Positions 1 to 64,000 of a stretch of DNA of 64,000 nucleotides are shown piece after piece; within the stretch, counting starts at the first letter, position 1; each line of letters opens with the position of its first letter. Under the pieces are notes generated by a model. The model saw only the letters and a program-made list of their open reading frames with translations, ran no database searches and was not told the DNA's origin. The stretch spans positions 2,250,001 through 2,314,000 of the forward strand of contig NZ_CP017305.1 in assembly GCF_001747405.1 (NCBI RefSeq), written 5' to 3'. Origin of the DNA: Chlorobaculum limnaeum. Lineage in GTDB: Bacteria; Bacteroidota; Chlorobiia; Chlorobiales; Chlorobiaceae. A program made the position numbers and the translations under genes.

Positions 1-1
1 C

Positions 2-547
2 CTGCTCTTCCAGGGCGACGAGCGCTACGTGCCGCCGAGCCACCCCGACAGCAACTACGGCATGGCCCGCGAAACGCTCTTACGCCAGGTCTGCGTAAAA
101 CCGGCGAACATCCACCGGATGCCAACCGAATCAGGCAATCCGGCAGAGGACGCCCGCCGCTACGAATCGCTGCTCCGGGGCCTGTTCCGCAAACGCGGCA
201 GTGACGAAACCGCCCCGCCCTCGTTCGACCTCATCCTCCTCGGCCTCGGCGACGACGGCCACACCGCCTCGCTGATGCCCGGCGACAGGAAAGCGCTCGA
301 CGAAAAAGAGCACTGGGTCATCGCCGTCAACGCCCCAAACGGCAAACCACCCGGAACGAGGCTGACGCTGACGCTGCCCGTCATCAACGAAGCCGCCAAC
401 GTGCTCTTCCTCATCCCGTCGTCCCGCTACGACCTCGCCCGAAGCATCAGCAACAGCGAAAAGCCGGAGCTACCGGCGGGAATGGTGAAGCCGTGGCGTG
501 GCGATGTGTGGTGGTTTGTGGAGGGGGAGGGAAGGATTCAGCCATAG
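2..547 (+). CDS. pgl: 6-phosphogluconolactonase, 5'-truncated by window edge
   Basis: Hydrolyses 6-phosphogluconolactone in the oxidative pentose phosphate pathway. The frame is open from base 2; the in-frame GTG at 29 is internal, because upstream codons give GDERYVP followed by SNYG, the family's conserved DERxVP...SN signature. The segment LGLGDDGHTASLMPG is the second family signature, and the C-terminus (VKPWRGDVWWFVEGEG) is complete. The gene start lies outside the window. Next to it are zwf and gnd on the opposite strand, so the three oxidative pentose phosphate steps are grouped. Confidence 0.9.
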   Translation: MLFQGDERYVPPSHPDSNYGMARETLLRQVCVKPANIHRMPTESGNPAEDARRYESLLRGLFRKRGSDETAPPSFDLILLGLGDDGHTASLMPGDRKALDEKEHWVIAVNAPNGKPPGTRLTLTLPVINEAANVLFLIPSSRYDLARSISNSEKPELPAGMVKPWRGDVWWFVEGEGRIQP

Positions 548-619
548 CGCAATCCGATTCCGTAAATAATTCTCATATAAAGAAACAACTTATCGAAAAT
601 CATATTCATAGTTAACAGA

Positions 620-1248
620 ATGAAATTATACAAATACAAGTCTTTGCAGGGCGATGGTTTATTACATGCTCTCGAGATGATAGTCAACAGAAGGATTTAC
701 CTTTCCACCTGTGATAAAATGAATGATCCGGAGGAAGGAAACTGGGAAATCAAGCAAAGAAATAAACAATATTTAGCCATAGCTGAAAAGGCACTAAAAG
801 TCATTGAAAGTCAAAAATTCACATGTTTCACAAAATCAGCAACCGAGCCTTTACTATGGGCGCATTATGCGGGCGGATTCAGCGGAATTGCTTTCGAATA
901 TGAATTGAATGAGAAAGAATATGATATTAGAATTGTCGATTATACAGGAAAAGCTTGTGTAACCCTTGAACAATTACAACAAATTGCTGACGGCATAAAT
1001 CCTCCTCAAGATTTTGGAATATTAAAGTCAAAGGCAAAATGTTGGAAATATGAGGATGAATACAGGCTTTTTGGGTCAAAAAAAACGATGAGCATTACCT
1101 GAATAATATTATACCTAAATCAATAATATTTGGACCTTACGACTCAATTCATTATGACATTCTTGAAGATATATCAAGAAAGTACGACATTCCAATATCA
1201 CATCTAAACAAAGATGAAGAAGATAAATACTGTATTGAAAAATTATAA
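620..1248 (+). pseudogene. DUF2971 family protein, frameshifted in an A8 run
   Basis: The first 160 codons give a DUF2971-like protein (MKLYKYKSL start, CFTKS..PLLWAHYAGGFSGIAFEY core, KCWKYEDEYRLF). The frame then hits TGA at 1100-1102. The missing C-terminus (IIPKSIIFGPYDS..., ending at TAA 1246-1248) continues in the -1 frame. The frames meet at the eight-A run near 1078-1085, and nine A residues would restore one 209-residue protein. This could be a mutation, slippage or a sequencing error. The gene is AT-rich unlike its neighbours, suggesting horizontal acquisition. The biochemical role of DUF2971 is not known to me. Confidence 0.65.
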
Positions 1249-1317
1249 TGCAAACATGAATAATTATTATTACGGAAAATAAAATCATTCACTCTCTTCA
1301 GCAATAATCTCTGATCT

Positions 1318-1436
1318 TGTCATTCTGAAGCCGATTTGTCGGCTGAAGAATCCAGAAAAGTTACGTAAGACGATGAAAATTAGTCGGCTATCGCTATTCA
1401 CCGAAAACTGGATTCTTCACTTCGTTCAGAATGACA
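1318..1436. repeat. Dispersed palindromic repeat, TGTCATTCTGA type (copy 1)
   Basis: The ends TGTCATTCTGA and TCAGAATGACA are exact inverted repeats, and inside them GAAGAATCCAG pairs with CTGGATTCTTC. A closely similar copy lies at 26672-26790. The element holds no coding sequence. It fits a small non-autonomous REP-like or MITE-like element. Confidence 0.75.
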
Positions 1437-1466
1437 GACGCCTGCGATAGTATCCCCGACACGAAT

Positions 1467-1492
1467 AGGGGCGGACACGTAGGTCCGCCCCT
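1467..1492. repeat. Short GC-rich palindrome (AGGGGCGGAC...GTCCGCCCCT)
   Basis: A perfect 10-bp stem around a short loop. Related palindromes occur at 57931-57954 and 62528-62551, so this is a dispersed intergenic family that could also act as a transcription terminator stem. Confidence 0.6.
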
Positions 1493-1503
1493 ACAGTATA
1501 GTC

Positions 1504-1684
1504 AATCCATCCCCCCACCAATCTCACCCGTAAATCCGCGACGACTCCGCCCCCAGCTATGGACGGGATATTGCTCCGGAGCCTGTCCATCAATTGAATC
1601 TTTCAGGCTGTCGATGATGGCCCAGGAGTGTTCGACGCTGTCTTTGCGGACGAAGTTCATCTGGTTGCCTTCGATGGCGTCGAG
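1504..1684 (-). pseudogene. Duplicated 3' end of zwf (gene fragment)
   Basis: About 180 bp closely match the end of the complete zwf gene at about 2899-3090. Read on the minus strand they give [26 protein letters not shown] and DGQAPE.YPVHSWG, as in zwf. A small deletion shifts the frame just before the original stop. Nothing upstream of this C-terminal piece is present, so it cannot make an enzyme. Base 1691 onward (AAAGAGGCTGTCTCAGAAGC) resembles an insertion-sequence end and abuts the break. Confidence 0.85.
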
Positions 1685-1787
1685 TACAAGAAAGAGGCTG
1701 TCTCAGAAGCAAAATCAAGACATATTTTGGCATCAGTTCTTCTTCATTACTACGGCAATAATAAATCGCAAAAGCCAGCACAGCAAG

Positions 1788-2035
1788 AAATTGGGCTAAA
1801 GCCCTGATTTATTATTCTTTATCTGGATACCCCGGACTGAAGTCCAGGGCAATTTTTTAAGAGTTTTAATGGTCGGAGCAATAACTTCGATTCCCATATT
1901 CAGGCGGGATTCATCCCGCCGGACATTTCGGCTTTGGTATTCATGTTGCCCCGGACTTCAGTCCGGGGAAGAAAGAGCCTCTCCTCCTCATGGGCTTCAG
2001 CCCAATTTCTTATATTTCAACTTAATCGGAAGACA
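1788..2035. repeat. Cluster of REP-like palindromes upstream of the Y1 transposase
   Basis: Contains GGGCTAAAGCCC, CCCCGGACTGAAGTCC, GGCGGGATTCATCCCGCC, CCCCGGACTTCAGTCCGGGG and GGGCTTCAGCCC. The same ~100-150 bp unit (GGGCTTTAGCCC linked by an AT-rich stretch to CCCCGGACTTCAGTCCGGGG, ending CTCTTAA...CCGGAGTAA) recurs near 2.7, 8.1, 16.0, 17.1, 26.4 and 52.7 kb. With the zwf fragment and the palindromes to its left, this accounts for the gene-free stretch 1249-2060. Confidence 0.8.
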
Positions 2036-2060
2036 TCAACCCCAGCAATCTCTGCCCAAA

Positions 2061-2492
2061 ATGCCATTTATCAAAATCTGGATTCATTGCGTCTGGGCGA
2101 CAAAAAACCGCTCCGCAATTATGGATCATGACGTTCGCACAAACCTCTTCAGCCACATCGCAAACTATGCCGGTAATCAGGGCATTTTTATCGATAGGAT
2201 TAACGGAAGCAACGACCATGTCCATCTCCTGATCTCTCTTGGTTCCAATCAGAATATTGCCAGTGTCATTCAGACCATCAAGGGAGAATCATCGTGCTGG
2301 ATGAACAAAAGCGGTATGCTCCCTTTCCGGTTCGCTTGGCAGGATGATTATTTCGCCGTTTCCGTCAGTGAATCACAGCTCGACACGGTTCGTGCTTATA
2401 TCGATGCTCAGGTTGAACATCACAGAGTGAAAACCTTTGCCGACGAGTATCAGGAGTTCATTGAGAAATTTGGATTTGCTGACAGGTTCTGA
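2061..2492 (+). CDS. REP-associated tyrosine transposase (IS200/IS605-like Y1, TnpA_REP)
   Basis: A 143-residue HUH-type single-strand transposase. The metal-binding HxH motif is H53-V-H55 (NDHVHLL). The candidate catalytic tyrosine is Y113 in RAYIDAQ, followed by the usual HHR..TF..EY..FIEKFG tail. The ATG at 2061 was chosen because an open frame upstream (from about 1869) runs through repeat sequence. The gene is intact and bracketed by GGGCTTCAGCCC-type hairpins at about 1993 and 2513 in opposite orientation, the arrangement expected of a RAYT that processes REP palindromes. No TnpB partner is present. Confidence 0.85.
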   Translation: MPFIKIWIHCVWATKNRSAIMDHDVRTNLFSHIANYAGNQGIFIDRINGSNDHVHLLISLGSNQNIASVIQTIKGESSCWMNKSGMLPFRFAWQDDYFAVSVSESQLDTVRAYIDAQVEHHRVKTFADEYQEFIEKFGFADRF

Positions 2493-2507
2493 ATGATTGC
2501 GAGATAT

Positions 2508-2890
2508 GAAAAAATTGGGCTGAAGCCCGGTATTTTTTTTGTCGCGTAGTCCCCGGCTTGAAAGCCGGGGCAACTGAACGGCAACGGAAGAGTTGAATGT
2601 CCGTCGGGTTAAAACCCTCCTGAGTATAAGAAGCCGGGGCAATTGAACGACAATGGAAGAGTTGAATATCCATCGTCCCGACATGTCGGGACTCCTGAGT
2701 GTAAGAAGCCGGGACAATTATTGCTCCGGCCATTAAACCTCTTAAAGAATTGCCCCGGACTTCAGTCCGGGGTATGCGGATAACACAAAATAAATCGGGG
2801 CTTTAGCCCAATTTCTTACAACGGCGACGATTGCGATTTTTTGTTGCCGGGGCAACTAAACGGCAATGTAAGAGATGAGTGTCTATGACA
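2508..2890. repeat. Cluster of REP-like palindromes downstream of the Y1 transposase
   Basis: Fills the gene-free stretch between the transposase and zwf. Visible palindromes are GGGCTGAAGCCC, CCCCGGCTTGAAAGCCGGGG, CCCGACATGTCGGG, CCCCGGACTTCAGTCCGGGG and GGGCTTTAGCCC. The unit GGGCAA.TGAACG.CAA.GGAAGAGTTGAAT occurs twice in tandem (about 2570 and 2637). No coding sequence is supportable here. Confidence 0.75.
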
Positions 2891-2923
2891 GAATATTCAA
2901 CCCATCAAGCCCCCCACCATCGT

Positions 2924-4360
2924 TCACCCGTAAATCCGCGATGATTCCGGCCCCCAGCTATGCACCGGATACAGCTCCGGGGCTTGTCCGTCAATTGCAT
3001 TTTTCAGGCTGTCGATGATGGCCCAGGAGTGTTCGACGCTGTCTTTGCGGATGAAGTTCATCTGGTTGCCTTCGATGGCGTCGAGCAGCAAACGGTGGTA
3101 GGGCGTGAGGCCCTCGCCCTGGAAGGTTCCCCGGTAGTCGAACTTCATGAAGACCGGATCGGTGATCATCTGCTCGCCGGGTCGTTTCGCGCCGAAGCGG
3201 ATGGCGACCGTCTCGTCGGGCTGGATGCCGAGCACCACCTGGTTCGGCGTGCTGCACGCCGCGCCGCCGGACGGACCGTAGTAGTTCTGCGGCGGGCAGC
3301 GGAAAGTAATCACGATTTCGGTCACGCTCTTCGCAAGATTCTTGCCCGCCTTCATGTAAAACGGCACGCCCGACCAGCGCCAGTTATCGATGTGAAACTT
3401 CACGGCTGCGAAGGTCTCAACCTTCGAGTCCGGCGCGACCCCCTTTTCAGCGACGTACCCCTCGTACTGGCCGATCACCACAGAGTCGCGCACCGAGTCG
3501 ATATTGAAGCGGCGCACGGAGCGCAGGATTTTCGCCTTCTCGTCGCGGATCGAGTCGGCGTCGAGATCGACCGGCGGCTCCATCGCGATGGCCGCGAGCA
3601 ACTGCAAGCCGTGGTTCTGGATGATGTCCCTCAAGAGACCCGCCTCCTCGTAGTACGCGCCGCGCCCCCGGATGCCGAAATCCTCGGCGATGGTGATCAT
3701 CACCTGCGCGATGTACTGCCGGTTCCAGAGCGGCTCGAAGATGCCGTTCGAGAAGCGGAACACCATGATATTCTGCACCGGCTCCTTGCCGAGGTAGTGG
3801 TCGATGCGGTACACCTGCCGCTCCTCGAACACCTCGTCGATGACGCGGTTCAGCTCGCGGGCGCTTTCGAGATCGTGGCCGTACGGCTTTTCGGCGATGA
3901 GCTTGCGCCACCCGGTGCACGACTGTTCACGTCCGCCCAGCCCGGCAGCACCGAGATTGCGCACCACAACGGGCGCGAGGCTCGGAGGTATCGACAGGTA
4001 AAACATGAGGTTACGGCAGGTGCGCCCGTTACCCTCGTCGCTCATGATCTGGTCGCGCAGCCTCGCGTAGCCCGCCGGATCGTCGAGATCGACGCGGGCA
4101 TAGAAGAGACGGAGGCAGAAGGAATCGAGCCGCGCTGCATCAGCGGCGGCTTCGGGCGAGTGCTCCAGCAGGCGACTGCGGACGAACGCGCGGAACTCCT
4201 CGTGGCTCTGCTCCTGCCGCCCGACGCCGATCAGCCGGAAGTTCTCCGGCATGTGCCCCCATCGTGCAAGCTGGAAGATCGACGGGAAGAGCTTGCGCGA
4301 GGCCAGGTCGCTGCTCGCGCCGAAGATGACGATGGTGAAGTTTTCAAGTGTGCCGCTCAT
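2924..4360 (-). CDS. zwf: Glucose-6-phosphate 1-dehydrogenase
   Basis: Oxidises glucose-6-phosphate to 6-phosphogluconolactone with reduction of NADP+ (first oxidative pentose phosphate step, cytosolic). It has 478 residues, normal for the family. The dinucleotide-binding segment GASSDLA.RKL is at residues 14-23, EKPYGHD at 157-163, and the active-site signature [10 protein letters not shown] at 185-194 contains the catalytic His. The start ATG overlaps the stop of gnd by 4 bp (ATGA), indicating translational coupling. A duplicated fragment of its 3' end lies at 1504-1684. Confidence 0.95.
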
Positions 4361-5274
4361 GCTTTCTCCTCCCCGGATTCCGGCGACTGAACCGCGTGGC
4401 CGCCGAAACCGTGGCGCAACGCCGCGACCACCTTGTCCAAAAAATTCTCCTCGCTCTGCGACCTGAAACGCTCGAAAAGCGCCCCGGAGATGATCGGCAC
4501 GGCGACGCCGAGTTCCACGGCGGCCTCGACCGTCCAGCGCCCTTCGCCCGAATCGGCCACCTTGCCGCCGAGCCAGCCGAGATCTCCGTCCCTGGCAAAC
4601 GCCTTTTCGGCCAGCTCCATGAGCCAGCCGCGAATCACCGAGCCGTTCGACCAGACCCGAGCCACCGTCTCGTTGTCGAGGTCGTAGCCGCTGGCGCGAA
4701 GCAGGTCGAACCCTTCGCCAATCGCCTGCATCATGCCGTACTCGATGCCGTTGTGCACCATCTTCACGAAGTGGCCGGAGCCGGAAGCGCCCATGTAGCC
4801 ATAGCCGTTTGGCACGCAGAGGTCGCGCACCATCGGCTCGACAACCGCGTACGCCTCACGCTCGCCCCCCGCCATCATGCACGCCCCGTGGCGAGCGCCA
4901 TCGAGGCCACCGCTGGTCCCGACGTCGAGCAGGCGGATGCCCTGCTGGCGAAGCTTCTCCGCGCGGGCGACAGTATCGGTATAGCGCGAATTGCCGCCAT
5001 CGATGACGATGTCGCCCACCTTCAGGAACGGCGCGAGTCCGTCAATCACCGCATCGACGGGTCGCCCGGCAGGAACCATCATCCACACCACGCGCGGCGC
5101 ATCGAGTTCGCCAACGAGATGCTGCAACGAACTGGCCGCCGTCGCGCCTTTGGCCGCAATCGATGCAACTGCCTCCGCCGAAACATCATACGCCACCACC
5201 TCGTGCCCAAGATCGAGCAGATGCTCGACCATATTGAACCCCATCTTGCCAAGACCGATGAATCCTATCTTCAT
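4357..5274 (-). CDS. gnd: 6-phosphogluconate dehydrogenase, short (YqeC/GndA-like) form
   Basis: Oxidative decarboxylation of 6-phosphogluconate to ribulose-5-phosphate. The 305-residue protein is the short form, not the ~470-residue classical enzyme; short forms are often NAD-preferring. The N-terminal Rossmann motif is GLGKMG (7-12), followed by DGGNS and the substrate-site segment [15 protein letters not shown]. The start at 5274 is preferred over an upstream in-frame codon because AAGGAGA lies just upstream of this ATG. It is first in a two-gene operon with zwf (4-bp overlap). Confidence 0.9.
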
Positions 5275-5580
5275 ATGAAATCTCCTTTTTGGCAGATAGT
5301 ACGATCCCCGGCGCCTATTGGTTCCGGAGCTATTCGATCGATTACAGCAACTTAAGCTGTTGATCTTTGGCAGGGGCAAGCCCCCCTTGGCTGCCCGATG
5401 TCACCAATGTGTGTACCCACATCCCGTAGAGGCAGCCCGCGAACCGACCCTGCAAATCCACGCACCTCCGGTAATCGATCCCGATTTCGATCTCTTGAAA
5501 ACATTTGCATCTGACATCGCTATTCCTGAGATTGTGCTTTGAGCATTCATAACCGTCAGGCGTTCAGTAACCAGGCATCG

Positions 5581-7014
5581 ATGGGCAGTGAAATAACAAA
5601 AACAGAGTTCAGCGCGGAGGATTTCCGGCAGTTTCAGCAGAACCTTCGAAAGGAGACTCGACTGCTGATGGAGTGGTTCGCCGCCGATGCGTTCGAGAAG
5701 CACGAGGTGATGTGCGGCATCGAACTCGAAGGGTGGCTCGTGGACAGCGATTGCACACCGGCGGCGCGGAACGACGAGTTCCTCGCGCGGGTGAACGATC
5801 CACTCGTGGTGGCGGAGTTGTCGAAATACAACTTCGAACTCAACGTCCCGCCCCATCCGCTGAACCGCCAGCTGCCGGAGTTCCTGCGAACGCAGCTTCA
5901 GACGCTCCTCGAAAGCTGCTCCCGCCACGCCCGCGAGATGGGATGCCAGACCATCTTTACCGGCATTCTGCCCACCTTGCAGGACCGGATGCTCACGCTC
6001 GAAAGCATGTCGTCGATGCAGCGGTTTCACGCACTGAACCGTGAAATCCTGAAATCCCGGTCGCTCCATCCGCTCAAGATTCATATCGAGGGCGCCAGCG
6101 AACGGCTGGAGGTGGTGCACCGCGACGTCATGGCCGAGGCGGCGACCACTTCGCTGCAAATCCATTTCCAGGTTCCGCTGAGCAAAGCCGCCGCTTTTTA
6201 CAATGTCGCGCATGTGCTCTCGGCTCCGATGGCCGCGCTCTCGGCCAACTCGCCATTCCTCTTCGGGCGCGAGCTGTGGGACGAGACCCGCATTCCGCTC
6301 TTCGAGCAGGCGGTGAACACGCCGTCGTTCGTCGATCCCGCCGGAAGGCCGGTGTCGCGCGTCACCTTCGGGCACGATTACGTGCGCGAGTCGCTCCGGG
6401 AGGTGTTCCTCGAAAATCTCGACGGATTTCCGGTGCTGCTGCCGGTGCTCTTCGACCACGATTACGCCATGATGCACCACCTGCGGCTGCACAACGGCAC
6501 CATCTGGCGCTGGAACCGGCCACTGATCGGCTTCGGCGACGATGGCCGCCCGCATCTGCGCATCGAGCACCGCGTTCCGGCGGCGGGGCCGTCGATTCCC
6601 GACATGGTTGCCAATATCCTCTTTTTCTATGGCGCGATACTCCATCTGCAACCGGAAGTTCCGCAGGCCGAGCTGACGTTCGAAGAGGCGCGGGCCAATT
6701 TTTACGCCGCCGCCCGCTCCGGCCTCGACGCGCAAGTCAGATGGACGTCGGGCGACTCGATGCCGGTCGAGACGCTCATTTTGCAGCACCTGATCCCCGG
6801 CGCGATTCTGGCGCTCGCCGCGGCTGGATTCAGAAGCAGCGACCTGCGCTACTACCTCGTCGATATTCTGGCGCAGCGGGTAGCTTCGCGCCGCAACGGC
6901 GCATGGTGGCAGAAGGCCTTCATCAAAAAGCACGGCCCCGACTTCCGGGCGCTGACGCAGGCGTACCTCGAAAACCAGCGCCGCGACACTCCCGTCCACG
7001 AATGGAGCCTCTGA
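5581..7014 (+). CDS. Glutamate-cysteine ligase family (GCS2-like) amidoligase
   Basis: A protein of ~477 residues resembling the GCS2/glutamate-cysteine ligase fold, which forms an amide bond from ATP, a glutamyl carboxylate and an amine. Supporting segments are GIELEGWLVD near the N-terminus (acidic metal-site residues), KYNFELNVPP, TSLQIHFQVP, SANSPFLFG and HLRIEHRVPAAGPS. The ATG at 5581 is chosen; a TTG at 5539 is also possible. The next gene, an AstE/AspA-like zinc hydrolase, overlaps it by 13 bp. Amidoligase plus M14-type hydrolase pairs suggest making and trimming a glutamate-linked small molecule or peptide. The actual substrate is unknown, and true glutathione synthesis is not implied. 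Confidence 0.75.
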   Translation: MGSEITKTEFSAEDFRQFQQNLRKETRLLMEWFAADAFEKHEVMCGIELEGWLVDSDCTPAARNDEFLARVNDPLVVAELSKYNFELNVPPHPLNRQLPEFLRTQLQTLLESCSRHAREMGCQTIFTGILPTLQDRMLTLESMSSMQRFHALNREILKSRSLHPLKIHIEGASERLEVVHRDVMAEAATTSLQIHFQVPLSKAAAFYNVAHVLSAPMAALSANSPFLFGRELWDETRIPLFEQAVNTPSFVDPAGRPVSRVTFGHDYVRESLREVFLENLDGFPVLLPVLFDHDYAMMHHLRLHNGTIWRWNRPLIGFGDDGRPHLRIEHRVPAAGPSIPDMVANILFFYGAILHLQPEVPQAELTFEEARANFYAAARSGLDAQVRWTSGDSMPVETLILQHLIPGAILALAAAGFRSSDLRYYLVDILAQRVASRRNGAWWQKAFIKKHGPDFRALTQAYLENQRRDTPVHEWSL

Positions 7015-8063
7015 GCCACCTCCCCGTTCCGGCGCTCCACCGCTTCGAGCGCCTGCCTGACGGCTTCACCGACGCGCCGGTCGAGCGGCTCGGCGACATC
7101 CTGCCCGGGCCGTCGCTCATCCGCATTGAGGGCGAGCCGGGGCCGCCGCTCTTCGTATCGATCCTCCTGCATGGCAACGAGACCACCGGCTTCGACGCCA
7201 TGCAACGGCTGCTGGCGGGATACGACGCGCCACGCCGCCTCTTGCCGAGGCCGATGCTGCTCTTCGTGGGCAACGTCGCCGCCGCCGGGCGCGGACTGCG
7301 CAAGCTCGACGGGCAAGCCGACTACAACCGCATCTGGCATGACGAGCGATTTCCGGAGCACCGGCTGGCGCGGGAGGTGCTGGAGGAGGTCACGAGAGCC
7401 ACGCCGCTCGCCGCCATCGACCTGCACAACAACACGGGCAAAAACCCGCACTATGGCTGCGTCAACCGGCTCGACGACGCCACGCTCAGCCTGGCGCGGC
7501 GATTCAGCAGAACCATCGTCTGGTTCACCGAGCCGCACGAGGTGATCTCGATCGCGCTGTCGCGCATCTGCCCCTCGGTGACGCTCGAATGCGGCGTGTC
7601 GGGCAACACCGCCGGGACGAGCCATGTGGAGAACTACCTTCGCCACTGCCTCGAACTGCCCGCCGAAACGCTCTTCACGCCGCCGCCAAACCACCTCAGC
7701 GACCTGTTCCACACCACGGCGCGGATCATCGTGCGCGAGGGCACGAGCGTGGAGTTCGGCGCGGGCGCACAGAGCGCGGATATCTGCCTGCGCGAAGACC
7801 TCGAAAGCCTCAACTTCGAGCGAGTGCCCGAAGGCGCGGAACTGGGATGCTTCCGCAATGGCGCGCTGCCGCTCGTGGTGATCGACAACGAGGAGCGTGA
7901 CGTCACCAGTCGCTACCTTCGCTTCAGCGAAGAGCGGATTTTCACCAAGCTGCCCATCGTCCCCTCGATGTTCACCCGCGACACGCGAGTCATCATGCAG
8001 GACTGCCTCGGCTACATCATGGAGCCGTACGAGGTGAAGCAGGAAAATGATTGCTCCGGCTAA
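7002..8063 (+). CDS. Succinylglutamate desuccinylase/aspartoacylase family zinc hydrolase (M14-like)
   Basis: A 353-residue protein with the AstE/AspA zinc-binding pattern: H57 and E60 in LLHGNETTG and H142 in IDLHNNTG. Family members cleave N-acyl or amide bonds of amino acids. The ATG at 7002 lies inside the preceding amidoligase gene (13-bp overlap), so the two are translationally coupled. The last residues (DCSG-stop) are encoded by the beginning of a dispersed palindromic repeat, so the native stop has been replaced by repeat sequence. Confidence 0.75.
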   Translation: MEPLSHLPVPALHRFERLPDGFTDAPVERLGDILPGPSLIRIEGEPGPPLFVSILLHGNETTGFDAMQRLLAGYDAPRRLLPRPMLLFVGNVAAAGRGLRKLDGQADYNRIWHDERFPEHRLAREVLEEVTRATPLAAIDLHNNTGKNPHYGCVNRLDDATLSLARRFSRTIVWFTEPHEVISIALSRICPSVTLECGVSGNTAGTSHVENYLRHCLELPAETLFTPPPNHLSDLFHTTARIIVREGTSVEFGAGAQSADICLREDLESLNFERVPEGAELGCFRNGALPLVVIDNEERDVTSRYLRFSEERIFTKLPIVPSMFTRDTRVIMQDCLGYIMEPYEVKQENDCSG

Positions 8064-8300
8064 AACTCTTGACAATTGCCCCGGACTTCAGTCCGGGGTA
8101 TGCGAATAAAGCTTAATAAATAAGGGCTTTAGCCCAATTTCTTACTGCGGTTCGTTGCCGGAGTAAGAAGCGGGTGGCCTTTTTTCATCGGGGTCGGAAC
8201 GGGCGCGAATCGAAATCGAAACCCCGGACTGAAGTCCGGGGCAATGGAAATGCAAGCGTTGAATGTCCGAAGGGTTGAAATCCTTCTGAATACCGAAGAT
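8050..8300. repeat. Dispersed palindromic repeats between the M14 gene and the glycosyltransferase
   Basis: One nearly full copy of the common unit (TTGCTCCGGC...CCCCGGACTTCAGTCCGGGG...GGGCTTTAGCCC...GCCGGAGTAAG) is followed by a partial copy with CCCCGGACTGAAGTCCGGGG near 8222 and the GTTGAATGTCCG tail motif. Both convergent genes end inside or next to it. Confidence 0.8.
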
Positions 8301-8309
8301 ATACTGCGT

Positions 8310-9440
8310 TCACTGCTTTGCGTTCGCGGCAATCATTGCCTGGTAGCGGTCGATGAGCTGGCCGTTGACTGCGGCCCATGATTTGTCTTCGGCGAAGGCG
8401 AGGCCGCGCTCGCGCATGGTACGGAAAAGCTCGCCATCCTGCATGAGCTTCGTGCAACAGGCGTAGAAGTCGCCGACATCTCCCGCTTTGGCGACGAAAC
8501 CGCCGCCGGAGCGCTCGACCAGCTCACGGCATCCGCCGAGATCGGAGACCACGGCGGGCAGGCCGGTGGCGAGCGCTTCGAGCGCGACGTTGCAGAACGC
8601 CTCGGTGGTCGAGGGGAAAAGGAAAATGTCGCCGCTCGCGTAGGCCTCCGGAAGCGCCGCGCCGGTGAGATAGCCGGTGAAGATCGCCTCCGGCATCCGC
8701 CGCCGCATCTGCTCCTCCTCGGGGCCGGAACCGATCATCACGAAGCGTACCCGCTCGCCGAGACCCTCATCCATGAAGCGCCGGTAGAGGCTCATCACCA
8801 CCTCGATGTCCTTGTAGAGCACGAAGCGCCCGGCGTAGATGACGACCGTCCGCCCCTCAGCGTCCCACGCCTGCCGGAGCTTCGCGGAGCGGCGCGACGG
8901 GTCGAACAGCTCCCTGTCGATGCCGCGCGACCAGAGTTCCACCCGCTCGATCCCCTTGCCGGTGAGCCGCTCTCGGACGCTCTCGTTGGGCGCGAGCGTC
9001 ACGTCGCAGGCGTTGTAAAATTTCCGGAGGAAGCGCCAGACCGCCGGTTCGGCGAAGCCGAGGCGGTAGTAGCTCAGGTATGAGGGAAAATCGGTGTGGT
9101 AGGCCGAGCCGACCGGAAGCCCCTTTCGTTTCGCATAGTGCAGAAACTTGCGACCAACGATGTCGGGGGTAGAGATATGGACGATGTCGGGCGCGAACTC
9201 GTCGAGTTGCCGCTCCGTGACGGCGTTGTAGAACCCGAGCTTGTAGTCGGGATAGAGAGGAATGGGCACCGACGGCGTCAGGTTGACCGGCACCGTGCTG
9301 TTCGCTCCGGGCGTGAAATCGGGCGTCCAGACCACGACCTCGTGCCCGTTTCTGATCATGGAGGCGACAAGCTGGTAGATCGACCGGACGGCGCCATCCT
9401 TGTCCTTGACATAGGTTCCGGCATACAGGGCTACCTTCAT
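8310..9440 (-). CDS. Glycosyltransferase family 1/4 (GT-B fold)
   Basis: A 376-residue retaining glycosyltransferase of the GT4 type. The N-terminal acceptor domain (MKVALYAGTYVKDKDGAVRS, D.VHISTPDIVG) is followed by a donor domain with VIYAGRFVLYKDI, GSGPEEEQM, YASGDIFLFPSTTEAFCNVALEALATG (the E..F...LEA nucleotide-sugar motif) and VVSDLGG. It resembles glycolipid or mannosyl transferases, including SqdX-like enzymes, but the sugar and acceptor cannot be decided from sequence. It is monocistronic as far as seen. Confidence 0.85.
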   Translation of the reverse strand: MKVALYAGTYVKDKDGAVRSIYQLVASMIRNGHEVVVWTPDFTPGANSTVPVNLTPSVPIPLYPDYKLGFYNAVTERQLDEFAPDIVHISTPDIVGRKFLHYAKRKGLPVGSAYHTDFPSYLSYYRLGFAEPAVWRFLRKFYNACDVTLAPNESVRERLTGKGIERVELWSRGIDRELFDPSRRSAKLRQAWDAEGRTVVIYAGRFVLYKDIEVVMSLYRRFMDEGLGERVRFVMIGSGPEEEQMRRRMPEAIFTGYLTGAALPEAYASGDIFLFPSTTEAFCNVALEALATGLPAVVSDLGGCRELVERSGGGFVAKAGDVGDFYACCTKLMQDGELFRTMRERGLAFAEDKSWAAVNGQLIDRYQAMIAANAKQ

Positions 9441-9613
9441 ATCGACGACGGCAAAAAACTGAAAATCATTGCATCTGACTCATGGAACAACGAAGCCCGC
9501 CCGGCAAAAACCGGCAGGCCGTTGCTCGCCCTTTCAGGGTCAGTCAAAGGTAATATTTCCCGCTTAAAAAGCCGCGCCGCCGCTGAAGATTGCGGAATAC
9601 CGAGCACGACGCT

Positions 9614-10081
9614 CTACTGGCTGGCGGCGATGCCTCCCACCACCGGATTGACCAGGCGCTTGTAATCGTACCACGAAAGCCGGAGCAGCTCGCGGTGGGT
9701 TCCGGCGTTGAAAACGATGTCGGCGCTCTCGTCAAGTTCGTCGTCCGCGTAGACCGCCATGCCGTAGAGATTGCCGAAGGGCGGCATCGCGCCGATTTCG
9801 CACTCGGGAAACAGACCGCTGAACTCCACCTCTTCGGCAAGGGCGACATCGCGAGAGCCGCACAGTTCGCGGAGCTTGTCGAAATCGAGATGACGCGCGG
9901 CGTGCAGGAGCGCCATCGCCATGTTGCCGTCGATGGCGACCATGACCGTTTTGACCAGCTCGTTGCCCGACACGTGCGCGACGGCAGCGATCTCCTGCGC
10001 CGTGTAGGCCGGAGAGTGGCTGATAACGAAGTACTTGACGCGGTGGCTGTCGAGGAACTCCCGTAACCTTTTGATAGGCAT
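9614..10081 (-). CDS. YbaK/EbsC-type aminoacyl-tRNA deacylase
   Basis: A 155-residue YbaK/ProX-domain protein that hydrolyses mischarged tRNA in trans. Family features are HSPAYTAQEIAAVAHVSGNELVKTVMV (with the conserved lysine K44) and the C-terminal IGAMPPFGNLYGMAVYAD..., typical of the YeaK/ProXp branch. It is preceded on the minus strand by a patatin-like gene about 95 bp away. The exact mischarged tRNA (Cys-tRNAPro, Ala-tRNAPro or other) is undetermined. Confidence 0.85.
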   Translation of the reverse strand: MPIKRLREFLDSHRVKYFVISHSPAYTAQEIAAVAHVSGNELVKTVMVAIDGNMAMALLHAARHLDFDKLRELCGSRDVALAEEVEFSGLFPECEIGAMPPFGNLYGMAVYADDELDESADIVFNAGTHRELLRLSWYDYKRLVNPVVGGIAASQ

Positions 10082-10176
10082 AGCATCCTCCCTGTTTTTG
10101 TGTTGAACCGCTGAATTTTACAGAACGCAAACCACCGCCTTTGCATTCCCGGTTCCGGCGCGAAACGACCGAAACT

Positions 10177-10959
10177 TCAGCGGTGAGCCGCCATCCAGGC
10201 CTCGAGCAGGGGGCGCGACTCGCGGTAACCGGTGTCGAGAATCTCCGGCACGGCGGACATATCGACCAGGCTGAAGCGGGAGAGATCGGGCGTGATGACC
10301 AGATCGGACTCCCTGATCTGAATCTGCGAAATGGCGCGCATGGCGCTGTAGAAGGCATTGAGCAACAGGTCGGGCAAGTGCTCGGGCCGCCGGAAGCTGT
10401 GGCGGCCAAAGAGGTCGATGCAGACGATCTTGCTCGCGCCCATCTCCTTCAGCGGAGAGACCGGCACGTTTTCGACCAGCACGCCATCCACCAGCAGCAT
10501 CTCGCCCTGCTCCACAGGTTTGAAAATGCCGGGAATCGACGAACTCGCCATCACCGCCGTGGCCACGTCCCCCTTGCGCAGCACCACCTCGTTGCCGGTG
10601 CAGATGTCGGTCGCCACGATCGCCAGCGGCACCGGGGCATCCTCGATGCGACGCGAGCCGAGCTGTTTCCTGACGATTTCGCCGAACTTGCGGTTCGAGA
10701 GCAGGCCATAGCTGGAGATGGTGAGGCCCGAAAGATCGTACCAGTCGAGGTCGAGCGCCACCGCCTCGATCTCCCGCCAGCTTTTGCCGAAGGCATGCAT
10801 CGCCGCGATGAACGAGCCGATGCTGGTGCCCGCCACGCACTCCGCCCGAAAGCCGCTCTCTTCCATCGCCCTGAGCACGCCGATGTGCGCCGCGCCCAGC
10901 ACCACGCCGCCGCCAAAGGCGAGACCCGTCCGCTTCGAAGTCTTGTCCGCTCTCTCCAT
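10177..10959 (-). CDS. Patatin-like phospholipase (RssA-type)
   Basis: A 260-residue cytosolic patatin-domain acyl hydrolase. The oxyanion-hole glycine run is [16 protein letters not shown] (14-29), the nucleophile elbow is GTSIGS with S46, and the catalytic Asp lies in [12 protein letters not shown] (near residue 153). The length matches RssA-like proteins. It starts 5 bp after the stop of the aldehyde dehydrogenase, so the two are probably co-transcribed; a role in lipid turnover is an inference. Confidence 0.85.
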
Positions 10960-10964
10960 GATCT

Positions 10965-12353
10965 CTATGAAAAAAAGGTGAACAGCCGTTTGAGAAAAGC
11001 AATCCCCCGTTCGCTGTAGGGCGGATAGCGCAGATCGGGATCGGGAAAAGCGCTTCGCCGGAGCACGCTCCTCGGCGCGGTGAAGGTCTCGAATCCCGCT
11101 TTGCCGTGATAGAGACCGATGCCGCTCACGCTGCGCCCGCCGAAGGGCAGGCCGGGAATCGCGGCCTGAAAAAGCAGATCGTTGCAGCAGACGCCGCCGC
11201 TCCGGGTATGCTCTTGCAGATAACGCAGCTCCGCGCGGTCGCGGGAGAAGAGATAGATGGCGAGCGGGTCGGGACGGGAGCGCACCTGTTCGGCCGCCTC
11301 CGCGAGCGTCGAAAATGCGAGCACCGGCAGCACCGGACCGAAAATCTCCTCCTCCATGAGCCGGGAAGCGGGCGGAACGTTCCGGACAATCGTCGGCGCG
11401 ACAGAGCGCCGCTCCTCGCTGGACTCGCCGCCCGCGACCAGATCGCCCTCGCGCTGCAACGCTTCAAGCCGCCGGAACGCCCGCGCGTCCACGATGCGGC
11501 CATAGTGTGGGCTCGATGCGGGATCGGAACCGTAAAACTTCACCAGCGCCTCCGCAATCAGCTCGAGCAGGCGAGCTTCGACCGACTCGTCCACGAGCAG
11601 GTAATCGGGCGCGATGCAGGTCTGCCCGGCGTTCAGGAACTTGGCCCACGCGATCCGCCGCGCCGCCACGCGCAGATTGGCCTTCGCCGTCACGATGACA
11701 GGACTTTTGCCGCCGAGTTCGAGCGTCACCGGCGTGAGGTGCCGCGCCGCCGCCTGCATCACCTCACGCCCCTTCCGGCGGCTGCCCGTGAAAAAGATAT
11801 GGTCGAAACGATGTTCGAGCAGCCCCGCCGACACCGTCCCGTCCCCCTCGACCACCTCGATCCCGGCGGGATCGAGATAGCTCCCGAGTCCGGCGGCAAG
11901 AAGGCGCGACGTGGCAGGAGCCATCTCCGAAGGCTTCACCACCGCGCAGTTCCCGCCGGCGAGAGCGCCGATGAGCGGGGCCAGGCAAAGCTGCAACGGA
12001 TAGTTCCATGCGCCGATGATGAGCACGATGCCAAGCGGATCGCGTTCGACGACGGCGCGGCCCGGCTGGTAGGGCAGCGGCACCGAAACCCGCCGGGGCC
12101 GCATCCAATGCCGGAGGTGCTTCAGCGCGTGCCGGATCTCGCTCCGCAGATAACCGGTCTCGGTCAGCCATGTCTCGGCAGGCGGCTTGCGAAGATCGGC
12201 ATGAAGCGCACTGGCGATCTCATCTTCCCGCTCCCGGAGAAACGCATCCAGCCCCCGAAGCTGCGCGCGCCGCCACCCGGCAGAGCGCGTCGCGCCGCTG
12301 TCGAAGTATCGCCGGAGTCCGGCATGTGCGTCAGCGTCGTATGGGTGGGTCAT
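10965..12353 (-). CDS. Aldehyde dehydrogenase family protein (class 3-like)
   Basis: A 462-residue NAD(P)-dependent aldehyde dehydrogenase that oxidises aldehydes to acids. Signatures are [11 protein letters not shown] (catalytic Glu), [13 protein letters not shown] (catalytic Cys) and [11 protein letters not shown]. The length and C-terminal [22 protein letters not shown] segment match ALDH3/fatty aldehyde dehydrogenases. Being upstream of the patatin gene suggests that lipid-derived aldehydes are a plausible substrate, which is an inference. Confidence 0.9.
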
Positions 12354-12558
12354 GGTTCGGGTTGATTTCAGGCAGCCTTGATATTTCTGTAGCGATGCAT
12401 TGTCTTCTCTGGCTCTTCAATCCATCGGCAAAAAAACTGAGGTATCCCGATAAATGTAGCAATATCGGCCATTATGAATCGTATTTTTGCCGGTCTGGCT
12501 CTGCGGATGTAACTTCCCGAAGCCAAAGACACAACCCTCAATCAACGCGAATACTTAT

Positions 12559-13311
12559 ATGGAATGGATTTTCAGTCCTGAGGCCTGGATTGCCCTTTTG
12601 ACGCTGACGACGCTCGAGATCGTCCTCGGCATAGACAACATCATCTTCATCACCATCATTGTCGGACGGCTTCCCGCCGAGCAGCGGAACTCCGGGCGGG
12701 TGCTCGGCCTCGGGCTGGCGATGCTCACCCGCATCGCGCTCCTGCTATCGATCACCTGGGTGATGAAGCTGACGGCGGATCTTTTCACGGTGTACGGCCA
12801 CGGCGTCACCGGCCGCGACCTCATCCTCATCGGCGGTGGCCTGTTCCTGCTCGCCAAGAGCACCCACGAGATCCACCACAGCCTCGAAGGCGGCGATGAG
12901 ATCCACAAGGAACACTCTTCCTCGGGCTTCATCATGACGCTCCTCCAGATCGCCGTCATCGACATCATCTTTTCGCTCGACTCGGTCATCACGGCCGTCG
13001 GTCTCGCCGAAGACATTCAGGTCATGATCATCGCCATCATGATCGCGGTCGTCGTGATGATGCTCGCCGCCAAAACGATCAGCGAGTTTGTCGAGCGCCA
13101 TCCGACCATCAAGATGCTCGCCCTGAGCTTCCTGATCCTGGTCGGCGCGACGCTGGTTGCCGAAGGGGCCGGATTCGAGTTCCCGAAAGGCTACATCTAT
13201 TTCGCGATGGCCTTCTCGGTCGGCGTGGAGATGCTCAACATCCGCCTGCGCGGCAAAGAGAGCAAGCCGGTGCAACTCTACAAAACCATGGAGGAGGAAG
13301 AGACGATCTGA
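12559..13311 (+). CDS. TerC/YgdQ family integral membrane protein
   Basis: A 250-residue inner-membrane protein with about seven hydrophobic segments. The TerC-family acidic motifs are visible: TLEIVLGIDNIIFITI near the N-terminus and IDIIFSLDSVITAVGL in the middle (conserved Asp residues in membranes). The start at 12559 gives the usual family N-terminus MEWIFSPEAW. Family members are linked to metal (Mn2+) export or tellurite resistance. I found no yybP-ykoY riboswitch in the 200-bp leader. Confidence 0.9.
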   Translation: MEWIFSPEAWIALLTLTTLEIVLGIDNIIFITIIVGRLPAEQRNSGRVLGLGLAMLTRIALLLSITWVMKLTADLFTVYGHGVTGRDLILIGGGLFLLAKSTHEIHHSLEGGDEIHKEHSSSGFIMTLLQIAVIDIIFSLDSVITAVGLAEDIQVMIIAIMIAVVVMMLAAKTISEFVERHPTIKMLALSFLILVGATLVAEGAGFEFPKGYIYFAMAFSVGVEMLNIRLRGKESKPVQLYKTMEEEETI

Positions 13312-13472
13312 GCGCGGCTGCGGGGAACCATTTTCTGGCATCTTAAAGTTCTTTGAAATAGCGCAACAACAAAAGCTACTGACCGCGAAGTCTGACAGGC
13401 GGCTTTCCGATTCCGGCGGAAGGCCGCTTCCGGTTGACGCTCTTTCTCTGTCCGGAAAAAGGAGCATAAAAC

Positions 13473-15902
13473 ATGCCTGTTCCCGAAAAACTCCTCCCCG
13501 CGCAACTCTTCAACCGGTGTGACCCCGGTGAATTTGCATTCAGCACCACCGCCGATCTCGATGGCTCGACAGAAATCGCAGGCCAGGAGCGCGCGCTCGA
13601 TGCGATCCGGCTCGGCATGGGCATCCGGCGCGACGGGTTCAACCTCTTCGCCCTCGGCCCGTCCGGAACCGGCAAGGAGACCACCGTGCTCCAATTTCTC
13701 AATGCCATCGCGCCGAAAGAGGCGCGACCCGACGACTGGTGCTACGTTTACAATTTCGACAAACCGCGCAGCCCCAAAGCGCTCCGCCTGCCGCCCGGCC
13801 AGGCGTGCCGCCTGAGCGACGACATGGATCATCTCGTCGAGACGCTCTTCGGCGTCATGCCCGCCGCCTTCAGCAGCGAAGAGTACCAGTCACGGGAAAA
13901 AGAGATCGGCGAGGCGTTGCAGGAGAAGCAGTCAAGCGCCATCGAATCGATTGAACACGATGCGCAGGAGCACGAAATCACCCTCATCCGCACTCCGGGA
14001 GGCTTCGCTTTTGCGCCGATTCACGAGGGCAAGGTTATCGCGCCCGACGTTTACATGCAAATGAAACAGGAGGAGCGCGACAAGATCGAAAAAGAGACAA
14101 ACCGCCTCCGCGACAGTCTGCAATCGATCATGGCGCAGTTCCCCAAGTGGCAGCGCGAAACCGCCGACAAGATCAAGGAGCTGAACCGCGAGGTTTCGGC
14201 ATTCGCCCTCAAACCGCTCATGGATGAAATCAGAGCCAGATACAAAGAGGTCGAAGAGGTGCTGCGCTATCTCGACGAGGTCGAGCACGATATGATCGAA
14301 AACTTCGGCCAGTTCCTCGAAAAGGAGACGCCCGAAGAGGGGCCGTTCATGATGATGCCTCCGCAATTCAGCCCGGCAGGACGCAAGCGCTCCGCCGTGC
14401 GCTACCGGGTGAACGTGATGATCGACAACAGCAAGCTCGACGGCGCGCCGGTGATTCTCGAAGACAAACCCGCCACGCAGAACCTCGTGGGCGACATCGA
14501 GCACGCCGCGCAGATGGGTACGCTCATCACCGACTTCACCCTCATCAAGCCGGGCGCGCTGCACCGGGCAAACGGCGGCTACCTCATCCTCGACGCCAGA
14601 CGGCTGCTGCTCGAACCCTTCGCCTGGGAGGCACTCAAAAAAGCGCTCCGCACCCGCCAGATCCGCATCGAATCGCTCGCCCAACTCTACAGCCTGGTCA
14701 GCACCATTTCGCTCGAACCGGAACCCGTTCCGCTCGATCTCAAGGTCGTTTTGCTCGGCGAACGGCGCCTCTACTACCTCCTGAGCACCTACGACCCCGA
14801 CTTCAACGAGCTGTTCAAGATCGCCGCCGATTTCGAGAACGACATGAAGCGTAACGCTGAAACGCACCTTGCCTACGCTCGCCTCGTCGGCTCGATAGCC
14901 GCGAGAGACAAGCTCCTGCCCTTCGAGCGCGACGCGGTGGCCCGGATCATCGAGCACGGCTCCCGCATGGCGGGCGACGCCACCCGCCTCTCCTCGAACC
15001 TTCAGGCGATCCGCGACCTCGCGCACGAGGCGGAGTACCACGCCGCGCAAAACAAGCGGACGCAGGTGAGCGCCGACGACGTCGAGGCGATGCTCGAAGC
15101 GCAGCGATACCGCGCGGCGCGGATTCAGGAGCGGATGCGGGATGCGATGATGCGCGGGACGATCCTGATCGACACCTCCTCGGAACAGGTCGGCCAGATC
15201 AACGGCCTCTCGGTCTATTCGCTGGGCGAAGAGAGCTTCGGCACGCCGAGCCGCATCACGGCGCGGGTGCGCCTCGGCAAGGGCGAGGTGATCGACATCG
15301 AGCGCGAGGTCGAAATGGGCGGGCCGATCCACTCGAAAGGGGTGATGATTCTGTCGGGCTTCCTCGGCTCGCGTTACGCCGCCGAGCAGCCGCTCTCGCT
15401 TTCGGCGACGCTGGTCTTCGAGCAATCCTACGGCGGCATCGAGGGCGACAGCGCCTCCTCCACCGAGCTCTACGCCCTGCTCTCGGCGATTTCGGGCATT
15501 CCGATCCGGCAGTGGCTGGCCGTCACCGGCTCGGTCAACCAGCACGGCCAGGTGCAGGCCATCGGCGGTGTGAATGAAAAAATCGAGGGATTTTTCGATC
15601 TTTGCCGCGAGCGCGGCCTCGACGGACGCCACGGCGTCCTGATCCCGGCCTCGAACGTCAAGCATCTGATGCTCCGGAAGGACATCGTCAGGGCGGTGGA
15701 AGAGGGCCTGTTCTCGATCTGGCCGGTCACGCACATCGACGAGGGGATCGAAATTCTGACCGGCGTTCCGGCGGGCACCCCCGATGCATCGGGCGCATGG
15801 CCGGAGGGCACGGTCAACGAGAAGGTTTATGGGCGACTCAAGGCGATGGCCGAAAAGCAGAAGTCGTTCGGGAAAAAACCGGACGGCGAACCGGAAAAAT
15901 GA
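13473..15902 (+). CDS. Lon-like ATP-dependent protease (AAA_32/LonB-related)
   Basis: An 809-residue protein with an N-terminal AAA ATPase (Walker [10 protein letters not shown], residues 62-70), a long helical insertion (about 150-290), and a C-terminal Lon S16 protease domain. The catalytic dyad is Ser660 in EGDSASS and Lys703 in GGVNEKIEG. It lacks the N-terminal Lon substrate-binding domain and belongs to the Lon-related family widespread in Chlorobi and proteobacteria. It probably degrades misfolded or regulatory proteins. It is monocistronic, with a repeat region downstream. Confidence 0.9.
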
Positions 15903-15944
15903 TGTGATCCTGAGTTGACGGAAAAGGCGGCTGAAGCGCGAAAA

Positions 15945-16156
15945 TCGATGTTACATTCAGGAGGGTTTCAACCCGACGGATATTCTGAACTTTTACATTC
16001 ACATTGCCCCGGTTTTCAAACCGGGGAACTTGAGAAGAGCAATCGCCGCCAGGGAAAGATATTGGGCTAAAGCCCTGATTTATTTTGTTTTATCCGCATA
16101 CCCCGGACTGAAGTCCGGGGCAATTGCTTAAGAGTTTTAATGACCGGAGTAAGAAC
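15945..16156. repeat. Dispersed palindromic repeats between lon-like gene and usp
   Basis: A short unit (CATTCAGGAGGGTTTCAACC, CCCCGGTTTTCAAACCGGGG) is followed by a full copy of the common unit (GGGCTAAAGCCC...CCCCGGACTGAAGTCCGGGG...CTTAAGAGTTTTAATGACCGGAGTAA). The unit runs to the very start of the universal stress protein gene and supplies the GGAG in front of its ATG. Confidence 0.8.
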
Positions 16157-16157
16157 G

Positions 16158-16991
16158 ATGACACACCGCATCATCCACTCGATCGCCGTCGCCATCGACT
16201 GCTCGCCGCACAGCAAGGCCTCGCTCGAAGCCGCCGCCGAGATGGCCGCGCGGCTGAAGGCGGAGCTGATCGGCATCTTCGTCGAAGACATCAACCTCCT
16301 TCGCGTGGCGGGCCTGCCCTTCGCCGAGGAGGTGCGGCTTTACAGCTCGACCACCGCGAAGCTCGATACAGCGCAACTCGAACGCCTGCTCAGACTCCAG
16401 GCGGAGCAGGCACGGGAGCTGTTGCGACACACCGCCGAAGCCCGCACGCTCCGACACACCTTCCGCGTGCTGCGGGGCCTGGTTTCCGAGCAGATCATGC
16501 TGGCCGCGCCCGAAGCAGACATGCTCGTGCTTGGCCGAAGCGGACGCTCGCCGTCATGCCGCAAGGGCCTCGGCTCGACGGCCCGCACGGCGCTCCACGA
16601 GTGCAAGATGAACGTGATGCTGATGCGCCCCGGCGTCACCGCCGCCGAAGGGCCGCTCCTGGTGCTCTGCGACGACTCGGAAGCCTCGAAACGCGCCCTC
16701 AGGACAGCGCTCGAAATCGCCGGGCCGACAAGCACGCTGAACCTGCTCGTCACCGATCCCGATCCGGAAGCCATCGGGCACTGCAAACAGGAAACGGATG
16801 CGATGCTGAACGGGCGAACCATCGAAGCAGAATACTACCACATCCCCTTCACCGAAGGCAAGCAACTCGCCAGCTTCATCCGCATGATCGACTCCGGCCT
16901 CGTCGTCATCGGCGAAGGCATGAACCTCCCCGCCGAAACCCTCCGCGAACTGATCGACAACATCGACTACCCGGTGCTGGTGGTGCGGTGA
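16158..16991 (+). CDS. Universal stress protein family, two-domain
   Basis: A 277-residue protein with a UspA-like N-terminal domain (IAVAIDCSPHSKASLEAAAEMAARL, LVLGRSGRSPSCRKGLGSTARTALHECKMNVMLMRP) and a more degenerate second alpha/beta domain (LLVLCDDSEASKRALRTALEIAG). The ATG at 16158 is preferred over an in-frame ATG at 16140, because the latter belongs to the end of a dispersed repeat. A GGAG about 10 bases upstream comes from that repeat. Target and nucleotide binding are unknown. Confidence 0.8.
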   Translation: MTHRIIHSIAVAIDCSPHSKASLEAAAEMAARLKAELIGIFVEDINLLRVAGLPFAEEVRLYSSTTAKLDTAQLERLLRLQAEQARELLRHTAEARTLRHTFRVLRGLVSEQIMLAAPEADMLVLGRSGRSPSCRKGLGSTARTALHECKMNVMLMRPGVTAAEGPLLVLCDDSEASKRALRTALEIAGPTSTLNLLVTDPDPEAIGHCKQETDAMLNGRTIEAEYYHIPFTEGKQLASFIRMIDSGLVVIGEGMNLPAETLRELIDNIDYPVLVVR

Positions 16992-16992
16992 A

Positions 16993-17075
16993 TTATGAGT
17001 TATGAATTATGAATTGAAGAAAAGTCTTCGATAGTGGGCGGGCTCATGCTCCTCTTACCCTTTCGTCCTTTTCGT
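16993..17075. repeat. ~80-bp direct repeat, left copy
   Basis: ATTATGAATTATGAATTGAAGA and the following TGCGATAG/GGGGTCATGCTC-like stretch up to CGTCC recur at 18296-18375. The two copies flank the AhpD-like gene in the same orientation. Their similarity is imperfect but spans the whole block. Confidence 0.6.
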
Positions 17076-17084
17076 CCCTTATTG

Positions 17085-17220
17085 CTCCAGCCATTAAAAC
17101 TCTTAAACAATTGCCCCGTACTTTAGTCCGGGGTATGTGGATAAAACAAAATAAATCAGGGCTTTAGCCCAATATCTTTCAAGAGCGGCAATTGCAATTT
17201 TTTGTTGCCGGAGTAATAAG
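17085..17220. repeat. Dispersed palindromic repeat overlapping the end of the AhpD-like gene
   Basis: A full copy of the common unit (TTGCTCCAGCCATTAAAACTC...CCCGTACTTTAGTCCGGGG...GGGCTTTAGCCC...TTGTTGCCGGAGTAAT). The last ~20 codons of the neighbouring minus-strand gene lie inside it. Confidence 0.8.
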
Positions 17221-18283
17221 TCCCTTTTGTCCCTTCCTTCATCCATCCCGCAATCCGCTCGGCGGCAAGAAACGCCCCCCACGCGGCAGTTTCGAGCAGT
17301 GCGCGGCTGTCGAGACCAGCTCGCCTGGATGACTCGATTTCGCCGCTGTCAACCGCCCATGAGGCCATAGCGGCAAGCAGCGCCAGACGCGCCTGGGGCC
17401 GCAGCCGCTCCGACAATTCGCTCACCACGGAATCGAGCCATCCCTTCCCGAGGCCAGGCGGCTCGCCCTCCCATGCGGAGACCTGCCGCTTCACCAGCGC
17501 CTGCACCTCGGGATCAACCGACTCATCGGCGGCGCTACGGATTGCATCCGCGAAGCGTAGCAGGCCGCCCGCCACCGCCGGATCATCCTCCGCCCAGCCG
17601 AACGCCTCCGGCAGCTTCATGGCCGGAATGCCGGTCAGGAACACCCCCGGCTCGGCGCTGATACGCACGATTCGCCCCGATGTCACACGGCTGAAAATCC
17701 GAAACGCCTGATCTCCGACCACCGGCACCTTGCCGACAACGGGCATCATCGTATCGTCGAGAAAGATGTTGACCATCCGGTTGATGTAGTGAAACAGCAC
17801 CGCCGTGGCCATGAACGCGGGAGCCTGCCGCTTCGTGAAGGGCGGCGGCCCGGCGGAAAGCGAGGCTTCGCGGCCCGTCGCCGAAGCCCACGCCGCAAAC
17901 GTCGCAAGCGCTCCGCCCGATTGCCCGCCAGCCGTGAGCGCATCGAGCGCCGGGCGGTCATCCGCGCCAAGCAGCATCGAGGTGTGCGCCTGCATGCAGT
18001 AAGGGCAGCGGTTGGCTTGCGACACCGCGACCGCGATCAGCTCCTTCATCGCCCGATCAGGCCCGGCGACGAGCGACTCACGGCACGCGCTCCAAACACC
18101 CGCCATGAGCCGCGGATTCAGATGGTGCAACGTGACCGGCGGCACGGCCATGAACTCCGCATCGAGCTGGCGATAAACCTCCGCCGCCAGCCCGGAGGCC
18201 CGGGCGATCTCAGGAGCCGGAAGCCACCGGATCGACAAAGGCGTCAGATGCCTGAAGATGAACTGTTCGATCGAACGAAGCAC
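17156..18283 (-). CDS. AhpD-like carboxymuconolactone decarboxylase family protein
   Basis: A 375-residue protein with the AhpD redox motif C93-P-Y-C96...H100 (NRCPYCMQAH) in a helical core. It is larger than AhpD itself (~175 residues), because a second helical region follows. Such proteins act as thiol-disulfide peroxidase partners, so a role in oxidative stress is plausible but unproven. The C-terminus (SGNKKLQLPLLKDIGLKP) is translated from a dispersed palindromic repeat that has replaced the native end. The gene is flanked by an 80-bp direct repeat, suggesting transfer or duplication as a unit. Confidence 0.65.
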   Translation of the reverse strand: MLRSIEQFIFRHLTPLSIRWLPAPEIARASGLAAEVYRQLDAEFMAVPPVTLHHLNPRLMAGVWSACRESLVAGPDRAMKELIAVAVSQANRCPYCMQAHTSMLLGADDRPALDALTAGGQSGGALATFAAWASATGREASLSAGPPPFTKRQAPAFMATAVLFHYINRMVNIFLDDTMMPVVGKVPVVGDQAFRIFSRVTSGRIVRISAEPGVFLTGIPAMKLPEAFGWAEDDPAVAGGLLRFADAIRSAADESVDPEVQALVKRQVSAWEGEPPGLGKGWLDSVVSELSERLRPQARLALLAAMASWAVDSGEIESSRRAGLDSRALLETAAWGAFLAAERIAGWMKEGTKGTYYSGNKKLQLPLLKDIGLKP

Positions 18284-18295
18284 GGAGCTGGAAAT

Positions 18296-18375
18296 TATGA
18301 ATTATGAATTGAAGATTGGTCTGCGATAGCGGGGTCATGCTCTTCCGACCCTTTTGTCCTTGTAGTCCTTTTGCC
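18296..18375. repeat. ~80-bp direct repeat, right copy
   Basis: Matches 16993-17075 (ATTATGAATTATGAATTGAAGA, then a GCGATAG...TCATGCTC...CC.TTTTGTCC series). Inverted remnants (TTCATAACTCATAACTCATCATT) follow near 18411-18435. Confidence 0.55.
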
Positions 18376-18440
18376 AGTCATGGCGGGGGCGCTCGGCTCT
18401 CGCGGAATTCAATTCATAACTCATAACTCATCATTCTCTT

Positions 18441-19067
18441 TCACAGCACTCCGCTCTCGCCGATGCCGTCGAGCATGAACTGCACGGCGAGCGCCGCGAG
18501 GAGAAGACCGGCCATGCGGCTGATGACGTGCAGGCCGGTCACGCCGAGTACCCGCTGCACGCCCGAGGCCGCCATGAAGAGCAAGAGGGTCACGCAAAGC
18601 ACGGCCATCATGCCGACAATAACCGCGAACTGTTCAAGAGGATGCCCTTTCGCACCCGCCATCAGGAGCACCGCCGCGCCGGTCGATGCCGGACCGGCAA
18701 TCAGCGGCATGGCCAGCGGAAACACGGCAATATCCTTCTTCTGCATCGCCTCCATCGTCTCCTTCTCGGATGAACGCAACTCGCCGCCATTCCTGCCAAA
18801 CACCATCGAAATGGCCAGAACCAGAAGCAGAATGCCGCCTGAAATCCTGAGCGCGGCCAGCGAAATGCCGAGCCAGCCAAGCAGCGTCATGCCGCCGAAA
18901 GCAAAAAAGAAGAGAATTCCGGAGGCGATCGAAACCGCCCTGACCGCGAGCAATCGTCGTTCGCCCGCGGCATGATATGGCGTGAGGGCAGCAAAAATCG
19001 CCGCCAGATCGACCGGGCCTATGGTGGCGAAAAAGGTGGCGAACGATAGTATGATTGTCCTGAACAT
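18441..19067 (-). CDS. MarC family integral membrane protein
   Basis: A 208-residue membrane protein with about six hydrophobic helices. The N-terminus ([25 protein letters not shown]) and ..[13 protein letters not shown] are typical of the MarC/UPF0056 family. Its function is unsettled, and it is no longer thought to be a multidrug efflux pump. It is separate from its neighbours; the leader on the minus strand (19068-19209) shows nothing distinctive. Confidence 0.85.
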
Positions 19068-19209
19068 GGCTCCGGCACCGGCAAAGGTTCACAAACGGGA
19101 ATCTGTTACCGGAACAACCGCAGCGCAGCAAATGTTTCTCGCGCTGCAATCAGGGACTGAAAGGACAAGCAGGGTGAATACAGGGCAAACACGCAGATTC
19201 GCCCCCGCA

Positions 19210-20007
19210 TTATCCATTATCCATTGCCATTCCGGCCATCAGGATCCCCGCTGAAACGGAGGCGTTGAGGGATTCCACGGCGGGGCGGGTTCCGGCGTGG
19301 GGGATGAGAAGGCGGCGGTTGGCGAGGGCAAGCACGTCGACGCTGATGCCGTTGGCTTCGTTGCCGATGACGAGCACCCGGCGGGCGGGCCATGCCGGGA
19401 AATCGCGATAATCGCACCCGTCGAGCGCGGCGGCGGCTACCGCGAAGCCGTCGGCTTGCAGGCGCTTCAGCGCTCCGGCGAGGTCGGGCGCGTCGATGAT
19501 GCGGAGCGCGAAGATGCTGCCCGCGGTCGATCTGACCGTTTTCGCGTTGAACGGATCGGCGGTGCCGCGCCCGCAGATGACCGCCTCCGCGCCGAACCAG
19601 GCCGCCGTGCGGATGATCGTGCCGACGTTGCCCGGATCCTGCACGTCGTCGAGCGCCACCACGAACGAACGAGCGGCTGGCCGGAACTCGCCACTCTCCG
19701 GCTTCCGAAACGCCGCAACCACGCCCTGCGGCGAGGTGGTCTGGGCGAGACGTTTGAACTCATCCGGACCGGCAAGCCACACCTTCCCGGCGAAACGCTT
19801 CAGGCCGTCGAACTGACCCGCCGCATTTTCGTCGAGCACAAGCGCGTGCAGCATCGAGGGGTCGGGCAGGCTCTGGAGCAGCTCGCTCACCGTGCGCAAC
19901 CCTTCGGCCAGGAACAGCCCCTCGCCATCGCGATGCTTCTTCTGCCCGAGCCGCGCGAGCCGCCCAAGCATCGCCTTGCTCAGCGGCGAAAATGATTCGC
20001 GCATCAT
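19210..20007 (-). CDS. TrmH/SpoU family RNA 2'-O-methyltransferase
   Basis: A 265-residue SPOUT enzyme transferring methyl from SAM to a ribose 2'-OH of rRNA or tRNA. The three SpoU motifs are visible: ALDDVQDPGNVGTIIRTA, VLVIGNEANGIS, and IPHAGTRPAVESLNASVSAGIL. An N-terminal substrate-binding domain (LFLAEGLRTVSELL) is present as in RlmB/TsnR-type proteins. It overlaps the upstream gene by 4 bp (ATGA). The target nucleotide is undetermined. Confidence 0.9.
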   Translation of the reverse strand: MMRESFSPLSKAMLGRLARLGQKKHRDGEGLFLAEGLRTVSELLQSLPDPSMLHALVLDENAAGQFDGLKRFAGKVWLAGPDEFKRLAQTTSPQGVVAAFRKPESGEFRPAARSFVVALDDVQDPGNVGTIIRTAAWFGAEAVICGRGTADPFNAKTVRSTAGSIFALRIIDAPDLAGALKRLQADGFAVAAAALDGCDYRDFPAWPARRVLVIGNEANGISVDVLALANRRLLIPHAGTRPAVESLNASVSAGILMAGMAMDNG

Positions 20008-20789
20008 TTCTTCACCGACCGTTTGAAGCGCTCCATGACCGCTTTCGGATCGTGCGAGAATTCGGTCGGCGGCGTGCCCGGCTGGGACGAAAGATCGCCC
20101 TCATCGAGGCCGACCGAAAAGTTGCCCGATTCATGTTCGCCCACAGACGCATCGGGTTCGCTCATGCAGCGCTTGATATAATCGTCGAACGACTCCTTGT
20201 CGATGGAGAGCGACAGGGGTGGCGCTTCATCGCTTTTGGCCTCGCCTTGCGCCGAAACCATCTCGACCACGATGGCCAGCACTCGCTCGCGGGTGACGCC
20301 GCTCATGCCGATTTTGCTGACCATCGACGCAAAGGCAGAGTCGTCCATCGCCTCGATGGTTTCGCGCAGAGCGGCGAGTCCGCCAGCCATGCCCGCATAG
20401 GCGGTGACGGCGGATTTCAGCTCCGCGTCGTCGGGAACCCGTTCCTTCGGGGCGCTCGATGATGGGGGTGCCGGTGATTTCGTGGATTTATGCTTGCGCG
20501 CGCCACGTCCGAGAAACTCCTCGTCGATCTCGTAGTCGTCGAGCAGATTGCCCGCGAGCCCGCCGCGCCTGGCCCGCGCGCGCCGCTCCGAGACGCTCTC
20601 CACCACATCGCGCCGCCCCTCCGAAAGGTTTCGCAGCCCGAACAGCAAGCCGACGAGACCGGCATAGAGCGAAAGCAGCAGCACCATCCAGGCCGGATCG
20701 AAACCGCCAAGCGCGGCAATCACAAGTTCAGCGGCGATGAAGAGAACGGAGAGAGCGGCCAGCAAACCGGCGGTGAGGCGTTGGTTCAT
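20004..20789 (-). CDS. Hypothetical membrane-anchored protein
   Basis: A 261-residue protein of unknown function. Two hydrophobic segments occupy residues ~7-60 (LTAGLLAALSVLFIAAELVIA; WMVLLLSLYAGLVGLLFG). A basic stretch (RRARARRG) and a low-complexity Lys/Ser/Pro region follow, then a helical C-terminal part with acidic patches. It overlaps the SpoU methyltransferase gene by 4 bp and is probably co-translated with it. It is likely restricted to Chlorobi; I recognise no domain. Confidence 0.6.
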   Translation of the reverse strand: MNQRLTAGLLAALSVLFIAAELVIAALGGFDPAWMVLLLSLYAGLVGLLFGLRNLSEGRRDVVESVSERRARARRGGLAGNLLDDYEIDEEFLGRGARKHKSTKSPAPPSSSAPKERVPDDAELKSAVTAYAGMAGGLAALRETIEAMDDSAFASMVSKIGMSGVTRERVLAIVVEMVSAQGEAKSDEAPPLSLSIDKESFDDYIKRCMSEPDASVGEHESGNFSVGLDEGDLSSQPGTPPTEFSHDPKAVMERFKRSVKK

Positions 20790-20853
20790 ATCGTCAAATC
20801 AGTTGTTATATTTTGACCACTAAAGTAACGAATAATTCGCTTTTCGCCCCGAC

Positions 20854-22089
20854 ATGCACACCAAGCCTGAACTGATCTCGCCCGCTGGCGACTGGACTTC
20901 GATGCGAGCTGCCCTCGACGCCGGGGCGGACGCCATCTATTTCGGCGCCGAGGGGTTCAACATGCGGGCGGCGAGCAAGGGCTTTTCGCCGGGCGACTTC
21001 GGCGGCATCGCGCGGCTCTGCCGGAGCCACGGCGCGAAAGCGTACCTCGCGCTGAACTCGGTGATCTACGACTCGGAACTCGGCAAAGTGGACAAGACCG
21101 TTGCCGCCGCCAAAGCCGCCGGACTCGACGCCGTGATCTGCTGGGACATGGCGGTCGTCGAGGCGTGCCGCCGCCACCGGATGCCGATCCACCTCTCGAC
21201 GCAGGCCTCGGTGAGCAACATCGACGCGCTCCGCTTCTACGCTTCGTTCGGCGCACGGATGATCGTGCTCGCCCGAGAACTCACGCTCGACCAGACGGCG
21301 GCGATCACCAGGCAGATCGAGGCCGAGGCGCTTCCGGTCACAGTCGAAAGCTTCGTGCACGGCGCGATGTGCGTGGCGGTCTCCGGGCGCTGCTTCCTCT
21401 CGCAGGAGCTGTTCGGGCGCTCGGCCAATCGCGGCGAGTGCGTGCAGCCCTGCCGCCGCGCCTACCGCATCGCCGACGTCGAGGAGGGGTTCGAACTCGA
21501 ACTCGGTTCGGACTACGTGATGAGTCCGAAAGACCTCTGTGCCATCGGCTTTCTCGACCGGCTCTTCGACGCGGGCATCGGCGCGTTCAAGATCGAGGGG
21601 CGCAACCGCAGCCCGGAGTATGTCGCCACCACCACCGCCGCCTACCGCAAAGCCATCGACTTCATCGCCGCGCATCGGGGCGACGGGGATTTTGCCGAGA
21701 CGTACGGCAAGCTTGCCAGGGAGCTGGAAGAGGAGCTGAAAAAAGTCTATAACCGGGGCTTCTCGAAAGGCTTTTTCTTCGGCAAACCGGCGGACGCCTG
21801 GGCGCGAACGTCGGGATCGGTGGCGACCGAAACGAAAAGCTACGTCGGCGTCGTGCGCAAATACTTCCCGAAAGCGGGCGTGGCCGAAATCCTCGTGCAT
21901 GGCCCAAGCATCGAATCAGGCGAGACGCTCTCGATCCAGGGCCCGGCGACCGGCCTCGTCACCGTGCCGTATGCCGAACTGCATCTCGACGGCGCTCCGG
22001 CTCAGCGGATCGAACAGGGAGAGCTGTTTTCGGTCAAATGCGACCGCGTCCGCAAAAACGACAAAGTGTATGTTTTGTTAAAAAATTAA
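20854..22089 (+). CDS. Peptidase U32 family protein (TrhP/RlhA-like)
   Basis: A 411-residue U32 protein. The signature [21 protein letters not shown], followed by [13 protein letters not shown], supplies the four cysteines used in this family. The N-terminal barrel begins [26 protein letters not shown]. Members such as TrhP, RlhA and UbiU use a prephenate-dependent or Fe-S mechanism to hydroxylate RNA or ubiquinone rather than act as peptidases; the C-terminal beta domain here favours the TrhP-like tRNA group. It stands about 110 bp upstream of the hydrogenase operon but is probably separate. Confidence 0.85.
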
Positions 22090-22198
22090 CAAGTCATCCA
22101 TTCCCCCTTTTCCTCTTTTGCGTATCTTTGTAGTGATGCGGCCAGCCGGGCTGGCAGCTCGTCACCAACGGGCGCATTGCCCAAACCGGAGACAGCGA

Positions 22199-23278
22199 AT
22201 GATTTACAAAGTCATCACCAAACCGGAATTCAGGGCTTTCGTCGATGCCCTGGTCCGGGCGAACACCTCCTACGGGCCGCGCCAGGTCGATACCGGCCGC
22301 GATTGCGAACCAATCTACCAGTTCATGCCGGTCTCGTCGGCAAGCGATATCGCCTTCGACTACACCGTCACCACCTCCTCGGCCAAACATCTCATCATGC
22401 CATTCCGCGAAGAGCTGTCGAAGTTCAGCTTCCGCGATGGCGACTGGGATCAGGAGGTGCACTACAACGCGCCGCCCATCGTGCTCTTCGGCCTGCGCCC
22501 GTGCGACATCAACGCCATCAACCTCCTCGACGAGGTGATGCTCAAGGGAGCGTATCCGTCGCCCTACTACCTGGCGCGGCGCAAGAACACCTTCATCATC
22601 GGCATGGATCACCTGCCGCTGCCGGACTGCTTCTGCAAATCAATGAACCGGCACACGACCGACCACGGCTTCAACCTCTTCGCCTCGGACATCGGCGACC
22701 GCTATTTCCTGTCGATCAACTCCTCGAAAGCCTACAACTTCCTCAAGGAGTTCGAGACAGCCGACCCGACCGAAGAGGACGACTGCCTGCTCATCGAACG
22801 GCGGAAGCTCATCAAGCAGAGCTTCAAAACCAACGTGGAGGTGACCGGCCTGCCGATGTTCCTCGACCTGGAGTTCGACTCGCCAATCTGGGAGAAGTGG
22901 GGCGACAAGTGCCTGAACTGCGGTTCATGCGCGATGGTCTGCCCGACCTGCTATTGCTACAACGTCGAAGAGCACTTCGAAACTGACCTCGAAAGCTCCA
23001 GCAAGCAGCGGCGACTCTACTCGTGCAACCTGGTCGATTTCGCCCAGGTGACCGGCGGGCACAACTTCAGGCCGCGCAACGGCGACCGGCTCAAGTACCG
23101 CTACTATCATCACTACCGCGGCTTCGCGGTCAACGACAACCAGCAGATCTGCGTCGGCTGCAACCGCTGCGGACGAACCTGCCTGGCGAGCATCAATCCA
23201 AAGGACGTCATCAATGACCTCAGACTGGAAAAAGAATCATGCATGACCTGCGTTTCTCCATCCCCGGAGAAGATCTGA
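22199..23278 (+). CDS. hydB: Sulfhydrogenase (group 3b [NiFe] hydrogenase) beta subunit, 4Fe-4S protein
   Basis: An electron-transfer subunit of cytoplasmic NADP-linked [NiFe] hydrogenase/sulfur reductase. The 359-residue protein has two ferredoxin-type clusters near the C-terminus ([16 protein letters not shown] and [12 protein letters not shown]) and an upstream FGLRPCDI motif typical of HydB/AsrA. The ATG at 22199 is chosen for its GGAG nine bases upstream. It is the first gene of hydBGDA and overlaps hydG by 40 bp. A possible Bacteroidota-like promoter element (TATCTTTG) lies near 22123. Confidence 0.9.
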
Positions 23279-24156
23279 ACCGCGAACCGTTTACCAACGC
23301 GAGTCCCGATTTCAGCAAGAAATCGGCGCTCATGGTGACTGACCACGGCTACAAGTGCCGCATCACCAACATCGTGCCGCTTTCGGAGCATGAGCGACTC
23401 TTCCAGCTCCGCATCGTCGATCCGCGCGAGCGCGAGCTGTTCGCCTTCAGGCCGGGCCAGTTCCTGATGCTCGAAGTGCCCGGCTACGGCGAAGCGCCGA
23501 TCTCGATTTCGAGCGCCACGAGCAACCGCGAGTTCATCGAGCTGTGCATCCGCAAGGCGGGCCACGTCACCTCGGCGCTGTACGAAGCGCGTCCCGGAGC
23601 CTTCGTGGCCGTCCGCGGGCCGTTCGGCACCTCGTTCCCGATGGAGTCGATGCAGGACTCGGACGTGCTGCTCATCGCGGGCGGCCTCGGCATCGCGCCC
23701 TTGCGCGCGCCGCTTTACTGGATCAAGGATCACCGCGACCACTACCGCAACGTGCGCTTTCTGTACGGCGCGAAAGAGGCCTCGCAACTGCTCTTCACCT
23801 ACCAGTTCGAGGAGTGGAAAACCGTCAGCCACATCGATTTGCACACCATCGTCGAAAAGCCGGACGGGCAGTGGAGAGGCCATACCGGCATGATCACCTC
23901 GCTGTTCGATGACATTGCCATCGATCCGAAAAACACCTGGGCAATCGTCTGCGGGCCGCCGGTGATGTTCAAGTCCGTCTGCACCCATCTCGACAAGCTC
24001 GGCATTCCGATGAACCGGATGTTCGTGTCGCTCGAACGCAGGATGCACTGCGGCATGGGCAAGTGCTGCCGCTGCATGGTCGGCTCGACCTTCACCTGCC
24101 TCGACGGCCCGGTGTTCGACTACTGGAGCGTCATCAATCTCAAGGAAGCGATTTAA
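23239..24156 (+). CDS. hydG: Sulfhydrogenase gamma subunit (FAD/NAD(P)-binding reductase)
   Basis: A 305-residue diaphorase subunit passing electrons between NAD(P)H and the hydrogenase. The FAD-binding beta-barrel has [13 protein letters not shown] and APISISSA; the nucleotide-binding part has [15 protein letters not shown] and [13 protein letters not shown]-terminal cysteine motif ([14 protein letters not shown]...TCLDGPVF) should bind a [2Fe-2S] cluster. It is in a tight operon: 40-bp overlap with hydB, 9 bp before hydD. Confidence 0.9.
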
Positions 24157-24165
24157 GGATTGAGT

Positions 24166-24933
24166 ATGAACCACCTCGGATTCGACACGGAAAAGCTGAA
24201 AATCGGCTCCTTCGACTTCACCTGCTGCGAAGGCTGCCAGCTCCAGCTCGCCAACAAGGAAGCGACACTGCCTGAGTTCCTCGCGCTGCTCGACATCAGG
24301 AACTTCCGCGAAATCTCCTCGGAGCGGCTCGACGACTACGACATCGCTCTCGTCGAGGGGAGCATCACGCGAAGCGACGAGGTCGAGCGGCTCAAAGCGA
24401 TCCGCGCCCAGGCCAAAGTGCTCGTCGCCTACGGTACCTGCGCCTGCTTCGGGGGCATGAATGCGCAGAAGAACAAGTTCCCGAAAGAGGAGTGCATCCG
24501 CACGGTCTATGGCGACAAGGAGATCGACACGATGCAGGAGTCGCACAAGATCAGCGACTTCGTGACCGTCGATTACTCGATTCCCGGCTGCCCGGTCAAC
24601 AAGGAGGAGGTCGAGCGCATCGTGGTGAGCATCGCCACCCGCTCGCCCATCGGCCTGCCGAAGTACCCGGTGTGCGTGGAGTGCAAGCAGCGGCTCAACA
24701 CCTGCCTGTTCGACCTCGGTGAGGTGTGCCTCGGCCCGATCTCACGCGCGGGTTGCGACGCGGTCTGCCCCTCCGGCAAGACCCCATGCCTCGGCTGCCG
24801 CGGCCCGGCGGACGACATCAACTACGCTTCGTTCACGGATCTGGTGCGCGACAAGGGACTCAGCACGGAGGAGATGAGGGAAAAGCTCGCATTTTACAAC
24901 GGTTTCACAGAGTATCTGAACCATGAAGGTTGA
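24166..24933 (+). CDS. hydD: Sulfhydrogenase delta subunit ([NiFe] hydrogenase small subunit)
   Basis: A 255-residue small subunit carrying the Fe-S relay to the active site. The proximal cluster ligands are [20 protein letters not shown] and PGCPVN; further cysteines follow in [11 protein letters not shown] and [23 protein letters not shown]. There is no Tat signal, consistent with a cytoplasmic group 3 enzyme. The ATG at 24166 is preceded by AAGGA; an in-frame TTG at 24160 is less likely. It overlaps hydA by 11 bp. Confidence 0.9.
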
Positions 24934-26197
24934 TTTCAACATTGACATCCACCACCTGCCGAGGGTCGAGGGGCACGGCGATATTCGCATTTCGGTGAGG
25001 GACGGCAAACTCGCCGACGCCAAATGGGCGGTGGTCGAGACGCCGCGCTTCTTCGAAGTGATGGTCAAGGGACTCAGCGCCGAGCGGGTGCCGTTCCTCA
25101 CCTCGCGCATCTGCGGCATCTGCTCGATCAGCCATTCGCTGGCCAGCATCCGCTCGCTCGAACGCGCCATGCAGATCACGCCGCCCGAAACGGCGCGCGT
25201 CATCCGCCTGCTCGCCATGCACGGCGAAACGCTGCAAAGCCACGCGCTGCACCTCTTCTTCCTCGCCGCGCCGGACTTTGCGGGCACGCCGAGCGTCGTG
25301 CCGCTCTTGCAGTCGCACCCGGAGGTGGTCGAGGCGGGCCTGATGCTCAAGGAGCTTGGCAACGAACTGAGCATCGCTACCTGCGGACGCGCCACGCACC
25401 CGGTCAGCCTCGTGCTTGGCGGCGTCAGCAAGGCCCCGTCGAAGCAGCGCCTCGCCGAAATCAGGCGGATGAATGTCGAACGCCGCGCGATGCTCGACCG
25501 CGCCAGCGACTTTTTCATGACGCTCCGGATTCCGGAGTTCGTGCGCGAAACCGAGTTTATCTCCCTGCGCGACGGCGAGAGCTACCCCTACATCGGCGGC
25601 AACCTCGTCTCGACCGACGGCGTCGTGCGCGACGAGAACGACTATCTGCTGATGACCAACGAATACACGGTCGATTTCTCGACCTCCAAGTTCACGAGAG
25701 TCAGCCGCGAGTCGTCAGCCGCCGGGGCGCTGGCGAGGTTCAACAATAACTTCGACCAGCTCCATCCGCGAGCTAAGGAAGCCGCCGCCGCCTTCGGCCT
25801 CCAGCCGGTCTGCCACAACCCCTTCATGAACAATGTCGCCCAGCTCGTCGAGTGCCACCACATCGTCGCCAGCACCGAAGCGATCATCGACCAACTGCTC
25901 GACGACGATTTGAAGGACATCCGCACCAGCTACAAACCCCGCGCCGGAGCCGCCACCGGAGCCGTCGAAGCGCCGCGAGGCGTACTCTACCACTACATGG
26001 AAACGGATGAGAACGGCAAAGTGGTCAAAGCCGACTGCATCATCCCGACCACGCAGAACAACGCCAACATACACCACGACCTCCACGCCCTCGCCGAACA
26101 GGCGTTGGCCGAAGGCAAGGGGGAAAAAGAGGTTGAAAAGCTCTGTGAAATGCTGGTACGGTCATATGACCCGTGCATTTCGTGTTCGGTGCATTGA
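24923..26197 (+). CDS. hydA: Sulfhydrogenase alpha subunit ([NiFe] hydrogenase large subunit)
   Basis: The catalytic subunit: reversible H2 oxidation or H+ reduction, possibly sulfur or polysulfide reduction. Its 424 residues include the NiFe ligand motifs RICGIC (C64, C67) and DPCISCSVH (C418, C421). The N-terminal [12 protein letters not shown] is canonical. The protein stops exactly at the terminal His of DPCxxCxxH, so there is no C-terminal peptide for a maturation endopeptidase to remove. It is last in the hydBGDA operon. No hyp maturation genes are in the window. Confidence 0.93.
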
Positions 26198-26224
26198 GTC
26201 ATTCAAGATAAAATGACGGATATA

Positions 26225-26326
26225 CGTCATCGCGAGTCCCGACCTGTCGGGACGTGGCGATCCATCTTGAACGGCCTACACTGATCCCGCATGGATTGCC
26301 ACGCCGCTTTGCGGCTCGCAATGACG
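26225..26326. repeat. Dispersed inverted repeat, CGTCATCGCGAG...CTCGCAATGACG
   Basis: About 100 bp with imperfect inverted ends and internal GGCGATCCAT/ATGGATTGCC pairing. A second, partial copy (CGTCATCGCGAGGCCCGAC...GGCGATCCAT) lies at 26368-26411. It is a non-coding intergenic element family. Confidence 0.7.
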
Positions 26327-26404
26327 AAAAAAACATTGATATGAAATCAGAACACACAGCACTCCCTCGTCATCGCGAGGCCCGACTTGTCGGGATGTGG
26401 CGAT

Positions 26405-26552
26405 CCATATTTATTACTCCGGCGATTAAAACTCTTCAAAATAGCCCCGGACTTCAGTCCGGGGTATGCGGATAACGCAAAATAAATCCGGGCTTTAGCC
26501 CAATCTCTTCTTGGGGGTGCTTTTGCGATTCATTGTCGCCGGAGTAATAAGG
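26405..26552. repeat. Dispersed palindromic repeat (common unit)
   Basis: A full copy: ATTACTCCGGCGATTAAAACTC, CCCCGGACTTCAGTCCGGGG, GGGCTTTAGCCC, ending CGCCGGAGTAATAAGG. With the neighbouring inverted repeats and the element at 26611-26844, it explains the gene-free stretch 26198-26937. Confidence 0.8.
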
Positions 26553-26610
26553 AATGTTTGCCATTGACACAACAATAGCGGTCTGACGATTTTCCGATGA
26601 TCGACGCCAT

Positions 26611-26844
26611 AAAGAGGCTGTCTTTAATGCCAGAGTGAGTCGTTATTTTGTGCTTTTCTGTTTGTTTTTCCTGTCATTCTGAGTCCGACGCAGTCGGGCG
26701 AAGAATCCAGAAAAGTCACGTAAGGCGCTATAAATTCAACGGTTATAGGCGAATTTGGAAACTGGATTCTTCACTGCGTTCAGAATGACAACCAAAAAAG
26801 GACTCAATTTGACGTAATCGGGTAACTTTTAAGACGGCCTCTTT
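26611..26844. mobile_element. MITE-like element with AAAGAGGCTGTCTT terminal inverted repeats
   Basis: The left end AAAGAGGCTGTCTT and right end AAGACGGCCTCTTT are inverted with one mismatch. They enclose 234 bp that contain copy 2 of the TGTCATTCTGA palindrome (26672-26790). There is no coding capacity. A single-ended remnant of the same terminus occurs at 1691. No target-site duplication is evident. Confidence 0.55.
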
Positions 26845-26846
26845 GG

Positions 26847-27013
26847 CGTTTCTGGGGCTGGATGAAAACGGAAATCCTGCGGCAAAATCCCGCCAATTGT
26901 TTGCTATGCGGTACAAGTTATTTACATTCATATAAATGTGTTAGCTGAAGTACAAGGTAGATTCACCTTTTCCCCACAGCAAATGCCTCACGCAAGCACT
27001 TACATACAGAACG
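26847..27013 (+). pseudogene. Fragment: leader and 5' end of the Xer-like recombinase gene
   Basis: Matches the reverse complement of about 51095-51262, including the leader segment TTGTTTGCTAT.CGGTACAA and TTACATTCATATAAATGTG. The coding start MLAEVQG.FTFSPQQMPHAST is identical except at one residue. Homology stops at about 27013; the frame then runs on for about 50 unrelated codons to a stop at 27169-27171. It is therefore a truncated second copy of the recombinase gene start, facing the opposite way to the longer copy. Confidence 0.85.
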
Positions 27014-27199
27014 CACTCCTTGAATTTTCGAGTGAAATGCCGCTGCTGTCAGGCGATTGCCGGTGCCGCGATTGGGATTTCTCGGTTTTTGATGGAGGGA
27101 TTGGCCCGATGCTAAAGAACTTTAGCATATTGAAAAGCAAGTTGGATGCAAGTATTGAGAACATAGACTGAAAGTAATAGACAATTAAAAAAAAGTCAA

Positions 27200-28915
27200 A
27201 TTTACCTATCCAATATAAAACTCTGGAATTTTAGAAAATTCGGTTCAGATAGCGAATTTGATTTAGATCATCCGAATTTAAATTTAAACCTAAAAAAAGG
27301 TTTGAATGTAATTATTGGTGAAAATGATTCGGGAAAAACAGCCATTATTGATGCTGTAAAACTTGTACTTAAGACGCATAGTTATGAATATATAAGAGTA
27401 GAAGATAAAGACTTTTACGATAGAGCTGAACGTTTCAGAATAGAATTGACTTTTGAGGGGCTGACCCCCGATGAAGGCAAAAACTTTACAGAATGGCTGG
27501 GTTGGACAGGGGCAGGTGAAAATGTAAAACCATTTTTAAAATTGAATTATGATGTAAAACGTAAAATAGATAAGATTTTGCCAAGTGATGTAAAAGCTGG
27601 AGTTGATGAAGACGGTTATTTGCTTACGGCTGAAGCTAAGGAGTATCTGAAAGTAACATATTTAAAGCCTTTACGTGATGCCGAAAACGAGCTGATTGCA
27701 AAACGCAATTCTAGGTTGTCTCAAATTCTTTTGGGGGATGAGGCGTTTAAAGGTAAAGAAAAAGATAATGATTTGGTGCAAATCTTTTCAGATTTAAAAG
27801 GAAAGTTGGAGAAATTTTTTAACGAAAATGATGAGGATGGACACCCTAAAGTAGGTAAAAAAATTAAAGATAAGATTGATGGTTACATAAAAACCTTTTA
27901 CGGAAAAGATTGTGAAACAGAATTTGAAGCGTCGGGAAACGACATCAAAAGCATTCTTGAAAAACTAACGTTGTATTTGAAAGACGAACCGAATCCTGGC
28001 TTAGGAACGTTGAATCGTTTATTTATGGCTGCCGAATTGCTTCACTTAAGTAAATCAAATTGGAGTGGTTTGCGTTTGGGTTTAGTTGAAGAATTGGAAG
28101 CACATTTACACCCACAATCACAAATGCAAGTGATTGAAGCGCTTCAAAAACTTGATAAAATTCAACTCATTCTTACGACACATAGCCCGAATTTAGCGTC
28201 TAAACTCAATCTTGAAAACCTAATTATATGTAATAATGCTAATGCTTTTCCTATGGGCGAAGCGTATACCAAATTAGAGAAAGATAATTACAAGTTTTTA
28301 GAAAAGTTCTTGGATACTACAAAGGCAAATTTGTTTTTTGCCAAAGGTGTGATTTTGGTGGAAGGTTGGGCCGAAGAAATTCTAATTCCGAGCATTGCAA
28401 AAGCAATAGGAATCAATTTGACAGAAAAAGGTGTTTCAGTTGTAAATATTGGCCATACAGGTTTTGATCATTACTCAAAGATTTACTTACGCAAAGAAGA
28501 GCCTCATATGACAATCCCTGTTGCGGTAATCACAGATTCAGACATTAGAGAATATGAAAAGAACGGAGATAATTACATCAAAAAAGATGATCAGACAGTT
28601 AAGCAGGAAACAGTACGTAAAATAGGAGAGATTGACGGTAAAGCTGCACAAAATGTCAAATACTTTCCTGCGTCGAATTGGACTTTAGAATATTCATTAT
28701 TTAAGTCAACGAGATTGAGTATAGTGTTTCAAAACGCAGCAAAAGCCGTTCATACACGAACAGATTGGGATGCTGATTTTGAGAAGTCACTTGCAAAAAA
28801 GCTTATCAACAAAGGGTTAAAAAAGACCGAAATTGCTTATCATATTGCAAACGCAATTGATGAAGATTTGAAAAAAAGAAGAACCGACTATATCAATTTT
28901 AGGGGATGCTGCTGA
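27200..28915 (+). CDS. gajA: OLD-family ATP-dependent endonuclease (GajA-like), damaged ends
   Basis: An ABC-type ATPase with a C-terminal TOPRIM nuclease domain, as in Gabija GajA. Visible are Walker A IIGENDSGKTAIIDA, the signature-like GLRLGLVEELEAHLHPQS with downstream LILTTHSPNL, and TOPRIM motifs GVILVEGWAEE and AVITDSD. The normal N-terminal strand (LSNIKLWNFRKFGS) lies upstream of the first usual start codon, a TTG at 27302. No ATG or GTG exists in this frame, so 27200 (ATT) is only a proposed start. Near 28906 the frame shifts, and the expected tail (DAADAVNYLVNAIKYATGD) continues in another frame to 28964. Very AT-rich; followed by a UvrD-like gene. Confidence 0.75.
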   Translation: MYLSNIKLWNFRKFGSDSEFDLDHPNLNLNLKKGLNVIIGENDSGKTAIIDAVKLVLKTHSYEYIRVEDKDFYDRAERFRIELTFEGLTPDEGKNFTEWLGWTGAGENVKPFLKLNYDVKRKIDKILPSDVKAGVDEDGYLLTAEAKEYLKVTYLKPLRDAENELIAKRNSRLSQILLGDEAFKGKEKDNDLVQIFSDLKGKLEKFFNENDEDGHPKVGKKIKDKIDGYIKTFYGKDCETEFEASGNDIKSILEKLTLYLKDEPNPGLGTLNRLFMAAELLHLSKSNWSGLRLGLVEELEAHLHPQSQMQVIEALQKLDKIQLILTTHSPNLASKLNLENLIICNNANAFPMGEAYTKLEKDNYKFLEKFLDTTKANLFFAKGVILVEGWAEEILIPSIAKAIGINLTEKGVSVVNIGHTGFDHYSKIYLRKEEPHMTIPVAVITDSDIREYEKNGDNYIKKDDQTVKQETVRKIGEIDGKAAQNVKYFPASNWTLEYSLFKSTRLSIVFQNAAKAVHTRTDWDADFEKSLAKKLINKGLKKTEIAYHIANAIDEDLKKRRTDYINFRGCC

Positions 28916-28935
28916 CGCAGTTAATTACCTTGTAA

Positions 28936-30981
28936 ATGCGATTAAATATGCCACAGGAGATTAAAATAACAAATGAAGAAATTCAATATGCAGAGCAATT
29001 GCTTTTGCCTATTGGTAAGACGTTTGATGCAGAGCGAAGAGATTTTATTCGGAATTTCAATACAATAGATTTACAAGCTGTTCCAGGGGGTGGAAAAACA
29101 ACAGCTTTACTTGCAAAGTTGCTGATTTTAGAACGTAAACTCCCATTTGGCACCGGTTCAGGTATTTTGGTTTTATCGCACACCAATGCAGCCATTGATG
29201 AGATAAAAGAGAAAATTCAAGCGTATTGCCCGAGACTATTTTCATATCCAAATTTTATTGGAACAATACAGAGTTTTGTTGACATTTTTTTAGCTATTCC
29301 GTTTTATATTTCAAAGTATAAGAAAAAACCAATACGGATAGATAATGAGATTTACGACGAAAAGATAAAAGCTTGTGTTGACAAAATTTGGTTACATAGA
29401 TTTAACTTAAGTAATGATACTAATAAGAAAGTTGCTCATATCAAAAATAACAATGAGGGGTTGTTTTATGACGTCAGATTTCAGTTTTCAAATGGAATTA
29501 GGTTAGTTAAAAAGTTAAACGGTGATGTTCTGGAAATCAAAAAACCACGAGGAAATGCCCGAAATTATTGTGATTATTCACAGCAGGAAAAACAGGAAGT
29601 GTGTAGATGGTTTCTAGAATTTAAAAAAACAATATTAAAATCAGGTATTTTACACTTTGATGATGCTTATTTTTTAGCTGATGTTTATTTGAATAAAATA
29701 CCCGGGATAAAAACTATTTTGCAAAAACGCTTCGCTTTTGTTTTTGTAGATGAAATGCAGGATATGGACACGCATCAGTACAATTTGCTGGAAAACATTT
29801 TTTATGATGAGGGAAACAGTGTTTCAAAAATTCAAAGAATTGGTGATAAAAATCAAGCAATCTATAATTCAGTAAAAGCAACAGATATTTGGCAAGACAG
29901 ACCAGAAATTTTAAGACTTAACGGAAGTCAGCGATTAAGTAAACCAATCGCAGATATAGTGAAAAAATTTGCCTTGTACAACGATGATACATTTGATATT
30001 GTCGGACGAAATGAATGTACCATAAAACCGCATATTTTGGTTTTTGAAAATGACACAATTGAAAAAATCATTCCCCTTTTTGCTCAAATTGTAAGAAAAA
30101 ATAATTTAGCCAATTCTGAAAAGCCGATCAAAGTTGTTTGCTGGAATACAGAGTGGAGTGACGATGCTGATCTCCAAGATACCACGAAACTGCGTTTAGA
30201 AGACTATTACAAAGGCTTCAAAAAAGAAAAAGGAAAACCAAAGCAAGATTACGATAACCTGAAAAGTTATTTGTTGTACTACGAGAAAAAGCAAACCTTA
30301 GAATCTTTGCGTAAGAATATATTGAACGCTTTCCTTAAAATTTTGCGTTTGGAAAATATCAATACAACAGACGACAGATCTTACACAAAGAAAAAGTTGA
30401 TTGACTTTATTTACAACACAGACGTTCAGAAGTATGATGAATTGAATTTGAATCTTTACAAGTGGTCAATCGGAATAACTCAAGAAAAAACTAACGAAGT
30501 TTGGAGCAGTATAAAAGCATATACACCTACTCTGCTTGCAATTTTTAATAAAACCATTTCAGAAAGTTTAGATTTTATCAATAATGCCAGCAGGGATATG
30601 CGGGTCGAAAAAACCGAAAATTTAGCATTAACAAATCATTACATAGAGGACGGACTTAAAATTGAGATTACAAGCGTTCATGCAGTAAAAGGGCAAACGC
30701 ATTGTGCGACATTATATTTGGAATCATTTTATAAAAAAGGATATGGGAACTATGAATCTGAGCGACTACGAAATCAGTTTGTTGGAGCACAAACGGTAAC
30801 AGAAACATTGGCTACTGTCAAAAATAGTCATGACTTAATAAAGCAATCAACGAAAATGGCTTACGTTGGTTTCTCTCGCCCAACAGATTTGCTTTGTATT
30901 GCAGTACATAAGGAAAGATTCGAAAAATTACTGAGTGATATAAATAGAGACGAGTGGGAAATAATAGAAGTTAAAAAATGA
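28936..30981 (+). CDS. gajB: UvrD/PcrA-like helicase (GajB-like)
   Basis: A 681-residue superfamily 1 helicase-like protein. Walker A is AVPGGGKTT (residues 48-56), motif Ia-like VLSHTNAAIDEI, Walker B FVFVDEMQDMD, motif III-like RIGDKNQAIYN, and late motifs SVHAVKGQTH and KMAYVGFSRP. The pairing with an OLD nuclease just upstream is the Gabija anti-phage arrangement, in which GajB senses nucleotide or DNA state and works with GajA to cut phage DNA. It is longer than the prototype GajB (~490 residues). An alternative ATG lies at 28948. The start overlaps the predicted unshifted end of gajA. Confidence 0.8.
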   Translation: MRLNMPQEIKITNEEIQYAEQLLLPIGKTFDAERRDFIRNFNTIDLQAVPGGGKTTALLAKLLILERKLPFGTGSGILVLSHTNAAIDEIKEKIQAYCPRLFSYPNFIGTIQSFVDIFLAIPFYISKYKKKPIRIDNEIYDEKIKACVDKIWLHRFNLSNDTNKKVAHIKNNNEGLFYDVRFQFSNGIRLVKKLNGDVLEIKKPRGNARNYCDYSQQEKQEVCRWFLEFKKTILKSGILHFDDAYFLADVYLNKIPGIKTILQKRFAFVFVDEMQDMDTHQYNLLENIFYDEGNSVSKIQRIGDKNQAIYNSVKATDIWQDRPEILRLNGSQRLSKPIADIVKKFALYNDDTFDIVGRNECTIKPHILVFENDTIEKIIPLFAQIVRKNNLANSEKPIKVVCWNTEWSDDADLQDTTKLRLEDYYKGFKKEKGKPKQDYDNLKSYLLYYEKKQTLESLRKNILNAFLKILRLENINTTDDRSYTKKKLIDFIYNTDVQKYDELNLNLYKWSIGITQEKTNEVWSSIKAYTPTLLAIFNKTISESLDFINNASRDMRVEKTENLALTNHYIEDGLKIEITSVHAVKGQTHCATLYLESFYKKGYGNYESERLRNQFVGAQTVTETLATVKNSHDLIKQSTKMAYVGFSRPTDLLCIAVHKERFEKLLSDINRDEWEIIEVKK

Positions 30982-31066
30982 AGATCGCTGAGCTGCGCAA
31001 GTAGAGGCCAATGGGCAGCAAAAGGGAAACAACGGAAAGAAAAAAAGAATCCCCAACTGGTTAATA

Positions 31067-31152
31067 TTACAAGCTATGCAGGTGTTCCAGCAGGTTGCTG
31101 TTGAAGATGGCGGGCTGGTCGAGGTTCTAGAGGTGGGCTGCTTCGGGAATCC
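31067..31152 (-). pseudogene. Fragment: 3' end of an alpha/beta hydrolase gene
   Basis: Aligns without gaps to the last ~84 bases of the hydrolase gene at 43570-44340: minus-strand reading IPEAAHL-stop-NLDQPAIFNSNLLEHLHSL against IPEAGHLSNLDQPAMFNGILLEHLRSL. A TCG serine codon has become TAG. Third-position differences show a diverged rather than recent copy. Half of the hydrolase's terminator (CCCCAACTGGTT) follows at about 31051. Confidence 0.8.
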
Positions 31153-31226
31153 GTGCGAGCCACGTAACTCCAGATGTCGAAAATATCATTTTCGGCATCC
31201 GCGCTCAGAAACACGTGGTATTTCAT
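31074..31226 (-). pseudogene. Truncated ParE/RelE-type toxin
   Basis: The ATG at 31226 overlaps the antitoxin stop by 4 bp. The first ~24 residues (MKYHVFLSADAENDIFDIWSYVAR) match ParE/RelE toxins. After that the reading runs into the hydrolase 3' fragment in another frame and stops at 50 residues. The toxin core and active residues are lost, so it is a remnant. Confidence 0.7.
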
Positions 31227-31507
31227 GAACCACGCTTTTCATCGATACGTTTTTTGATCGCATCGAACGCTTCTCCGGCAGGTTTGTACTCTCCACGTTC
31301 GATGCTCGCCGTAGACTGCGCCAGCATCTTGAGCAGCGCGAGACTTTCCTGCGTCTGCTCATAAGCATGGATGTCCTGCACGATCACCTTCGCCTCGCCG
31401 TGATCCGTGATGATCATGGGTTCCCTGTTACTGCACACATCCCGGACAACCTCGGCGGCATGAGTTTTCAGGTAACTGATGGGCTTGATCGAGTCACGGT
31501 ATTTCAT
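31223..31507 (-). CDS. Phd/YefM-type antitoxin
   Basis: A 94-residue antitoxin: ISYLKTHAAEVVRDVCSNREPMIITDHGEAKVIVQDIHAYEQ is the Phd/YefM DNA-binding domain, followed by a helical tail that would wrap the toxin. The gene is intact, but its toxin (4-bp overlap) is truncated, leaving an orphan antitoxin. In complete pairs the antitoxin represses its own operon. Confidence 0.85.
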   Translation of the reverse strand: MKYRDSIKPISYLKTHAAEVVRDVCSNREPMIITDHGEAKVIVQDIHAYEQTQESLALLKMLAQSTASIERGEYKPAGEAFDAIKKRIDEKRGS

Positions 31508-31591
31508 GGGTCGCTCCAGATTTTAACCGCCATTCTGTCTGAATGATACTCATTTTTCGGCAACAGTCCATCAACCGATCCGACCGCTCTC

Positions 31592-32347
31592 TCACACCCG
31601 CACCACCTCTTTGCAGTCGGGGTAGCCGGTGCAGCCCCAGAAGGGCTTGCCTGCGTTCCGGCCAGCTTTGGCTGTGCGCAACGTCATCGGCCTGCCGCAT
31701 TTCGGGCATGAGGGCGTCGCCCCGGCAGGCGTCGGCTGACGTTGTGGCTCCTTGCTCTGGCACTCACGAGAGTCCAGCCGGGCGGCGGCAGGTTGCTCGC
31801 TGTGCCCGCCCTCCTCGCCGGACGCCTCCTCCAGCGCGGCAATCTGCCGGTCGAGCAGGTAGCTCGTCTGATGAATCAGGCAGATGATCGCATTGGCCCG
31901 CACTTCGGCCCGCTCGTGCTCAAGCCAGCGGGCATACAGCGCCCAGCGCTCCCCGTCGGAAAGATCGGTCATATCCGACTGATCCGTCCGCTCTTGCCGG
32001 AACCGCTTCGGCACTTCGCGAACAGCTTGCAATTCAGCGCTCGAAAGCGCCCATTGCGCCAGACGCCGATGGCGCAGGTAATCCTCGTAATCGAGCAGCA
32101 GCGCTTCGAGGCTCGAACGGGCGACGTTGACCAGCCGCAGCTCCGCCTGCGAAGAGGTCGCCGCAGCGCGGCTGCCCTCCGCGATATTCTGCCGCCCTGA
32201 ACGCGCCGCCTGCGTCATCTGCTCAAGCGTCCGCGACCGGGAATCGACGAACTTCTCGCAAAACAGGCAGGTGGCATCGTAGATCAGGGTAGCCGTCTGA
32301 AAACTGGCGGCACTCCGATAACCGCCACTCGGTCTCAGCTTTTTCAT
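31592..32347 (-). CDS. Four-helix-bundle suffix protein with C-terminal topoisomerase-type zinc ribbon
   Basis: A 251-residue protein. Residues ~15-110 resemble the four-helix-bundle (S23-related) family (TLIYDATCLFCEKFVDSRSRTLEQMTQAARSGRQNIAEGSRA, RSSLEALLLDYEDYLRH). The C-terminal CPKCGRPMTLRTAKAGRNAGKPFWGCTGYPDCK is a type IA topoisomerase C4 zinc ribbon. Such fusions occur in many bacteria without known function; nucleic-acid binding is an inference from the ribbon. Confidence 0.75.
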   Translation of the reverse strand: MKKLRPSGGYRSAASFQTATLIYDATCLFCEKFVDSRSRTLEQMTQAARSGRQNIAEGSRAAATSSQAELRLVNVARSSLEALLLDYEDYLRHRRLAQWALSSAELQAVREVPKRFRQERTDQSDMTDLSDGERWALYARWLEHERAEVRANAIICLIHQTSYLLDRQIAALEEASGEEGGHSEQPAAARLDSRECQSKEPQRQPTPAGATPSCPKCGRPMTLRTAKAGRNAGKPFWGCTGYPDCKEVVRV

Positions 32348-32460
32348 GGTGTTTGTATTTATACGTTCGTTCCTTGCGCATACCGGTTTTGCCGGTAGAG
32401 GGGTTGGCCAGGAACATCAGGGGTTGAACGACGATACCTTGTAAAGGTACAGCTTTCTTT

Positions 32461-33258
32461 TCAGAATCCGAACCGCCGCAACATCTCGCCGGTCAGTTCG
32501 GCAAGCTCACGCCGGGCGGCGACATCTGCGGCGATCGGTGAATAGCGGGCCGGGCGGAGGTTCTCGAAATACTCGCCATTCCAGCCGTTCCGCGCGATCT
32601 CCATCACCGTCCCGAAGACCTCCTCCCCGCCAACCGACGCATCGTCACCGGCAAGCGACCATCCGGCGTGCAGCAGCTTGGTGGCAATCACGCCCGGATC
32701 GAGCGAGTTCGAGCGCACGTCGCTCGCCGAGTCGAGCGTGAACATGATATTGAATAGCTTGCTCCGCGCGTAGGCGTCGTAGCCCGAATAGCCGCGCTCG
32801 CCCTGAAAGTTGGCAGAATCGAACACGGCGCTGTGGTGATCGACCGAACTCACATTCAGCACCGAGCCGCCATTGGCGATCAGCGCCGGTCTGAGGAGGC
32901 TCGTCAGCAGCACCGGCGCGAGGTAGTTGACGCAGAAGGTGGTCTCGTACCCCTCCGGCGTGAGCGTGCGCGTCGGCATGTAAACCGCCGCATTGTTGAC
33001 GAGCAGATCGAGGCCAGGGAAACGCTGAACCAGCTCCCGCCCCATCGAATACACCGCGTCGAGATCGGTGAAATCAGCCTCCAGAGCGCCCAGCGGCTCC
33101 GCGCCCGTCACCCGCGCAATCTCCGCCGACGCCTCTTTGATCCGGGAAGCACTCCGCCCATGCACAATCACCCGATGCCCCGCCGCCGCGAACCGCTTCG
33201 CCGCCGCAAGCCCGATGCCATCAGTGCTTCCGGTTATGCAGACAGTCAACTGGTTCAT
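32461..33258 (-). CDS. Short-chain dehydrogenase/reductase
   Basis: A 265-residue classical SDR: cofactor loop CITGSTDGIGLAAAKRF near the N-terminus, NNAAV, and a YDAYARSK active-site Tyr/Lys with an upstream Ser in NVSSVDHHS. It resembles the retinol-dehydrogenase/WW-domain-like group, and the substrate is unknown. The ATG at 33258 was chosen because the Rossmann motif begins right after it. An in-frame upstream ATG at 33330 would add 24 unrelated residues. Confidence 0.85.
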   Translation of the reverse strand: MNQLTVCITGSTDGIGLAAAKRFAAAGHRVIVHGRSASRIKEASAEIARVTGAEPLGALEADFTDLDAVYSMGRELVQRFPGLDLLVNNAAVYMPTRTLTPEGYETTFCVNYLAPVLLTSLLRPALIANGGSVLNVSSVDHHSAVFDSANFQGERGYSGYDAYARSKLFNIMFTLDSASDVRSNSLDPGVIATKLLHAGWSLAGDDASVGGEEVFGTVMEIARNGWNGEYFENLRPARYSPIAADVAARRELAELTGEMLRRFGF

Positions 33259-33371
33259 CCTGCAGAAATGGTGTTTTATTTTTTTGATCCGCATGATCCG
33301 TTCGATCTTTTGGAATGACAAACGAAACAAGAAAACAGAAAAAAAGGTGTGAACAGAGGGGAGGCATCGTT

Positions 33372-33405
33372 CCGGCCAGCTTGCTGAAACGGACAGGCTG
33401 GCCGG
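33372..33405. other. Hairpin downstream of the FKBP gene
   Basis: CCGGCCAGC...GCTGGCCGG forms a 9-bp stem just past the stop of the minus-strand FKBP gene. It has no T-run on that strand, so it is a possible factor-assisted terminator only. Confidence 0.4.
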
Positions 33406-33418
33406 AGGTTAGCGGATA

Positions 33419-33847
33419 TCAGAGGATCTCGACCAGTTCGAGTTCGAAGTTGAGGTCGAGGCCGGCCATCGGGTGGTTGGCGTCGAGGGTGACGGTAGTG
33501 TCGTTCAGATCGACGATCATCACGATCGCTTCGCCGCCGTCGGCGAGGCTGAGCTGCAACTGCTGGCCGATTTCGAGCGGAATGTCGGCGGGAATCTGGT
33601 CGCGCTTGATTTCAGCGATGAGTTCTTCGGCTCGTTGGCCATACGCCTCGTCCACGGGAATGTTGACCGTTTTCTTCTGGCCCGGTTCCATATCGACCAG
33701 CGCCCGGTCGAAGCCCGGAATCACCATGCCGGCGCCGATGGTTACCTCCAGCGGGCCGCGCTCCACGGAGCTGTCGAAAACCGTGCCGTCGTCGTAGGTG
33801 CCGGTATAATGAACCAGAACCTTGTCTCCTTTTTTTGTCTGTGCCAT
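33419..33847 (-). CDS. FKBP-type peptidyl-prolyl isomerase (SlyD-like)
   Basis: A 142-residue cytosolic folding helper catalysing prolyl cis/trans isomerisation. The FKBP core is VLVHYTGTYDDGTVFDSS, PLEVTIGAGMVIPGFDRAL and KKTVNIPVDEAYG, with the IF (insert-in-flap) chaperone domain ELIAEIKRDQIP...VTLDANHPMAGLDLNFELELVEI, as in SlyD. The His-rich metal tail of E. coli SlyD is absent. The start at 33847 is supported by AAGGAG upstream. Confidence 0.92.
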   Translation of the reverse strand: MAQTKKGDKVLVHYTGTYDDGTVFDSSVERGPLEVTIGAGMVIPGFDRALVDMEPGQKKTVNIPVDEAYGQRAEELIAEIKRDQIPADIPLEIGQQLQLSLADGGEAIVMIVDLNDTTVTLDANHPMAGLDLNFELELVEIL

Positions 33848-34088
33848 AACTCGTTCTCCTTCAATCATTTAAAATCGGGACATCCGCTTTTGTACCATCA
33901 ACTCTCCACAGAACCGAAAGCCAACGACTGCCCGTATGAAAAAAAATTCCGTCGGAAGATAACACTTTTTACCAGAGCCGGGCTGAAAAGTTCAGCACTG
34001 GCACGCTATGCCCATCTCTCGTGATTTCGTACATGATACTACCAGTACCTTGATTTGATCCGAAAGGTTCAGTGCCGGGAATTCCCCC

Positions 34089-35132
34089 TCACTCCACCGG
34101 AAGCTCGACGGCTTCGTCGTCGTTTTCGAGTGTTTGCGGGGCGTGGATGAACGAGATCAGTTTTTCGCGGAGGTGGCAGCGGAGAGTCCAGAGGTCGGCG
34201 GAGTTGGCGGCGCTGACGAGTGCGCGGAGCTCCATGGTGACATCGCCCGAATCGGTAACTTCGAGCCGGGCGACACGCTTGTCCCACAACGGACTCTCGG
34301 CGACAATCCGCTCGAATTCCCGGCGAACTTCATCGACCGGCACATGGTAACCGACCCGGAGCATCACCGCGCCGGTGAGTTCGAGCGAGCTGCGCGTCCA
34401 GTTCTGGAAGGGTTTGTCGATGAACCAGGTGATCGGCACAATGATGCGCCGCTCGTCCCAGAGACGCACAACGACGTAGGTGAGCGTGATCTCCTCGACA
34501 CGCCCGTTCTCCTTTTCGACAACCACGATGTCACCAAGGCGCACCGGTTGCGTGATGGCGATCTGGATGCCCGCGATGAGCGTCTGGAGGCTGCGCTGGG
34601 CGGCGAAGCCGATCACGATGCCCGCAAGCCCCGCCGAGGCAAGGATGCTCAGGCCAATCTGACGCACGGTCTGGAAGGTCATCAGCACTCCGGCGATGGC
34701 CAGAATCACCACCAGCACGTTGACGATCTTCCGGAGCAGGCTGACGTTGGTGGTGATGCGCCGCGCCTCGACGTTGCTTTTTCCGGCGTCACGGTAACGC
34801 TGCTGGATCACCGCTTCGATGACAGCGAAAATCCTGAGCGCGAACCACGATACGCCAGCAATCGAGCCGATGGAGAGCATGTGGCTCAAAAGCTCCTTGA
34901 TTTCACCCGGTATCCGCACATAATAGACGATACCAGCGAGGGCGATCAGCACGAAGAGCACCCTGACGGGCATGAGCAACATGCCGAGCACCGGGGCGCT
35001 TCCGGCGATGGTTTGTCTTATACGATCGAGCGTGCGCTTGAGCAGGGCGTTGCCGAACAGGTAGAGTAGCACCGCCAGTACGGCGGCGGCCACCGGCATG
35101 ATCCACGATTCAATCAGAGTCTCTGCGTTCAT
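34089..35132 (-). CDS. MscS family mechanosensitive ion channel
   Basis: A 347-residue inner-membrane protein with hydrophobic helices at about 12-35, 50-72, 85-105 and 135-155, then the MscS pore and beta domain (LASAGLAGIVIGFAAQRSLQTLIAGIQIAITQPVRLGDIVVVEKENGRVEEI). It should open under membrane tension to release solutes during osmotic downshift. Its larger N-terminal membrane part is like YbdG/YnaI-type channels. Confidence 0.9.
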   Translation of the reverse strand: MNAETLIESWIMPVAAAVLAVLLYLFGNALLKRTLDRIRQTIAGSAPVLGMLLMPVRVLFVLIALAGIVYYVRIPGEIKELLSHMLSIGSIAGVSWFALRIFAVIEAVIQQRYRDAGKSNVEARRITTNVSLLRKIVNVLVVILAIAGVLMTFQTVRQIGLSILASAGLAGIVIGFAAQRSLQTLIAGIQIAITQPVRLGDIVVVEKENGRVEEITLTYVVVRLWDERRIIVPITWFIDKPFQNWTRSSLELTGAVMLRVGYHVPVDEVRREFERIVAESPLWDKRVARLEVTDSGDVTMELRALVSAANSADLWTLRCHLREKLISFIHAPQTLENDDEAVELPVE

Positions 35133-35264
35133 CGTCGTCCATTGAAAAGTTTCGGGCGCTCAGCCCGCTTCACTGAAAAGTAGTGATGAACAGGAACGCC
35201 TGCAAACAGGAACGTCCCGGAGGGAGAGCCAGCGGGACGTTCGGAAAAGGATGGAAAGAGCCGT

Positions 35265-36464
35265 TCAGCGCGAAATCTGCATCCGGTCAAACTCTTCGCG
35301 GGAGCGGCTGACGCAGTCCTCGATGGCCATGCCGCCATAGTAGTTGCCGGTCATGTAGAGGTTGCGCGCGCTGCCGAGCATCTGATCGGTTTTGGCGGCC
35401 CACTCCTTGTGACCGACACGCAACGAAGGCACCACGTTCTTCTTGTCGATCGCGTGCTCGATCTTCGAGCGGCTGATGCCGAGCACCTCCATGATCCGCT
35501 TGAATTTGGCGTTGTCGTCGAGGCCGGGGCGGAAGTGGAAGGCGAAGCCACGGAAGTTGTCGTCCGGCACGGTGTCACGCGAAACCATCGAAAAAAAGGT
35601 GTCGTTCGGCGAAATGATCGCCGCCACGGGTTTGAGCGACACGTTGCTTTTCCGGATCACCACGCCGACAGAGTCCACTTCGGCATACCTGAGTTTGGTG
35701 AAGTGGTCGGCAAGCGCCGGATTGGTGTCATGCACCAGCCGCGCCGCCGGGGCCGAGGGAAGCGCGATGACGAGCGCGTCACCGGAATACTCCTTGCCGT
35801 CAGCGGTTTTGACCACGTACCTGCCGCCGGAGTGCGACAACGACTGCGCGGGCGAACCGGCGTGAACCTCGATCCCCTTCTGGGCGGCGATGGCGCGGGC
35901 CACGCCCTGCAAGCCAGTCTTGAAAGTGTAGTTCTTGAGCACATCCTTGCGCTTTTCGCGGCTCTTGAACATCATGTCAGCCGGAAAATCGTCAGTCGGC
36001 TGCGACGGCACGGCATTGAAAAAGTGGCTCACCGTGTTGCGGTAGTTGTTTTCGCCAACGATTTTGGAGTAGTAGGAGCGCACCGACATGTTCTCCTTCT
36101 TGAGGGAAAAGATGCTCGGCGCGTGACGGAGCAGCTCGAAAATATTGAGACCGGACATGATCGACGATACCTTTCCGTTCTTGAGCAGCGTGAAAGGCAC
36201 CTTCGCGCGGGGGATAATGGTGTCGGCAATGCCGCAGGCTTCGACGATGCCGAGCAGGTTCTGGTACGAGCTGTAGCAGGTGTGTGCGCCCATCTCCAGC
36301 CAGAACTTGTCGCCGTTGCTCGAAAATTGCGGCGAGGAGAACGAACCGCCGACGGCGCTCTCCTTTTCGATAAGCGTGGTTTTCATGCCGACCTGCGAAC
36401 AGTAAAATGCCATGCTGAGTCCGCTGATGCCGCCGCCGATAATGATTACCTCTTTTTGCGCCAT
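35265..36464 (-). CDS. FAD-dependent protoporphyrinogen-oxidase-like protein
   Basis: A 399-residue flavoprotein amine oxidase family member. The FAD-binding VIIIGGGISGLSMAFYCSQVGMKTTLIEKE is at the N-terminus, and LYMTGNYYGGMAIEDCVSRSREEFD at the C-terminus matches HemY/HemG-type protoporphyrinogen oxidases (conversion of protoporphyrinogen IX to protoporphyrin IX, on the way to heme and bacteriochlorophyll). The assignment is by overall pattern; a carotenoid or other substrate is possible. It sits alone, with a hairpin (AACGTCCCG...CGGGACGTT, about 35210-35240) downstream. Confidence 0.75.
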   Translation of the reverse strand: MAQKEVIIIGGGISGLSMAFYCSQVGMKTTLIEKESAVGGSFSSPQFSSNGDKFWLEMGAHTCYSSYQNLLGIVEACGIADTIIPRAKVPFTLLKNGKVSSIMSGLNIFELLRHAPSIFSLKKENMSVRSYYSKIVGENNYRNTVSHFFNAVPSQPTDDFPADMMFKSREKRKDVLKNYTFKTGLQGVARAIAAQKGIEVHAGSPAQSLSHSGGRYVVKTADGKEYSGDALVIALPSAPAARLVHDTNPALADHFTKLRYAEVDSVGVVIRKSNVSLKPVAAIISPNDTFFSMVSRDTVPDDNFRGFAFHFRPGLDDNAKFKRIMEVLGISRSKIEHAIDKKNVVPSLRVGHKEWAAKTDQMLGSARNLYMTGNYYGGMAIEDCVSRSREEFDRMQISR

Positions 36465-36612
36465 GAGAAAGCTGGTGATGGTTCGTATAAAAAATGATGT
36501 GTAATGTAGTGAAAGATCGCCTCAAAACGTAACAGCCTTTACGAAGCCGCCCCCGATCTGACCGATCAGCCTCACCGATTTCGATCACCTCGGCACGCTG
36601 TCGAAGCTGCCA

Positions 36613-37143
36613 TTACCTTCCCTCGTAGCCCTCTTCGCGATAATGCGCCACGTAGCGGACGTAGTTTTCCGGCGACTCGGCGATATTGGCCCGCTCCTCC
36701 TCGGTAATCGGGCGGATCACTTTGGCCGGAACTCCGGCGACCAGCATTCCCGTCGGCACGCGGAAACCCTGTTTGACAAGCGACCCGGCGGCCACGATCG
36801 ACCAGGGTTCGATGACGCAGTGGTCGAGCAAGGTGGCGCTCATGCCGATGAGTACGTTGTCCTCCACCGTGCAGGCGTGCAGCACCGCGCCATGACCGAT
36901 GGTGACGTTGCTGCCGATCTTCAGCGGGCCGGTATCGTGCGTCACATGCAGGGTGACGTTGTCCTGCACGCTGGTCTTCTCGCCGATGGTAATCGGGCAC
37001 ACATCGCCCCTGACCACGGCGTTAAACCAGACGCTCGAATGCGCCCCGATCCTGACGTCGCCGATGACGTACGAACCTTCGGCCAGAAAAACCGACTCGT
37101 GAATCTCCGGGTGCATCCCCCGGTACGACATGACCTTTCTCAT
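36613..37143 (-). CDS. Gamma-carbonic-anhydrase-like hexapeptide protein (YrdA/PaaY type)
   Basis: A 176-residue left-handed beta-helix protein. The metal-ligand histidines are visible in DNVTLHVTHDTGP and TIGHGAVLHACTV, and the helix ends IGMSATLLDHCVI...VAAGSLV..G..VP. Family members bind Zn, Fe or Co; some hydrate CO2, others are thioesterases or have unknown activity. No neighbour clarifies the role. Confidence 0.85.
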   Translation of the reverse strand: MRKVMSYRGMHPEIHESVFLAEGSYVIGDVRIGAHSSVWFNAVVRGDVCPITIGEKTSVQDNVTLHVTHDTGPLKIGSNVTIGHGAVLHACTVEDNVLIGMSATLLDHCVIEPWSIVAAGSLVKQGFRVPTGMLVAGVPAKVIRPITEEERANIAESPENYVRYVAHYREEGYEGR

Positions 37144-37351
37144 GGAACGGATAGTTGAGTGTTTCGACGATTATAAATTTCAATTTCACGTTACCGCTTT
37201 TTCACCCGACTTGAAAGCGGTGCGTGAAAAATGGAGGACAAATCGGCGAGCGCTTTTCCCGGCCTGTTCATTTTGCGTTGTAAAGTGCATTGCGCGCTTC
37301 TTACTTTTCGAGGCAAGCTTCATCATCGGTAACGCAAGCTTCAGAAAGTCC

Positions 37352-38485
37352 ATGAAAAAGATTCTCCTCTCCCTGGCGCTCCTTTCGGCGGCGCTGCTCG
37401 CTCCCCGCCAATCCTTCGCTTTCGGCCCCGAACCGTTGCTCATCACCGCTGACCAGCAGGCCGCTCTGGAACAGACCGCGAAAAACAGCGCCTACGAACT
37501 GCTTGTGGCCAAAAGAAACGTCACGCTGAACAATGGCGCGTTCACGGCGGGTGACAATCCGGGCAATTTCATCGAGGCCAGGCTGATGCGCTCCATCGTC
37601 TGCGAGCTGAACGGCAACAGCAACCCCGACATCGCGGTGATCATCGAGCATCACGGCATGGGCAGTGGCGCGTTCTATGAGCTTTCCGCGCTGCTCTCCG
37701 GGGCAAACGGTTTCAGGCAGACCACGCCGGTGCTGCTGGGCGAAAACATCGAAATCGCGGAGTTCACCGCCGCCTCCTCCATGTGGCAGCCGGACGAACT
37801 GCTCGTCGCCTGGCGCGGCCACGGGGAGAGCGACGCCCACGCCAGACCGACGGCACTGCAACGCGCCTGCTACTTCCTCGATGGCAACTGCCTGCTCAAC
37901 GGCGACTGCGGGCAAATGCAGGTCGTGAAAAAACCGGCGCTCTATCTCTATCCCGCGAAAACCACCAGGATCGAGGTACGCCTCTCGCCGGAGGGCAAAG
38001 TCATCCGCGCGATTCCCGACTACAACCATCGCTGGCGCGTCACGGTACGGAAGGACGGCCTGATCGACGGCCGGTATCGTTATCTCTTCTACGAGGCGAC
38101 GCTCGACAAAAAGATCGAACTGCCCCGCCACGGCTGGTCGGTGCGGCACGACGACCTCGGCGACTGGTTCGATACAAATCTGCGCGAAATGGGGCTGAAC
38201 CGCGCGGAAGCTGCCGACCTGAAGGAGTACTGGATCGAGAACCTTCCGGACAGCCCGTTCTACACCATCAGGCTGATCGAGCCCTCCGTCGTGAACAGGC
38301 GTCTCGGCCTGAAGATAGAGCCGAAACCGGACAGGCTGCTCAGGGTGCTGCTCGCATTCACCCCGTCCGATAAGGCGACGGAAATCAAGGCTCCGAAGCT
38401 CGACAGGTTCCGGAGAAAGGGGTTCACCGCAGTCGAATGGGGCGGCATTCTCGACGATGGCCGCGCGGCTCGCGAGGCGCGATGA
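37352..38485 (+). CDS. Secreted conserved hypothetical protein
   Basis: A 377-residue protein with a clear signal peptide (MKKILLSLALLSAALLAPRQSFAFG), so probably exported. The second half has KPALYLYPAKTTRIEVRLSPEGKV...PDYNHRWRVTVRKDGLIDGRYRYLFYEA, a pattern shared by a conserved hypothetical family of Bacteroidota and Chlorobi. The start at 37352 is chosen for the signal peptide; an open frame from 37130 adds 74 implausible residues. Its function is unknown. Confidence 0.7.
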   Translation: MKKILLSLALLSAALLAPRQSFAFGPEPLLITADQQAALEQTAKNSAYELLVAKRNVTLNNGAFTAGDNPGNFIEARLMRSIVCELNGNSNPDIAVIIEHHGMGSGAFYELSALLSGANGFRQTTPVLLGENIEIAEFTAASSMWQPDELLVAWRGHGESDAHARPTALQRACYFLDGNCLLNGDCGQMQVVKKPALYLYPAKTTRIEVRLSPEGKVIRAIPDYNHRWRVTVRKDGLIDGRYRYLFYEATLDKKIELPRHGWSVRHDDLGDWFDTNLREMGLNRAEAADLKEYWIENLPDSPFYTIRLIEPSVVNRRLGLKIEPKPDRLLRVLLAFTPSDKATEIKAPKLDRFRRKGFTAVEWGGILDDGRAAREAR

Positions 38486-38635
38486 CCGGCAACGGCCCGG
38501 AGCCGTGGCCGCCGCGACGGTTCCGGGGAGGTTTCGGCGTCAATACAGCGGCAGGATCGCTATATTCCGGTTTGAACAGGCAAAGCCATCATCCGGCCGC
38601 GCCCTCACTGGCAGGTAATTTTTGAGTTGAATGTC

Positions 38636-39370
38636 ATGGGTTCGATACTGAGCTGTACAAATCTGAAGAAGATCTACAATAAACGCGAGGTGGTCAAAAG
38701 CTCGACCATCGAGGTCAGGCAGGGCGAAATCGTCGGCCTGCTCGGCCCGAACGGCGCGGGCAAGACCACCACGTTCTACATGATCGTGGGACTCGTCAAG
38801 CCCGATGCGGGCCAGGTGCTGCTCGACCAGGAGGAGATTACCGGCCTGCCGATGTACAAGCGGGCGCGAAAAGGAATCGGCTACCTGCCGCAGGAGGCGT
38901 CGGTGTTCCGGAAGCTCACCGTCGAGGAGAACATCCTCGCCGTGCTCGAATTCACCTCGCTCTCCAAGGCCCAGCGCCAGGAGAAGACCGACAAGATGCT
39001 CGAAGACCTGAACATCGCGCATATCCGCAAGAGCATGGGCTACGCGCTCTCGGGCGGCGAGCGGCGGCGCACGGAGATCGCTCGCGCCCTCGCGCTCGAT
39101 CCACGCTTCATCCTGCTCGACGAGCCGTTCGCGGGCGTCGATCCCATCGCCGTCGAAGACATCCAGCAGATCGTCGAGGGACTCGTCAAGCGCAACATCG
39201 GCGTGCTCATCACCGACCACAACGTGCACGAAACGCTCTCCATCACCAACCACGCCTACCTGCTCTTCGACGGCAGCATCTTCATGCAGGGCACGCCCGA
39301 ACAGATCGCCGAAAATGCCGATGCCCGCAAGCTCTACCTCGGCGAAAAGTTCACGCTCGACCGCTACTGA
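38636..39370 (+). CDS. lptB: LPS export ABC transporter ATP-binding protein
   Basis: A 244-residue ATPase powering LptFG extraction of lipopolysaccharide from the inner membrane. Walker A is GPNGAGKTT, the signature YALSGGERRRTEIARAL, Walker B FILLDEPFAGVDP, and the switch is ITDHN. These spacings are characteristic of LptB. The ATG at 38636 is chosen over a TTG at 38627. It is not beside lptA or lptC in this window. Confidence 0.92.
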   Translation: MGSILSCTNLKKIYNKREVVKSSTIEVRQGEIVGLLGPNGAGKTTTFYMIVGLVKPDAGQVLLDQEEITGLPMYKRARKGIGYLPQEASVFRKLTVEENILAVLEFTSLSKAQRQEKTDKMLEDLNIAHIRKSMGYALSGGERRRTEIARALALDPRFILLDEPFAGVDPIAVEDIQQIVEGLVKRNIGVLITDHNVHETLSITNHAYLLFDGSIFMQGTPEQIAENADARKLYLGEKFTLDRY

Positions 39371-39533
39371 GCGACGGGGAAAGGCAAGCCCGGATTTCAG
39401 GGCAGAGATGACAGGCTGGAACCGCTCATAAGCGAAACTTTGAATTTCAAAGAGTTGTTAAGTAAAGACGGGTTTCCGACCTGTTTACATTCAGATCCGA
39501 CGACACACCGCCATTGCCGGAGGCAATGATCCG

Positions 39534-41036
39534 ATGAACATACTACTTCTCTATCCGGAATTTCCGGACACCTTCTGGAGCTTCAAGCACGCCCTCAAGT
39601 TCGTCAAAAAAAAGGCGTCGCTTCCTCCGCTCGGTCTGATTACCGTGGCATCGATGCTTCCACCCGCATGGCAGCGGCGACTGGTCGATCTCAATGTTCG
39701 CAAGCTCCGCAGCGAAGATATCTCATGGGCGGACATTGCCTTCGTCAGCGCCATGGCAGTACAGCAGGAGTCCGCTCGCGAGGTGATCGCGCGATGCAAG
39801 GCCACGGGATTGCCGGTGGTCGCCGGAGGCCCACTCTTCACCACCGGTTATACCGAATTTCCCGAAGTTGATTACTTCGTGCTGAACGAGGCGGAAATCA
39901 CCCTGCCACGATTCATCGCCGACCTCGAAAATGGCCTTCCCGAGCGATATTACACCGCCGATGAATTCCCCGATCTCTCATGCACCCCAGCGCCTGAGTG
40001 GGAGCTGCTCGACATGAAACAGTACGCATCGATGGCCATCCAGTTCTCGCGCGGCTGCCCGTATCGCTGCGATTTCTGCAACGTCACAGCGCTCTTCGGC
40101 CACAAAATCCGCACCAAATCCAGTTCGCAGATCATCGCCGAGCTGGAGGGACTGCGAAAACACGGATGGAAGGACAGCATCTTTTTCGTCGACGACAACT
40201 TCATCGCCCACCGCGCGTACCTGAAAAAGGAGCTTCTGCCTGCGCTGATCGACTGGAGACAAGCCAATGGGGTAACGAACAAGTTTTACACGGAGTGCTC
40301 GATCAATCTTGCCGACGATGACGAGTTGATGGCGCTGATGGTGTCGGCGGGCTTCAACCAGGTGTTCATCGGCATCGAAACGCCTGAAGACTTGGCCTTG
40401 CAGGCTTGCGGCAAGCAGCACAACACCTCGCGCGACATGCTCGATAACGTCCGGCGAATCCAGCACGCGGGCATCGAGGTGCAGGGAGGATTCATCGTGG
40501 GCTTCGACAGCGACACGCCGTCGATTTTTCAGAAACAGATCGACTTCATCCAGAACAGCGGCATCGTCACCGCGATGGTCGGCATTTTGCAGGCCCTGCC
40601 CGGCACGAAGCTCTACGAACGGCTGAAGGGCGAGGGACGGCTGCTGCCCCATTCGAGCGGCGACAATGCGGACAGCAACACCAACATCGTGCCGGTGATG
40701 GATGCCGAACTTTTGCGCAAAGGGTACCGGGAGATGATGAACCAGCTCTACGCGCCCAAATTTTACTATCAGCGAATCCGCACCTTGCTGCAGGAGTACC
40801 GGCCTCATCAACTGAAAGGGCGCTTCCGGATGAGCCAGTTCATGGCCTTCCTGCGCTCGACGGTCGTGCTCGGCGTCATCGGACGGGAGCGTGTCCATTA
40901 CTGGCGAATGCTCGCCTGGACGGCTGTCAACCGCCAGCAGGCGCTGCCACTGGCCGTAACGCTGGCCATCTACGGCCACCACTTCCGGAAGGTATGCGCC
41001 CTGCATTTGAAAGAGCGTCAGCATGCAACTATATGA
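39534..41036 (+). CDS. B12-binding radical SAM protein (DUF4070; BchQ/BchR/HpnP-like)
   Basis: A 500-residue protein with an N-terminal cobalamin-binding-like domain (MNILLLYPEFPDTFWS...), the radical SAM cluster motif C-x3-C-x2-C in SRGCPYRCDFCNVTALFG, and a C-terminal DUF4070 region (GKQHNTSRDML, GGFIVGFDSD, LQALPGTKLYERL). This architecture is shared by green sulfur C-8/C-12 bacteriochlorophyll methylases (BchQ, BchR) and hopanoid C-2 methylase HpnP. Methylation of a bacteriochlorophyll side chain is therefore the leading hypothesis, but the subgroup cannot be fixed from sequence alone. Confidence 0.75.
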   Translation: MNILLLYPEFPDTFWSFKHALKFVKKKASLPPLGLITVASMLPPAWQRRLVDLNVRKLRSEDISWADIAFVSAMAVQQESAREVIARCKATGLPVVAGGPLFTTGYTEFPEVDYFVLNEAEITLPRFIADLENGLPERYYTADEFPDLSCTPAPEWELLDMKQYASMAIQFSRGCPYRCDFCNVTALFGHKIRTKSSSQIIAELEGLRKHGWKDSIFFVDDNFIAHRAYLKKELLPALIDWRQANGVTNKFYTECSINLADDDELMALMVSAGFNQVFIGIETPEDLALQACGKQHNTSRDMLDNVRRIQHAGIEVQGGFIVGFDSDTPSIFQKQIDFIQNSGIVTAMVGILQALPGTKLYERLKGEGRLLPHSSGDNADSNTNIVPVMDAELLRKGYREMMNQLYAPKFYYQRIRTLLQEYRPHQLKGRFRMSQFMAFLRSTVVLGVIGRERVHYWRMLAWTAVNRQQALPLAVTLAIYGHHFRKVCALHLKERQHATI

Positions 41037-41190
41037 ACGTCAGATCGCAATGGGATTTGTATGTTCGAACAATAAAGAGTAATATCAGATTTCTGGACAA
41101 CGGTTGGGCCAGAGGCTTTCAAGTGATTTGTGCTTTTGATTATTTGGCAGCTTTTCTCTTTCTATCAAAGCACTAAGACCTTGCATAATC

Positions 41191-41463
41191 ATGAACATCT
41201 ACATCGGCAATCTCAATTACGATATCACTGAAGCAGAACTGAGCGATGCGTTCGGCGAATTCGGAACCGTTTCCAAATCGAACGTCATCATCGACAAGTT
41301 CACGGGCCGCTCGAAAGGGTTTGGCTTCGTCGAAATGCCTAACGACGCTGAAGCCAACGAGGCGATCTCCAAACTCAACGAGAGCGACCTGAAAGGCAGA
41401 AAAATCAGGGTGAACGAGGCCAAGCCGCGCGAAGATCGCCCGGTATCCCGCCCCAGGTACTGA
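41191..41463 (+). CDS. RRM-type RNA-binding protein
   Basis: A 90-residue single RRM protein: RNP2 is IYIGNLNYD (residues 3-11), RNP1 is KGFGFVEM, and the tail is short and basic (NEAKPREDRPVSRPRY). Similar Rbp proteins in cyanobacteria and Chlorobi are often cold-induced RNA chaperones. It is monocistronic, with a long 150-bp leader and a strong terminator right after. Confidence 0.92.
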   Translation: MNIYIGNLNYDITEAELSDAFGEFGTVSKSNVIIDKFTGRSKGFGFVEMPNDAEANEAISKLNESDLKGRKIRVNEAKPREDRPVSRPRY

Positions 41464-41486
41464 TCTGCTTCCATAGACAGACCGTC

Positions 41487-41519
41487 AAGCCGCAGCGACA
41501 AAACTGCGGCTTTTTTTTG
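41487..41519 (+). terminator. Rho-independent terminator of the RRM gene
   Basis: A 9-bp stem AAGCCGCAG...CTGCGGCTT followed by a run of eight T. It lies 24 bp after the stop codon. Confidence 0.92.
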
Positions 41520-41585
41520 CCCCTCTGTTCCCCGCCGGGAATTCACTGCGTATCTTCAAAGGCATTCGACAACAAACGCATTCCC

Positions 41586-42998
41586 ATGATCGACGAGCCG
41601 TTTCTGTTCCGCTCCGAGGGCGGGTTCATCCGCATTCCCATCTGGGGCCATATCCCGCTGAGCGCGCCGCTCAAGAAAATCCTCGCGCATCCTTCTTTCC
41701 TGCGGCTCAAGGGCATCCGCCAGCTCTCGTTCGCCCAGCAGGTCTATCCCGGCGCGAACCACACCCGCTTCGAGCACTCCATCGGCGTCTATCACCTGAT
41801 GAAAATGATTTTGCAGCGCATGGTGAGCAACCCGCTGGCGCTCGAATTGCAAAGCGAGCAGCTGCAGTTCGACGGCGAGACCTGCCGCACGCTCTTGGCG
41901 ACCTGCCTGTTGCACGACATCGGCCACTACCCTCACGCCCATGTGCTGGAGGAAGTCACCCCGGCAGGCGACAGCTCTGCGGTGTTCGCGCACCACGAGT
42001 CGCTGACTGGCCAGTTCCTGAACGAGGAGCACCACGGCGTTCCGTCGATCGCGGCGATCCTGCACGACGACTGGCAGGTCGATCCCGACACCGTGACGGA
42101 GATCATCGCGGGCAAGACGGCGCACCGGCTCGGCAAGCTGGTGAGCGGTACGCTCGATCCCGACAAGATGGACTACCTCATGCGCGACGCGCACCACTGC
42201 AACATTCCGTACGGCAGCATCGACATCGAGCGGCTCATCGAATCGTTCGTGCCCGACCCGGAGCGCCAGCGGCTGGCAATCACCGAAAAAGGGATCGCGC
42301 CACTCGAAAGCCTGCTCTTCGCCAAGTACATGATGATGCGCAACGTCTACTGGCACCACACCAGCCGCACCTTCGCGGCGATGCTGCGCCGACTCCTGCA
42401 GGAGATCACGGACGATGGCCGCCTGCCCGTCGCGCCGCTGCGCGAACTTTTCTACTTCAACTCCGACGACCGCGTGTTCTATGAGCTCGAACGGATGATC
42501 CGCCATCTCGGCCTGCCATCGGCAGAGCTGCTCGACGCGATTCTGGAGCGCCGCGTCTACAAGCGGGCGATGACCATTCGCCCCTACACCGGCCCGGAGA
42601 TGGCAATCGATCCGGTCTGGTTCGCCTACAGCACCGACCACCGCCGTCGCAAGGAGAAGGAGCTGGAAATCTGCGCTCTCGTCGGCAGAAAAACCGGCAA
42701 ACGGCTCGCTGGCCACGAGGTGCTCATCGACGCGCCCGCATCGAAGGATGTGTTCGACTACGACGACTTCCGCGAACTGCGCGTCTGGCCAACCAGAAGC
42801 GAACACCGCCACCTGGTGCACTCGACGGCCACGAGCGACTACGTCCGGTTCGACGATTTCCGCGAATCGGTGTTCCGCTCGGACTTCATCCTCTCCTTCG
42901 AGCGCTACACCAAGAAATTCCGTGTGCTCTGCCGCCCCGACCTCGTCGAGACGCTTTCCGGCCTCGAAGCGGAGGTGCTGGAAATTTTGCGGGGGTGA
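41586..42998 (+). CDS. HD-domain phosphohydrolase (dGTPase/SAMHD1-like)
   Basis: A 470-residue metal-dependent phosphohydrolase. The HD motif residues are HTRFEHSIG (first H), CLLHDIGHYPHAH (HD) and the later D in GTLDPDKMDYLMRD. This resembles the deoxyguanosinetriphosphate triphosphohydrolase-like YwfO/SAMHD1 group that cleaves (d)NTPs. The start at 41586 gives MIDEPFLFRSEGGFI. Confidence 0.88.
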   Translation: MIDEPFLFRSEGGFIRIPIWGHIPLSAPLKKILAHPSFLRLKGIRQLSFAQQVYPGANHTRFEHSIGVYHLMKMILQRMVSNPLALELQSEQLQFDGETCRTLLATCLLHDIGHYPHAHVLEEVTPAGDSSAVFAHHESLTGQFLNEEHHGVPSIAAILHDDWQVDPDTVTEIIAGKTAHRLGKLVSGTLDPDKMDYLMRDAHHCNIPYGSIDIERLIESFVPDPERQRLAITEKGIAPLESLLFAKYMMMRNVYWHHTSRTFAAMLRRLLQEITDDGRLPVAPLRELFYFNSDDRVFYELERMIRHLGLPSAELLDAILERRVYKRAMTIRPYTGPEMAIDPVWFAYSTDHRRRKEKELEICALVGRKTGKRLAGHEVLIDAPASKDVFDYDDFRELRVWPTRSEHRHLVHSTATSDYVRFDDFRESVFRSDFILSFERYTKKFRVLCRPDLVETLSGLEAEVLEILRG

Positions 42999-43089
42999 CG
43001 ATGGCGGGAAAGAACGAAAAGGACAGCAGGGACGCGAAGGAGGACATGCGCGGCTGAAGTAATGAAACCGGTCTTGCATTCCGAATTCC

Positions 43090-43135
43090 TGCATTTACAT
43101 TGCCCCGGCTTTCAAGCCGGGGAACAGATTGCGGA
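43090..43135. repeat. Partial dispersed palindrome
   Basis: TTACATTGCCCCGGCTTTCAAGCCGGGGAAC, the CCCCGGC...GCCGGGG half of the common repeat, lies between the HD gene and the YtxH gene. No other unit parts are seen here. Confidence 0.6.
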
Positions 43136-43242
43136 CACCACTCGACCCCGGCTCGCTTCGGATTCAATGGGGATGAACCTTTTAAGCGGCTGCCTTTTGT
43201 TATATTCACTACGGTAAACTTTTGAACCCAACTCCTTCGATC

Positions 43243-43566
43243 ATGGAACATCAGGACAAATACTACAAGGGACTGTTTTTCGGAGCCATGCTCGGCGCGG
43301 CGGTCGGTACCATCATGGGCCTGCTCTTCGCTCCGCGCAAGGGCGAGGATACCCAGATGATCATAACCGGCAAGCTCAAACGCGCCATCGATCGGGCGAC
43401 GGACATGTATGAAGGTTCGGAACTCGAAGCGACCTACAGCAACGAGGCCAAGCACCGCTCGCAGGAGATTATCGACAGTGCGCGCGACGAGGCCCGCAAG
43501 ATTCTCGACGAGGCGAACGACATCATCAGGGACATTCGCGGCCAGTCCAAAGCGCAGGAGAACTGA
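43243..43566 (+). CDS. YtxH domain-containing protein
   Basis: A 107-residue small membrane-associated protein. A single N-terminal glycine-rich hydrophobic segment (GLFFGAMLGAAVGTIMGLLFAPRKGED) is typical of YtxH proteins; a charged, coiled-coil-prone tail (EIIDSARDEARKILDEANDIIRDI) follows. It is probably a stress or envelope protein. It lies 3 bp upstream of the alpha/beta hydrolase, so they form an operon. Confidence 0.85.
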   Translation: MEHQDKYYKGLFFGAMLGAAVGTIMGLLFAPRKGEDTQMIITGKLKRAIDRATDMYEGSELEATYSNEAKHRSQEIIDSARDEARKILDEANDIIRDIRGQSKAQEN

Positions 43567-43569
43567 GCC

Positions 43570-44340
43570 ATGCTGACCTTCACTGGAGCGGCTGGCGGAG
43601 ACGCCGGTAACGTGTTGCTTCTGCACGCTTTCCCGGTTTCGGCGGAGATGTGGGAGCCGCAACTCGCCCCGCTCGCCGAGTCGGGCTACCGGGTCATCGC
43701 CCCGTACGTCTATGGCTTCGACAGTTCGCCGTCGCGCCCCGGCTGGAGCATGGACGATTACGCCCGCGACCTCGCCCGCCTCATCGAAGCACTCGGCTGG
43801 TCAAGCGCGACTGTGGTGGGCCTCTCGATGGGCGGCTACCAGGCGCTGGCATTTTACCGGCTCTACCCGGAGCTGATCGATTCGCTGGTGCTTTGCGACA
43901 CGCGGGCCAACGCCGATTCGCCGGAGGTGCTGGCCGGGCGGCAGCAGTTCAGAAATGCGGTGATGGAGAAGGGATCGGAGGAGGCCACCGCGAGGATGGT
44001 TCCGAACTTTTTCGCGAAGGAGACCTACGCCTCGAACCAGCCGCTCGTCGAGAAAACGCGGGAGAGCATCGTCCGCCAAGCGCCGGAGGAGATCAGCGAA
44101 GCGATGCGGGCCATCGCCGAGCGGAAGGATTCGACGGAGCTCTTGACCGAGATCGCCTGCCCGACGCTCATCGTCAACGGCATGGAGGACACCGTCACCA
44201 CGCAGGAAGTCGCCGCCAAAATGCACGCCCTGATTCCCGGCTCAAAGCTCGAACTGATCCCCGAAGCCGGCCACCTCTCGAACCTCGACCAACCCGCGAT
44301 GTTTAATGGAATATTGCTGGAGCATTTGCGGAGCTTGTAA
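43570..44340 (+). CDS. Alpha/beta hydrolase
   Basis: A 256-residue alpha/beta hydrolase: LLLHAFPVSAEMW (oxyanion region), nucleophile elbow VGLSMGGY (S86), acid NGMEDTV, and base histidine in PEAGHLSNLDQP. It is similar to 3-oxoadipate enol-lactonase and esterase-like proteins; the substrate is unknown. Its 3' end is the boundary of the integron-like array, and a diverged copy of that end is found at 31067-31152. Confidence 0.88.
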   Translation: MLTFTGAAGGDAGNVLLLHAFPVSAEMWEPQLAPLAESGYRVIAPYVYGFDSSPSRPGWSMDDYARDLARLIEALGWSSATVVGLSMGGYQALAFYRLYPELIDSLVLCDTRANADSPEVLAGRQQFRNAVMEKGSEEATARMVPNFFAKETYASNQPLVEKTRESIVRQAPEEISEAMRAIAERKDSTELLTEIACPTLIVNGMEDTVTTQEVAAKMHALIPGSKLELIPEAGHLSNLDQPAMFNGILLEHLRSL

Positions 44341-44350
44341 ACAGTAAACA

Positions 44351-44397
44351 GCAACCCCCCAACCGGTGTTGACTGGTTGGGGGGTTGCGTTTCTTCC
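44351..44397 (+). terminator. Terminator after the alpha/beta hydrolase
   Basis: A perfect 14-bp stem GCAACCCCCCAACC/GGTTGGGGGGTTGC followed by GTTTCTT. The CTGGTTGGGG...TTGCGTTTC core is shared with terminators at 51279 and 52586 and half-present at about 31051. Confidence 0.85.
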
Positions 44398-44440
44398 CTT
44401 GTATAACGAACATTCTCACGCTAAAAAAACTTATTTTTTA

Positions 44441-44571
44441 TAACGGTCGGGGCTATGCGACGCTGGGGAAATCGAAGCTACTTTCTTATCAACATGCACA
44501 AAGTTATAAAAAGATGTACATTTGACGTAACCACTTAAACCCCAGTGGCGTATGAGCCCTTGTTATGCACC
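44441..44571 (-). other. attC-like site A (end of cassette 2)
   Basis: A ~131-bp imperfect palindrome: GGGGCTATGCGACGCTGGGG pairs with CCCCAGTGGCGTATGAGCCC across a ~70-nt centre. On the minus strand it begins GGTGCATAAC and ends with a CGTTATA core. The stop codon (TAA) of the preceding gene lies inside the GGTGCATAAC box, as in integron cassettes. That box is the exact inverse of GTTATGCACC at the front of the same cassette (48527-48536). Confidence 0.7.
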
Positions 44572-45234
44572 GTTTTTCTTTTTTCCATTTATAATATCAC
44601 TCAATTTATCTTTATAATCACTCAATAAACTATTAACGTACTTCATTGAGTCAAATAGTTCCTGATACTTGTCATATTGTGCTTGTATATCCTGTGGAGT
44701 CTTTCTTTTGTTCTCTTCTAATTCTAAAGCTTCATTATACCATTTTCTAAACTTTGCCTGATATTCTGTTAGATGAGGTCTTAATCCTTCGTTAAGAATG
44801 TCAGTTAAAAGTTTTATTAAATCTTTTGATTCATTATTTTCTAAGAGCATTACGCCTGTAAGTTTCTTTAACTCGTCTCTTGTTATTTGAAATAATGAAT
44901 ACCAAGAATTGTAAACTTCTACAATTACATCATTGTTCTCAATCGGGAGAGCTGCTTTTCTAGTAATCATCTCTATATATATTCTATGAGCAATTTCAAT
45001 ATTTTGATAATTACGGTTTATTGCATATTCAACTTCAGCTCCTCCAATTTTGTATTTAAGTTTTATCGAAACCACCTCATTGTGAACATTGTTCGATTTA
45101 ATATAGCGTTTTATTAAAAATCGAATAAGGAAGAATAACGCAATTCCAATTAACAAAATCCAAATATTCAGAATGAGAGAAAATGTTCCCTCACACAAAT
45201 TGAATTTAAAATCTATAATATTAATTTCATTCAT
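44563..45234 (-). CDS. Single-pass membrane protein, candidate effector of TIR operon
   Basis: A 223-residue protein with one strong N-terminal transmembrane segment (ILNIWILLIGIALFFLIRFLIKRYI, about 22-47), then a soluble helical domain with a C-terminal coiled-coil-like stretch (LELEENKRKTPQDIQAQYDKYQELFDSMKYV). I recognise no family. It overlaps the TIR gene upstream by 8 bp, so it is co-translated with it, and it is last in the four-gene operon. Its place suggests a membrane-acting effector triggered by a TIR signal; this is inference. The stop codon lies in attC-like site A. Confidence 0.7.
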   Translation of the reverse strand: MNEINIIDFKFNLCEGTFSLILNIWILLIGIALFFLIRFLIKRYIKSNNVHNEVVSIKLKYKIGGAEVEYAINRNYQNIEIAHRIYIEMITRKAALPIENNDVIVEVYNSWYSLFQITRDELKKLTGVMLLENNESKDLIKLLTDILNEGLRPHLTEYQAKFRKWYNEALELEENKRKTPQDIQAQYDKYQELFDSMKYVNSLLSDYKDKLSDIINGKKKNGA

Positions 45235-45769
45235 ACCAACGGTCTCCTGTTCTATTATCTACAAATGAAGAAAAAGAATTATCTGGAATAACTTTATCCC
45301 TATTCAAAAATGCTTCATGAATCCAACTCTGAACAATATGTGGATTTGTGTTCCAATTATATAGTTTTGCAAATCCTTTTTCCCAAATTTTATAAAGTCT
45401 TGGTGGAATTGTGTAGGGATTAAATTTATTGTCAGATGTAATAGGATAACTTGGCAAAAAGATACCTAACAGTCCTGAACGTGGATTTAATCTTGTGTCA
45501 CGAATGCATGAACCAATTTCCCAATCAACATGTTTTCTCTGCCATGTTTGAGTTCCAATAAGGACTACTGTTACAGTTGAATCTCTTAAGTATTCATCTC
45601 TAATCTTTTGACGTATTGTTTCAGCATTCAGATTGGAATCAATTTCGCCAATTTGAACAGATTTTGAAACCATTATATCATAATGATTTGCAAAAAGCCC
45701 TTCAAATAAATTCCTATAATGTTGGTCATTAGCGTGATGATAGCTAACAAATACTTTGTGACGTTGCAT
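45227..45769 (-). CDS. TIR-like (MTH538/DUF1863) protein, ThsB-like
   Basis: A 180-residue protein with the DUF1863 TIR-like fold used by Thoeris ThsB: KVFVSYHHANDQHYRNLFEGLF at the start, VTVVLIGTQTWQRKHVDWEIGSCI in the centre with the conserved Glu E84, and GLLGIFLPSYP. ThsB proteins sense phage and make a cyclic ADP-ribose-type signal from NAD+. No ThsA (SIR2/SLOG or macro-domain) is nearby; instead a membrane protein follows. AT-rich, unlike the core genome. Confidence 0.85.
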   Translation of the reverse strand: MQRHKVFVSYHHANDQHYRNLFEGLFANHYDIMVSKSVQIGEIDSNLNAETIRQKIRDEYLRDSTVTVVLIGTQTWQRKHVDWEIGSCIRDTRLNPRSGLLGIFLPSYPITSDNKFNPYTIPPRLYKIWEKGFAKLYNWNTNPHIVQSWIHEAFLNRDKVIPDNSFSSFVDNRTGDRWYE

Positions 45770-45773
45770 AAAC

Positions 45774-46299
45774 TTATGATTTACTTATATTTATATTCAG
45801 AAAACTTGGAATTGGTAAATTGTCCCTGTCCAATATTTTAGCTAAAGGGAGCAATAAATCTTCATACCTATTCATATCTTCCAGACTATTATTAAATCGG
45901 TCAACCCCTTTTAACGATTTAAGAAAAGAAAAAAAATCATTTCTAGTTCGAATAATATTATCAATCCTTAAATAGTCTGGTAAATTTGCTTCGATAATAC
46001 TTTTATGCCTTAATGCAAATATTTTCACACTATCAAAAGCATAAGCATAACCTAATTCAAACGGCACCCATTTTGAATTAAGCGAATTATCTGAAGCAAT
46101 ACAAATCATAAAATCAGAACCTTGTATTCCCTTTTTTATAGCTGCAACAACTTTTTGAGGATCTTTTTTTCCATCAACTGATTGCAAATTCATATCGTTT
46201 TTATCAAGAAAAACTTCAATCTTATGTAAATCCAAGAAGTTAGCAATAACTTCTGCGTACTCAATGTCATTATTTTGGTAACTTATAAAAAACTTTCAT
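45774..46299 (-). pseudogene. TIR domain protein, frameshifted at its N-terminus (T6 run)
   Basis: From the ATG at 46299 the reading MKVF continues into TIR sequence only if one T is removed from the six-T run at 46287-46292. Then KVFISYQNNDIEYAEVIANF joins the long open frame LDLHKIEVFLDKND...SDFMICIASDNSLNSKWVPFELGYAYAF, with the catalytic Glu in WVPFELGYA. The corrected protein is ~174 residues. The shift could be a sequencing error, phase variation or inactivation. It lies 4 bp before the ThsB-like gene. Confidence 0.75.
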
Positions 46300-46350
46300 T
46301 TGTATGGAAATAATTAATTTTCAATAATATAAATAGGCAACTCTTGCAGA

Positions 46351-48327
46351 TTATTTCCAGTTTCGGAAAGATTTATTAAACCACCTAATCGTGAAGGCAT
46401 AAAAATAAATCGTGGAGCTTTTTCGAATTACATTATTTTCACCAACTCTCATTTTTGTTTCAATATCCTTTATTGTGCCTAAGTTTTCATGTTCTGGTTT
46501 GCTGAAATTCAACAATTTTTCAATTTCATTTTCTAAATCATTCAATTTTTCTTCAATATTTTTTTCTGATTTATTGATTGGCTTTTGCAATAAAACAGTC
46601 TCCCAGAACTCGTTTGAAAAAACTTCATCTCCTAAATAATCCTTACCAAATAAATAGTCAATTAATTCATTTTCGTTAATTAAATTTGACGTGCTTTCAG
46701 GCATATAATTCATTTGTTGTCTGAACATTGATTGATAATACTCCTTATTCTCTTTACTAAGTTTGCCTGTTTTTACTTGCAGTTTTAATTCAGAAAAGTG
46801 TTCCTTAATATTTGTTTCAATTTGCATCAAAGCATCTTGATCTTTTAGTACCTCGCTTACCTGCTCTTCGTTCAATCCTTGTTGCAATAACATATATGGC
46901 AACATTTTCTTGAAAATCGTTTTAATATATTCTTCTATTGCCAAAGCACTATCAGTCTCTGTACTCCATAAAATTCTGTTCATTAGCCTTAAAGACTTAA
47001 CTGATTCATATCCCATTCCACCTGGAGAACAATTAGATTGTATTCGAGCAATTCGTTTTGCAATTTTATCACTTATTGCAAGTGGTTTTATTTCTTTTAC
47101 ACAGTCTGTAACCGGATTATATAGCAATAATTTTCTTGGTTTTTTGTTATTTCTTTTATCAATATTTTGATGCAGTAAGTATGAATAAACTAACAATTCA
47201 CCACGAGTCCACCATGAATCTAAATAATCATCAGAACCATAAATCCATAATTCATCGCAGTGCATTATATAATCATGGTCAATAATTGTAAGCAATTGCC
47301 AAATACGTTGTTTGGTATTTAATTCTGTGGCATAAACTAAACTTCCATCTTCAAGGTATTTTGCAGTCTTAGATTCGCTGTTGTGATAAATACCTTCTTT
47401 TAAATCCAAGGATAATTGTTTTACAGATTTTTTATAGTTTGCAGGAAGATGTAAAAACTCAGCACAATCCATTATGTAGGATTTGTATTTATTATAATCA
47501 TTTCCAAGTATCCTTTGTATTGCCTTTTGAAAATCATTAGTATCAGTGTCAAATGCATTATTTGAAATTTCTCTTAATTTATTCAATATATGTTCTGGAA
47601 CAAAGGATTTCAGATGGTCAAAAGATTTTTTTACAAGTCGAATAGATTTCTGATATTGATATTTGGTTTTGAAACTTATAAAAATTGAAGTCTCTTGATT
47701 TTTATTATTATATACATGGTCTATTGATTCTTCCATGTATTTGTAAAAACCATTTATAGTGTCTTTATCACCTGATAAAAACTTTTTTATGTCGGGTTTA
47801 TTTGTCTTTCTTGGCTCTAAAGCTATTTGATTTTGTTGTTTGTTTTCTGAGTTCAGAATAAGTTTTTTTTCTAACCAATCAATAATTTGTTGATTGGTAA
47901 AAATATTTGTCTTATAATCGGGATAACCTCCATTATCTGTACCATAAAAATTAATAGGTAAATAGTTTCTACTAACAACTAGAATGTGTTCCAAAGATTT
48001 TGGATGTTCATTTGCAATATCAAAATTATTTATTTCATTGTTTTCACCTTCTCTTGTTGCATCAATTATCACAATATCATCAGATAAACAAGCCTCAAAA
48101 AAATCCATTTGTCCAATCTCTTGAACAAATCGGTTATATATTTTAAGTAGTAAACCTACTTTAGATAGTTGTTCTATTTCTTTTTCAAATGCATAATCAA
48201 CAGAATGGTTTTTGTATTCATTAACTGGTAATGAATACTTACGCATTAGTAAAATGATTATTTCGTTAATAAGCTCAATGCTTGTTTCGCTCTTTATAGG
48301 AAATATTGCAATACTATATTCTTTCAT
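46351..48327 (-). CDS. Large protein with TIR-like segments, first gene of the TIR operon
   Basis: A 658-residue protein of no family I can name. The N-terminal ~170 residues form an alpha/beta domain (ACLSDDIVIIDATREGENNE, SLEHILVVSRNYLPI). The middle has SIFISFKTKYQYQKSIRLVKK and HCDELWIYGSDDYLDSWWTRGELLVYSYL, which resemble the first strand and the acidic catalytic region of TIR domains. The C-terminal third is helical and charged. It is very AT-rich. It is followed by the frameshifted TIR, the ThsB-like TIR and a membrane protein with gaps of 51 bp or less, all on the minus strand inside one cassette. Confidence 0.6.
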   Translation of the reverse strand: MKEYSIAIFPIKSETSIELINEIIILLMRKYSLPVNEYKNHSVDYAFEKEIEQLSKVGLLLKIYNRFVQEIGQMDFFEACLSDDIVIIDATREGENNEINNFDIANEHPKSLEHILVVSRNYLPINFYGTDNGGYPDYKTNIFTNQQIIDWLEKKLILNSENKQQNQIALEPRKTNKPDIKKFLSGDKDTINGFYKYMEESIDHVYNNKNQETSIFISFKTKYQYQKSIRLVKKSFDHLKSFVPEHILNKLREISNNAFDTDTNDFQKAIQRILGNDYNKYKSYIMDCAEFLHLPANYKKSVKQLSLDLKEGIYHNSESKTAKYLEDGSLVYATELNTKQRIWQLLTIIDHDYIMHCDELWIYGSDDYLDSWWTRGELLVYSYLLHQNIDKRNNKKPRKLLLYNPVTDCVKEIKPLAISDKIAKRIARIQSNCSPGGMGYESVKSLRLMNRILWSTETDSALAIEEYIKTIFKKMLPYMLLQQGLNEEQVSEVLKDQDALMQIETNIKEHFSELKLQVKTGKLSKENKEYYQSMFRQQMNYMPESTSNLINENELIDYLFGKDYLGDEVFSNEFWETVLLQKPINKSEKNIEEKLNDLENEIEKLLNFSKPEHENLGTIKDIETKMRVGENNVIRKSSTIYFYAFTIRWFNKSFRNWK

Positions 48328-48526
48328 TTTTATTGGATTCTATTTTTTAAAACATATCGTTAGAATTCAAATAGCTTCTCGCGGTGTCTTTTATTAAAAT
48401 GTTGACTAACGTCAAAAATACCATATGTTATATATTTAAATATCAATAATTTATCGCATCGCACTTCTCTGTCTAAAATCCATACGTTAGCTTAGGAAAT
48501 TATCGGAAGTTTTCCGAGTGGGGAAT

Positions 48527-48662
48527 GGTGCATAACGTTGGCGGTATGGCCAGTAAGGGATTGCGGAACTACGTTCCTATCAACCGAGATGAAAGATTGA
48601 TGCGGGTGATGAACTTCGCATACCCCTGAAGCCCTTATTGGCTATACCGCGTGTTGCATGCA
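48527..48662 (-). other. attC-like site B (junction of cassettes 1 and 2)
   Basis: A 136-bp imperfect palindrome: GCGGTATGGCCAGTAAGGG pairs with CCCTTATTGGCTATACCGC. The outer box on one side (GTTGCATGCA, plus strand 48653-48662) is the exact inverse of TGCATGCAAC at 49879-49888, the front of cassette 1. The other box (GGTGCATAAC, 48527-48536) is the front of cassette 2 and inverse to 44562-44571. Additional CGTTAG/CTAACG pairs at 48358 and 48406 may be older sites. The site with its AT-rich leader fills 48328-48670. Confidence 0.7.
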
Positions 48663-48670
48663 GTTGTTTT

Positions 48671-49405
48671 TTACAATTTATTTAGTTTATTTAACTTATA
48701 ATCACAAGGTTTATTCTTAAATATTAAATCCGTAAACTCATCCAATAATTTATTGACAATTTCATTTGTAAAACTCATCTCATTTTTAGGCTTCTTTATT
48801 AGATTCAAATCAATATAATTACCTAGAAAATCACTAACAATTTCTTTTACAGAAGTGTCAACATAATAGGTTAATGCCATCTTTAATATATCTCCAATAT
48901 CTTTTAGTTTTAACTTCGGTTCATTATTGACAATTTCATAAAGTAGTAAAGCTGATTCATTTTGAATCTTCTTTATTAATTCAATAGATTTTGAATCAAA
49001 TATTGACTCCAAATCATTATTATTTTGATTTTCTACGATTAATAATAAAAGCCATGTTGGTGAATTATCGTCAAAATCCGATATTCTGATTAAGGCACAA
49101 TCACTGTAATTCTTTGTTATCCCATTTTGGAGCAGTCTTCTCATTGAAGGCCATGTGTCCAAAATAATACTAATATCAAAATCTCCATTTTTTACCGATG
49201 AAAAGACTTCTTCAAGATTAGGCCAACAAGTTGCTAAATAATAAGAGTGCTCATCCTTAGGAATACTATACCAAACCATATATTTTGTAAACACAGTTTG
49301 TTCAAATTCAAAATATGAATCTGTTTTACGATAATATAAAGATTCCTCAGCTTTATACAGCCTTTTCATAGCAATTCCAACATTTTCGTCAAGAAATTTT
49401 CTCAT
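48671..49405 (-). CDS. Hypothetical protein in cassette 1
   Basis: A 244-residue acidic, AT-rich gene product with no signal peptide or membrane segment and no domain I recognise. Visible are YYRKTDSYFEFEQTVFTKYMVWYSI, an Asp/Asn-rich middle, and a Lys/Asn-rich C-terminus. It ends a few bases before attC-like site B. It is 12 bp downstream of the other cassette gene, so they form a two-gene unit. By company it may be a defence or addiction pair, which is only an inference. Confidence 0.6.
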   Translation of the reverse strand: MRKFLDENVGIAMKRLYKAEESLYYRKTDSYFEFEQTVFTKYMVWYSIPKDEHSYYLATCWPNLEEVFSSVKNGDFDISIILDTWPSMRRLLQNGITKNYSDCALIRISDFDDNSPTWLLLLIVENQNNNDLESIFDSKSIELIKKIQNESALLLYEIVNNEPKLKLKDIGDILKMALTYYVDTSVKEIVSDFLGNYIDLNLIKKPKNEMSFTNEIVNKLLDEFTDLIFKNKPCDYKLNKLNKL

Positions 49406-49417
49406 ATTTTATCATAA

Positions 49418-49843
49418 TTAATTTTCTGAGCTTAAAGTCGCAATTGTATAAACAACATGTTCCATCATTTTGCGTACTTCACTTTCTGTTGAATTTGTTT
49501 CTCTTGCTAATATTACTGCAAGTTCAGTCATATCTTGTAGAAATTCATCTCTAACAGGGTCTGGTAATTTCCGATTTATGAGGCGTGATGCTTCTTGTAC
49601 ACCATTTGAATAACCTTTTGTTCTAACGTACTTATCAATAGATTCATGTTTTTCTGCTAAGTCTCCAAATACCAACTTTGTAAAAGGAGATTCAAATTCA
49701 CTAGGATTAAACATTAACTCAGTAAATTTCTTTAAAATGACATCAGTTTTTGAAGTATTGTCTTTAATGTTTATTAAAATCCATAATGGGATACTCACGA
49801 CTGCGAGCCATTCATTGTCCTGAAATTTTTCTTTATAATTCAT
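49418..49843 (-). CDS. Hypothetical protein in cassette 1 (TerB-like helical?)
   Basis: A 141-residue mostly helical protein (EWLAVVSIPLWILINIKDNTSKTDVILKKFTELM...; LQDMTELAVILARETNSTESEVRKMMEHVVYTIATL). The sequence pattern loosely resembles small TerB-like helical proteins but is not a firm match. It is the first gene of cassette 1, about 40 bp from the front boundary, and a 12-bp gap separates it from the next gene. Confidence 0.55.
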   Translation of the reverse strand: MNYKEKFQDNEWLAVVSIPLWILINIKDNTSKTDVILKKFTELMFNPSEFESPFTKLVFGDLAEKHESIDKYVRTKGYSNGVQEASRLINRKLPDPVRDEFLQDMTELAVILARETNSTESEVRKMMEHVVYTIATLSSEN

Positions 49844-49878
49844 ATCTGTTTATTTTGTGTGCTAGTGTTTTTTACAAT

Positions 49879-49988
49879 TGCATGCAACTTGTTTATAAGC
49901 GCTACTCTATAGCGCCTTACATGCCATATTGGATGAATAAGCGCTACAAAGTATCGTGTTATTGTCCGGCACACTCTTGGTGCAGTTA
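49879..49988 (-). other. attI-like region between recombinase and first cassette
   Basis: Lies between the recombinase stop and cassette 1. It contains the cassette-front core GTTGCATGCA (minus strand, 49888-49879), an AGCGCTA/TAGCGC hairpin, and two direct copies of ATAAGCGCTAC at 49895 and 49937. Direct repeats beside a core site recall integron attI sites. The function is inferred from position and pattern. Confidence 0.5.
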
Positions 49989-51170
49989 TTATAAATCATC
50001 GAATGGGCTTTTAATCTGCTGTAAACTTTTTTTGCTGACATGGGTATAGATTTCGGTGGTTTTGCTGCTTTTGTGTCCGAGAAGTTCCTGAATATACCTG
50101 AGATCAGTTCCCGACTCCAGCAGATGGGTGGCATTACTGTGACGTAACCAGTGCAGCGTTACCGGTTTGGTGATATGAGCTTTTTTCAACGCATGGTCCA
50201 ATACCTGTTCAAGACTTCTTGCGCTGTATTGGGTATCGGGGAATTGCCCTTCGAAAAGCCATTGCTTTGGCTTGCAGGCCGTGTAGTACTCCCGCAGCAT
50301 ACCAATCAGCTTGTTTGACATTGGCACCACCCTGTCTTTGTGGCCCTTGGCATCTTATATGATGAGAAGTCCACGTTTTGAATCTACATGCTCGAATCTG
50401 AGGTTCAACAGTTCACTACGTCTGAGTCCACAGGCGTAGATCAGGCTGAGCATCGTTCGGTGTTTCAGATTTGTGGGTGCTTCCAGAATCTCTTTTACCT
50501 CCTCTTTGCTCAGCACATTCGGCAGTTTGTGCTGTGAACGAGGACGTTGCAGGTTTTCGGGCGAGAGCGTTGCGTCATGGATAACTCTGAAAAAAAGCTT
50601 TGCCTCATTAACTACCTGATTTTGATATGCAAAACTCAGTCCATTGGGCAGGATGTATTCGTTTACAAAACGCACCATATCCTCGCTGGTTATCTCGTTG
50701 GCTTGTTTCGGACTGACGAATCTCAGGAATACTTCGAGAACCTGCAGGTAGGTTTTGACCGTAGAATCGCTATAGCGCTTGTGCAGAAGCCACTGCCTGA
50801 ACGTATGAAGCTCTTTCGACAGCGTGGTCTGTATTATAGTCTTTTGCTGAGCAGATGTGGTTCTGTTGCATCGGGTTGCCGGGTGCTTTTCTCTGAAAGC
50901 AGAATAATCTACCCAGGCTTTGCCCTTGAACTGCTTGAGCATCAGATCGATCACCTCGTCAGATTCAGGAATATGCCAACGGTTACAACTGCTACTCCAG
51001 CGTGCGCCCTTTAGCTGCTTCACCTCGGCAGTCAGGGCTTCATCGTATGGAAACTCAAGCGCCACCCGCTTTTCACCCCTGTGCTCGAAGGGCGTAATCC
51101 GTATGATGGTGCTTGCGTGAGGCATTTGCTGTGGGGAAAAGGTGAAACTACCTTGTACTTCAGCCAACAC
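49989..51170 (-). pseudogene. Xer-like tyrosine recombinase with in-frame TAA
   Basis: One continuous frame of 393 codons interrupted by a single TAA (50355-50357), between RGLLII and [13 protein letters not shown], where Lys would fit. The layout is an unusual N-terminal domain of ~90 residues (VALEFPYDEALTAEVKQLKGARWSSSCNRWHIP), a SAM-like core-binding domain (TFRQWLLHKRYSDSTVKTYLQVLEVFLRFV), and a catalytic domain with [35 protein letters not shown] and TEIYTHV (nucleophile Tyr). It lacks the extra IntI-specific patch. Without readthrough the catalytic HxxR and Tyr are lost. A homologous 5' fragment lies at 26847. Confidence 0.85.
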
Positions 51171-51278
51171 ATTTATATGAATGTAAAAATATTGTACCGT
51201 ATAGCAAACAAATGGGTGAAACGAATGTGTGAAATTTACCGCAGGAATTTCATTTTTTCCCCACCCCCCAGAAACGCA

Positions 51279-51309
51279 AAAAACCCCAACCAGTCTTCAC
51301 CAGTCGGGG
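51279..51309 (-). terminator. Terminator of the ParE-type toxin operon
   Basis: On the minus strand, CCCC-rich and GGGG-rich arms around a 12-nt loop are followed by TTTTTTGCG. The stem has one mismatch. It shares its sequence with the terminators at 52586 and 44351. Confidence 0.7.
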
Positions 51310-51321
51310 GTGAATGAAACG

Positions 51322-51615
51322 CTATACGATCCTGTCACGATAGTGCTTGGGATCCCTGTGAAGATGAGCAACTGCCGTGACAAGGATTTCTTCCTGCTCT
51401 TGCACGTAGAAGAGGGCATAAGGAAAGCCTTTCAACATACACCGTCTTGTTCGTCCGCCTGCTTTCGGCCACGCATCGGGCATGAACACTATCCGATCTA
51501 TGGAAGCTGATGTCTCCCTGAAAAAGCGATACCCCAAACCCGGCAACTGATAATCGTAGTACTTAACGGCTTCATCCAGTTCAAGCGAAGCTGTTGCAAT
51601 GAACCGGGCCTTCAA
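51322..51615 (-). CDS. ParE/RelE-type toxin
   Basis: A 97-residue toxin with ATASLELDEAVKYYDYQLPGLGYRFF at the N-terminus and YALFYVQEQEEILVTAVAHLHRDPKHYRDRI at the C-terminus, typical of the ParE plasmid-stabilisation branch (gyrase or mRNA targets). It overlaps its antitoxin by 4 bp and has its own terminator. It appears intact. Confidence 0.88.
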   Translation of the reverse strand: MKARFIATASLELDEAVKYYDYQLPGLGYRFFRETSASIDRIVFMPDAWPKAGGRTRRCMLKGFPYALFYVQEQEEILVTAVAHLHRDPKHYRDRIV

Positions 51616-51827
51616 CGTTCGTAACGTTTTCGGATGTCATCCCAATCCTCAGCCTGAAGCTCACCGCGCTTGAAAGCATCATAGCGAGCCTCTGATTCGG
51701 CTACCCATTTTTTCTCGATTTCAGGATCGGGCTTATCGAGGCTGTGCAGAATAGCCTCCACCAGCCGGACTCTCTCCTGCGGATCGAGCACAATGGCTTT
51801 CTTCGCCAACTCCTCTACAGATTCCAT
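51612..51827 (-). CDS. Addiction module antitoxin
   Basis: A 71-residue antitoxin of the addiction-module component family (LAKKAIVLDPQERVRLVEAILHSLDKPDPEIEKKWVAESEARYDAFKRGEL). It precedes the ParE-like toxin with an ATGA overlap. AAAGGAGACGC lies upstream of the start as a good ribosome binding site. Confidence 0.88.
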   Translation of the reverse strand: MESVEELAKKAIVLDPQERVRLVEAILHSLDKPDPEIEKKWVAESEARYDAFKRGELQAEDWDDIRKRYER

Positions 51828-51927
51828 CCTGCGTCTCCTTTTAATACCCTGATACCAATCGATTCCTCCACTTTAGCAATCAATCAGTCACCAAACATTT
51901 GCAAAATATGAATTTCAAACGCGAGTG

Positions 51928-52188
51928 CTAATTGGCTGATACCTTCGCGGCATCTTCCTCCACAACCCGCCATCGCGCTTCAATAGTGTCGGCTGACAAG
52001 TCAGCGCCGCACTCCCATTCGATGAAATATCCACCGTTACTCACCTTCAAAAATTCCGCATGGTCTCGAAGCGCTTCAAATGCTTCAAATTCCAGATAAG
52101 GCGCAACATCGAAAATGCCAACACGGCCATCTTCCGCGACAATCGACAACACCCAATCCGGTTGCGGATGAACCTCTGCAATTTTCAT
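51928..52188 (-). CDS. DUF2442 domain protein
   Basis: An 86-residue protein: EVHPQPDWVLSIVAEDGRVGIFDVAPYLEF...F.KVSNGGYFIEWECGADLSADTIE is DUF2442. Such genes are usually paired with DUF4160, as here (4-bp overlap), and the pair is suspected to act as a toxin-antitoxin-like module. The gene is intact. Confidence 0.85.
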   Translation of the reverse strand: MKIAEVHPQPDWVLSIVAEDGRVGIFDVAPYLEFEAFEALRDHAEFLKVSNGGYFIEWECGADLSADTIEARWRVVEEDAAKVSAN

Positions 52189-52457
52189 TGGTCAAGTCCC
52201 TTTATTGGAAATGGTTTCTTACCGTTTACAGCCAGATTCCAGTCCGCCAGCAAATCTTCCTGATGAATTTCGATCCATGCAACAACCAGCTTGTGCTTGT
52301 TCGGCGGCAGCTCGCCAGCCAGAACTGCTCCATCAAGAATTGAATACACGGCAACTTTCCCCTAATAATCTGCATGGATGTGTGGCAAGTGATGCTTCTC
52401 GATGTCCCGAAAGAACATCCGGATCAGAATCCCGTAAAACATTGAAATCGTTGGCAT
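52185..52457 (-). pseudogene. DUF4160 protein with in-frame TAG
   Basis: MPTISMFYGILIRMFFRDIEKHHLPHIHADY is followed by TAG at 52362-52364, where family members have Gln (CAG), then GKVAVYSILDGAVLAGELPP.KHKLVVAWIEIHQEDLLADWNLA to the TGA at 52185-52187. A single C-to-T change explains it. The total is 90 codons. It overlaps DUF2442 by 4 bp. Confidence 0.8.
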
Positions 52458-52585
52458 TCCACCCTTTCCTTTCGATTGTTCGTAGTGCGCAGCGAACATC
52501 CTGTGAATTCCGAAACAAGCTGCCCCCTGAAATCTAATCAACATTCGCGCTCCGTCAAAAACGCCGGAAAGTCCCCCTGGAAACG

Positions 52586-52620
52586 CAAAAAACCCCAACC
52601 AGTCTGCACCAGTTGGGGTT
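52586..52620 (-). terminator. Terminator-like palindrome downstream of aroA
   Basis: AACCCCAAC/GTTGGGGTT, a perfect 9-bp stem, is followed on the minus strand by a T-run (TTTTTTGCG). It is nearly identical to the sequence around 51279-51309, 1.3 kb away. Confidence 0.75.
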
Positions 52621-52664
52621 TCACCTTGTTTATTCCGGCGGCGATAACTTATGAAAGTCACCAG

Positions 52665-52798
52665 AACAAGAAATTGGGCTAAAGCCCTGATTTATTTTGT
52701 TTTATCCATCAACCCCGGACTGAAGTCCGGGGCAACTGGAGAAAATGCAAGCATTGAATGTCCGTCGTCCCGAAAGCTTTCGGGATTCCTGAATATCA
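52665..52798. repeat. Dispersed palindromic repeat next to aroA
   Basis: GAAATTGGGCTAAAGCCCTGATTTATTTTG..., CCCCGGACTGAAGTCCGGGG, then the tail CAAGCATTGAATGTCCGTCG and CCCGAAAGCTTTCGGG. It runs to within a few bases of the aroA stop. With the terminator at 52586 it accounts for the gene-free 52458-52802. Confidence 0.8.
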
Positions 52799-52802
52799 AA
52801 GC

Positions 52803-54107
52803 CTACTGCCTCAGCGACTCGATAATCGCGAAGAAGTTCGGGAACGAGACGCCTGCCACGTCGCGATCCGAGAGGCGCAGCGATGCGCCTGCGGCTTCGG
52901 CGGCGATGGCGAAGCTCATGGCGATGCGGTGGTCGTCGAAGCACTCGATCACCGCCTCCTCGCGGTTGACCGTCGGACGCCCCTTGACCACGAAGCCGTC
53001 GGCGTACTGCTCGCACTCGAAGCCGAGACGCTCCAGATTGACCACCAGCGCGTCGATGCGGTCGCTCTCCTTGGTGCGCAGCTCGGCGGCGTTGTGCAGC
53101 TCGAACTCGCCCGAGGCGAAGGCCGAGAGCACGGCGAGCATCGGCACCTCGTCGATCACCCCCGCCACGACGCCGTGGTCGCTGATGCGCAGCGGCTTCA
53201 GGCCGGAGCAGCTGCGGACGACGATGTCGCCCACCGGCTCGCCGCCCTCCGAACGAACGTTCTCGATGCCAAGCCCCGCGCCCGCCTCCTGAAGCACCTC
53301 GATGTATGCCACCCGCGTCGGGTTGAGGCAGACGTTGCGCAGCACGATCTCCGAGCGCTCGCCGAGCAGGCCGAGGGCGATCATGAAGCAGGCCGCCGAC
53401 GGATCGGCAGGGACGCTGAACGGCTTGGCGGCAATCGGCTTGCGCCCGTCGATAATGATCTCGCGGACGCCGTCGGGCCGGTCGATGGTTTCGAGGCCGA
53501 GCATCAGCTCGGTGTGGTCGCGCGAGCGGATCGGCTCGACGATCTTCGACTGCCCGTCAGCGTGCAGCGCGGCGAAGGCCACGAGCGACTTCACCTGCGC
53601 CGAGGGCACGGGCAGATGGTACTCAATCGTTTTCAGCTCTTTGGTGCCGGTGATGACGACCGGCGCGGTTCCGGCGTCGGAGAGCGAAATCTCCGCCCCC
53701 ATCTGCCGCAACGGATCAGCCACGCGCTTCATCGGGCGCTTCATCAGCGAAGCGTCGCCGACCAGCTCGCTCAGGAAAGGCTGCGCGGCCAGGATCCCCG
53801 CCATCATGCGCATCGTGCTGCCGGAGTTGTTGCACATCAAGGGCGCGGACGGCTCGCGGAAGCTCCACAGGCCGCTCGACTCGATGACGACGCGGCGGAC
53901 GACCCGCCCGTCACCGGCGGCAAGCTCCTCCTGGCGAACGGAAATTCCGGCATCGCGCAGCACCGACAGCGTCGATTGATTGTCGAATCCGCCCGAAAAG
54001 TTCGAAATCTCGGTCGAGCCTTCGGCGAGCGCGCCGATAAGCGCCGCGCGGTGGGAAATCGATTTGTCCGGTGGAAGGGTGGAAACTTCGCCCTGAAAAG
54101 TGCTCAT
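52803..54107 (-). CDS. aroA: 3-phosphoshikimate 1-carboxyvinyltransferase (EPSP synthase)
   Basis: Transfers enolpyruvate from PEP to shikimate-3-phosphate in aromatic amino acid synthesis. The 434-residue protein has [19 protein letters not shown] (substrate loop), [38 protein letters not shown] and RTKESDRI near the C-terminus, all canonical. It is oriented away from rpsU across a terminator. Confidence 0.95.
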
Positions 54108-54132
54108 TGCTGGCTGATTATTGTTACGATAT

Positions 54133-54163
54133 AAAAAAAGCAGCCCCGCAGGAGCTGCTTTTC
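54133..54163 (-). terminator. Rho-independent terminator of rpsU
   Basis: AAAAAGCAGC...GCTGCTTTT stem with T-run on the minus strand, about 20 bp after the rpsU stop. It is also A/T-flanked on the other side and might work in both directions. Confidence 0.85.
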
Positions 54164-54183
54164 AATACTGAGTTCCTGAAAAA

Positions 54184-54381
54184 TCAGGAGTTGCGCTCTT
54201 CGTTCGCTCGCTGTGCGCGACGCTTGCATCTTGAACGCTTCAGACGGTTGTCGATCGAAGGCTTCACGAAGTACGCCTTCTTGCGAAACTCCTTCAGAAC
54301 GCCCGCTCTCTCGTATTTCTTTTTGAAACGCTTGAGCAGCTTGTCAATCGATTCATTATCATTTACCTGAACGCTGACCAA
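54184..54381 (-). CDS. rpsU: 30S ribosomal protein S21
   Basis: A 65-residue basic protein: [41 protein letters not shown]...[13 protein letters not shown] is the S21 family pattern. It binds the 30S platform near the anti-Shine-Dalgarno. It is followed by a strong terminator. Confidence 0.97.
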
Positions 54382-54414
54382 TGAAATTCACCCCCTTGCC
54401 TGTGATTCGACCTC

Positions 54415-54975
54415 TTAACGTCGTAATTTGAGTTTGATTAAATCCGTAACCGACTCGGTGCTTTTCGGCTTGCCCTGGTTGAGCTGCACGTTTTCGAGAA
54501 GCTGTTTCCGGCCGCTTTTGCAAAATTCCACGATGATGACATGCGCCCCGCTTCCGGTCGCCTGCTTTTCACGAACCACCCCGACCTCATCGAGCGATTT
54601 GTGATAGAGTGCGTCCCCCTGCGCGTAGATTCCGTGAGGAGTATAGAGCTGGCAATCTTCCGGCCTCAGCTCGTCGGGACTCATCTCCTTGTCGATCTGT
54701 ATCTGCCACTCCTTGAAGAGATGCACCTGGTTGCAGGAGGTGCGCCGGATCCAGTACTGGTTCTCGGCGGCTGAAGCCTCCTCTTCGACGAGCGGTTTTT
54801 TCTCTTTCGACTTTTTATCGGAAGATTCGAAAAGCGGATCGTCCTCCTTTGGCTTGTCGCTGGGCTTCCATTCGCCGACAAACACCTGCTCGGTGACGCA
54901 GCCGCAACCGTCGCAATAGCCAGGCTTGATCTTGCCTTCGAGTATGTACTGCCTTTTTCTGGACTCTACCTTCAT
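54415..54975 (-). CDS. Conserved hypothetical, CxxCxC-containing
   Basis: A 186-residue protein, probably Chlorobi-specific. It starts with a possible metal-binding knuckle (KPGYCDGCGCVTEQVFVGEW), then a low-complexity charged linker (FESSDKKSKEKKPLVEEE), then a domain with RTSCNQVHLFKEWQIQ and ALYHKSLDEVGVVREKQATGSGAHVIIVEF. It lies upstream of rpsU with a 33-bp gap, so the two may be co-transcribed. Its function is unknown. Confidence 0.65.
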   Translation of the reverse strand: MKVESRKRQYILEGKIKPGYCDGCGCVTEQVFVGEWKPSDKPKEDDPLFESSDKKSKEKKPLVEEEASAAENQYWIRRTSCNQVHLFKEWQIQIDKEMSPDELRPEDCQLYTPHGIYAQGDALYHKSLDEVGVVREKQATGSGAHVIIVEFCKSGRKQLLENVQLNQGKPKSTESVTDLIKLKLRR

Positions 54976-55233
54976 AAATGTCGCTGTTGTTGGAGTGCCT
55001 GCCCCTGCACTCTGTCATGCGCTTGCATGAGGTTCGGAAGTACCTTCCTGATCAGGCTCCGGGAACGTCGCCCGGTTCAGGCTATCGATCTGGCCTCATG
55101 TCCAAGGAAATGTGGCTTGAGCTGGCAGACTTTCGGGAATCGCCGCTGACGACAATTCCATGATGCCCTCCACTCAGGAGTGCTTAGATAAGTAAATCAC
55201 CCCAAAAAAACAACCATATAATTCAGGCAGACC

Positions 55234-56604
55234 TCACTTGTGGGTCAGGGCATCGATAAGGTCTGATTTGTTAATCAGTTGCAAGCGGCCATCGCTGAGG
55301 CTGATGAGCACGCCGGAGGCATTTGCCTGCAATTTTTCCGACAATTCGGAAATGGTCGCGTCTGGCTTGCAGACCGGGAAGGGCTTTTCCATGAAGGCAA
55401 CCACCTTGGCGTTCATGGCCGAGTCGTTCTCGATGAGGATGGAGAGAATCCTGTTTTCGCTGATACTGCCAATGGGCGCGCCGAACGAGACGATGGGCAT
55501 CTGCGAGACGTCGTTCTGCTTCATCGTTTCGAACACCTCGGCGAGCGTCTGCTCGGGCTGGGCGAAGATGAGGTCTTTGCGGGCCTTGCGTTGCAGGATG
55601 TCGTCCGCTGTGATCTGGTCGAGCGCCGTCTTGGCTTTGCGGTAAAATCCCTGCCGCCGCATCCAGTCGTCGTTGTACATGCGCGACAGGTCGTAGCCAC
55701 CGAAATCAGTCATCATCACCACCACGAGCGCATCGTCGCCATAGGAGTCGCCCTCCCGGAGCGCCGCGGCCATCGCCGCGCCGGAGGCTCCACCCGCGAA
55801 GACCGCTTCGGCCCGCAGCAGCTCGCGGCCACAGTTGAAGGCGTCGGCGTCACTCACCTGCACGATCCGGTCGATCACCTCCGGCTCCCAGAATGAGGTC
55901 GGCCTCACCGCGCCAATATCTTCGAGCTGGAACGAAGCGGCGCACCCCTGGCTCTTGCCAGCGTGCAGATCGCGGTAGATCGACCCTTCCGGCTCGACGC
56001 CGATAATCTGCACCTGCGGGTTGACCGATTTGAAGTAACGCCCGATTCCTGAGATCATCGCGCCCGAAGCCATCGGCACGAACACATGCGTCACCTTGCC
56101 CTCGCTCTGCCGGAAAATCTCCGGCCCGGTGGCATCCTCGTGCACCTGGCGGCTGACCGGATTTTCGTACATGTTGGCGAACCAGGCATTCGGCAGCGTG
56201 CGAACGAGGTTCTCGGCCACATCGACGCAGCTTTGCAGGTCGCCAGGCAAGGCCTCCGACGGGGTGAACACCAGCTCCGCGCCAAGTGCCCGGAGCACCT
56301 CCTGCTTTTCGCGGCAGATGTTGTCCGGCGCGGCCAGCAGCAGTTTGTAGCCCCGGCTGACCGCCGCCAGCGCCAGCGCGATACCGCTCGTACCGAAAGT
56401 CCAGTCCACGAGCGTCATGCCGGGGTGGATCGCGCCACGCTCCTCGGCGTCTCGCACGATGGCCGCCGAAACGCGGCAGTAATGCGAAAAGCAGGGATTC
56501 ATGTATTCGAGCTTCGCCATGAACCGGGCGCGTTTCTGCCGGGTAAGCTGTTTCATGAGAACCAGCGGAGTGTTGCCTGAAATGTCGAAAATGTCGTTGG
56601 TCAT
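55234..56604 (-). CDS. Cystathionine beta-synthase-like protein with CBS pair, PLP lysine missing
   Basis: A 456-residue protein with the fold-type II PLP (cysteine synthase/CBS) architecture, then two CBS domains (~325-450: ITADDILQRKARKDLIFAQPEQTLAEVFETMKQNDVSQMPIV and ..MEKPFPVCKPDATISELSEKL). The family's NPxxSxKDR motif here reads NPCFSHYCR, so Tyr42 stands where the Schiff-base Lys should be. TSGNTG is TFGTSG and the GTGGT phosphate loop is MASGAM. It is therefore probably not an ordinary PLP enzyme and may be a regulatory pseudoenzyme sensing adenosyl compounds through its CBS pair. The start at 56604 was chosen at the conserved N-terminus. Confidence 0.8.
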   Translation of the reverse strand: MTNDIFDISGNTPLVLMKQLTRQKRARFMAKLEYMNPCFSHYCRVSAAIVRDAEERGAIHPGMTLVDWTFGTSGIALALAAVSRGYKLLLAAPDNICREKQEVLRALGAELVFTPSEALPGDLQSCVDVAENLVRTLPNAWFANMYENPVSRQVHEDATGPEIFRQSEGKVTHVFVPMASGAMISGIGRYFKSVNPQVQIIGVEPEGSIYRDLHAGKSQGCAASFQLEDIGAVRPTSFWEPEVIDRIVQVSDADAFNCGRELLRAEAVFAGGASGAAMAAALREGDSYGDDALVVVMMTDFGGYDLSRMYNDDWMRRQGFYRKAKTALDQITADDILQRKARKDLIFAQPEQTLAEVFETMKQNDVSQMPIVSFGAPIGSISENRILSILIENDSAMNAKVVAFMEKPFPVCKPDATISELSEKLQANASGVLISLSDGRLQLINKSDLIDALTHK

Positions 56605-56725
56605 GGCGCTCGATGCTCTGATGATGGTTTTTCGTGAATAATAATACATATAACAATAATTGTCCATTTCTGTCTGCGGATCGCCATTGTTTTGAAAATC
56701 ATGGGCAAAAAACGTTTTTTAGAAC

Positions 56726-57922
56726 ATGTCCGGCTTCCGGCCTGAACCTCAACCATTGGTCACCCTTGTGAGCGTCAGTCACGAACAAAACTCCTCCGTC
56801 ACCGCGCCGAACGGCCCCTATCTCTCGGAAGCGCTCATCTCGCTCGGCAATCTCCGCCGCAACCTCGCCTGCATCCGCGCCATCACCGGGCCGCAGTGCC
56901 GCATCATGGGCATCGTCAAGGCCAACGCTTACGGCCACGGAGCCGCGCAGGTCACGGCAACGCTCGAAGCGGAAGGGGTGCGTGATTTCGGCGTGGCCAA
57001 CATCCACGAAGCCATCGAACTCCAGCAAGAGCACCGGATGCAGCCGGATTCGCGCCTCCTCGCCTTCTCCTCGCCGCTCACGGAGCACATCGGTCTGTAC
57101 CTTCGACACGGCGTGGAGATGACCGTCTGCAACCACGAAACCGTCCGCGCAGCCGAGGCGATTGCCGCTGCGGACGGCGGACGGCTCCGGGTGCAGGTGA
57201 AGGTGGATACCGGCATGGGGCGGCTCGGCGTCACGCCTGAAGAGGCCGCCGGACTGCTGGAGCTGATCGACGCCAGTCCGAACCTCGAACTCACCGGCAT
57301 CTACACCCACTTCGCCGAGAGCGACAAACCCGGAGGCTTCACCGCCCGCCAGCACGAACGCTTCTTCGGCGTGACCAGAGCGTACGAAGAGCGCACGGGA
57401 AAAAGCGTGACGAAGCACGCCTCCAACAGCGGCGCTATCGTCTCGATGCCCGACGCGCGGTTCGACATGGTGCGCCCCGGCATTCTGCTCTACGGCTGTC
57501 ACCCGGTTGACGCAGAACCATCGCCCGTGCCTGTGCGACCGGTGATGCAGTTCCAGTGCCGGGTGATCTTCGTCAAGGAGGTCGCGGCGGGAACGTCGAT
57601 CAGCTACAGCCGCACCTGGAACGCCCCCGGAACGACGCGAATCGCGACGCTCTCCGCCGGATACGCCGACGGCTTCCACCGCACGCTCTCCAACCGGGCG
57701 CGAGTCTGCATCGGCGGCAAGAGCTTCCAGCAGGTCGGCACGGTCACGATGGATCAGACGATGGTTGACCTCGGCGGCGACCGCTCGGTCAGGGTTGGCG
57801 ACACGGCGGTGCTCTTCGGCTGGGACGGCCCGTCGGCGGGCGAACAGGCAATCGCCGCCGGAACGATCAGCTACGAACTGCTCTGCTCGGTTTCGCGCCG
57901 GGTGAAAAGGATTTTTGTGTGA
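56726..57922 (+). CDS. alr: Alanine racemase
   Basis: A PLP-dependent interconversion of L- and D-alanine for peptidoglycan. The PLP lysine is K65 in IMGIVKANAYGHGA, with RLQVKVDTGMGRLG, GIYTHFAESD, HASNSGAI, RPGILLYGCHP, the catalytic Tyr in SISYSRTWN, and DQTMVDLGG. The start at 56726 leaves a 30-residue N-terminal extension; a GTG at 56768 is an alternative. Divergent from the CBS-like gene across ~120 bp. Confidence 0.92.
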   Translation: MSGFRPEPQPLVTLVSVSHEQNSSVTAPNGPYLSEALISLGNLRRNLACIRAITGPQCRIMGIVKANAYGHGAAQVTATLEAEGVRDFGVANIHEAIELQQEHRMQPDSRLLAFSSPLTEHIGLYLRHGVEMTVCNHETVRAAEAIAAADGGRLRVQVKVDTGMGRLGVTPEEAAGLLELIDASPNLELTGIYTHFAESDKPGGFTARQHERFFGVTRAYEERTGKSVTKHASNSGAIVSMPDARFDMVRPGILLYGCHPVDAEPSPVPVRPVMQFQCRVIFVKEVAAGTSISYSRTWNAPGTTRIATLSAGYADGFHRTLSNRARVCIGGKSFQQVGTVTMDQTMVDLGGDRSVRVGDTAVLFGWDGPSAGEQAIAAGTISYELLCSVSRRVKRIFV

Positions 57923-57930
57923 AGAACAAG

Positions 57931-57954
57931 AGGACGGCCACAAGAGCCGTCCCT
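57931..57954. repeat. Short palindrome after alr
   Basis: AGGACGGCCACAAGAGCCGTCCCT, a 9-bp stem with loop, is nearly identical to 62528-62551. It may act as the alr terminator stem. Confidence 0.65.
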
Positions 57955-58070
57955 GCAGAAGAAACTGACAGGTTTCTGACAGTAATGGTTCGTGTGCGAT
58001 ATCTTGTCGGATACGGAAGCATTGCGATGCTCTGAAATACCCCTTACAACAACAGAACTTTCAACCCCTT

Positions 58071-58586
58071 ATGAAATTTCTGGACAATGTCGCCGTGAAA
58101 CTCGGCGTCACGAAGGCGGAGATGACCGCCGTCACGCTGCTCACCTTTTTCCTCCTGCTCGGTGGAGCGCTGAAGTATAGCGGCTCGGTGCAGGAGGCCG
58201 ACAAGTTGATCGCGCAGACCGAGGAGGCCCGCTACTCCGAGGCTGAGGTGGACAGCCTGCTCAGCCTCGCCATGAAACCCGGCGATGCCGTGGCCGCTGA
58301 ACCCCCCGGCATGGTGGCAGGCCGTGAGGAACAGGAGGAGTCTGCGACGCGATCAACAGCGAGGCGTTCGTCAAAGAAAAAATTCACCGGAACGATGGCG
58401 TTCAGGACGGCCTCCGCCGCGCAGCTTCAGAGGATCCCCGGCGTCGGCCCGGTGATGGCCCGGCGGCTCATCGAGTTCCGCAAACAGAGTGGGGGAAAAG
58501 TCGATCATTTTAACGATTTTCTGAAAGTGAAAGGAATCGGCAAGAAAAAGCTCGAACTCCTCCAGAAGCATCTTACCCTCGACTGA
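58071..58586 (+). CDS. ComEA-like helix-hairpin-helix protein with N-terminal membrane anchor
   Basis: A 171-residue protein with one N-terminal transmembrane segment (MTAVTLLTFFLLLGGALKY, about 18-36), a linker, and a C-terminal ComEA-type double HhH (FRTASAAQLQRIPGVGPVMARRLIEFRKQSGGKVDHFNDFLKVKGIGKKKLELLQ). It is probably displayed outside the inner membrane to bind double-stranded DNA, as in natural transformation. It overlaps the next gene by 1 bp (TGATG). Confidence 0.88.
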   Translation: MKFLDNVAVKLGVTKAEMTAVTLLTFFLLLGGALKYSGSVQEADKLIAQTEEARYSEAEVDSLLSLAMKPGDAVAAEPPGMVAGREEQEESATRSTARRSSKKKFTGTMAFRTASAAQLQRIPGVGPVMARRLIEFRKQSGGKVDHFNDFLKVKGIGKKKLELLQKHLTLD

Positions 58587-59449
58587 TGAGCCGAAGCCAG
58601 ATCGCCTGCGCGTTTGACGCGAGCAGCACCACCGTGGCGCGAGTCAAATCGACCAGCCACGGTTCGTTCACGATGACCATGTGCCGCACCATCGATGGCG
58701 GTCTCGACAACTTCGGCGGCCCGAAAGGCGCGAAGCTCGCCGGAAAGATCGTCTCGGCGCTCAAAGCGTGGCGTGACGAACCGGTCGCCCTCAGCTTTTC
58801 GCCGTCCGAAATCCTGACGCTCCCCGCCTGGTTCGCATCTGGCACTCCGGACGGCTACCGCGACAATCTGTGCAAGATCGAGGCGGGCTACTTCCTCGAC
58901 AAGGCAGATATATGGCAGTGGCACGACATGGCGCTCGAACCGGGCGCTCATCCGCCCGCCGGACTCGACCGACGAATGCTGCTCTTCTACCCGCTCGAAC
59001 CGGCGCGATTCATCGAAAGCGAGCTGCGGAAGCACCGCGACGTGAGCTGGCGCGGCGTGCACGCCGAAGCGGTGGCCCGGTTGTCGGCGGTGACGGGAGA
59101 TGCGCTGGCCGTTCTGGAGTTCGAAGAGCGCTACGCAGCGCTCTCCATTTCGCGGAATGGCAAGATCGGCTATTTCAGGTACTGGCCGGTGAAGGAGGCG
59201 AGCGAGCGGGAATACTTCGCCATTACGGAGCTGACCTCGGCCCCGCTCGACGGAGCGCCCGTCAACGTGACCGGCCCGGCGGCAAGCGCAAAAATCATCG
59301 AGCGCATCAGCCACGAAACCAGCCGCGCCATCGCACCGCTGGAGCTGCACCCGTGGGTATCGGCAGAAAAAGGAGCCAACAAAGCAAAATCCCCCACCGC
59401 CACGATGCGAGCCGTCAGCGCGGCCATCATGGCGCTGAACGGCGGATGA
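58586..59449 (+). CDS. Hypothetical protein coupled to the ComEA-like gene
   Basis: A 287-residue protein that I do not recognise. It has no signal or membrane segment. The N-terminal part (SQIACAFDASSTTVARVKS) and a later GDALAVLEFEERYAALSISRNGKIGYFRYW give a weak PilM/actin-like feel (two strand-rich halves), which would fit a DNA-uptake or pilus neighbourhood; this is speculative. Its start overlaps the previous stop by one base. Confidence 0.6.
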   Translation: MSRSQIACAFDASSTTVARVKSTSHGSFTMTMCRTIDGGLDNFGGPKGAKLAGKIVSALKAWRDEPVALSFSPSEILTLPAWFASGTPDGYRDNLCKIEAGYFLDKADIWQWHDMALEPGAHPPAGLDRRMLLFYPLEPARFIESELRKHRDVSWRGVHAEAVARLSAVTGDALAVLEFEERYAALSISRNGKIGYFRYWPVKEASEREYFAITELTSAPLDGAPVNVTGPAASAKIIERISHETSRAIAPLELHPWVSAEKGANKAKSPTATMRAVSAAIMALNGG

Positions 59450-59566
59450 CAGAGATTACGATTCAGTCCCGGGTTGTCAATCTTTCTTGTTTAGGAGCAG
59501 ACCTGAGTATCTACCCGTACTCATAGCTCTGTATCAAAAACATTTAAAGACGAGGGTGGATGCGAA

Positions 59567-59587
59567 AGCGGGTGACCCGCTATTTTT
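59567..59587 (+). terminator. Possible terminator of the ComEA-like operon
   Basis: AGCGGG-TGA-CCCGCT followed by ATTTTTG, about 120 bp after the stop. The stem is short (6 bp). Confidence 0.5.
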
Positions 59588-59636
59588 GACGAATTGAAAA
59601 TGTTGTTTAAATCTCACAACGCAGTATCTTTAAGAT

Positions 59637-60994
59637 GGTTCTTCGTAAGATTTAATGGTAACGCTCGTCAGCAATTACGTCAACCGGTAATAGCCATGTT
59701 GAGCTTTCCACAGTAAAACAAAATCCTTATGCGGTAGCTGTGAAAGCTGTGGAACCCACGGGCCGATGCTTTGTACAACTGGATCTTGCTGTTCAGACCT
59801 TCGGAAACTGCGTTGGTCATTTCGTGCTCGAAATAGTTCAGGATGTTGTCGAGATGCCGCTTCAGCAGCTCTTTGACCTTGATCATGGGTTTCAACGCTA
59901 ACTGGTCAACGCGTTCAGACCAGTAATCGAAAAAGAAGCTTGCACTCTCTCGACAACCCAGCCGCCAGAACTCCCGAAACATGTTCTTCATCGACCAGGC
60001 TTTTCCGGTTTTCAGCTCACAGGCCATCAATTGATCAAAGCTTGTCCGCTGGCTTTCCGTCATGTTCTCCGGATTGCGCAGCCAGGTGAATTTCGAGCCA
60101 ATCAGAGTCCTGTCCCCTGCATGATGAAGTTGACGGGACTCTTGGCGACGAACCGTGTCGACCGCCTCGTTCAGATATTTGCTGATATGGAAACGGTCAT
60201 GCACAATATCGGCCTGCGGCAGATGCTTTTTGGCAGCAATCGCGAAGGGTTTCCACATATCCATCGAGATCGATTTCACACCCTGGCGTTGCGATGCTTC
60301 AAAGCTGAGGAGTAGCGCTTCTGCTCCATCGGTCGTTCGGCTCTGGACCACCTCAAGTACCCGGCCACCTTTCAGGTCGTTCAGGATCGTCACATACTGA
60401 TGGCCTGCCCGGAAGCTCTTTTCATCAAGACCAAGATGAGCAATCGCCTCCTTATTCCGGCGGCTCAGGCCTCGCTTAACTGCACGGTTCATGATCTCGT
60501 TGGTTGCATGCCAGTTCAATCGCAAGAGCCTCGATGCCGACTGAATGCTTGAACACTCCTGAAGCAACTCGACAGCAAGCGCTTCAAACTTCAGGGTGTA
60601 GCGCGAATAGCGCGTTGCCCACGGAACTTGAATTGTCTTGATCCTGTGCTCTTTGCACTCACACCGAGGCACCCTGGCTATCAGATGCGTCTCGTACTCC
60701 ATGGTATCCAGATGCCGCCACCGTTGTTCTGGCGCCAGGTCATAAATTCGTCCGACCTTGCCGCATTCAGGGCATTCGACTTTGGGTCCGATATACTCCA
60801 GATGGATTTCTATCCGGGGGCCGGACGTCGACAGCCGGACATCAGACACCTTCCATGTTTCTGGTAATCCTAATAACTGCTGGTAATGGGCAATGAGGCT
60901 CGGCATACGTTGGGGTTAGTGTTTTGGCGTTCTTGGATAAATTACACCAAGCCACTCATTTTTACTACCAGCCCATTAAATTCTGCGAAGAGCC
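59637..60994 (-). mobile_element. ISL3-family insertion sequence, intact, with 8-bp target duplication
   Basis: Imperfect terminal inverted repeats GGTTCTTCGTAAGATTTAATGG (left) and GGCTCTTCGCAGAATTTAATGG (right, reverse complement) bound 1358 bp. The flanking octamer TTTAAGAT is present exactly on both sides (59629-59636 and 60995-61002). A perfect duplication and an intact transposase indicate a recent insertion. Confidence 0.93.
59680..60906 (-). CDS. ISL3 family transposase
   Basis: A 408-residue DDE transposase. The N-terminal zinc fingers are CPECGK and CECKEH; an HTH-like region follows; the catalytic acidic residues are likely in HLGLDEKSF, SISMDMWKPF and NAVSEGLNSK. The C-terminal FHSFHSYRIRILFYCGK is usual for ISL3. 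It is the only gene of the element. Confidence 0.95.
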   Translation of the reverse strand: MPSLIAHYQQLLGLPETWKVSDVRLSTSGPRIEIHLEYIGPKVECPECGKVGRIYDLAPEQRWRHLDTMEYETHLIARVPRCECKEHRIKTIQVPWATRYSRYTLKFEALAVELLQECSSIQSASRLLRLNWHATNEIMNRAVKRGLSRRNKEAIAHLGLDEKSFRAGHQYVTILNDLKGGRVLEVVQSRTTDGAEALLLSFEASQRQGVKSISMDMWKPFAIAAKKHLPQADIVHDRFHISKYLNEAVDTVRRQESRQLHHAGDRTLIGSKFTWLRNPENMTESQRTSFDQLMACELKTGKAWSMKNMFREFWRLGCRESASFFFDYWSERVDQLALKPMIKVKELLKRHLDNILNYFEHEMTNAVSEGLNSKIQLYKASARGFHSFHSYRIRILFYCGKLNMAITG

Positions 60995-61091
60995 TTTAAG
61001 ATAAAGATTTAAGCCGCTTGCCTTTTTCTTTATCAGGGAAATCCTTCTAAACATTGTTGGACCTATTATAAAAACATCGAAGCACAGCACA

Positions 61092-62300
61092 ATGCCTGAT
61101 AAATTTGAGTTCTTTAAAAACAAGCGACCAGATCGGGTGTATCTCAGCAGATCCCTCACTGAAAGGCTCAGTCGAAAGAATGAGTCCGGAGTGGTTGAAC
61201 CTTATTCGCGTCCATTCAGAATTGTTTCAAAAGTCATAGATAGCACTGAATCACATCAGTTCTTCAAAGACGGGAAACAGGTCTCACTCAGAATAACAGA
61301 AGGACAGAGACAGGAAATAAAAGCGAAGTTTTACGAAGACACTCGCGGCATTTCAACTCTTCAGATTCAAAAATACACCATTGAGAGCGGTAGTCCCCAC
61401 AGCGTGTACTTTACATTTGTCGATAAAGAAATATCCATTCTTTTCAATTTTCTCAGAAATATCGAAATTCTTCCGCTTGATGGAGATGGCAGTGCAAAAC
61501 TCGACGACAAGTTTGTTGAAAGTATCGTGCTCACGAAAGAGCAAGCGCTTCAACTGCTAAGACAACAACCAGACCTTCTTGAAGAACTGTCAAAGAACGA
61601 CATAACAGCCCAGGACGTAGCTACTCTTGGCTACCGAAGAAAACAGCTATCAGATTTTGAGAAACTGTTAACTGACCCCGCTTTCTTCGAACAATGCAAA
61701 ACCGCTCTTGGGTCTAACAAAAAACCAGAAGATGTTTGGCAAAATTTCTTCGAAAAGAACACATGGATTTTTGGCTACGGTCTCAACTACTTCCTTAACT
61801 CACCTCTGGACGGAGAAAAATTTGAACAGGTAGTAAAAGGACATGACTTTGTCGGAGCAGGCAAACGCGTTGATGCACTTCTTAAAACACATGGCTTTGT
61901 TAGCGCACTTTCTTTTGGGGAAATAAAAACTCACAAAACTCACCTGCTAAAACAAACTTCGATACCTTACCGAAAAGAAAGCTGGCAAATTTCTGACGAT
62001 TTGTCTGGTGGCATCGCCCAAGTACAACGATCTGTGCAAATATCTCTTTCCAACATCCGATCAAGAACACTTATCAAGAACGAAACTGGCGAACCAACCG
62101 GTGAGGAAGTTTTTATGTATCAGCCCAAGTCATTTCTGGTCATTGGTTCGCTGTCCGAATTCCAGGGAAAGTATGGAATCAATGAAGAAAAATACTCATC
62201 ATTTGAACTTTTCAGAAGAAACTTGACCTCCCCTGAAATAATCACATTCGATGAACTATATCAACGAGCAAAGTTTATAGCAGAGTCGAGCGAGGCATAA
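61092..62300 (+). CDS. sduA: Shedu-type anti-phage nuclease (DUF4263)
   Basis: A 402-residue protein with a C-terminal DUF4263 domain, the hallmark of single-gene Shedu defence. PEDVWQNFFEKNTWIFGYGLNYFL leads into a PD-(D/E)xK-like core, KRVDALL...ALSFGEIKTHKTHLL (about residues 258-280; D, E and K visible), and GGIAQVQRSVQ. The N-terminal ~190 residues are the variable sensor region. AT-rich relative to its neighbours. A fresh ISL3 copy sits about 100 bp upstream and may lie in its promoter region. Confidence 0.85.
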   Translation: MPDKFEFFKNKRPDRVYLSRSLTERLSRKNESGVVEPYSRPFRIVSKVIDSTESHQFFKDGKQVSLRITEGQRQEIKAKFYEDTRGISTLQIQKYTIESGSPHSVYFTFVDKEISILFNFLRNIEILPLDGDGSAKLDDKFVESIVLTKEQALQLLRQQPDLLEELSKNDITAQDVATLGYRRKQLSDFEKLLTDPAFFEQCKTALGSNKKPEDVWQNFFEKNTWIFGYGLNYFLNSPLDGEKFEQVVKGHDFVGAGKRVDALLKTHGFVSALSFGEIKTHKTHLLKQTSIPYRKESWQISDDLSGGIAQVQRSVQISLSNIRSRTLIKNETGEPTGEEVFMYQPKSFLVIGSLSEFQGKYGINEEKYSSFELFRRNLTSPEIITFDELYQRAKFIAESSEA

Positions 62301-62527
62301 ATAATATGCAATATTTACCCACTGTAACTGAAAGTTCAAACCTGTGCTTTAATTAACTTTAAGCATCAAATATAACCCAGCCCCCAATAAAAACCCCCAC
62401 TGTTTTTGAGATAGTCTGAAACCCCTTTGCCCGCCCCTGATTCCCGAATGCCTGTCAAAAACGCTCGGCCTTCGGCACCGTTTTATCCCGGCAGTCTCTC
62501 CACAGACTGCAAAAAACGTAAATAGCA

Positions 62528-62551
62528 AGGGCGGCCACAAGAGCCGCCCCT
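62528..62551. repeat. Short palindrome (AGGGCGGCC...GCCGCCCCT type)
   Basis: AGGGCGGCCACAAGAGCCGCCCCT, sibling of 57931-57954. It lies between the convergent sduA and asd genes; the rest of 62301-62527 shows nothing I can assign. Confidence 0.65.
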
Positions 62552-62580
62552 ACAATGAATTCACCCCCTAAAGCAAATCC

Positions 62581-63597
62581 TCACAGATTCCCCACCAGCA
62601 GTTCGGCGATTTGCACGGCGTTGGTGGCGGCGCCTTTGCGGAGGTTGTCGGCCACGACCCAGAGGTTCAGCGTGCGCGGATGCCAGTAGTCGGGGCGCAG
62701 GCGGCCAACGAACACCTCGTCGCGCTCGTAGGAGGTCATCGGCATCGGGTAGAGGCGGGCGGACGGATCGTCCTGCATGACGATGCCAGGCGATCCGGCG
62801 AGCAGCGCGCGAACCTCCTCGATGTCGAAATCGCTCTTCAGCTCGACGTTCAGCGACTCACCGTGGCCACCGTAAACCGGAATGCGCACGGTGGTCGGCG
62901 AAACCTCGATGGTGTCGTCGGCCATGATCTTCTTCGTTTCGTTGACCATCTTCATCTCCTCCTTCGTGTAGCCGTTTTCGGTGAATGCGTCGATCTGCGG
63001 CACGGCGTTGAAGGCGATCTGGTGGAAATGGGTGAAATCCTCCGGAATGTTGCCCGCCAGCTCGCTTTCGAGCGCGTCGCGTCCGGCCTTGCCCTTGCCG
63101 GTGACCGACTGGTAGGTCGAAACCACTACGCGGCGGATGCCGTAGGCGTCGTAGAGCGGCTTGAGCGCCACCACCATCTGGATGGTCGAGCAGTTGGGAT
63201 TGGCGATGATGGGGGCCGCCTTGCCTTCGCGGTCGAAGATCGATTCGGGATTGACCTCCGGCACCACCAGCGGAATCCCCTCGTCCATGCGGAAGGCCGA
63301 GGAGTTGTCGATCACGATCGCGCCTGCCGCCGCCGCCACGGGCGCCCACTCCCTGCTGGCCGACGCGCCAGCAGAGAAGAGCGCGATGTCAACGCCCTCG
63401 AAAATCTCCGCCGACGGCACTTCGGTCACGAACTCGCGCCCCTTGAAGGCGATCACTTCGCCACGGCTGCGCGGCGAGGCGAGCGGCACCAGCTCGCTGA
63501 CCGGGAAATTGCGCTCTTCGAGCACCTTGATCATGGTTCTGCCAACAAGGCCGGTTGCACCAAGAACGGCTACACGGTAGCCTGCTTCACTGCTCAT
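62581..63597 (-). CDS. asd: Aspartate-semialdehyde dehydrogenase
   Basis: NADPH-dependent reduction of aspartyl phosphate to aspartate semialdehyde, feeding Lys, Met, Thr and diaminopimelate synthesis. The 338-residue protein has the cofactor loop VLGATGLVGRTM (10-21), the catalytic Cys136 in NPNCSTIQM, and SYERDEVFVGRLR and NLWVVADNLRKGAATNAVQIAE at the C-terminus. It is followed upstream on the same strand by dusB (23-bp gap). Confidence 0.95.
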   Translation of the reverse strand: MSSEAGYRVAVLGATGLVGRTMIKVLEERNFPVSELVPLASPRSRGEVIAFKGREFVTEVPSAEIFEGVDIALFSAGASASREWAPVAAAAGAIVIDNSSAFRMDEGIPLVVPEVNPESIFDREGKAAPIIANPNCSTIQMVVALKPLYDAYGIRRVVVSTYQSVTGKGKAGRDALESELAGNIPEDFTHFHQIAFNAVPQIDAFTENGYTKEEMKMVNETKKIMADDTIEVSPTTVRIPVYGGHGESLNVELKSDFDIEEVRALLAGSPGIVMQDDPSARLYPMPMTSYERDEVFVGRLRPDYWHPRTLNLWVVADNLRKGAATNAVQIAELLVGNL

Positions 63598-63619
63598 ATA
63601 CGTAAGAATGGATGATGGT

Positions 63620-64000
63620 TTAGTAATTGAGAATCAGTCTCGGCGAGTGATCGTTCAGGTTTTCACCCCCCTCTTTGAGAAGCCCCTCGCGGTCGAGCGC
63701 CTCGCACGACGCCTCGAATTCGCGGAGCAGTTCGACGATCACCGCCGGGTCAGGTTCGCGCACCAGAAGGTTGCGAACTTTCGAGACGCCCGGCAACCCT
63801 TTCAGGTAGGTCGAGTAGTGGCGGCGCATTTCAAGCACGCCATGCTTCTCGCCCTTGTACTCCAGCGACAGGCGCAAGTGCTCACGCGCAGCTTCGATCC
63901 GGTCGCGGTAGGAAGGAGCCGGAAGTCGTTCGCCTGTTTTGACCAGACTTTTGGCCTGCGCGAAGATGAAGGGATTGCCGATGGAGCCGCGCCCGATCAT
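63620..64000 (-). CDS. dusB: tRNA-dihydrouridine synthase, C-terminal part (window edge)
   Basis: The last ~126 residues of a Dus flavoenzyme reducing uridine in tRNA D-loops. IGRGSIGNPFIF is the conserved barrel-end phosphate/FMN-binding motif, and HLRLSLEYKGEKHGVLEMRRHYSTYLKGLPGVSKVRNLL is the Dus helical domain (DusB branch). The start is beyond base 64000. Confidence 0.88.
   Translation of the reverse strand: MIGRGSIGNPFIFAQAKSLVKTGERLPAPSYRDRIEAAREHLRLSLEYKGEKHGVLEMRRHYSTYLKGLPGVSKVRNLLVREPDPAVIVELLREFEASCEALDREGLLKEGGENLNDHSPRLILNY

Follow-up and report, generated by a model that had tools for sequence, protein, structure and literature searches.

Our analyses suggest that the Gabija defence pair of Chlorobaculum limnaeum is, quite probably, the cargo of a recombinase-less, integron-like mini-platform that was filled and then locked in the manner proposed below. 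The pair lies in the window (the whole stretch of 64,000 nucleotides that was analysed), which comes from a single-contig genome of 2.80 Mb labelled G000 in our genome comparisons. This reading draws on the anatomy of the platforms, the orthology of the locus between species, an empty site, the att sites and a phylum-wide association of those sites with a recombinase, all of which were observed directly.

Relative to empty sites in two related genomes (G034 and G010), the whole insertion occupies 26198..31573. Its conserved left border is a gene (24923..26197, plus strand) that we take to be hydrogenase-subunit-like, a name read from the translation rather than from a family search, and that has orthologues in G032, G006, G034, G010, G002 and G040. 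A MITE-like repeat containing repeat D7 (26594..26841) adjoins the leader just upstream, as the sequence-only reading had proposed in invoking a repeat insertion, and is absent in G032, where the equivalents of 26593 and 26842 are only 8 bp apart. Other interspersed repeat families lie in the window at 1338-3085, 8044-8292, 15982-17217, 26225-26554 and 52573-52768, many of them with CCCCGGACTTCAGTCCGGGG-type palindromes. From 26842 to 27017 the sequence aligns to the reverse complement of 51281-51089 with a score of 193, where the highest of 200 shuffles reached 31, so that the match to a leader and recombinase start previously placed at 26847-27013 is real and far above shuffled scores; the accompanying description of a leader plus some 22 codons was sound in kind and too short in extent, since the genus's other platforms remain homologous as far as about 27153. 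The element at 26842..27153 (plus strand) is thus a mini-platform with the leader, the first recombinase codons (relic start codon ATG 26983), an internal deletion and a relic of the recombinase 3' end, the middle being missing.

Downstream of this element, 27154..27199 (plus strand) marks the junction where attI is expected and absent: other copies run into attI after AAAAGCC..GTTGGATG, and this one does not. The cargo itself has the composition of known Gabija systems, with gajA (27200..28915, plus strand; OLD nuclease/ATPase with AAA and OLD-Toprim domains) beside gajB (28936..30981, plus strand), an open frame for a UvrD-like helicase, and both Pfam and PADLOC support the assignment (PADLOC E about 1e-223 for gajA; PDLC00146, E=1.1e-276, for gajB), in agreement with the pair first read between the two matches. 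Its G+C content is 33.6%, against surroundings near 60%. Beyond gajB, 30982..31066 (plus strand) corresponds to the distal right flank of the platform, with attC and the proximal flank deleted by comparison with L036 ...CTGATCGCAGAACTGC..., and the attC covariance model found no match at the locus, this segment included. The last 31 codons of an alpha/beta hydrolase, with an in-frame stop, follow at 31067..31160 (minus strand) and align to the reverse complement of 44340-44247, the final 31 codons of the hydrolase there, at 78% identity (score 83, best shuffle 28), which removes chance as the source of a similarity earlier read at 31067-31152. The fragment is cut by a toxin-antitoxin remnant (31161..31573, minus strand) with an antitoxin-like ORF at 31223-31507. 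The order of parts is inverted relative to the 44.3-51.2 kb platform, as first described.

In contrast to known Gabija systems, gajA here has ATT at its start position where the Segatella copri homologue has ATG, a C-terminal frameshift and an integron-like setting. The frameshift (+1, within an A7 run around 28871) removes the native C-terminus compared with the same homologue and may be a sequencing error. No Gabija relatives of this GajA were found in the class at E<=1e-30, and its nearest plasmid relative, at 47%, is from Segatella copri. With attI and attC gone and gajA frameshifted and lacking a normal start, the Gabija system at this locus appears locked in and probably impaired.

The second platform in the window (44-51 kb; platform 1) retains the parts that the Gabija locus has lost. 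Its intact hydrolase (43570..44340, plus strand) borders an array whose right end is an attC-like site (44438..44570, minus strand; model R1, 115.5 bits), with another inside the array (48530..48661, minus strand; model R1, 110.5 bits; DNA fold z=-2.7). An attI-like site at the recombinase 3' end (49888..49985, minus strand; crossover ...AAACAAG|TTGC) belongs to a block found in some 20 platforms, and the adjoining gene (49989..51125, minus strand) encodes a Xer-like recombinase without the IntI patch that has an in-frame TAA near 50355 and intact orthologues in G008 and G024. This TAA, together with the absence of attI and attC at the Gabija locus, suggests that the platforms of this genome are probably frozen. 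One cassette protein of this array (46351-48327, 658 aa) has no Pfam, PADLOC or NCBIfam match and adjoins two TIR/ThsB-like genes (45227-46235).

Comparison of cassette boundaries revealed that unrelated cargos begin exactly at ...ACAAG|TTR after attI, that arrays at the hydrolase end finish in ...CGTTATAA followed by the common flank, and that hairpins of about 130 nt lie between attI and that array end. Candidate attC sites were chosen for their length and their position at boundaries, and covariation then served as the test: nine hairpins yielded a common 17-pair stem with compensatory change in 15 of the 17 pairs and a covariation of 0.788, against 0.191 for shuffles (0/500 as high) and at most 0.167 for slid controls. 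One stem position is A.C in all nine, in 23 of 26 genus matches and, outside the genus, in 110 of 114 sites, whose neighbouring pairs are 97-99% paired; alignments A2 and A3 lean towards the structure of the model because they were fitted to it. Run on the whole genome, the covariance model found exactly four attC sites, two of them outside its training set, all downstream of leader copies and on the same strand; across the genus loci 26/26 attC sites lie downstream of leaders, most of these loci having been fetched because a leader was present. Individually, two of the sites (G032 and G036) fold no better than shuffles, and a generic AAC...GTT hairpin scan was rejected as sole detector because it was too noisy, shuffles scoring as high. 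Defence content was marked, with 319 PADLOC families matched by 73 cargo proteins against 18 by 66 upstream controls, counts of families and not of independent systems. With attI beside the recombinase gene, a G|TT crossover inferred from cassette boundaries and cassettes that end in folded attC sites, the platforms are integron-like as judged by anatomy.

The same interval in other species indicates that the locus is orthologous in three of them (G000, G006 and G032). In G032 both flanks, the leader and the hydrolase fragment are the same as here and the cargo is different (L036:3654-7297), namely a TmtA-like GHKL/Hsp90-like ATPase of 856 aa and a 358-aa protein, presumably AlbA/Schlafen-like from our reading of its sequence, for which PADLOC gave no match; 31067-31589, including the toxin-antitoxin remnant, is common to both genomes at 94.5%. 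In G006 these flanks recur, split between two contigs, with a hydrolase piece of 228 nt that abuts the equivalent of 31557 and no toxin-antitoxin remnant; the 94-nt hydrolase end here marks a later toxin-antitoxin junction. Elsewhere the interval is empty (the equivalents of 26193/26195 and 31574 lie 32 and 21 bp apart in G034 and G010) or holds unrelated genes (G002 and G040). In G002 (L170:6792-11761) these are Dcm-like methylase, histidine-kinase-like, response-regulator-like and Vsr-like genes, with no platform; the gene names in G002 and G040 are our own presumptive readings. Such different, empty and unrelated contents across species mark the interval as a hotspot and the Gabija platform (platform 2) as an old insertion. 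The 94-nt hydrolase pieces from G000 and G032 cluster with G038 and G036 hydrolases (86-89% identity to G038), a placement of short fragments with moderate support that is consistent with a source other than the present G000 lineage, as had been supposed of a piece from a related strain. The suggested inversion of 27-51 kb between strains was not seen: the order hydrogenase, zinc-ribbon gene, hydrolase and leader is the same in G002, G008, G010, G014 and G016.

These comparisons also bear on a possible, if rather unlikely, alternative in which cargo is swapped by homologous recombination between common flanks (the leader at one end, the hydrolase end plus terminator at the opposite one), leaving the att sites as relics. 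Over its last 94 nt the G006 platform-2 fragment matches the G006 hydrolase at 93.6% identity and shares its terminator, and over the full 228 nt the identity is 86.8%, as gene conversion would give, and its end does look converted from that hydrolase. Against this, cassettes with unrelated cargo start exactly at G|TT after attI and attC stems keep strong covariation, although both processes can operate. Cassette entry of the Gabija pair itself must be read from G006 and G032 because the locus keeps neither attI nor attC, and we infer from them that the pair arrived here as an attC cassette. Platform 1 of G006 (L115:7011-11143) carries a different Gabija pair with an attC-like site 6 bp after gajB.

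Turning to the enzyme, more than 500 relatives of the recombinase were found in genome contigs, and the 80 loci that were kept are nearly all from Bacteroidota. The attC model gave 93 matches over these loci (E<=1e-3), all on the recombinase strand and 91 of them downstream, in a search that covered 417 kb upstream and 221 kb downstream. In 58/64 loci the stop codon is followed, at a spacing of about 96 nt, by an attI core that resembles ATAAACAAGTT, compared with 2/62 control windows and 7/64 shuffled sequences. Best solved-structure matches of the recombinase are Xer proteins, and the region corresponding to the IntI patch spans 58-59 residues in all family members, against 65 in Xer and 100 in IntI, in a comparison that includes the IntI4 alignment; the family is therefore not an IntI-type integrase with patch and I2 helix. 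Among 247 phylum genomes, R1-type attC sites occur in 35 of 38 with the recombinase against 86 of 209 without a strict match to it (odds ratio 16.7, p=1.8e-9). The latter group counts against our explanation, as does canonical IntI, which could act on some of these sites.

That canonical integron integrases move the cassettes in trans, with the patch-less recombinase doing another job and the mini-platforms being ordinary CALINs, we consider improbable. True IntI does occur in 70/247 phylum-sample genomes and, within the genus, in G024 and G040, where it coexists with the patch-less system; yet G000 has no IntI over the cut-off, attC presence tracks the patch-less recombinase and shows no association with IntI (p=0.17 in the same 247 genomes), attI follows the patch-less gene at a constant spacing, and attC sites share an invariant mismatch. 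IntI was rejected as driver of these attC sites on that lack of association, and no R1-type attC was found in the short loci around the IntI genes of G024 and G040. Nor does the Gabija locus fall under the CALIN definition of at least two attC sites with no integrase nearby, as it has zero attC; other recombinase-less mini-platforms have one to three attC sites plus attI.

The origin of the mini-platforms can be followed through their leader. This 222-bp sequence has 40 matches in 12 of 21 genus genomes, five of them in G000, and most copies consist of the leader, first recombinase codons, a deletion, last recombinase codons and then the conserved attI-like block. No shared right end or target duplication was seen in the listed flanks of the mini-platforms, and direct repeats at both ends are no general feature. 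In a tree of leaders, the one at the Gabija locus clusters with its counterparts from this locus in G006 and G032, beside recombinase-less mini-platforms, and the 51-kb leader groups with recombinase-bearing copies. From this placement the recombinase truncation predates the Gabija locus and is common to dozens of copies, which does not support the idea of a later truncation at this locus; the locus belongs to the genus's roughly 40 dispersed recombinase-less mini-platforms and is not a decayed copy of the platform at 51 kb. The earlier view of a second, decayed version of the same defence platform thus holds for the kind of element, for the hydrolase 3' end as a passenger and for the decay, and fails for descent from a broken 51-kb recombinase platform.

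Mere duplication of the platform at 51 kb, with acquisition from a related strain, subsequent truncation and no special recombination system, would account for the inverted matching ends, the hydrolase fragment nearest to other species and the adjacent repeat insertion; we nonetheless regard it as very improbable, given a leader placed in a recombinase-less clade of three species, an identical truncation in dozens of copies and att sites that bound cargo elsewhere. The leader ORF varies to the same degree at all three codon positions (0.328, 0.322 and 0.325), so protein-coding constraint was rejected and conservation of the leader acts on DNA or RNA, not on protein, which together with its roughly 40 dispersed copies would suit a MITE-like or regulatory element fused to defence genes by chance and without att function, a highly unlikely reading because attC occurs only downstream of leaders and attI sits at the element's end.

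We instead propose an integron-like, recombinase-less mini-platform with the following history. The intact system would comprise a leader with a likely promoter, which may drive cargo expression, a Xer-related patch-less tyrosine recombinase and, about 96 nt beyond the stop codon of its gene, attI; defence-gene cassettes would enter at attI (G|TT), bringing an attC hairpin at their 3' end, in an insertion presumably catalysed by this recombinase. Internal deletion of the recombinase would then have produced mini-platforms of leader and attI that dispersed and could presumably be filled in trans. Platform 2, with the hydrolase 3' end as passenger, would have entered the interval between the hydrogenase and zinc-ribbon genes in an ancestor shared by three species or more, and its cargo would have been exchanged later, for the TmtA-like ATPase and AlbA/Schlafen-like gene in G032 and for Gabija in G000. 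In G000 the attI end and attC would then have been deleted and gajA would have been left without a normal start codon or its native C-terminus, so that Gabija would be locked in and probably impaired.

Among known systems, integrons (IntI, including reverse-oriented chromosomal integrons) and the CALIN and In0 classes of IntegronFinder share attI beside the integrase, G|TT, attC-ended cassette arrays and integrase-less derivatives with the platforms described here. The differences are that this recombinase lacks the IntI patch and I2 helix (59 vs 100 residues), that mismatches in the attC stem are symmetric, with an invariant A.C among them, in place of the extrahelical bases of canonical sites, that cassettes hold multi-gene defence operons, and that the derivatives keep leader and attI, unlike CALINs with attC only. 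XerA, XerC and XerD likewise lack the IntI patch, whereas the family here has its own attI at a fixed place, attC arrays downstream and, in many members, an N-terminal extension. The system thus appears to work like an integron while being non-canonical by the patch. We found no description of it in the open papers searched.

A related observation in the same phylum is the homology-independent capture of aph(3')-IVb in Riemerella anatipestifer with a 140-bp attC-like 3' segment (PMC13148043), which resembles the present system in an attC-like hairpin after the gene and insertion without flank homology, and differs in that no recombinase was identified there. The patch-less recombinase may be the missing enzyme of that gene capture, a suggestion offered as a lead only. 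On the prevailing view, it was the I2 helix that gave integron integrases single-strand attC recombination; the authors behind this view point to a chicken-and-egg problem between I2 and attC (PMC4792948) and to a lack of intermediates (PMC7790495). We judge it likely that Bacteroidota and green sulfur bacteria harbour a second kind of integron, in which a Xer-like recombinase that never had or has lost the I2 helix recognises attC hairpins by their invariant A.C mismatch and, within the genus, shuttles entire anti-phage operons, Gabija among them, to dispersed integrase-less docks. A widespread attI and attC system without I2 would make the question of how I2 and attC originated directly testable, and integron-like platforms of this kind would explain how defence operons gather and are exchanged in this group.

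Follow-up and report, generated by a model that had tools for sequence, protein, structure and literature searches.

A predicted attI site beside an integron-type tyrosine recombinase without the IntI insertion in Chlorobaculum limnaeum

Results

Organization of the locus

The window analyzed in this work, a stretch of 64,000 nucleotides, comprises bases 2250001-2314000 of the single-contig genome of Chlorobaculum limnaeum (2,797,276 bases). On its minus strand, a split recombinase gene (51170-49989) is followed by attI, cassette 1, attC1, cassette 2, attC2 and other genes (Table 1). The stop codon of the recombinase frame is at 49989-49991 and the start of the first cassette ORF at 49843; the spacer of roughly 100 bp between the recombinase and cassette 1 ORFs holds the direct repeats. 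On the other side of the recombinase gene, a 46-nt repeat, terminator-like by eye, is found in two copies with 91% identity (window 51264-51309 and 52573-52618). The 1.3-kb segment between these copies contains ORFs resembling a toxin-antitoxin pair and is absent from the sister genome G015.

An earlier note on this DNA had proposed an attI site with two direct repeats, a hairpin and a core, and our analyses found all three elements. ATAAGCGCTAC is present in two exact copies, with starts at 49895 and 49937, and does not recur elsewhere in the window; the hairpin GGCGCTA-TAGAG-TAGCGC lies on the minus strand at 49899-49916, and GTTGCATGCA is present at 49888-49879. For the 110-bp stretch, a first-order Markov model gave exact direct repeats of at least 11 nt in 59 of 20000 samples. 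Such repeats were also seen in 9 of 1278 overlapping 110-bp segments of real sequence, the attI stretch itself included, and the repeat taken alone is hence only mildly unusual. Furthermore, TTGTAAAAAACA occurs twice in direct orientation, once at each end of cassette 1 (49866-49877 and 48665-48676, minus strand), and both copies lie within the inverted GTTGCATGCA ends.

Both cassettes carry an R'' that pairs with the cassette's own start, ACTGCATGCAAC with GTTGCATGCAAT in cassette 1 and ACGGTGCATAAC with GTTATGCACCAT in cassette 2. Searches of NCBIfam, Pfam and PADLOC gave no family match at E≤0.001 for the two ORFs of cassette 1. In cassette 2, two ORFs are TIR/ThsB-like (window 45227-46286, minus strand; Pfam ThsB_TIR and PADLOC ThsB models), and the other two had no family match at E≤0.001. 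Cassette 2, about 4.1 kb long, is a candidate defence cassette.

In G015, the locus has the same neighbouring genes. Its match to the window runs through the recombinase and attI up to position 49866, is lost for most of the array and resumes around the array end GTTATAAAAAATAAG, continuing past it. Between the window genome and G015, cassette content hence differs between fixed ends, i.e., the same attI and the same array end.

Table 1. Features of the recombinase, attI and cassette array in the window
Feature	Position	Strand	Basis or remark
Tyrosine recombinase gene, integron-type without IntI insertion; one in-frame TAA at 50355-50357	49989..51170	-	NCBIfam scores; open homologues
attI: two palindrome-like units, two direct repeats, core, crossover G49888^T49887	49886..49956	-	sequence comparison
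Direct repeat 1, GTAGCGCTTAT on minus strand	49937..49947	-	
Direct repeat 2, GTAGCGCTTAT on minus strand; 42 bp from repeat 1	49895..49905	-	
Palindrome GGCGCTA-N5-TAGCGC	49899..49916	-	exact twin CGCTA-N5-TAGCG in G012 (locus L010)
Degenerate twin of palindrome, upstream	49942-49956	-	
attI core TATAAACAAG^TTG	49885..49897	-	like core in 50/58 homologous loci
Cassette 1, two ORFs (49418-49843, 48671-49405)	48536..49887	-	R'' pairs with own start
attC1	48525..48664	-	covariance model R1, 75.3 bits, E 5.7e-17
Cassette 2, four ORFs (46351-48327, 45774-46235, 45227-45769, 44563-45234)	44444..48535	-	R'' pairs with own start
attC2, last attC of the array	44433..44573	-	covariance model R1, 80.2 bits, E 3.4e-18
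Array end GTTATAAAAAATAAG, common to G015	44430..44444	-	

The recombinase and its family

The window recombinase scored 208.5 bits with the NCBIfam model NF040815 (cut-off 220) and 194.1 bits with the IntI model TIGR02249 (cut-off 265), the latter match falling into two stretches (profile 2-178 and 240-315). TIGR02249 scores of the homologues in G012 (201.5 bits) and L025 (207.5 bits) likewise lay under the cut-off. Scores with XerD (184.6 bits, cut-off 329.6) and XerC (175.9 bits, cut-off 335.15) placed the window recombinase with neither. The frame of the G012 homologue is open over the matched region; that of G015 is open over the profile match and has two stops further N-terminal, before an internal ATG. 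Because the recombinase reading frame in the window is interrupted, this copy of the integron probably is a fixed, inactive remnant.

A K-x-KDR-like and an LRHS-like motif are separated by 58-63 residues in all 54 family members and by exactly 100 in 22 IntIs; two more of the 24 IntIs had no match to a motif, and the partial or broken L028, G069, G027 and G319 were left out of the recombinase protein set. By this spacing, the IntI-specific additional domain with its I2 helix is absent from all 54 members. When the IntI4 structure 2a3v was compared with the G012 protein, two stretches aligned and chain residues 184-246 were unmatched. An AlphaFold2 model of the recombinase reached a pLDDT of 65.9 and a pTM of 0.33; with a pLDDT this weak, it was used neither for fold searches nor for conclusions.

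In a careful tree of 66 rows, from which further near-copies and long branches had been left out, the family formed one clade (support 98/91) and IntI another (100/100), with the family outside the IntI clade. In the best tree IntI grouped with XerA (97/68), and AU tests gave p=0.335 for IntI with the family and p=0.384 for the family with XerA. A sister relationship of the family to IntI and one to archaeal XerA are thus both compatible with the data. That the family recombinase lies, by these comparisons, outside IntI is a point that the earlier note had missed.

At E≤1e-100, the family recombinase was found in 46 of the 394 genomes of the phylum as defined here; nine of these carriers belong to the window's own taxonomic family (86 genomes). 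TIGR02249 matched at E≤1e-65 in 106 of the 394 genomes, in 105 of them over the cut-off. Both kinds were present in 11 of the 46 carriers and 35 had no IntI match at E≤1e-65. For the family and for IntI alike, at most the best five candidates per genome were scored, so that absence counts are not proof. Two named Chlorobaculum records (L032 3318-3416 and L033 8001-8102) match only the first 33-34 recombinase residues, which probably reflects decay.

attI across homologous loci

We collected the DNA 3' of 58 homologous recombinases, some of which share a genome (two each in G083, G085, G218 and G124). Left out were the archaeal matches L030, L031 and L034, the 33-34-residue remnants L032 and L033, and G298, a copy of L025. 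We drew up a core pattern (like ATAAACAAGTT) after inspection of the flanks and found it no more than 175 nt from the recombinase end in 50 of the 58 loci, versus 542 of 11600 shuffled flanks. Because the loci for column counts were picked by this pattern, part of the conservation inside the core is by construction. In eight closely related Chlorobiaceae loci, identity dropped at the crossover G^TT, from 0.887 in the preceding 60 nt (taken together with GTT) to 0.40 in the following 60 nt. The metagenomic contigs of G012 (L010/L021) and of L022 both stop right after AAGTTA, as expected if cassettes vary in the population. Past the crossover, an A was found at +10 in 47 of 48 first cassettes, with several neighbouring arm positions variable.

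The identification of the site as attI thus held up, with a core that recurs 3' of homologous recombinases, unrelated sequence from G^TT on and a different array in the sister genome. Correct as well was its placement 3' of the recombinase in a same-direction layout, which is also seen in true IntI integrons of Chlorobiaceae. The check put forward in the note, conservation of the repeats near homologous recombinases, had a mixed outcome, with a common core (50 of 58 loci) and only partly conserved direct repeats. We compared the latter in 51 loci, i.e., the 50 with core pattern and G312, placed by eye. A 10-mer beside the crossover had a direct copy with at most two mismatches in only 22 of the 51 loci and an inverted copy in 23, whereas cross-species pairs gave 17% direct and 16% inverted, and shuffled sequences 9% and 11%. 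Despite their exactness in the window, direct repeats were consequently rejected as a universal defining feature. Repeats often match better within a locus than between loci, though not universally. Perfect 6-bp palindromes (all six paired, gap 3-8) were seen near the crossover in 13 of 51 loci and upstream in 8 of 51 (5.4% and 4.6% after shuffling), so that a fixed palindrome was likewise rejected and retained only as a frequent layout. The repeats of G012 and L022, read by eye, form a pair of palindromes, each with a 5-nt gap, at a distance of 42-43 bp.

Directly past the recombinase stop, we found TAnnTTTG, which we take to be a Bacteroidota-type -7 element, in 17 of the 39 non-Chlorobiaceae loci (147 of 3900 shuffled) and in one of 12 Chlorobiaceae loci. 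A cassette promoter past the recombinase end is hence plausible only for loci outside Chlorobiaceae.

attC sites

A fold-based scan yielded 91 attC calls in 36 of the 51 loci, 74 of them with an inner length of 116-119 nt. Nine of the 15 loci without a call have less than 400 nt beyond attI; five of the remaining six contain matches to the covariance model described below, and the sixth, G207, was outside that search. Position +10 was mismatched in all 91 calls, with the A on the cassette-start side in 90. R'' matched its own cassette start at six or more of eight positions in 66 of 91 calls, compared with 2.5% of cross pairs. In an alignment of 34 sites, both-side changes were found in 18 of 18 stem pairs and 90.7% of cells were paired, versus at most 42.7% when slid; selection therefore acts on the folded strand.

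The covariance model R1 was built from training set A2 of 34 sites, none from the window and two from G015 at the same chromosomal locus. In the window it recovered attC2 and attC1 with the E-values listed in Table 1, and the next match had an E of 0.24. In 17 of 18 other family loci, two of which (L133 and L138) contain training sites, R1 found 56 sites, each 3' of the recombinase and on its strand. Among the positive loci are members without the attI core pattern (G177, G166, G323 and G124b); the 18th locus, L120, with 700 nt of 3' sequence, had no site. R1 gave no match in 160,843 bases around 14 IntI genes, where three loci hold less than 400 nt 3' of intI. Two further R1 matches lie elsewhere in the Chlorobaculum limnaeum genome (C1:2193037-2193176 and C1:644851-644966), away from its sole family recombinase match. 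On contig C170 of G012, an attC match (27024-27165) with the orientation of the recombinase (28167-29327) is located on its 5' side, unlike in the 17 R1-positive loci.

We compared the stems of 66 family attCs with 12 attCs of IntI arrays, picked by eye. One-sided 1-nt bulges on the L'' arm numbered 17 in the 12 IntI-array sites and five in the 66 family sites; the latter had 14 such bulges on the other arm and 85 1x1 mismatches. Extrahelical L''-arm bases, a hallmark of the canonical attC, accordingly did not characterize the 66 family sites. Symmetric stem events only were seen in 34 of the 66 family attCs, whereas at least one asymmetric event occurred in 32 of 66 family and 12 of 12 IntI-array sites. 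The contrast between mismatches and extrahelical bases hence appears as a tendency and not as a clean separation. The window attCs themselves are mixed as regards the canonical build, because the attC1 stem has 1x1 mismatches only and that of attC2 bulges as well as an internal loop. Sixty-six of 88 counted 1x1 mismatches were an A opposite C on the top strand, which becomes T.G on the bottom strand. The bottom strand was the more stable one in 60 of 66 family attCs (mean -3.5 kcal/mol) and in 8 of 12 IntI-array sites (mean -0.9), although the two energy differences are not strictly alike because IntI sites had 7-nt arms and family sites 12-nt arms plus own start. The central spacer of 40 of the 66 family attCs is asymmetric, with a single nucleotide on one arm and five on the other.

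Discussion

Our comparisons make it highly probable that the stretch 49886-49956 on the minus strand is the attI of a chromosomal integron with entry at G49888^T49887, at which a non-IntI recombinase would join attI and folded attC. Comparison among loci demonstrates the predicted attI core and crossover, the attC hairpins, the own-start rule and the differing arrays between the same ends. The locus thus shows these parts of an integron platform: an attI with G^TT by the recombinase, attC hairpins in one orientation, the own-start match and variable cassettes. On such sequence tests the family behaves as an integron; it falls outside IntI, and its attCs appear to be of distinct build.

We propose that a tyrosine recombinase related to IntI but outside its clade recombines double-stranded attI with the folded attC bottom strand, and would do so without the insertion that holds the I2 helix of IntI. 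Strand choice might proceed via A.C mismatches that turn into G.T wobbles on the bottom strand, not via extrahelical bases, and also via the central spacer of 1 nt versus 5 nt. The two palindrome-like units about 42 bp apart are putative accessory binding sites for the recombinase. The window copy with its interrupted frame would probably be a fixed remnant of such a system. The stem anatomy leads us to infer that recombinases without the insertion go with attCs poor in extrahelical bases, and that the recombining strand is marked by the mismatches together with the asymmetric spacer. Previous work showed that in IntI systems the first extrahelical base sets strand choice, and that without such bases an unpaired central spacer can still impose it (part of PMC2727003).

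The locus shares several features with known chromosomal integrons. In the IntI-towards-attI integrons of Treponema and Chlorobiaceae, attI also lies 3' of the integrase gene, the crossover is likewise G^TT and cassettes are bounded by attC; Treponema is a published case of this same-direction layout (part of PMC3607928). In contrast to these systems, the family recombinase has no additional domain and its attI core is TATAAACAAG^TT, compared with, e.g., CAGTCTAAACATTG^TT or CAATCTAAATATTG^TT in Chlorobiaceae IntI loci. Family attCs are of near-constant length and mostly show A.C mismatches where IntI arrays show extrahelical bases. Like IntI (TIGR02249), the family has a tyrosine recombinase core, a similar C-terminal end of SPxD type and linked attI and attC sites. 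It differs from IntI in its score (194-208 bits in three members against the cut-off of 265), in its motif distance (58-63 versus 100 residues) and in forming a separate clade. Archaeal-type XerA (NF040815), in turn, is the best NCBIfam match of three members and, by motif distance, the family resembles it in having no insertion in the catalytic domain. Unlike XerA, the window protein is extended by about 120 residues ahead of the SAM-like domain and heads a cassette array.

The kinship with XerA might suggest that the gene encodes an XerA-like dimer-resolution or phage recombinase, with the repeats forming a dif-like site unrelated to cassettes. The window recombinase indeed has NF040815 XerA_Arch as its best NCBIfam model, and palindrome-N5-palindrome units presumably resemble dif. 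However, the genome encodes a separate XerD (381.1 bits, over cut-off) and an XerC-like protein (315.4 bits, below the cut-off of 335.15), and attC matches lie 3' of the recombinase and on its strand in 17 of 18 loci, the exception being L120 with its 700 nt of 3' sequence. We hence regard this explanation as extremely improbable. The array could also belong to a canonical IntI acting in trans, with the adjoining Xer-like recombinase as a bystander, since true IntI genes occur in 15 of the 86 genomes of the window's taxonomic family and an IntI could act in trans on these attCs in the 11 of 46 genomes with both kinds of recombinase. Yet the search of the window genome gave no IntI match at E≤1e-50, and among the best five candidates per genome, 35 of the 46 carriers have none at E≤1e-65. 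Furthermore, the core adjoins the family recombinase in 50 of 58 loci, R1 had no match in the 14 IntI loci (three with less than 400 nt 3' of intI) and family attC stems differ from the 12 IntI-array sites, which makes an IntI in trans very unlikely.

Somewhat less remote, but still unlikely, is a secondary loss of the additional domain by a true IntI, which would make the locus an ordinary integron with a degenerate integrase. In its favour, IntI, the family and archaeal XerA lie close together in the tree, which gives no firm order of the three. On the other hand, the IntI clade excludes the family (100/100) and the family clade excludes IntI (98/91). The domain loss would also have to predate the whole family, in which members with open frames are common. 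An integron run by a non-IntI recombinase hence remains our preferred reading.

Members of an 'integron-like' tyrosine recombinase subgroup in which the insertion is not fully conserved have been described (part of PMC8138268). The same source deems the insertion essential for integron function, and its accessible part describes no attI or attC for members without it. An IntI survey took the additional domain as a criterion (part of PMC2426708). IntegronFinder 2 reported complete integrons in Chlorobi, Ignavibacteriae and one Salinibacter strain (part of PMC9024848). Arrays like the one described here would probably be scored as orphan attC clusters, or missed, in any search with the IntI domain as a requirement. 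Among the open-licence PMC papers listed in our literature searches (no preprints), none dealt with integrons without I2, as judged by title and opening of the abstract.

In IntI systems, the I2 helix docks extrahelical attC bases, and the available part of PMC7790495 states that I2 gave integrases single-strand recombination and is known from no other protein. A hairpin-using integrase without I2 is hence unexpected, because deletion of I2 abolishes IntI1 function (PMC7790495 in part, citing Messier and Roy 2001). The same part of this work points out that direct proof of I2 causality is missing and that intermediates are lacking. With the family, i.e., natural recombinases without the insertion and matching hairpin sites, the I2 question is open to direct test. 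Whether a recombinase lineage that never had I2 runs complete integrons across Bacteroidota and Chlorobiota, with a strand code of mismatches and spacer, we consider about evenly balanced. If true, the family would represent one of two things, a pre-I2 stage of integron evolution that has survived or an independent second route to the recombination of folded hairpins. An enzyme family without a part thought essential for integrons could thus help to explain how integrons originated.
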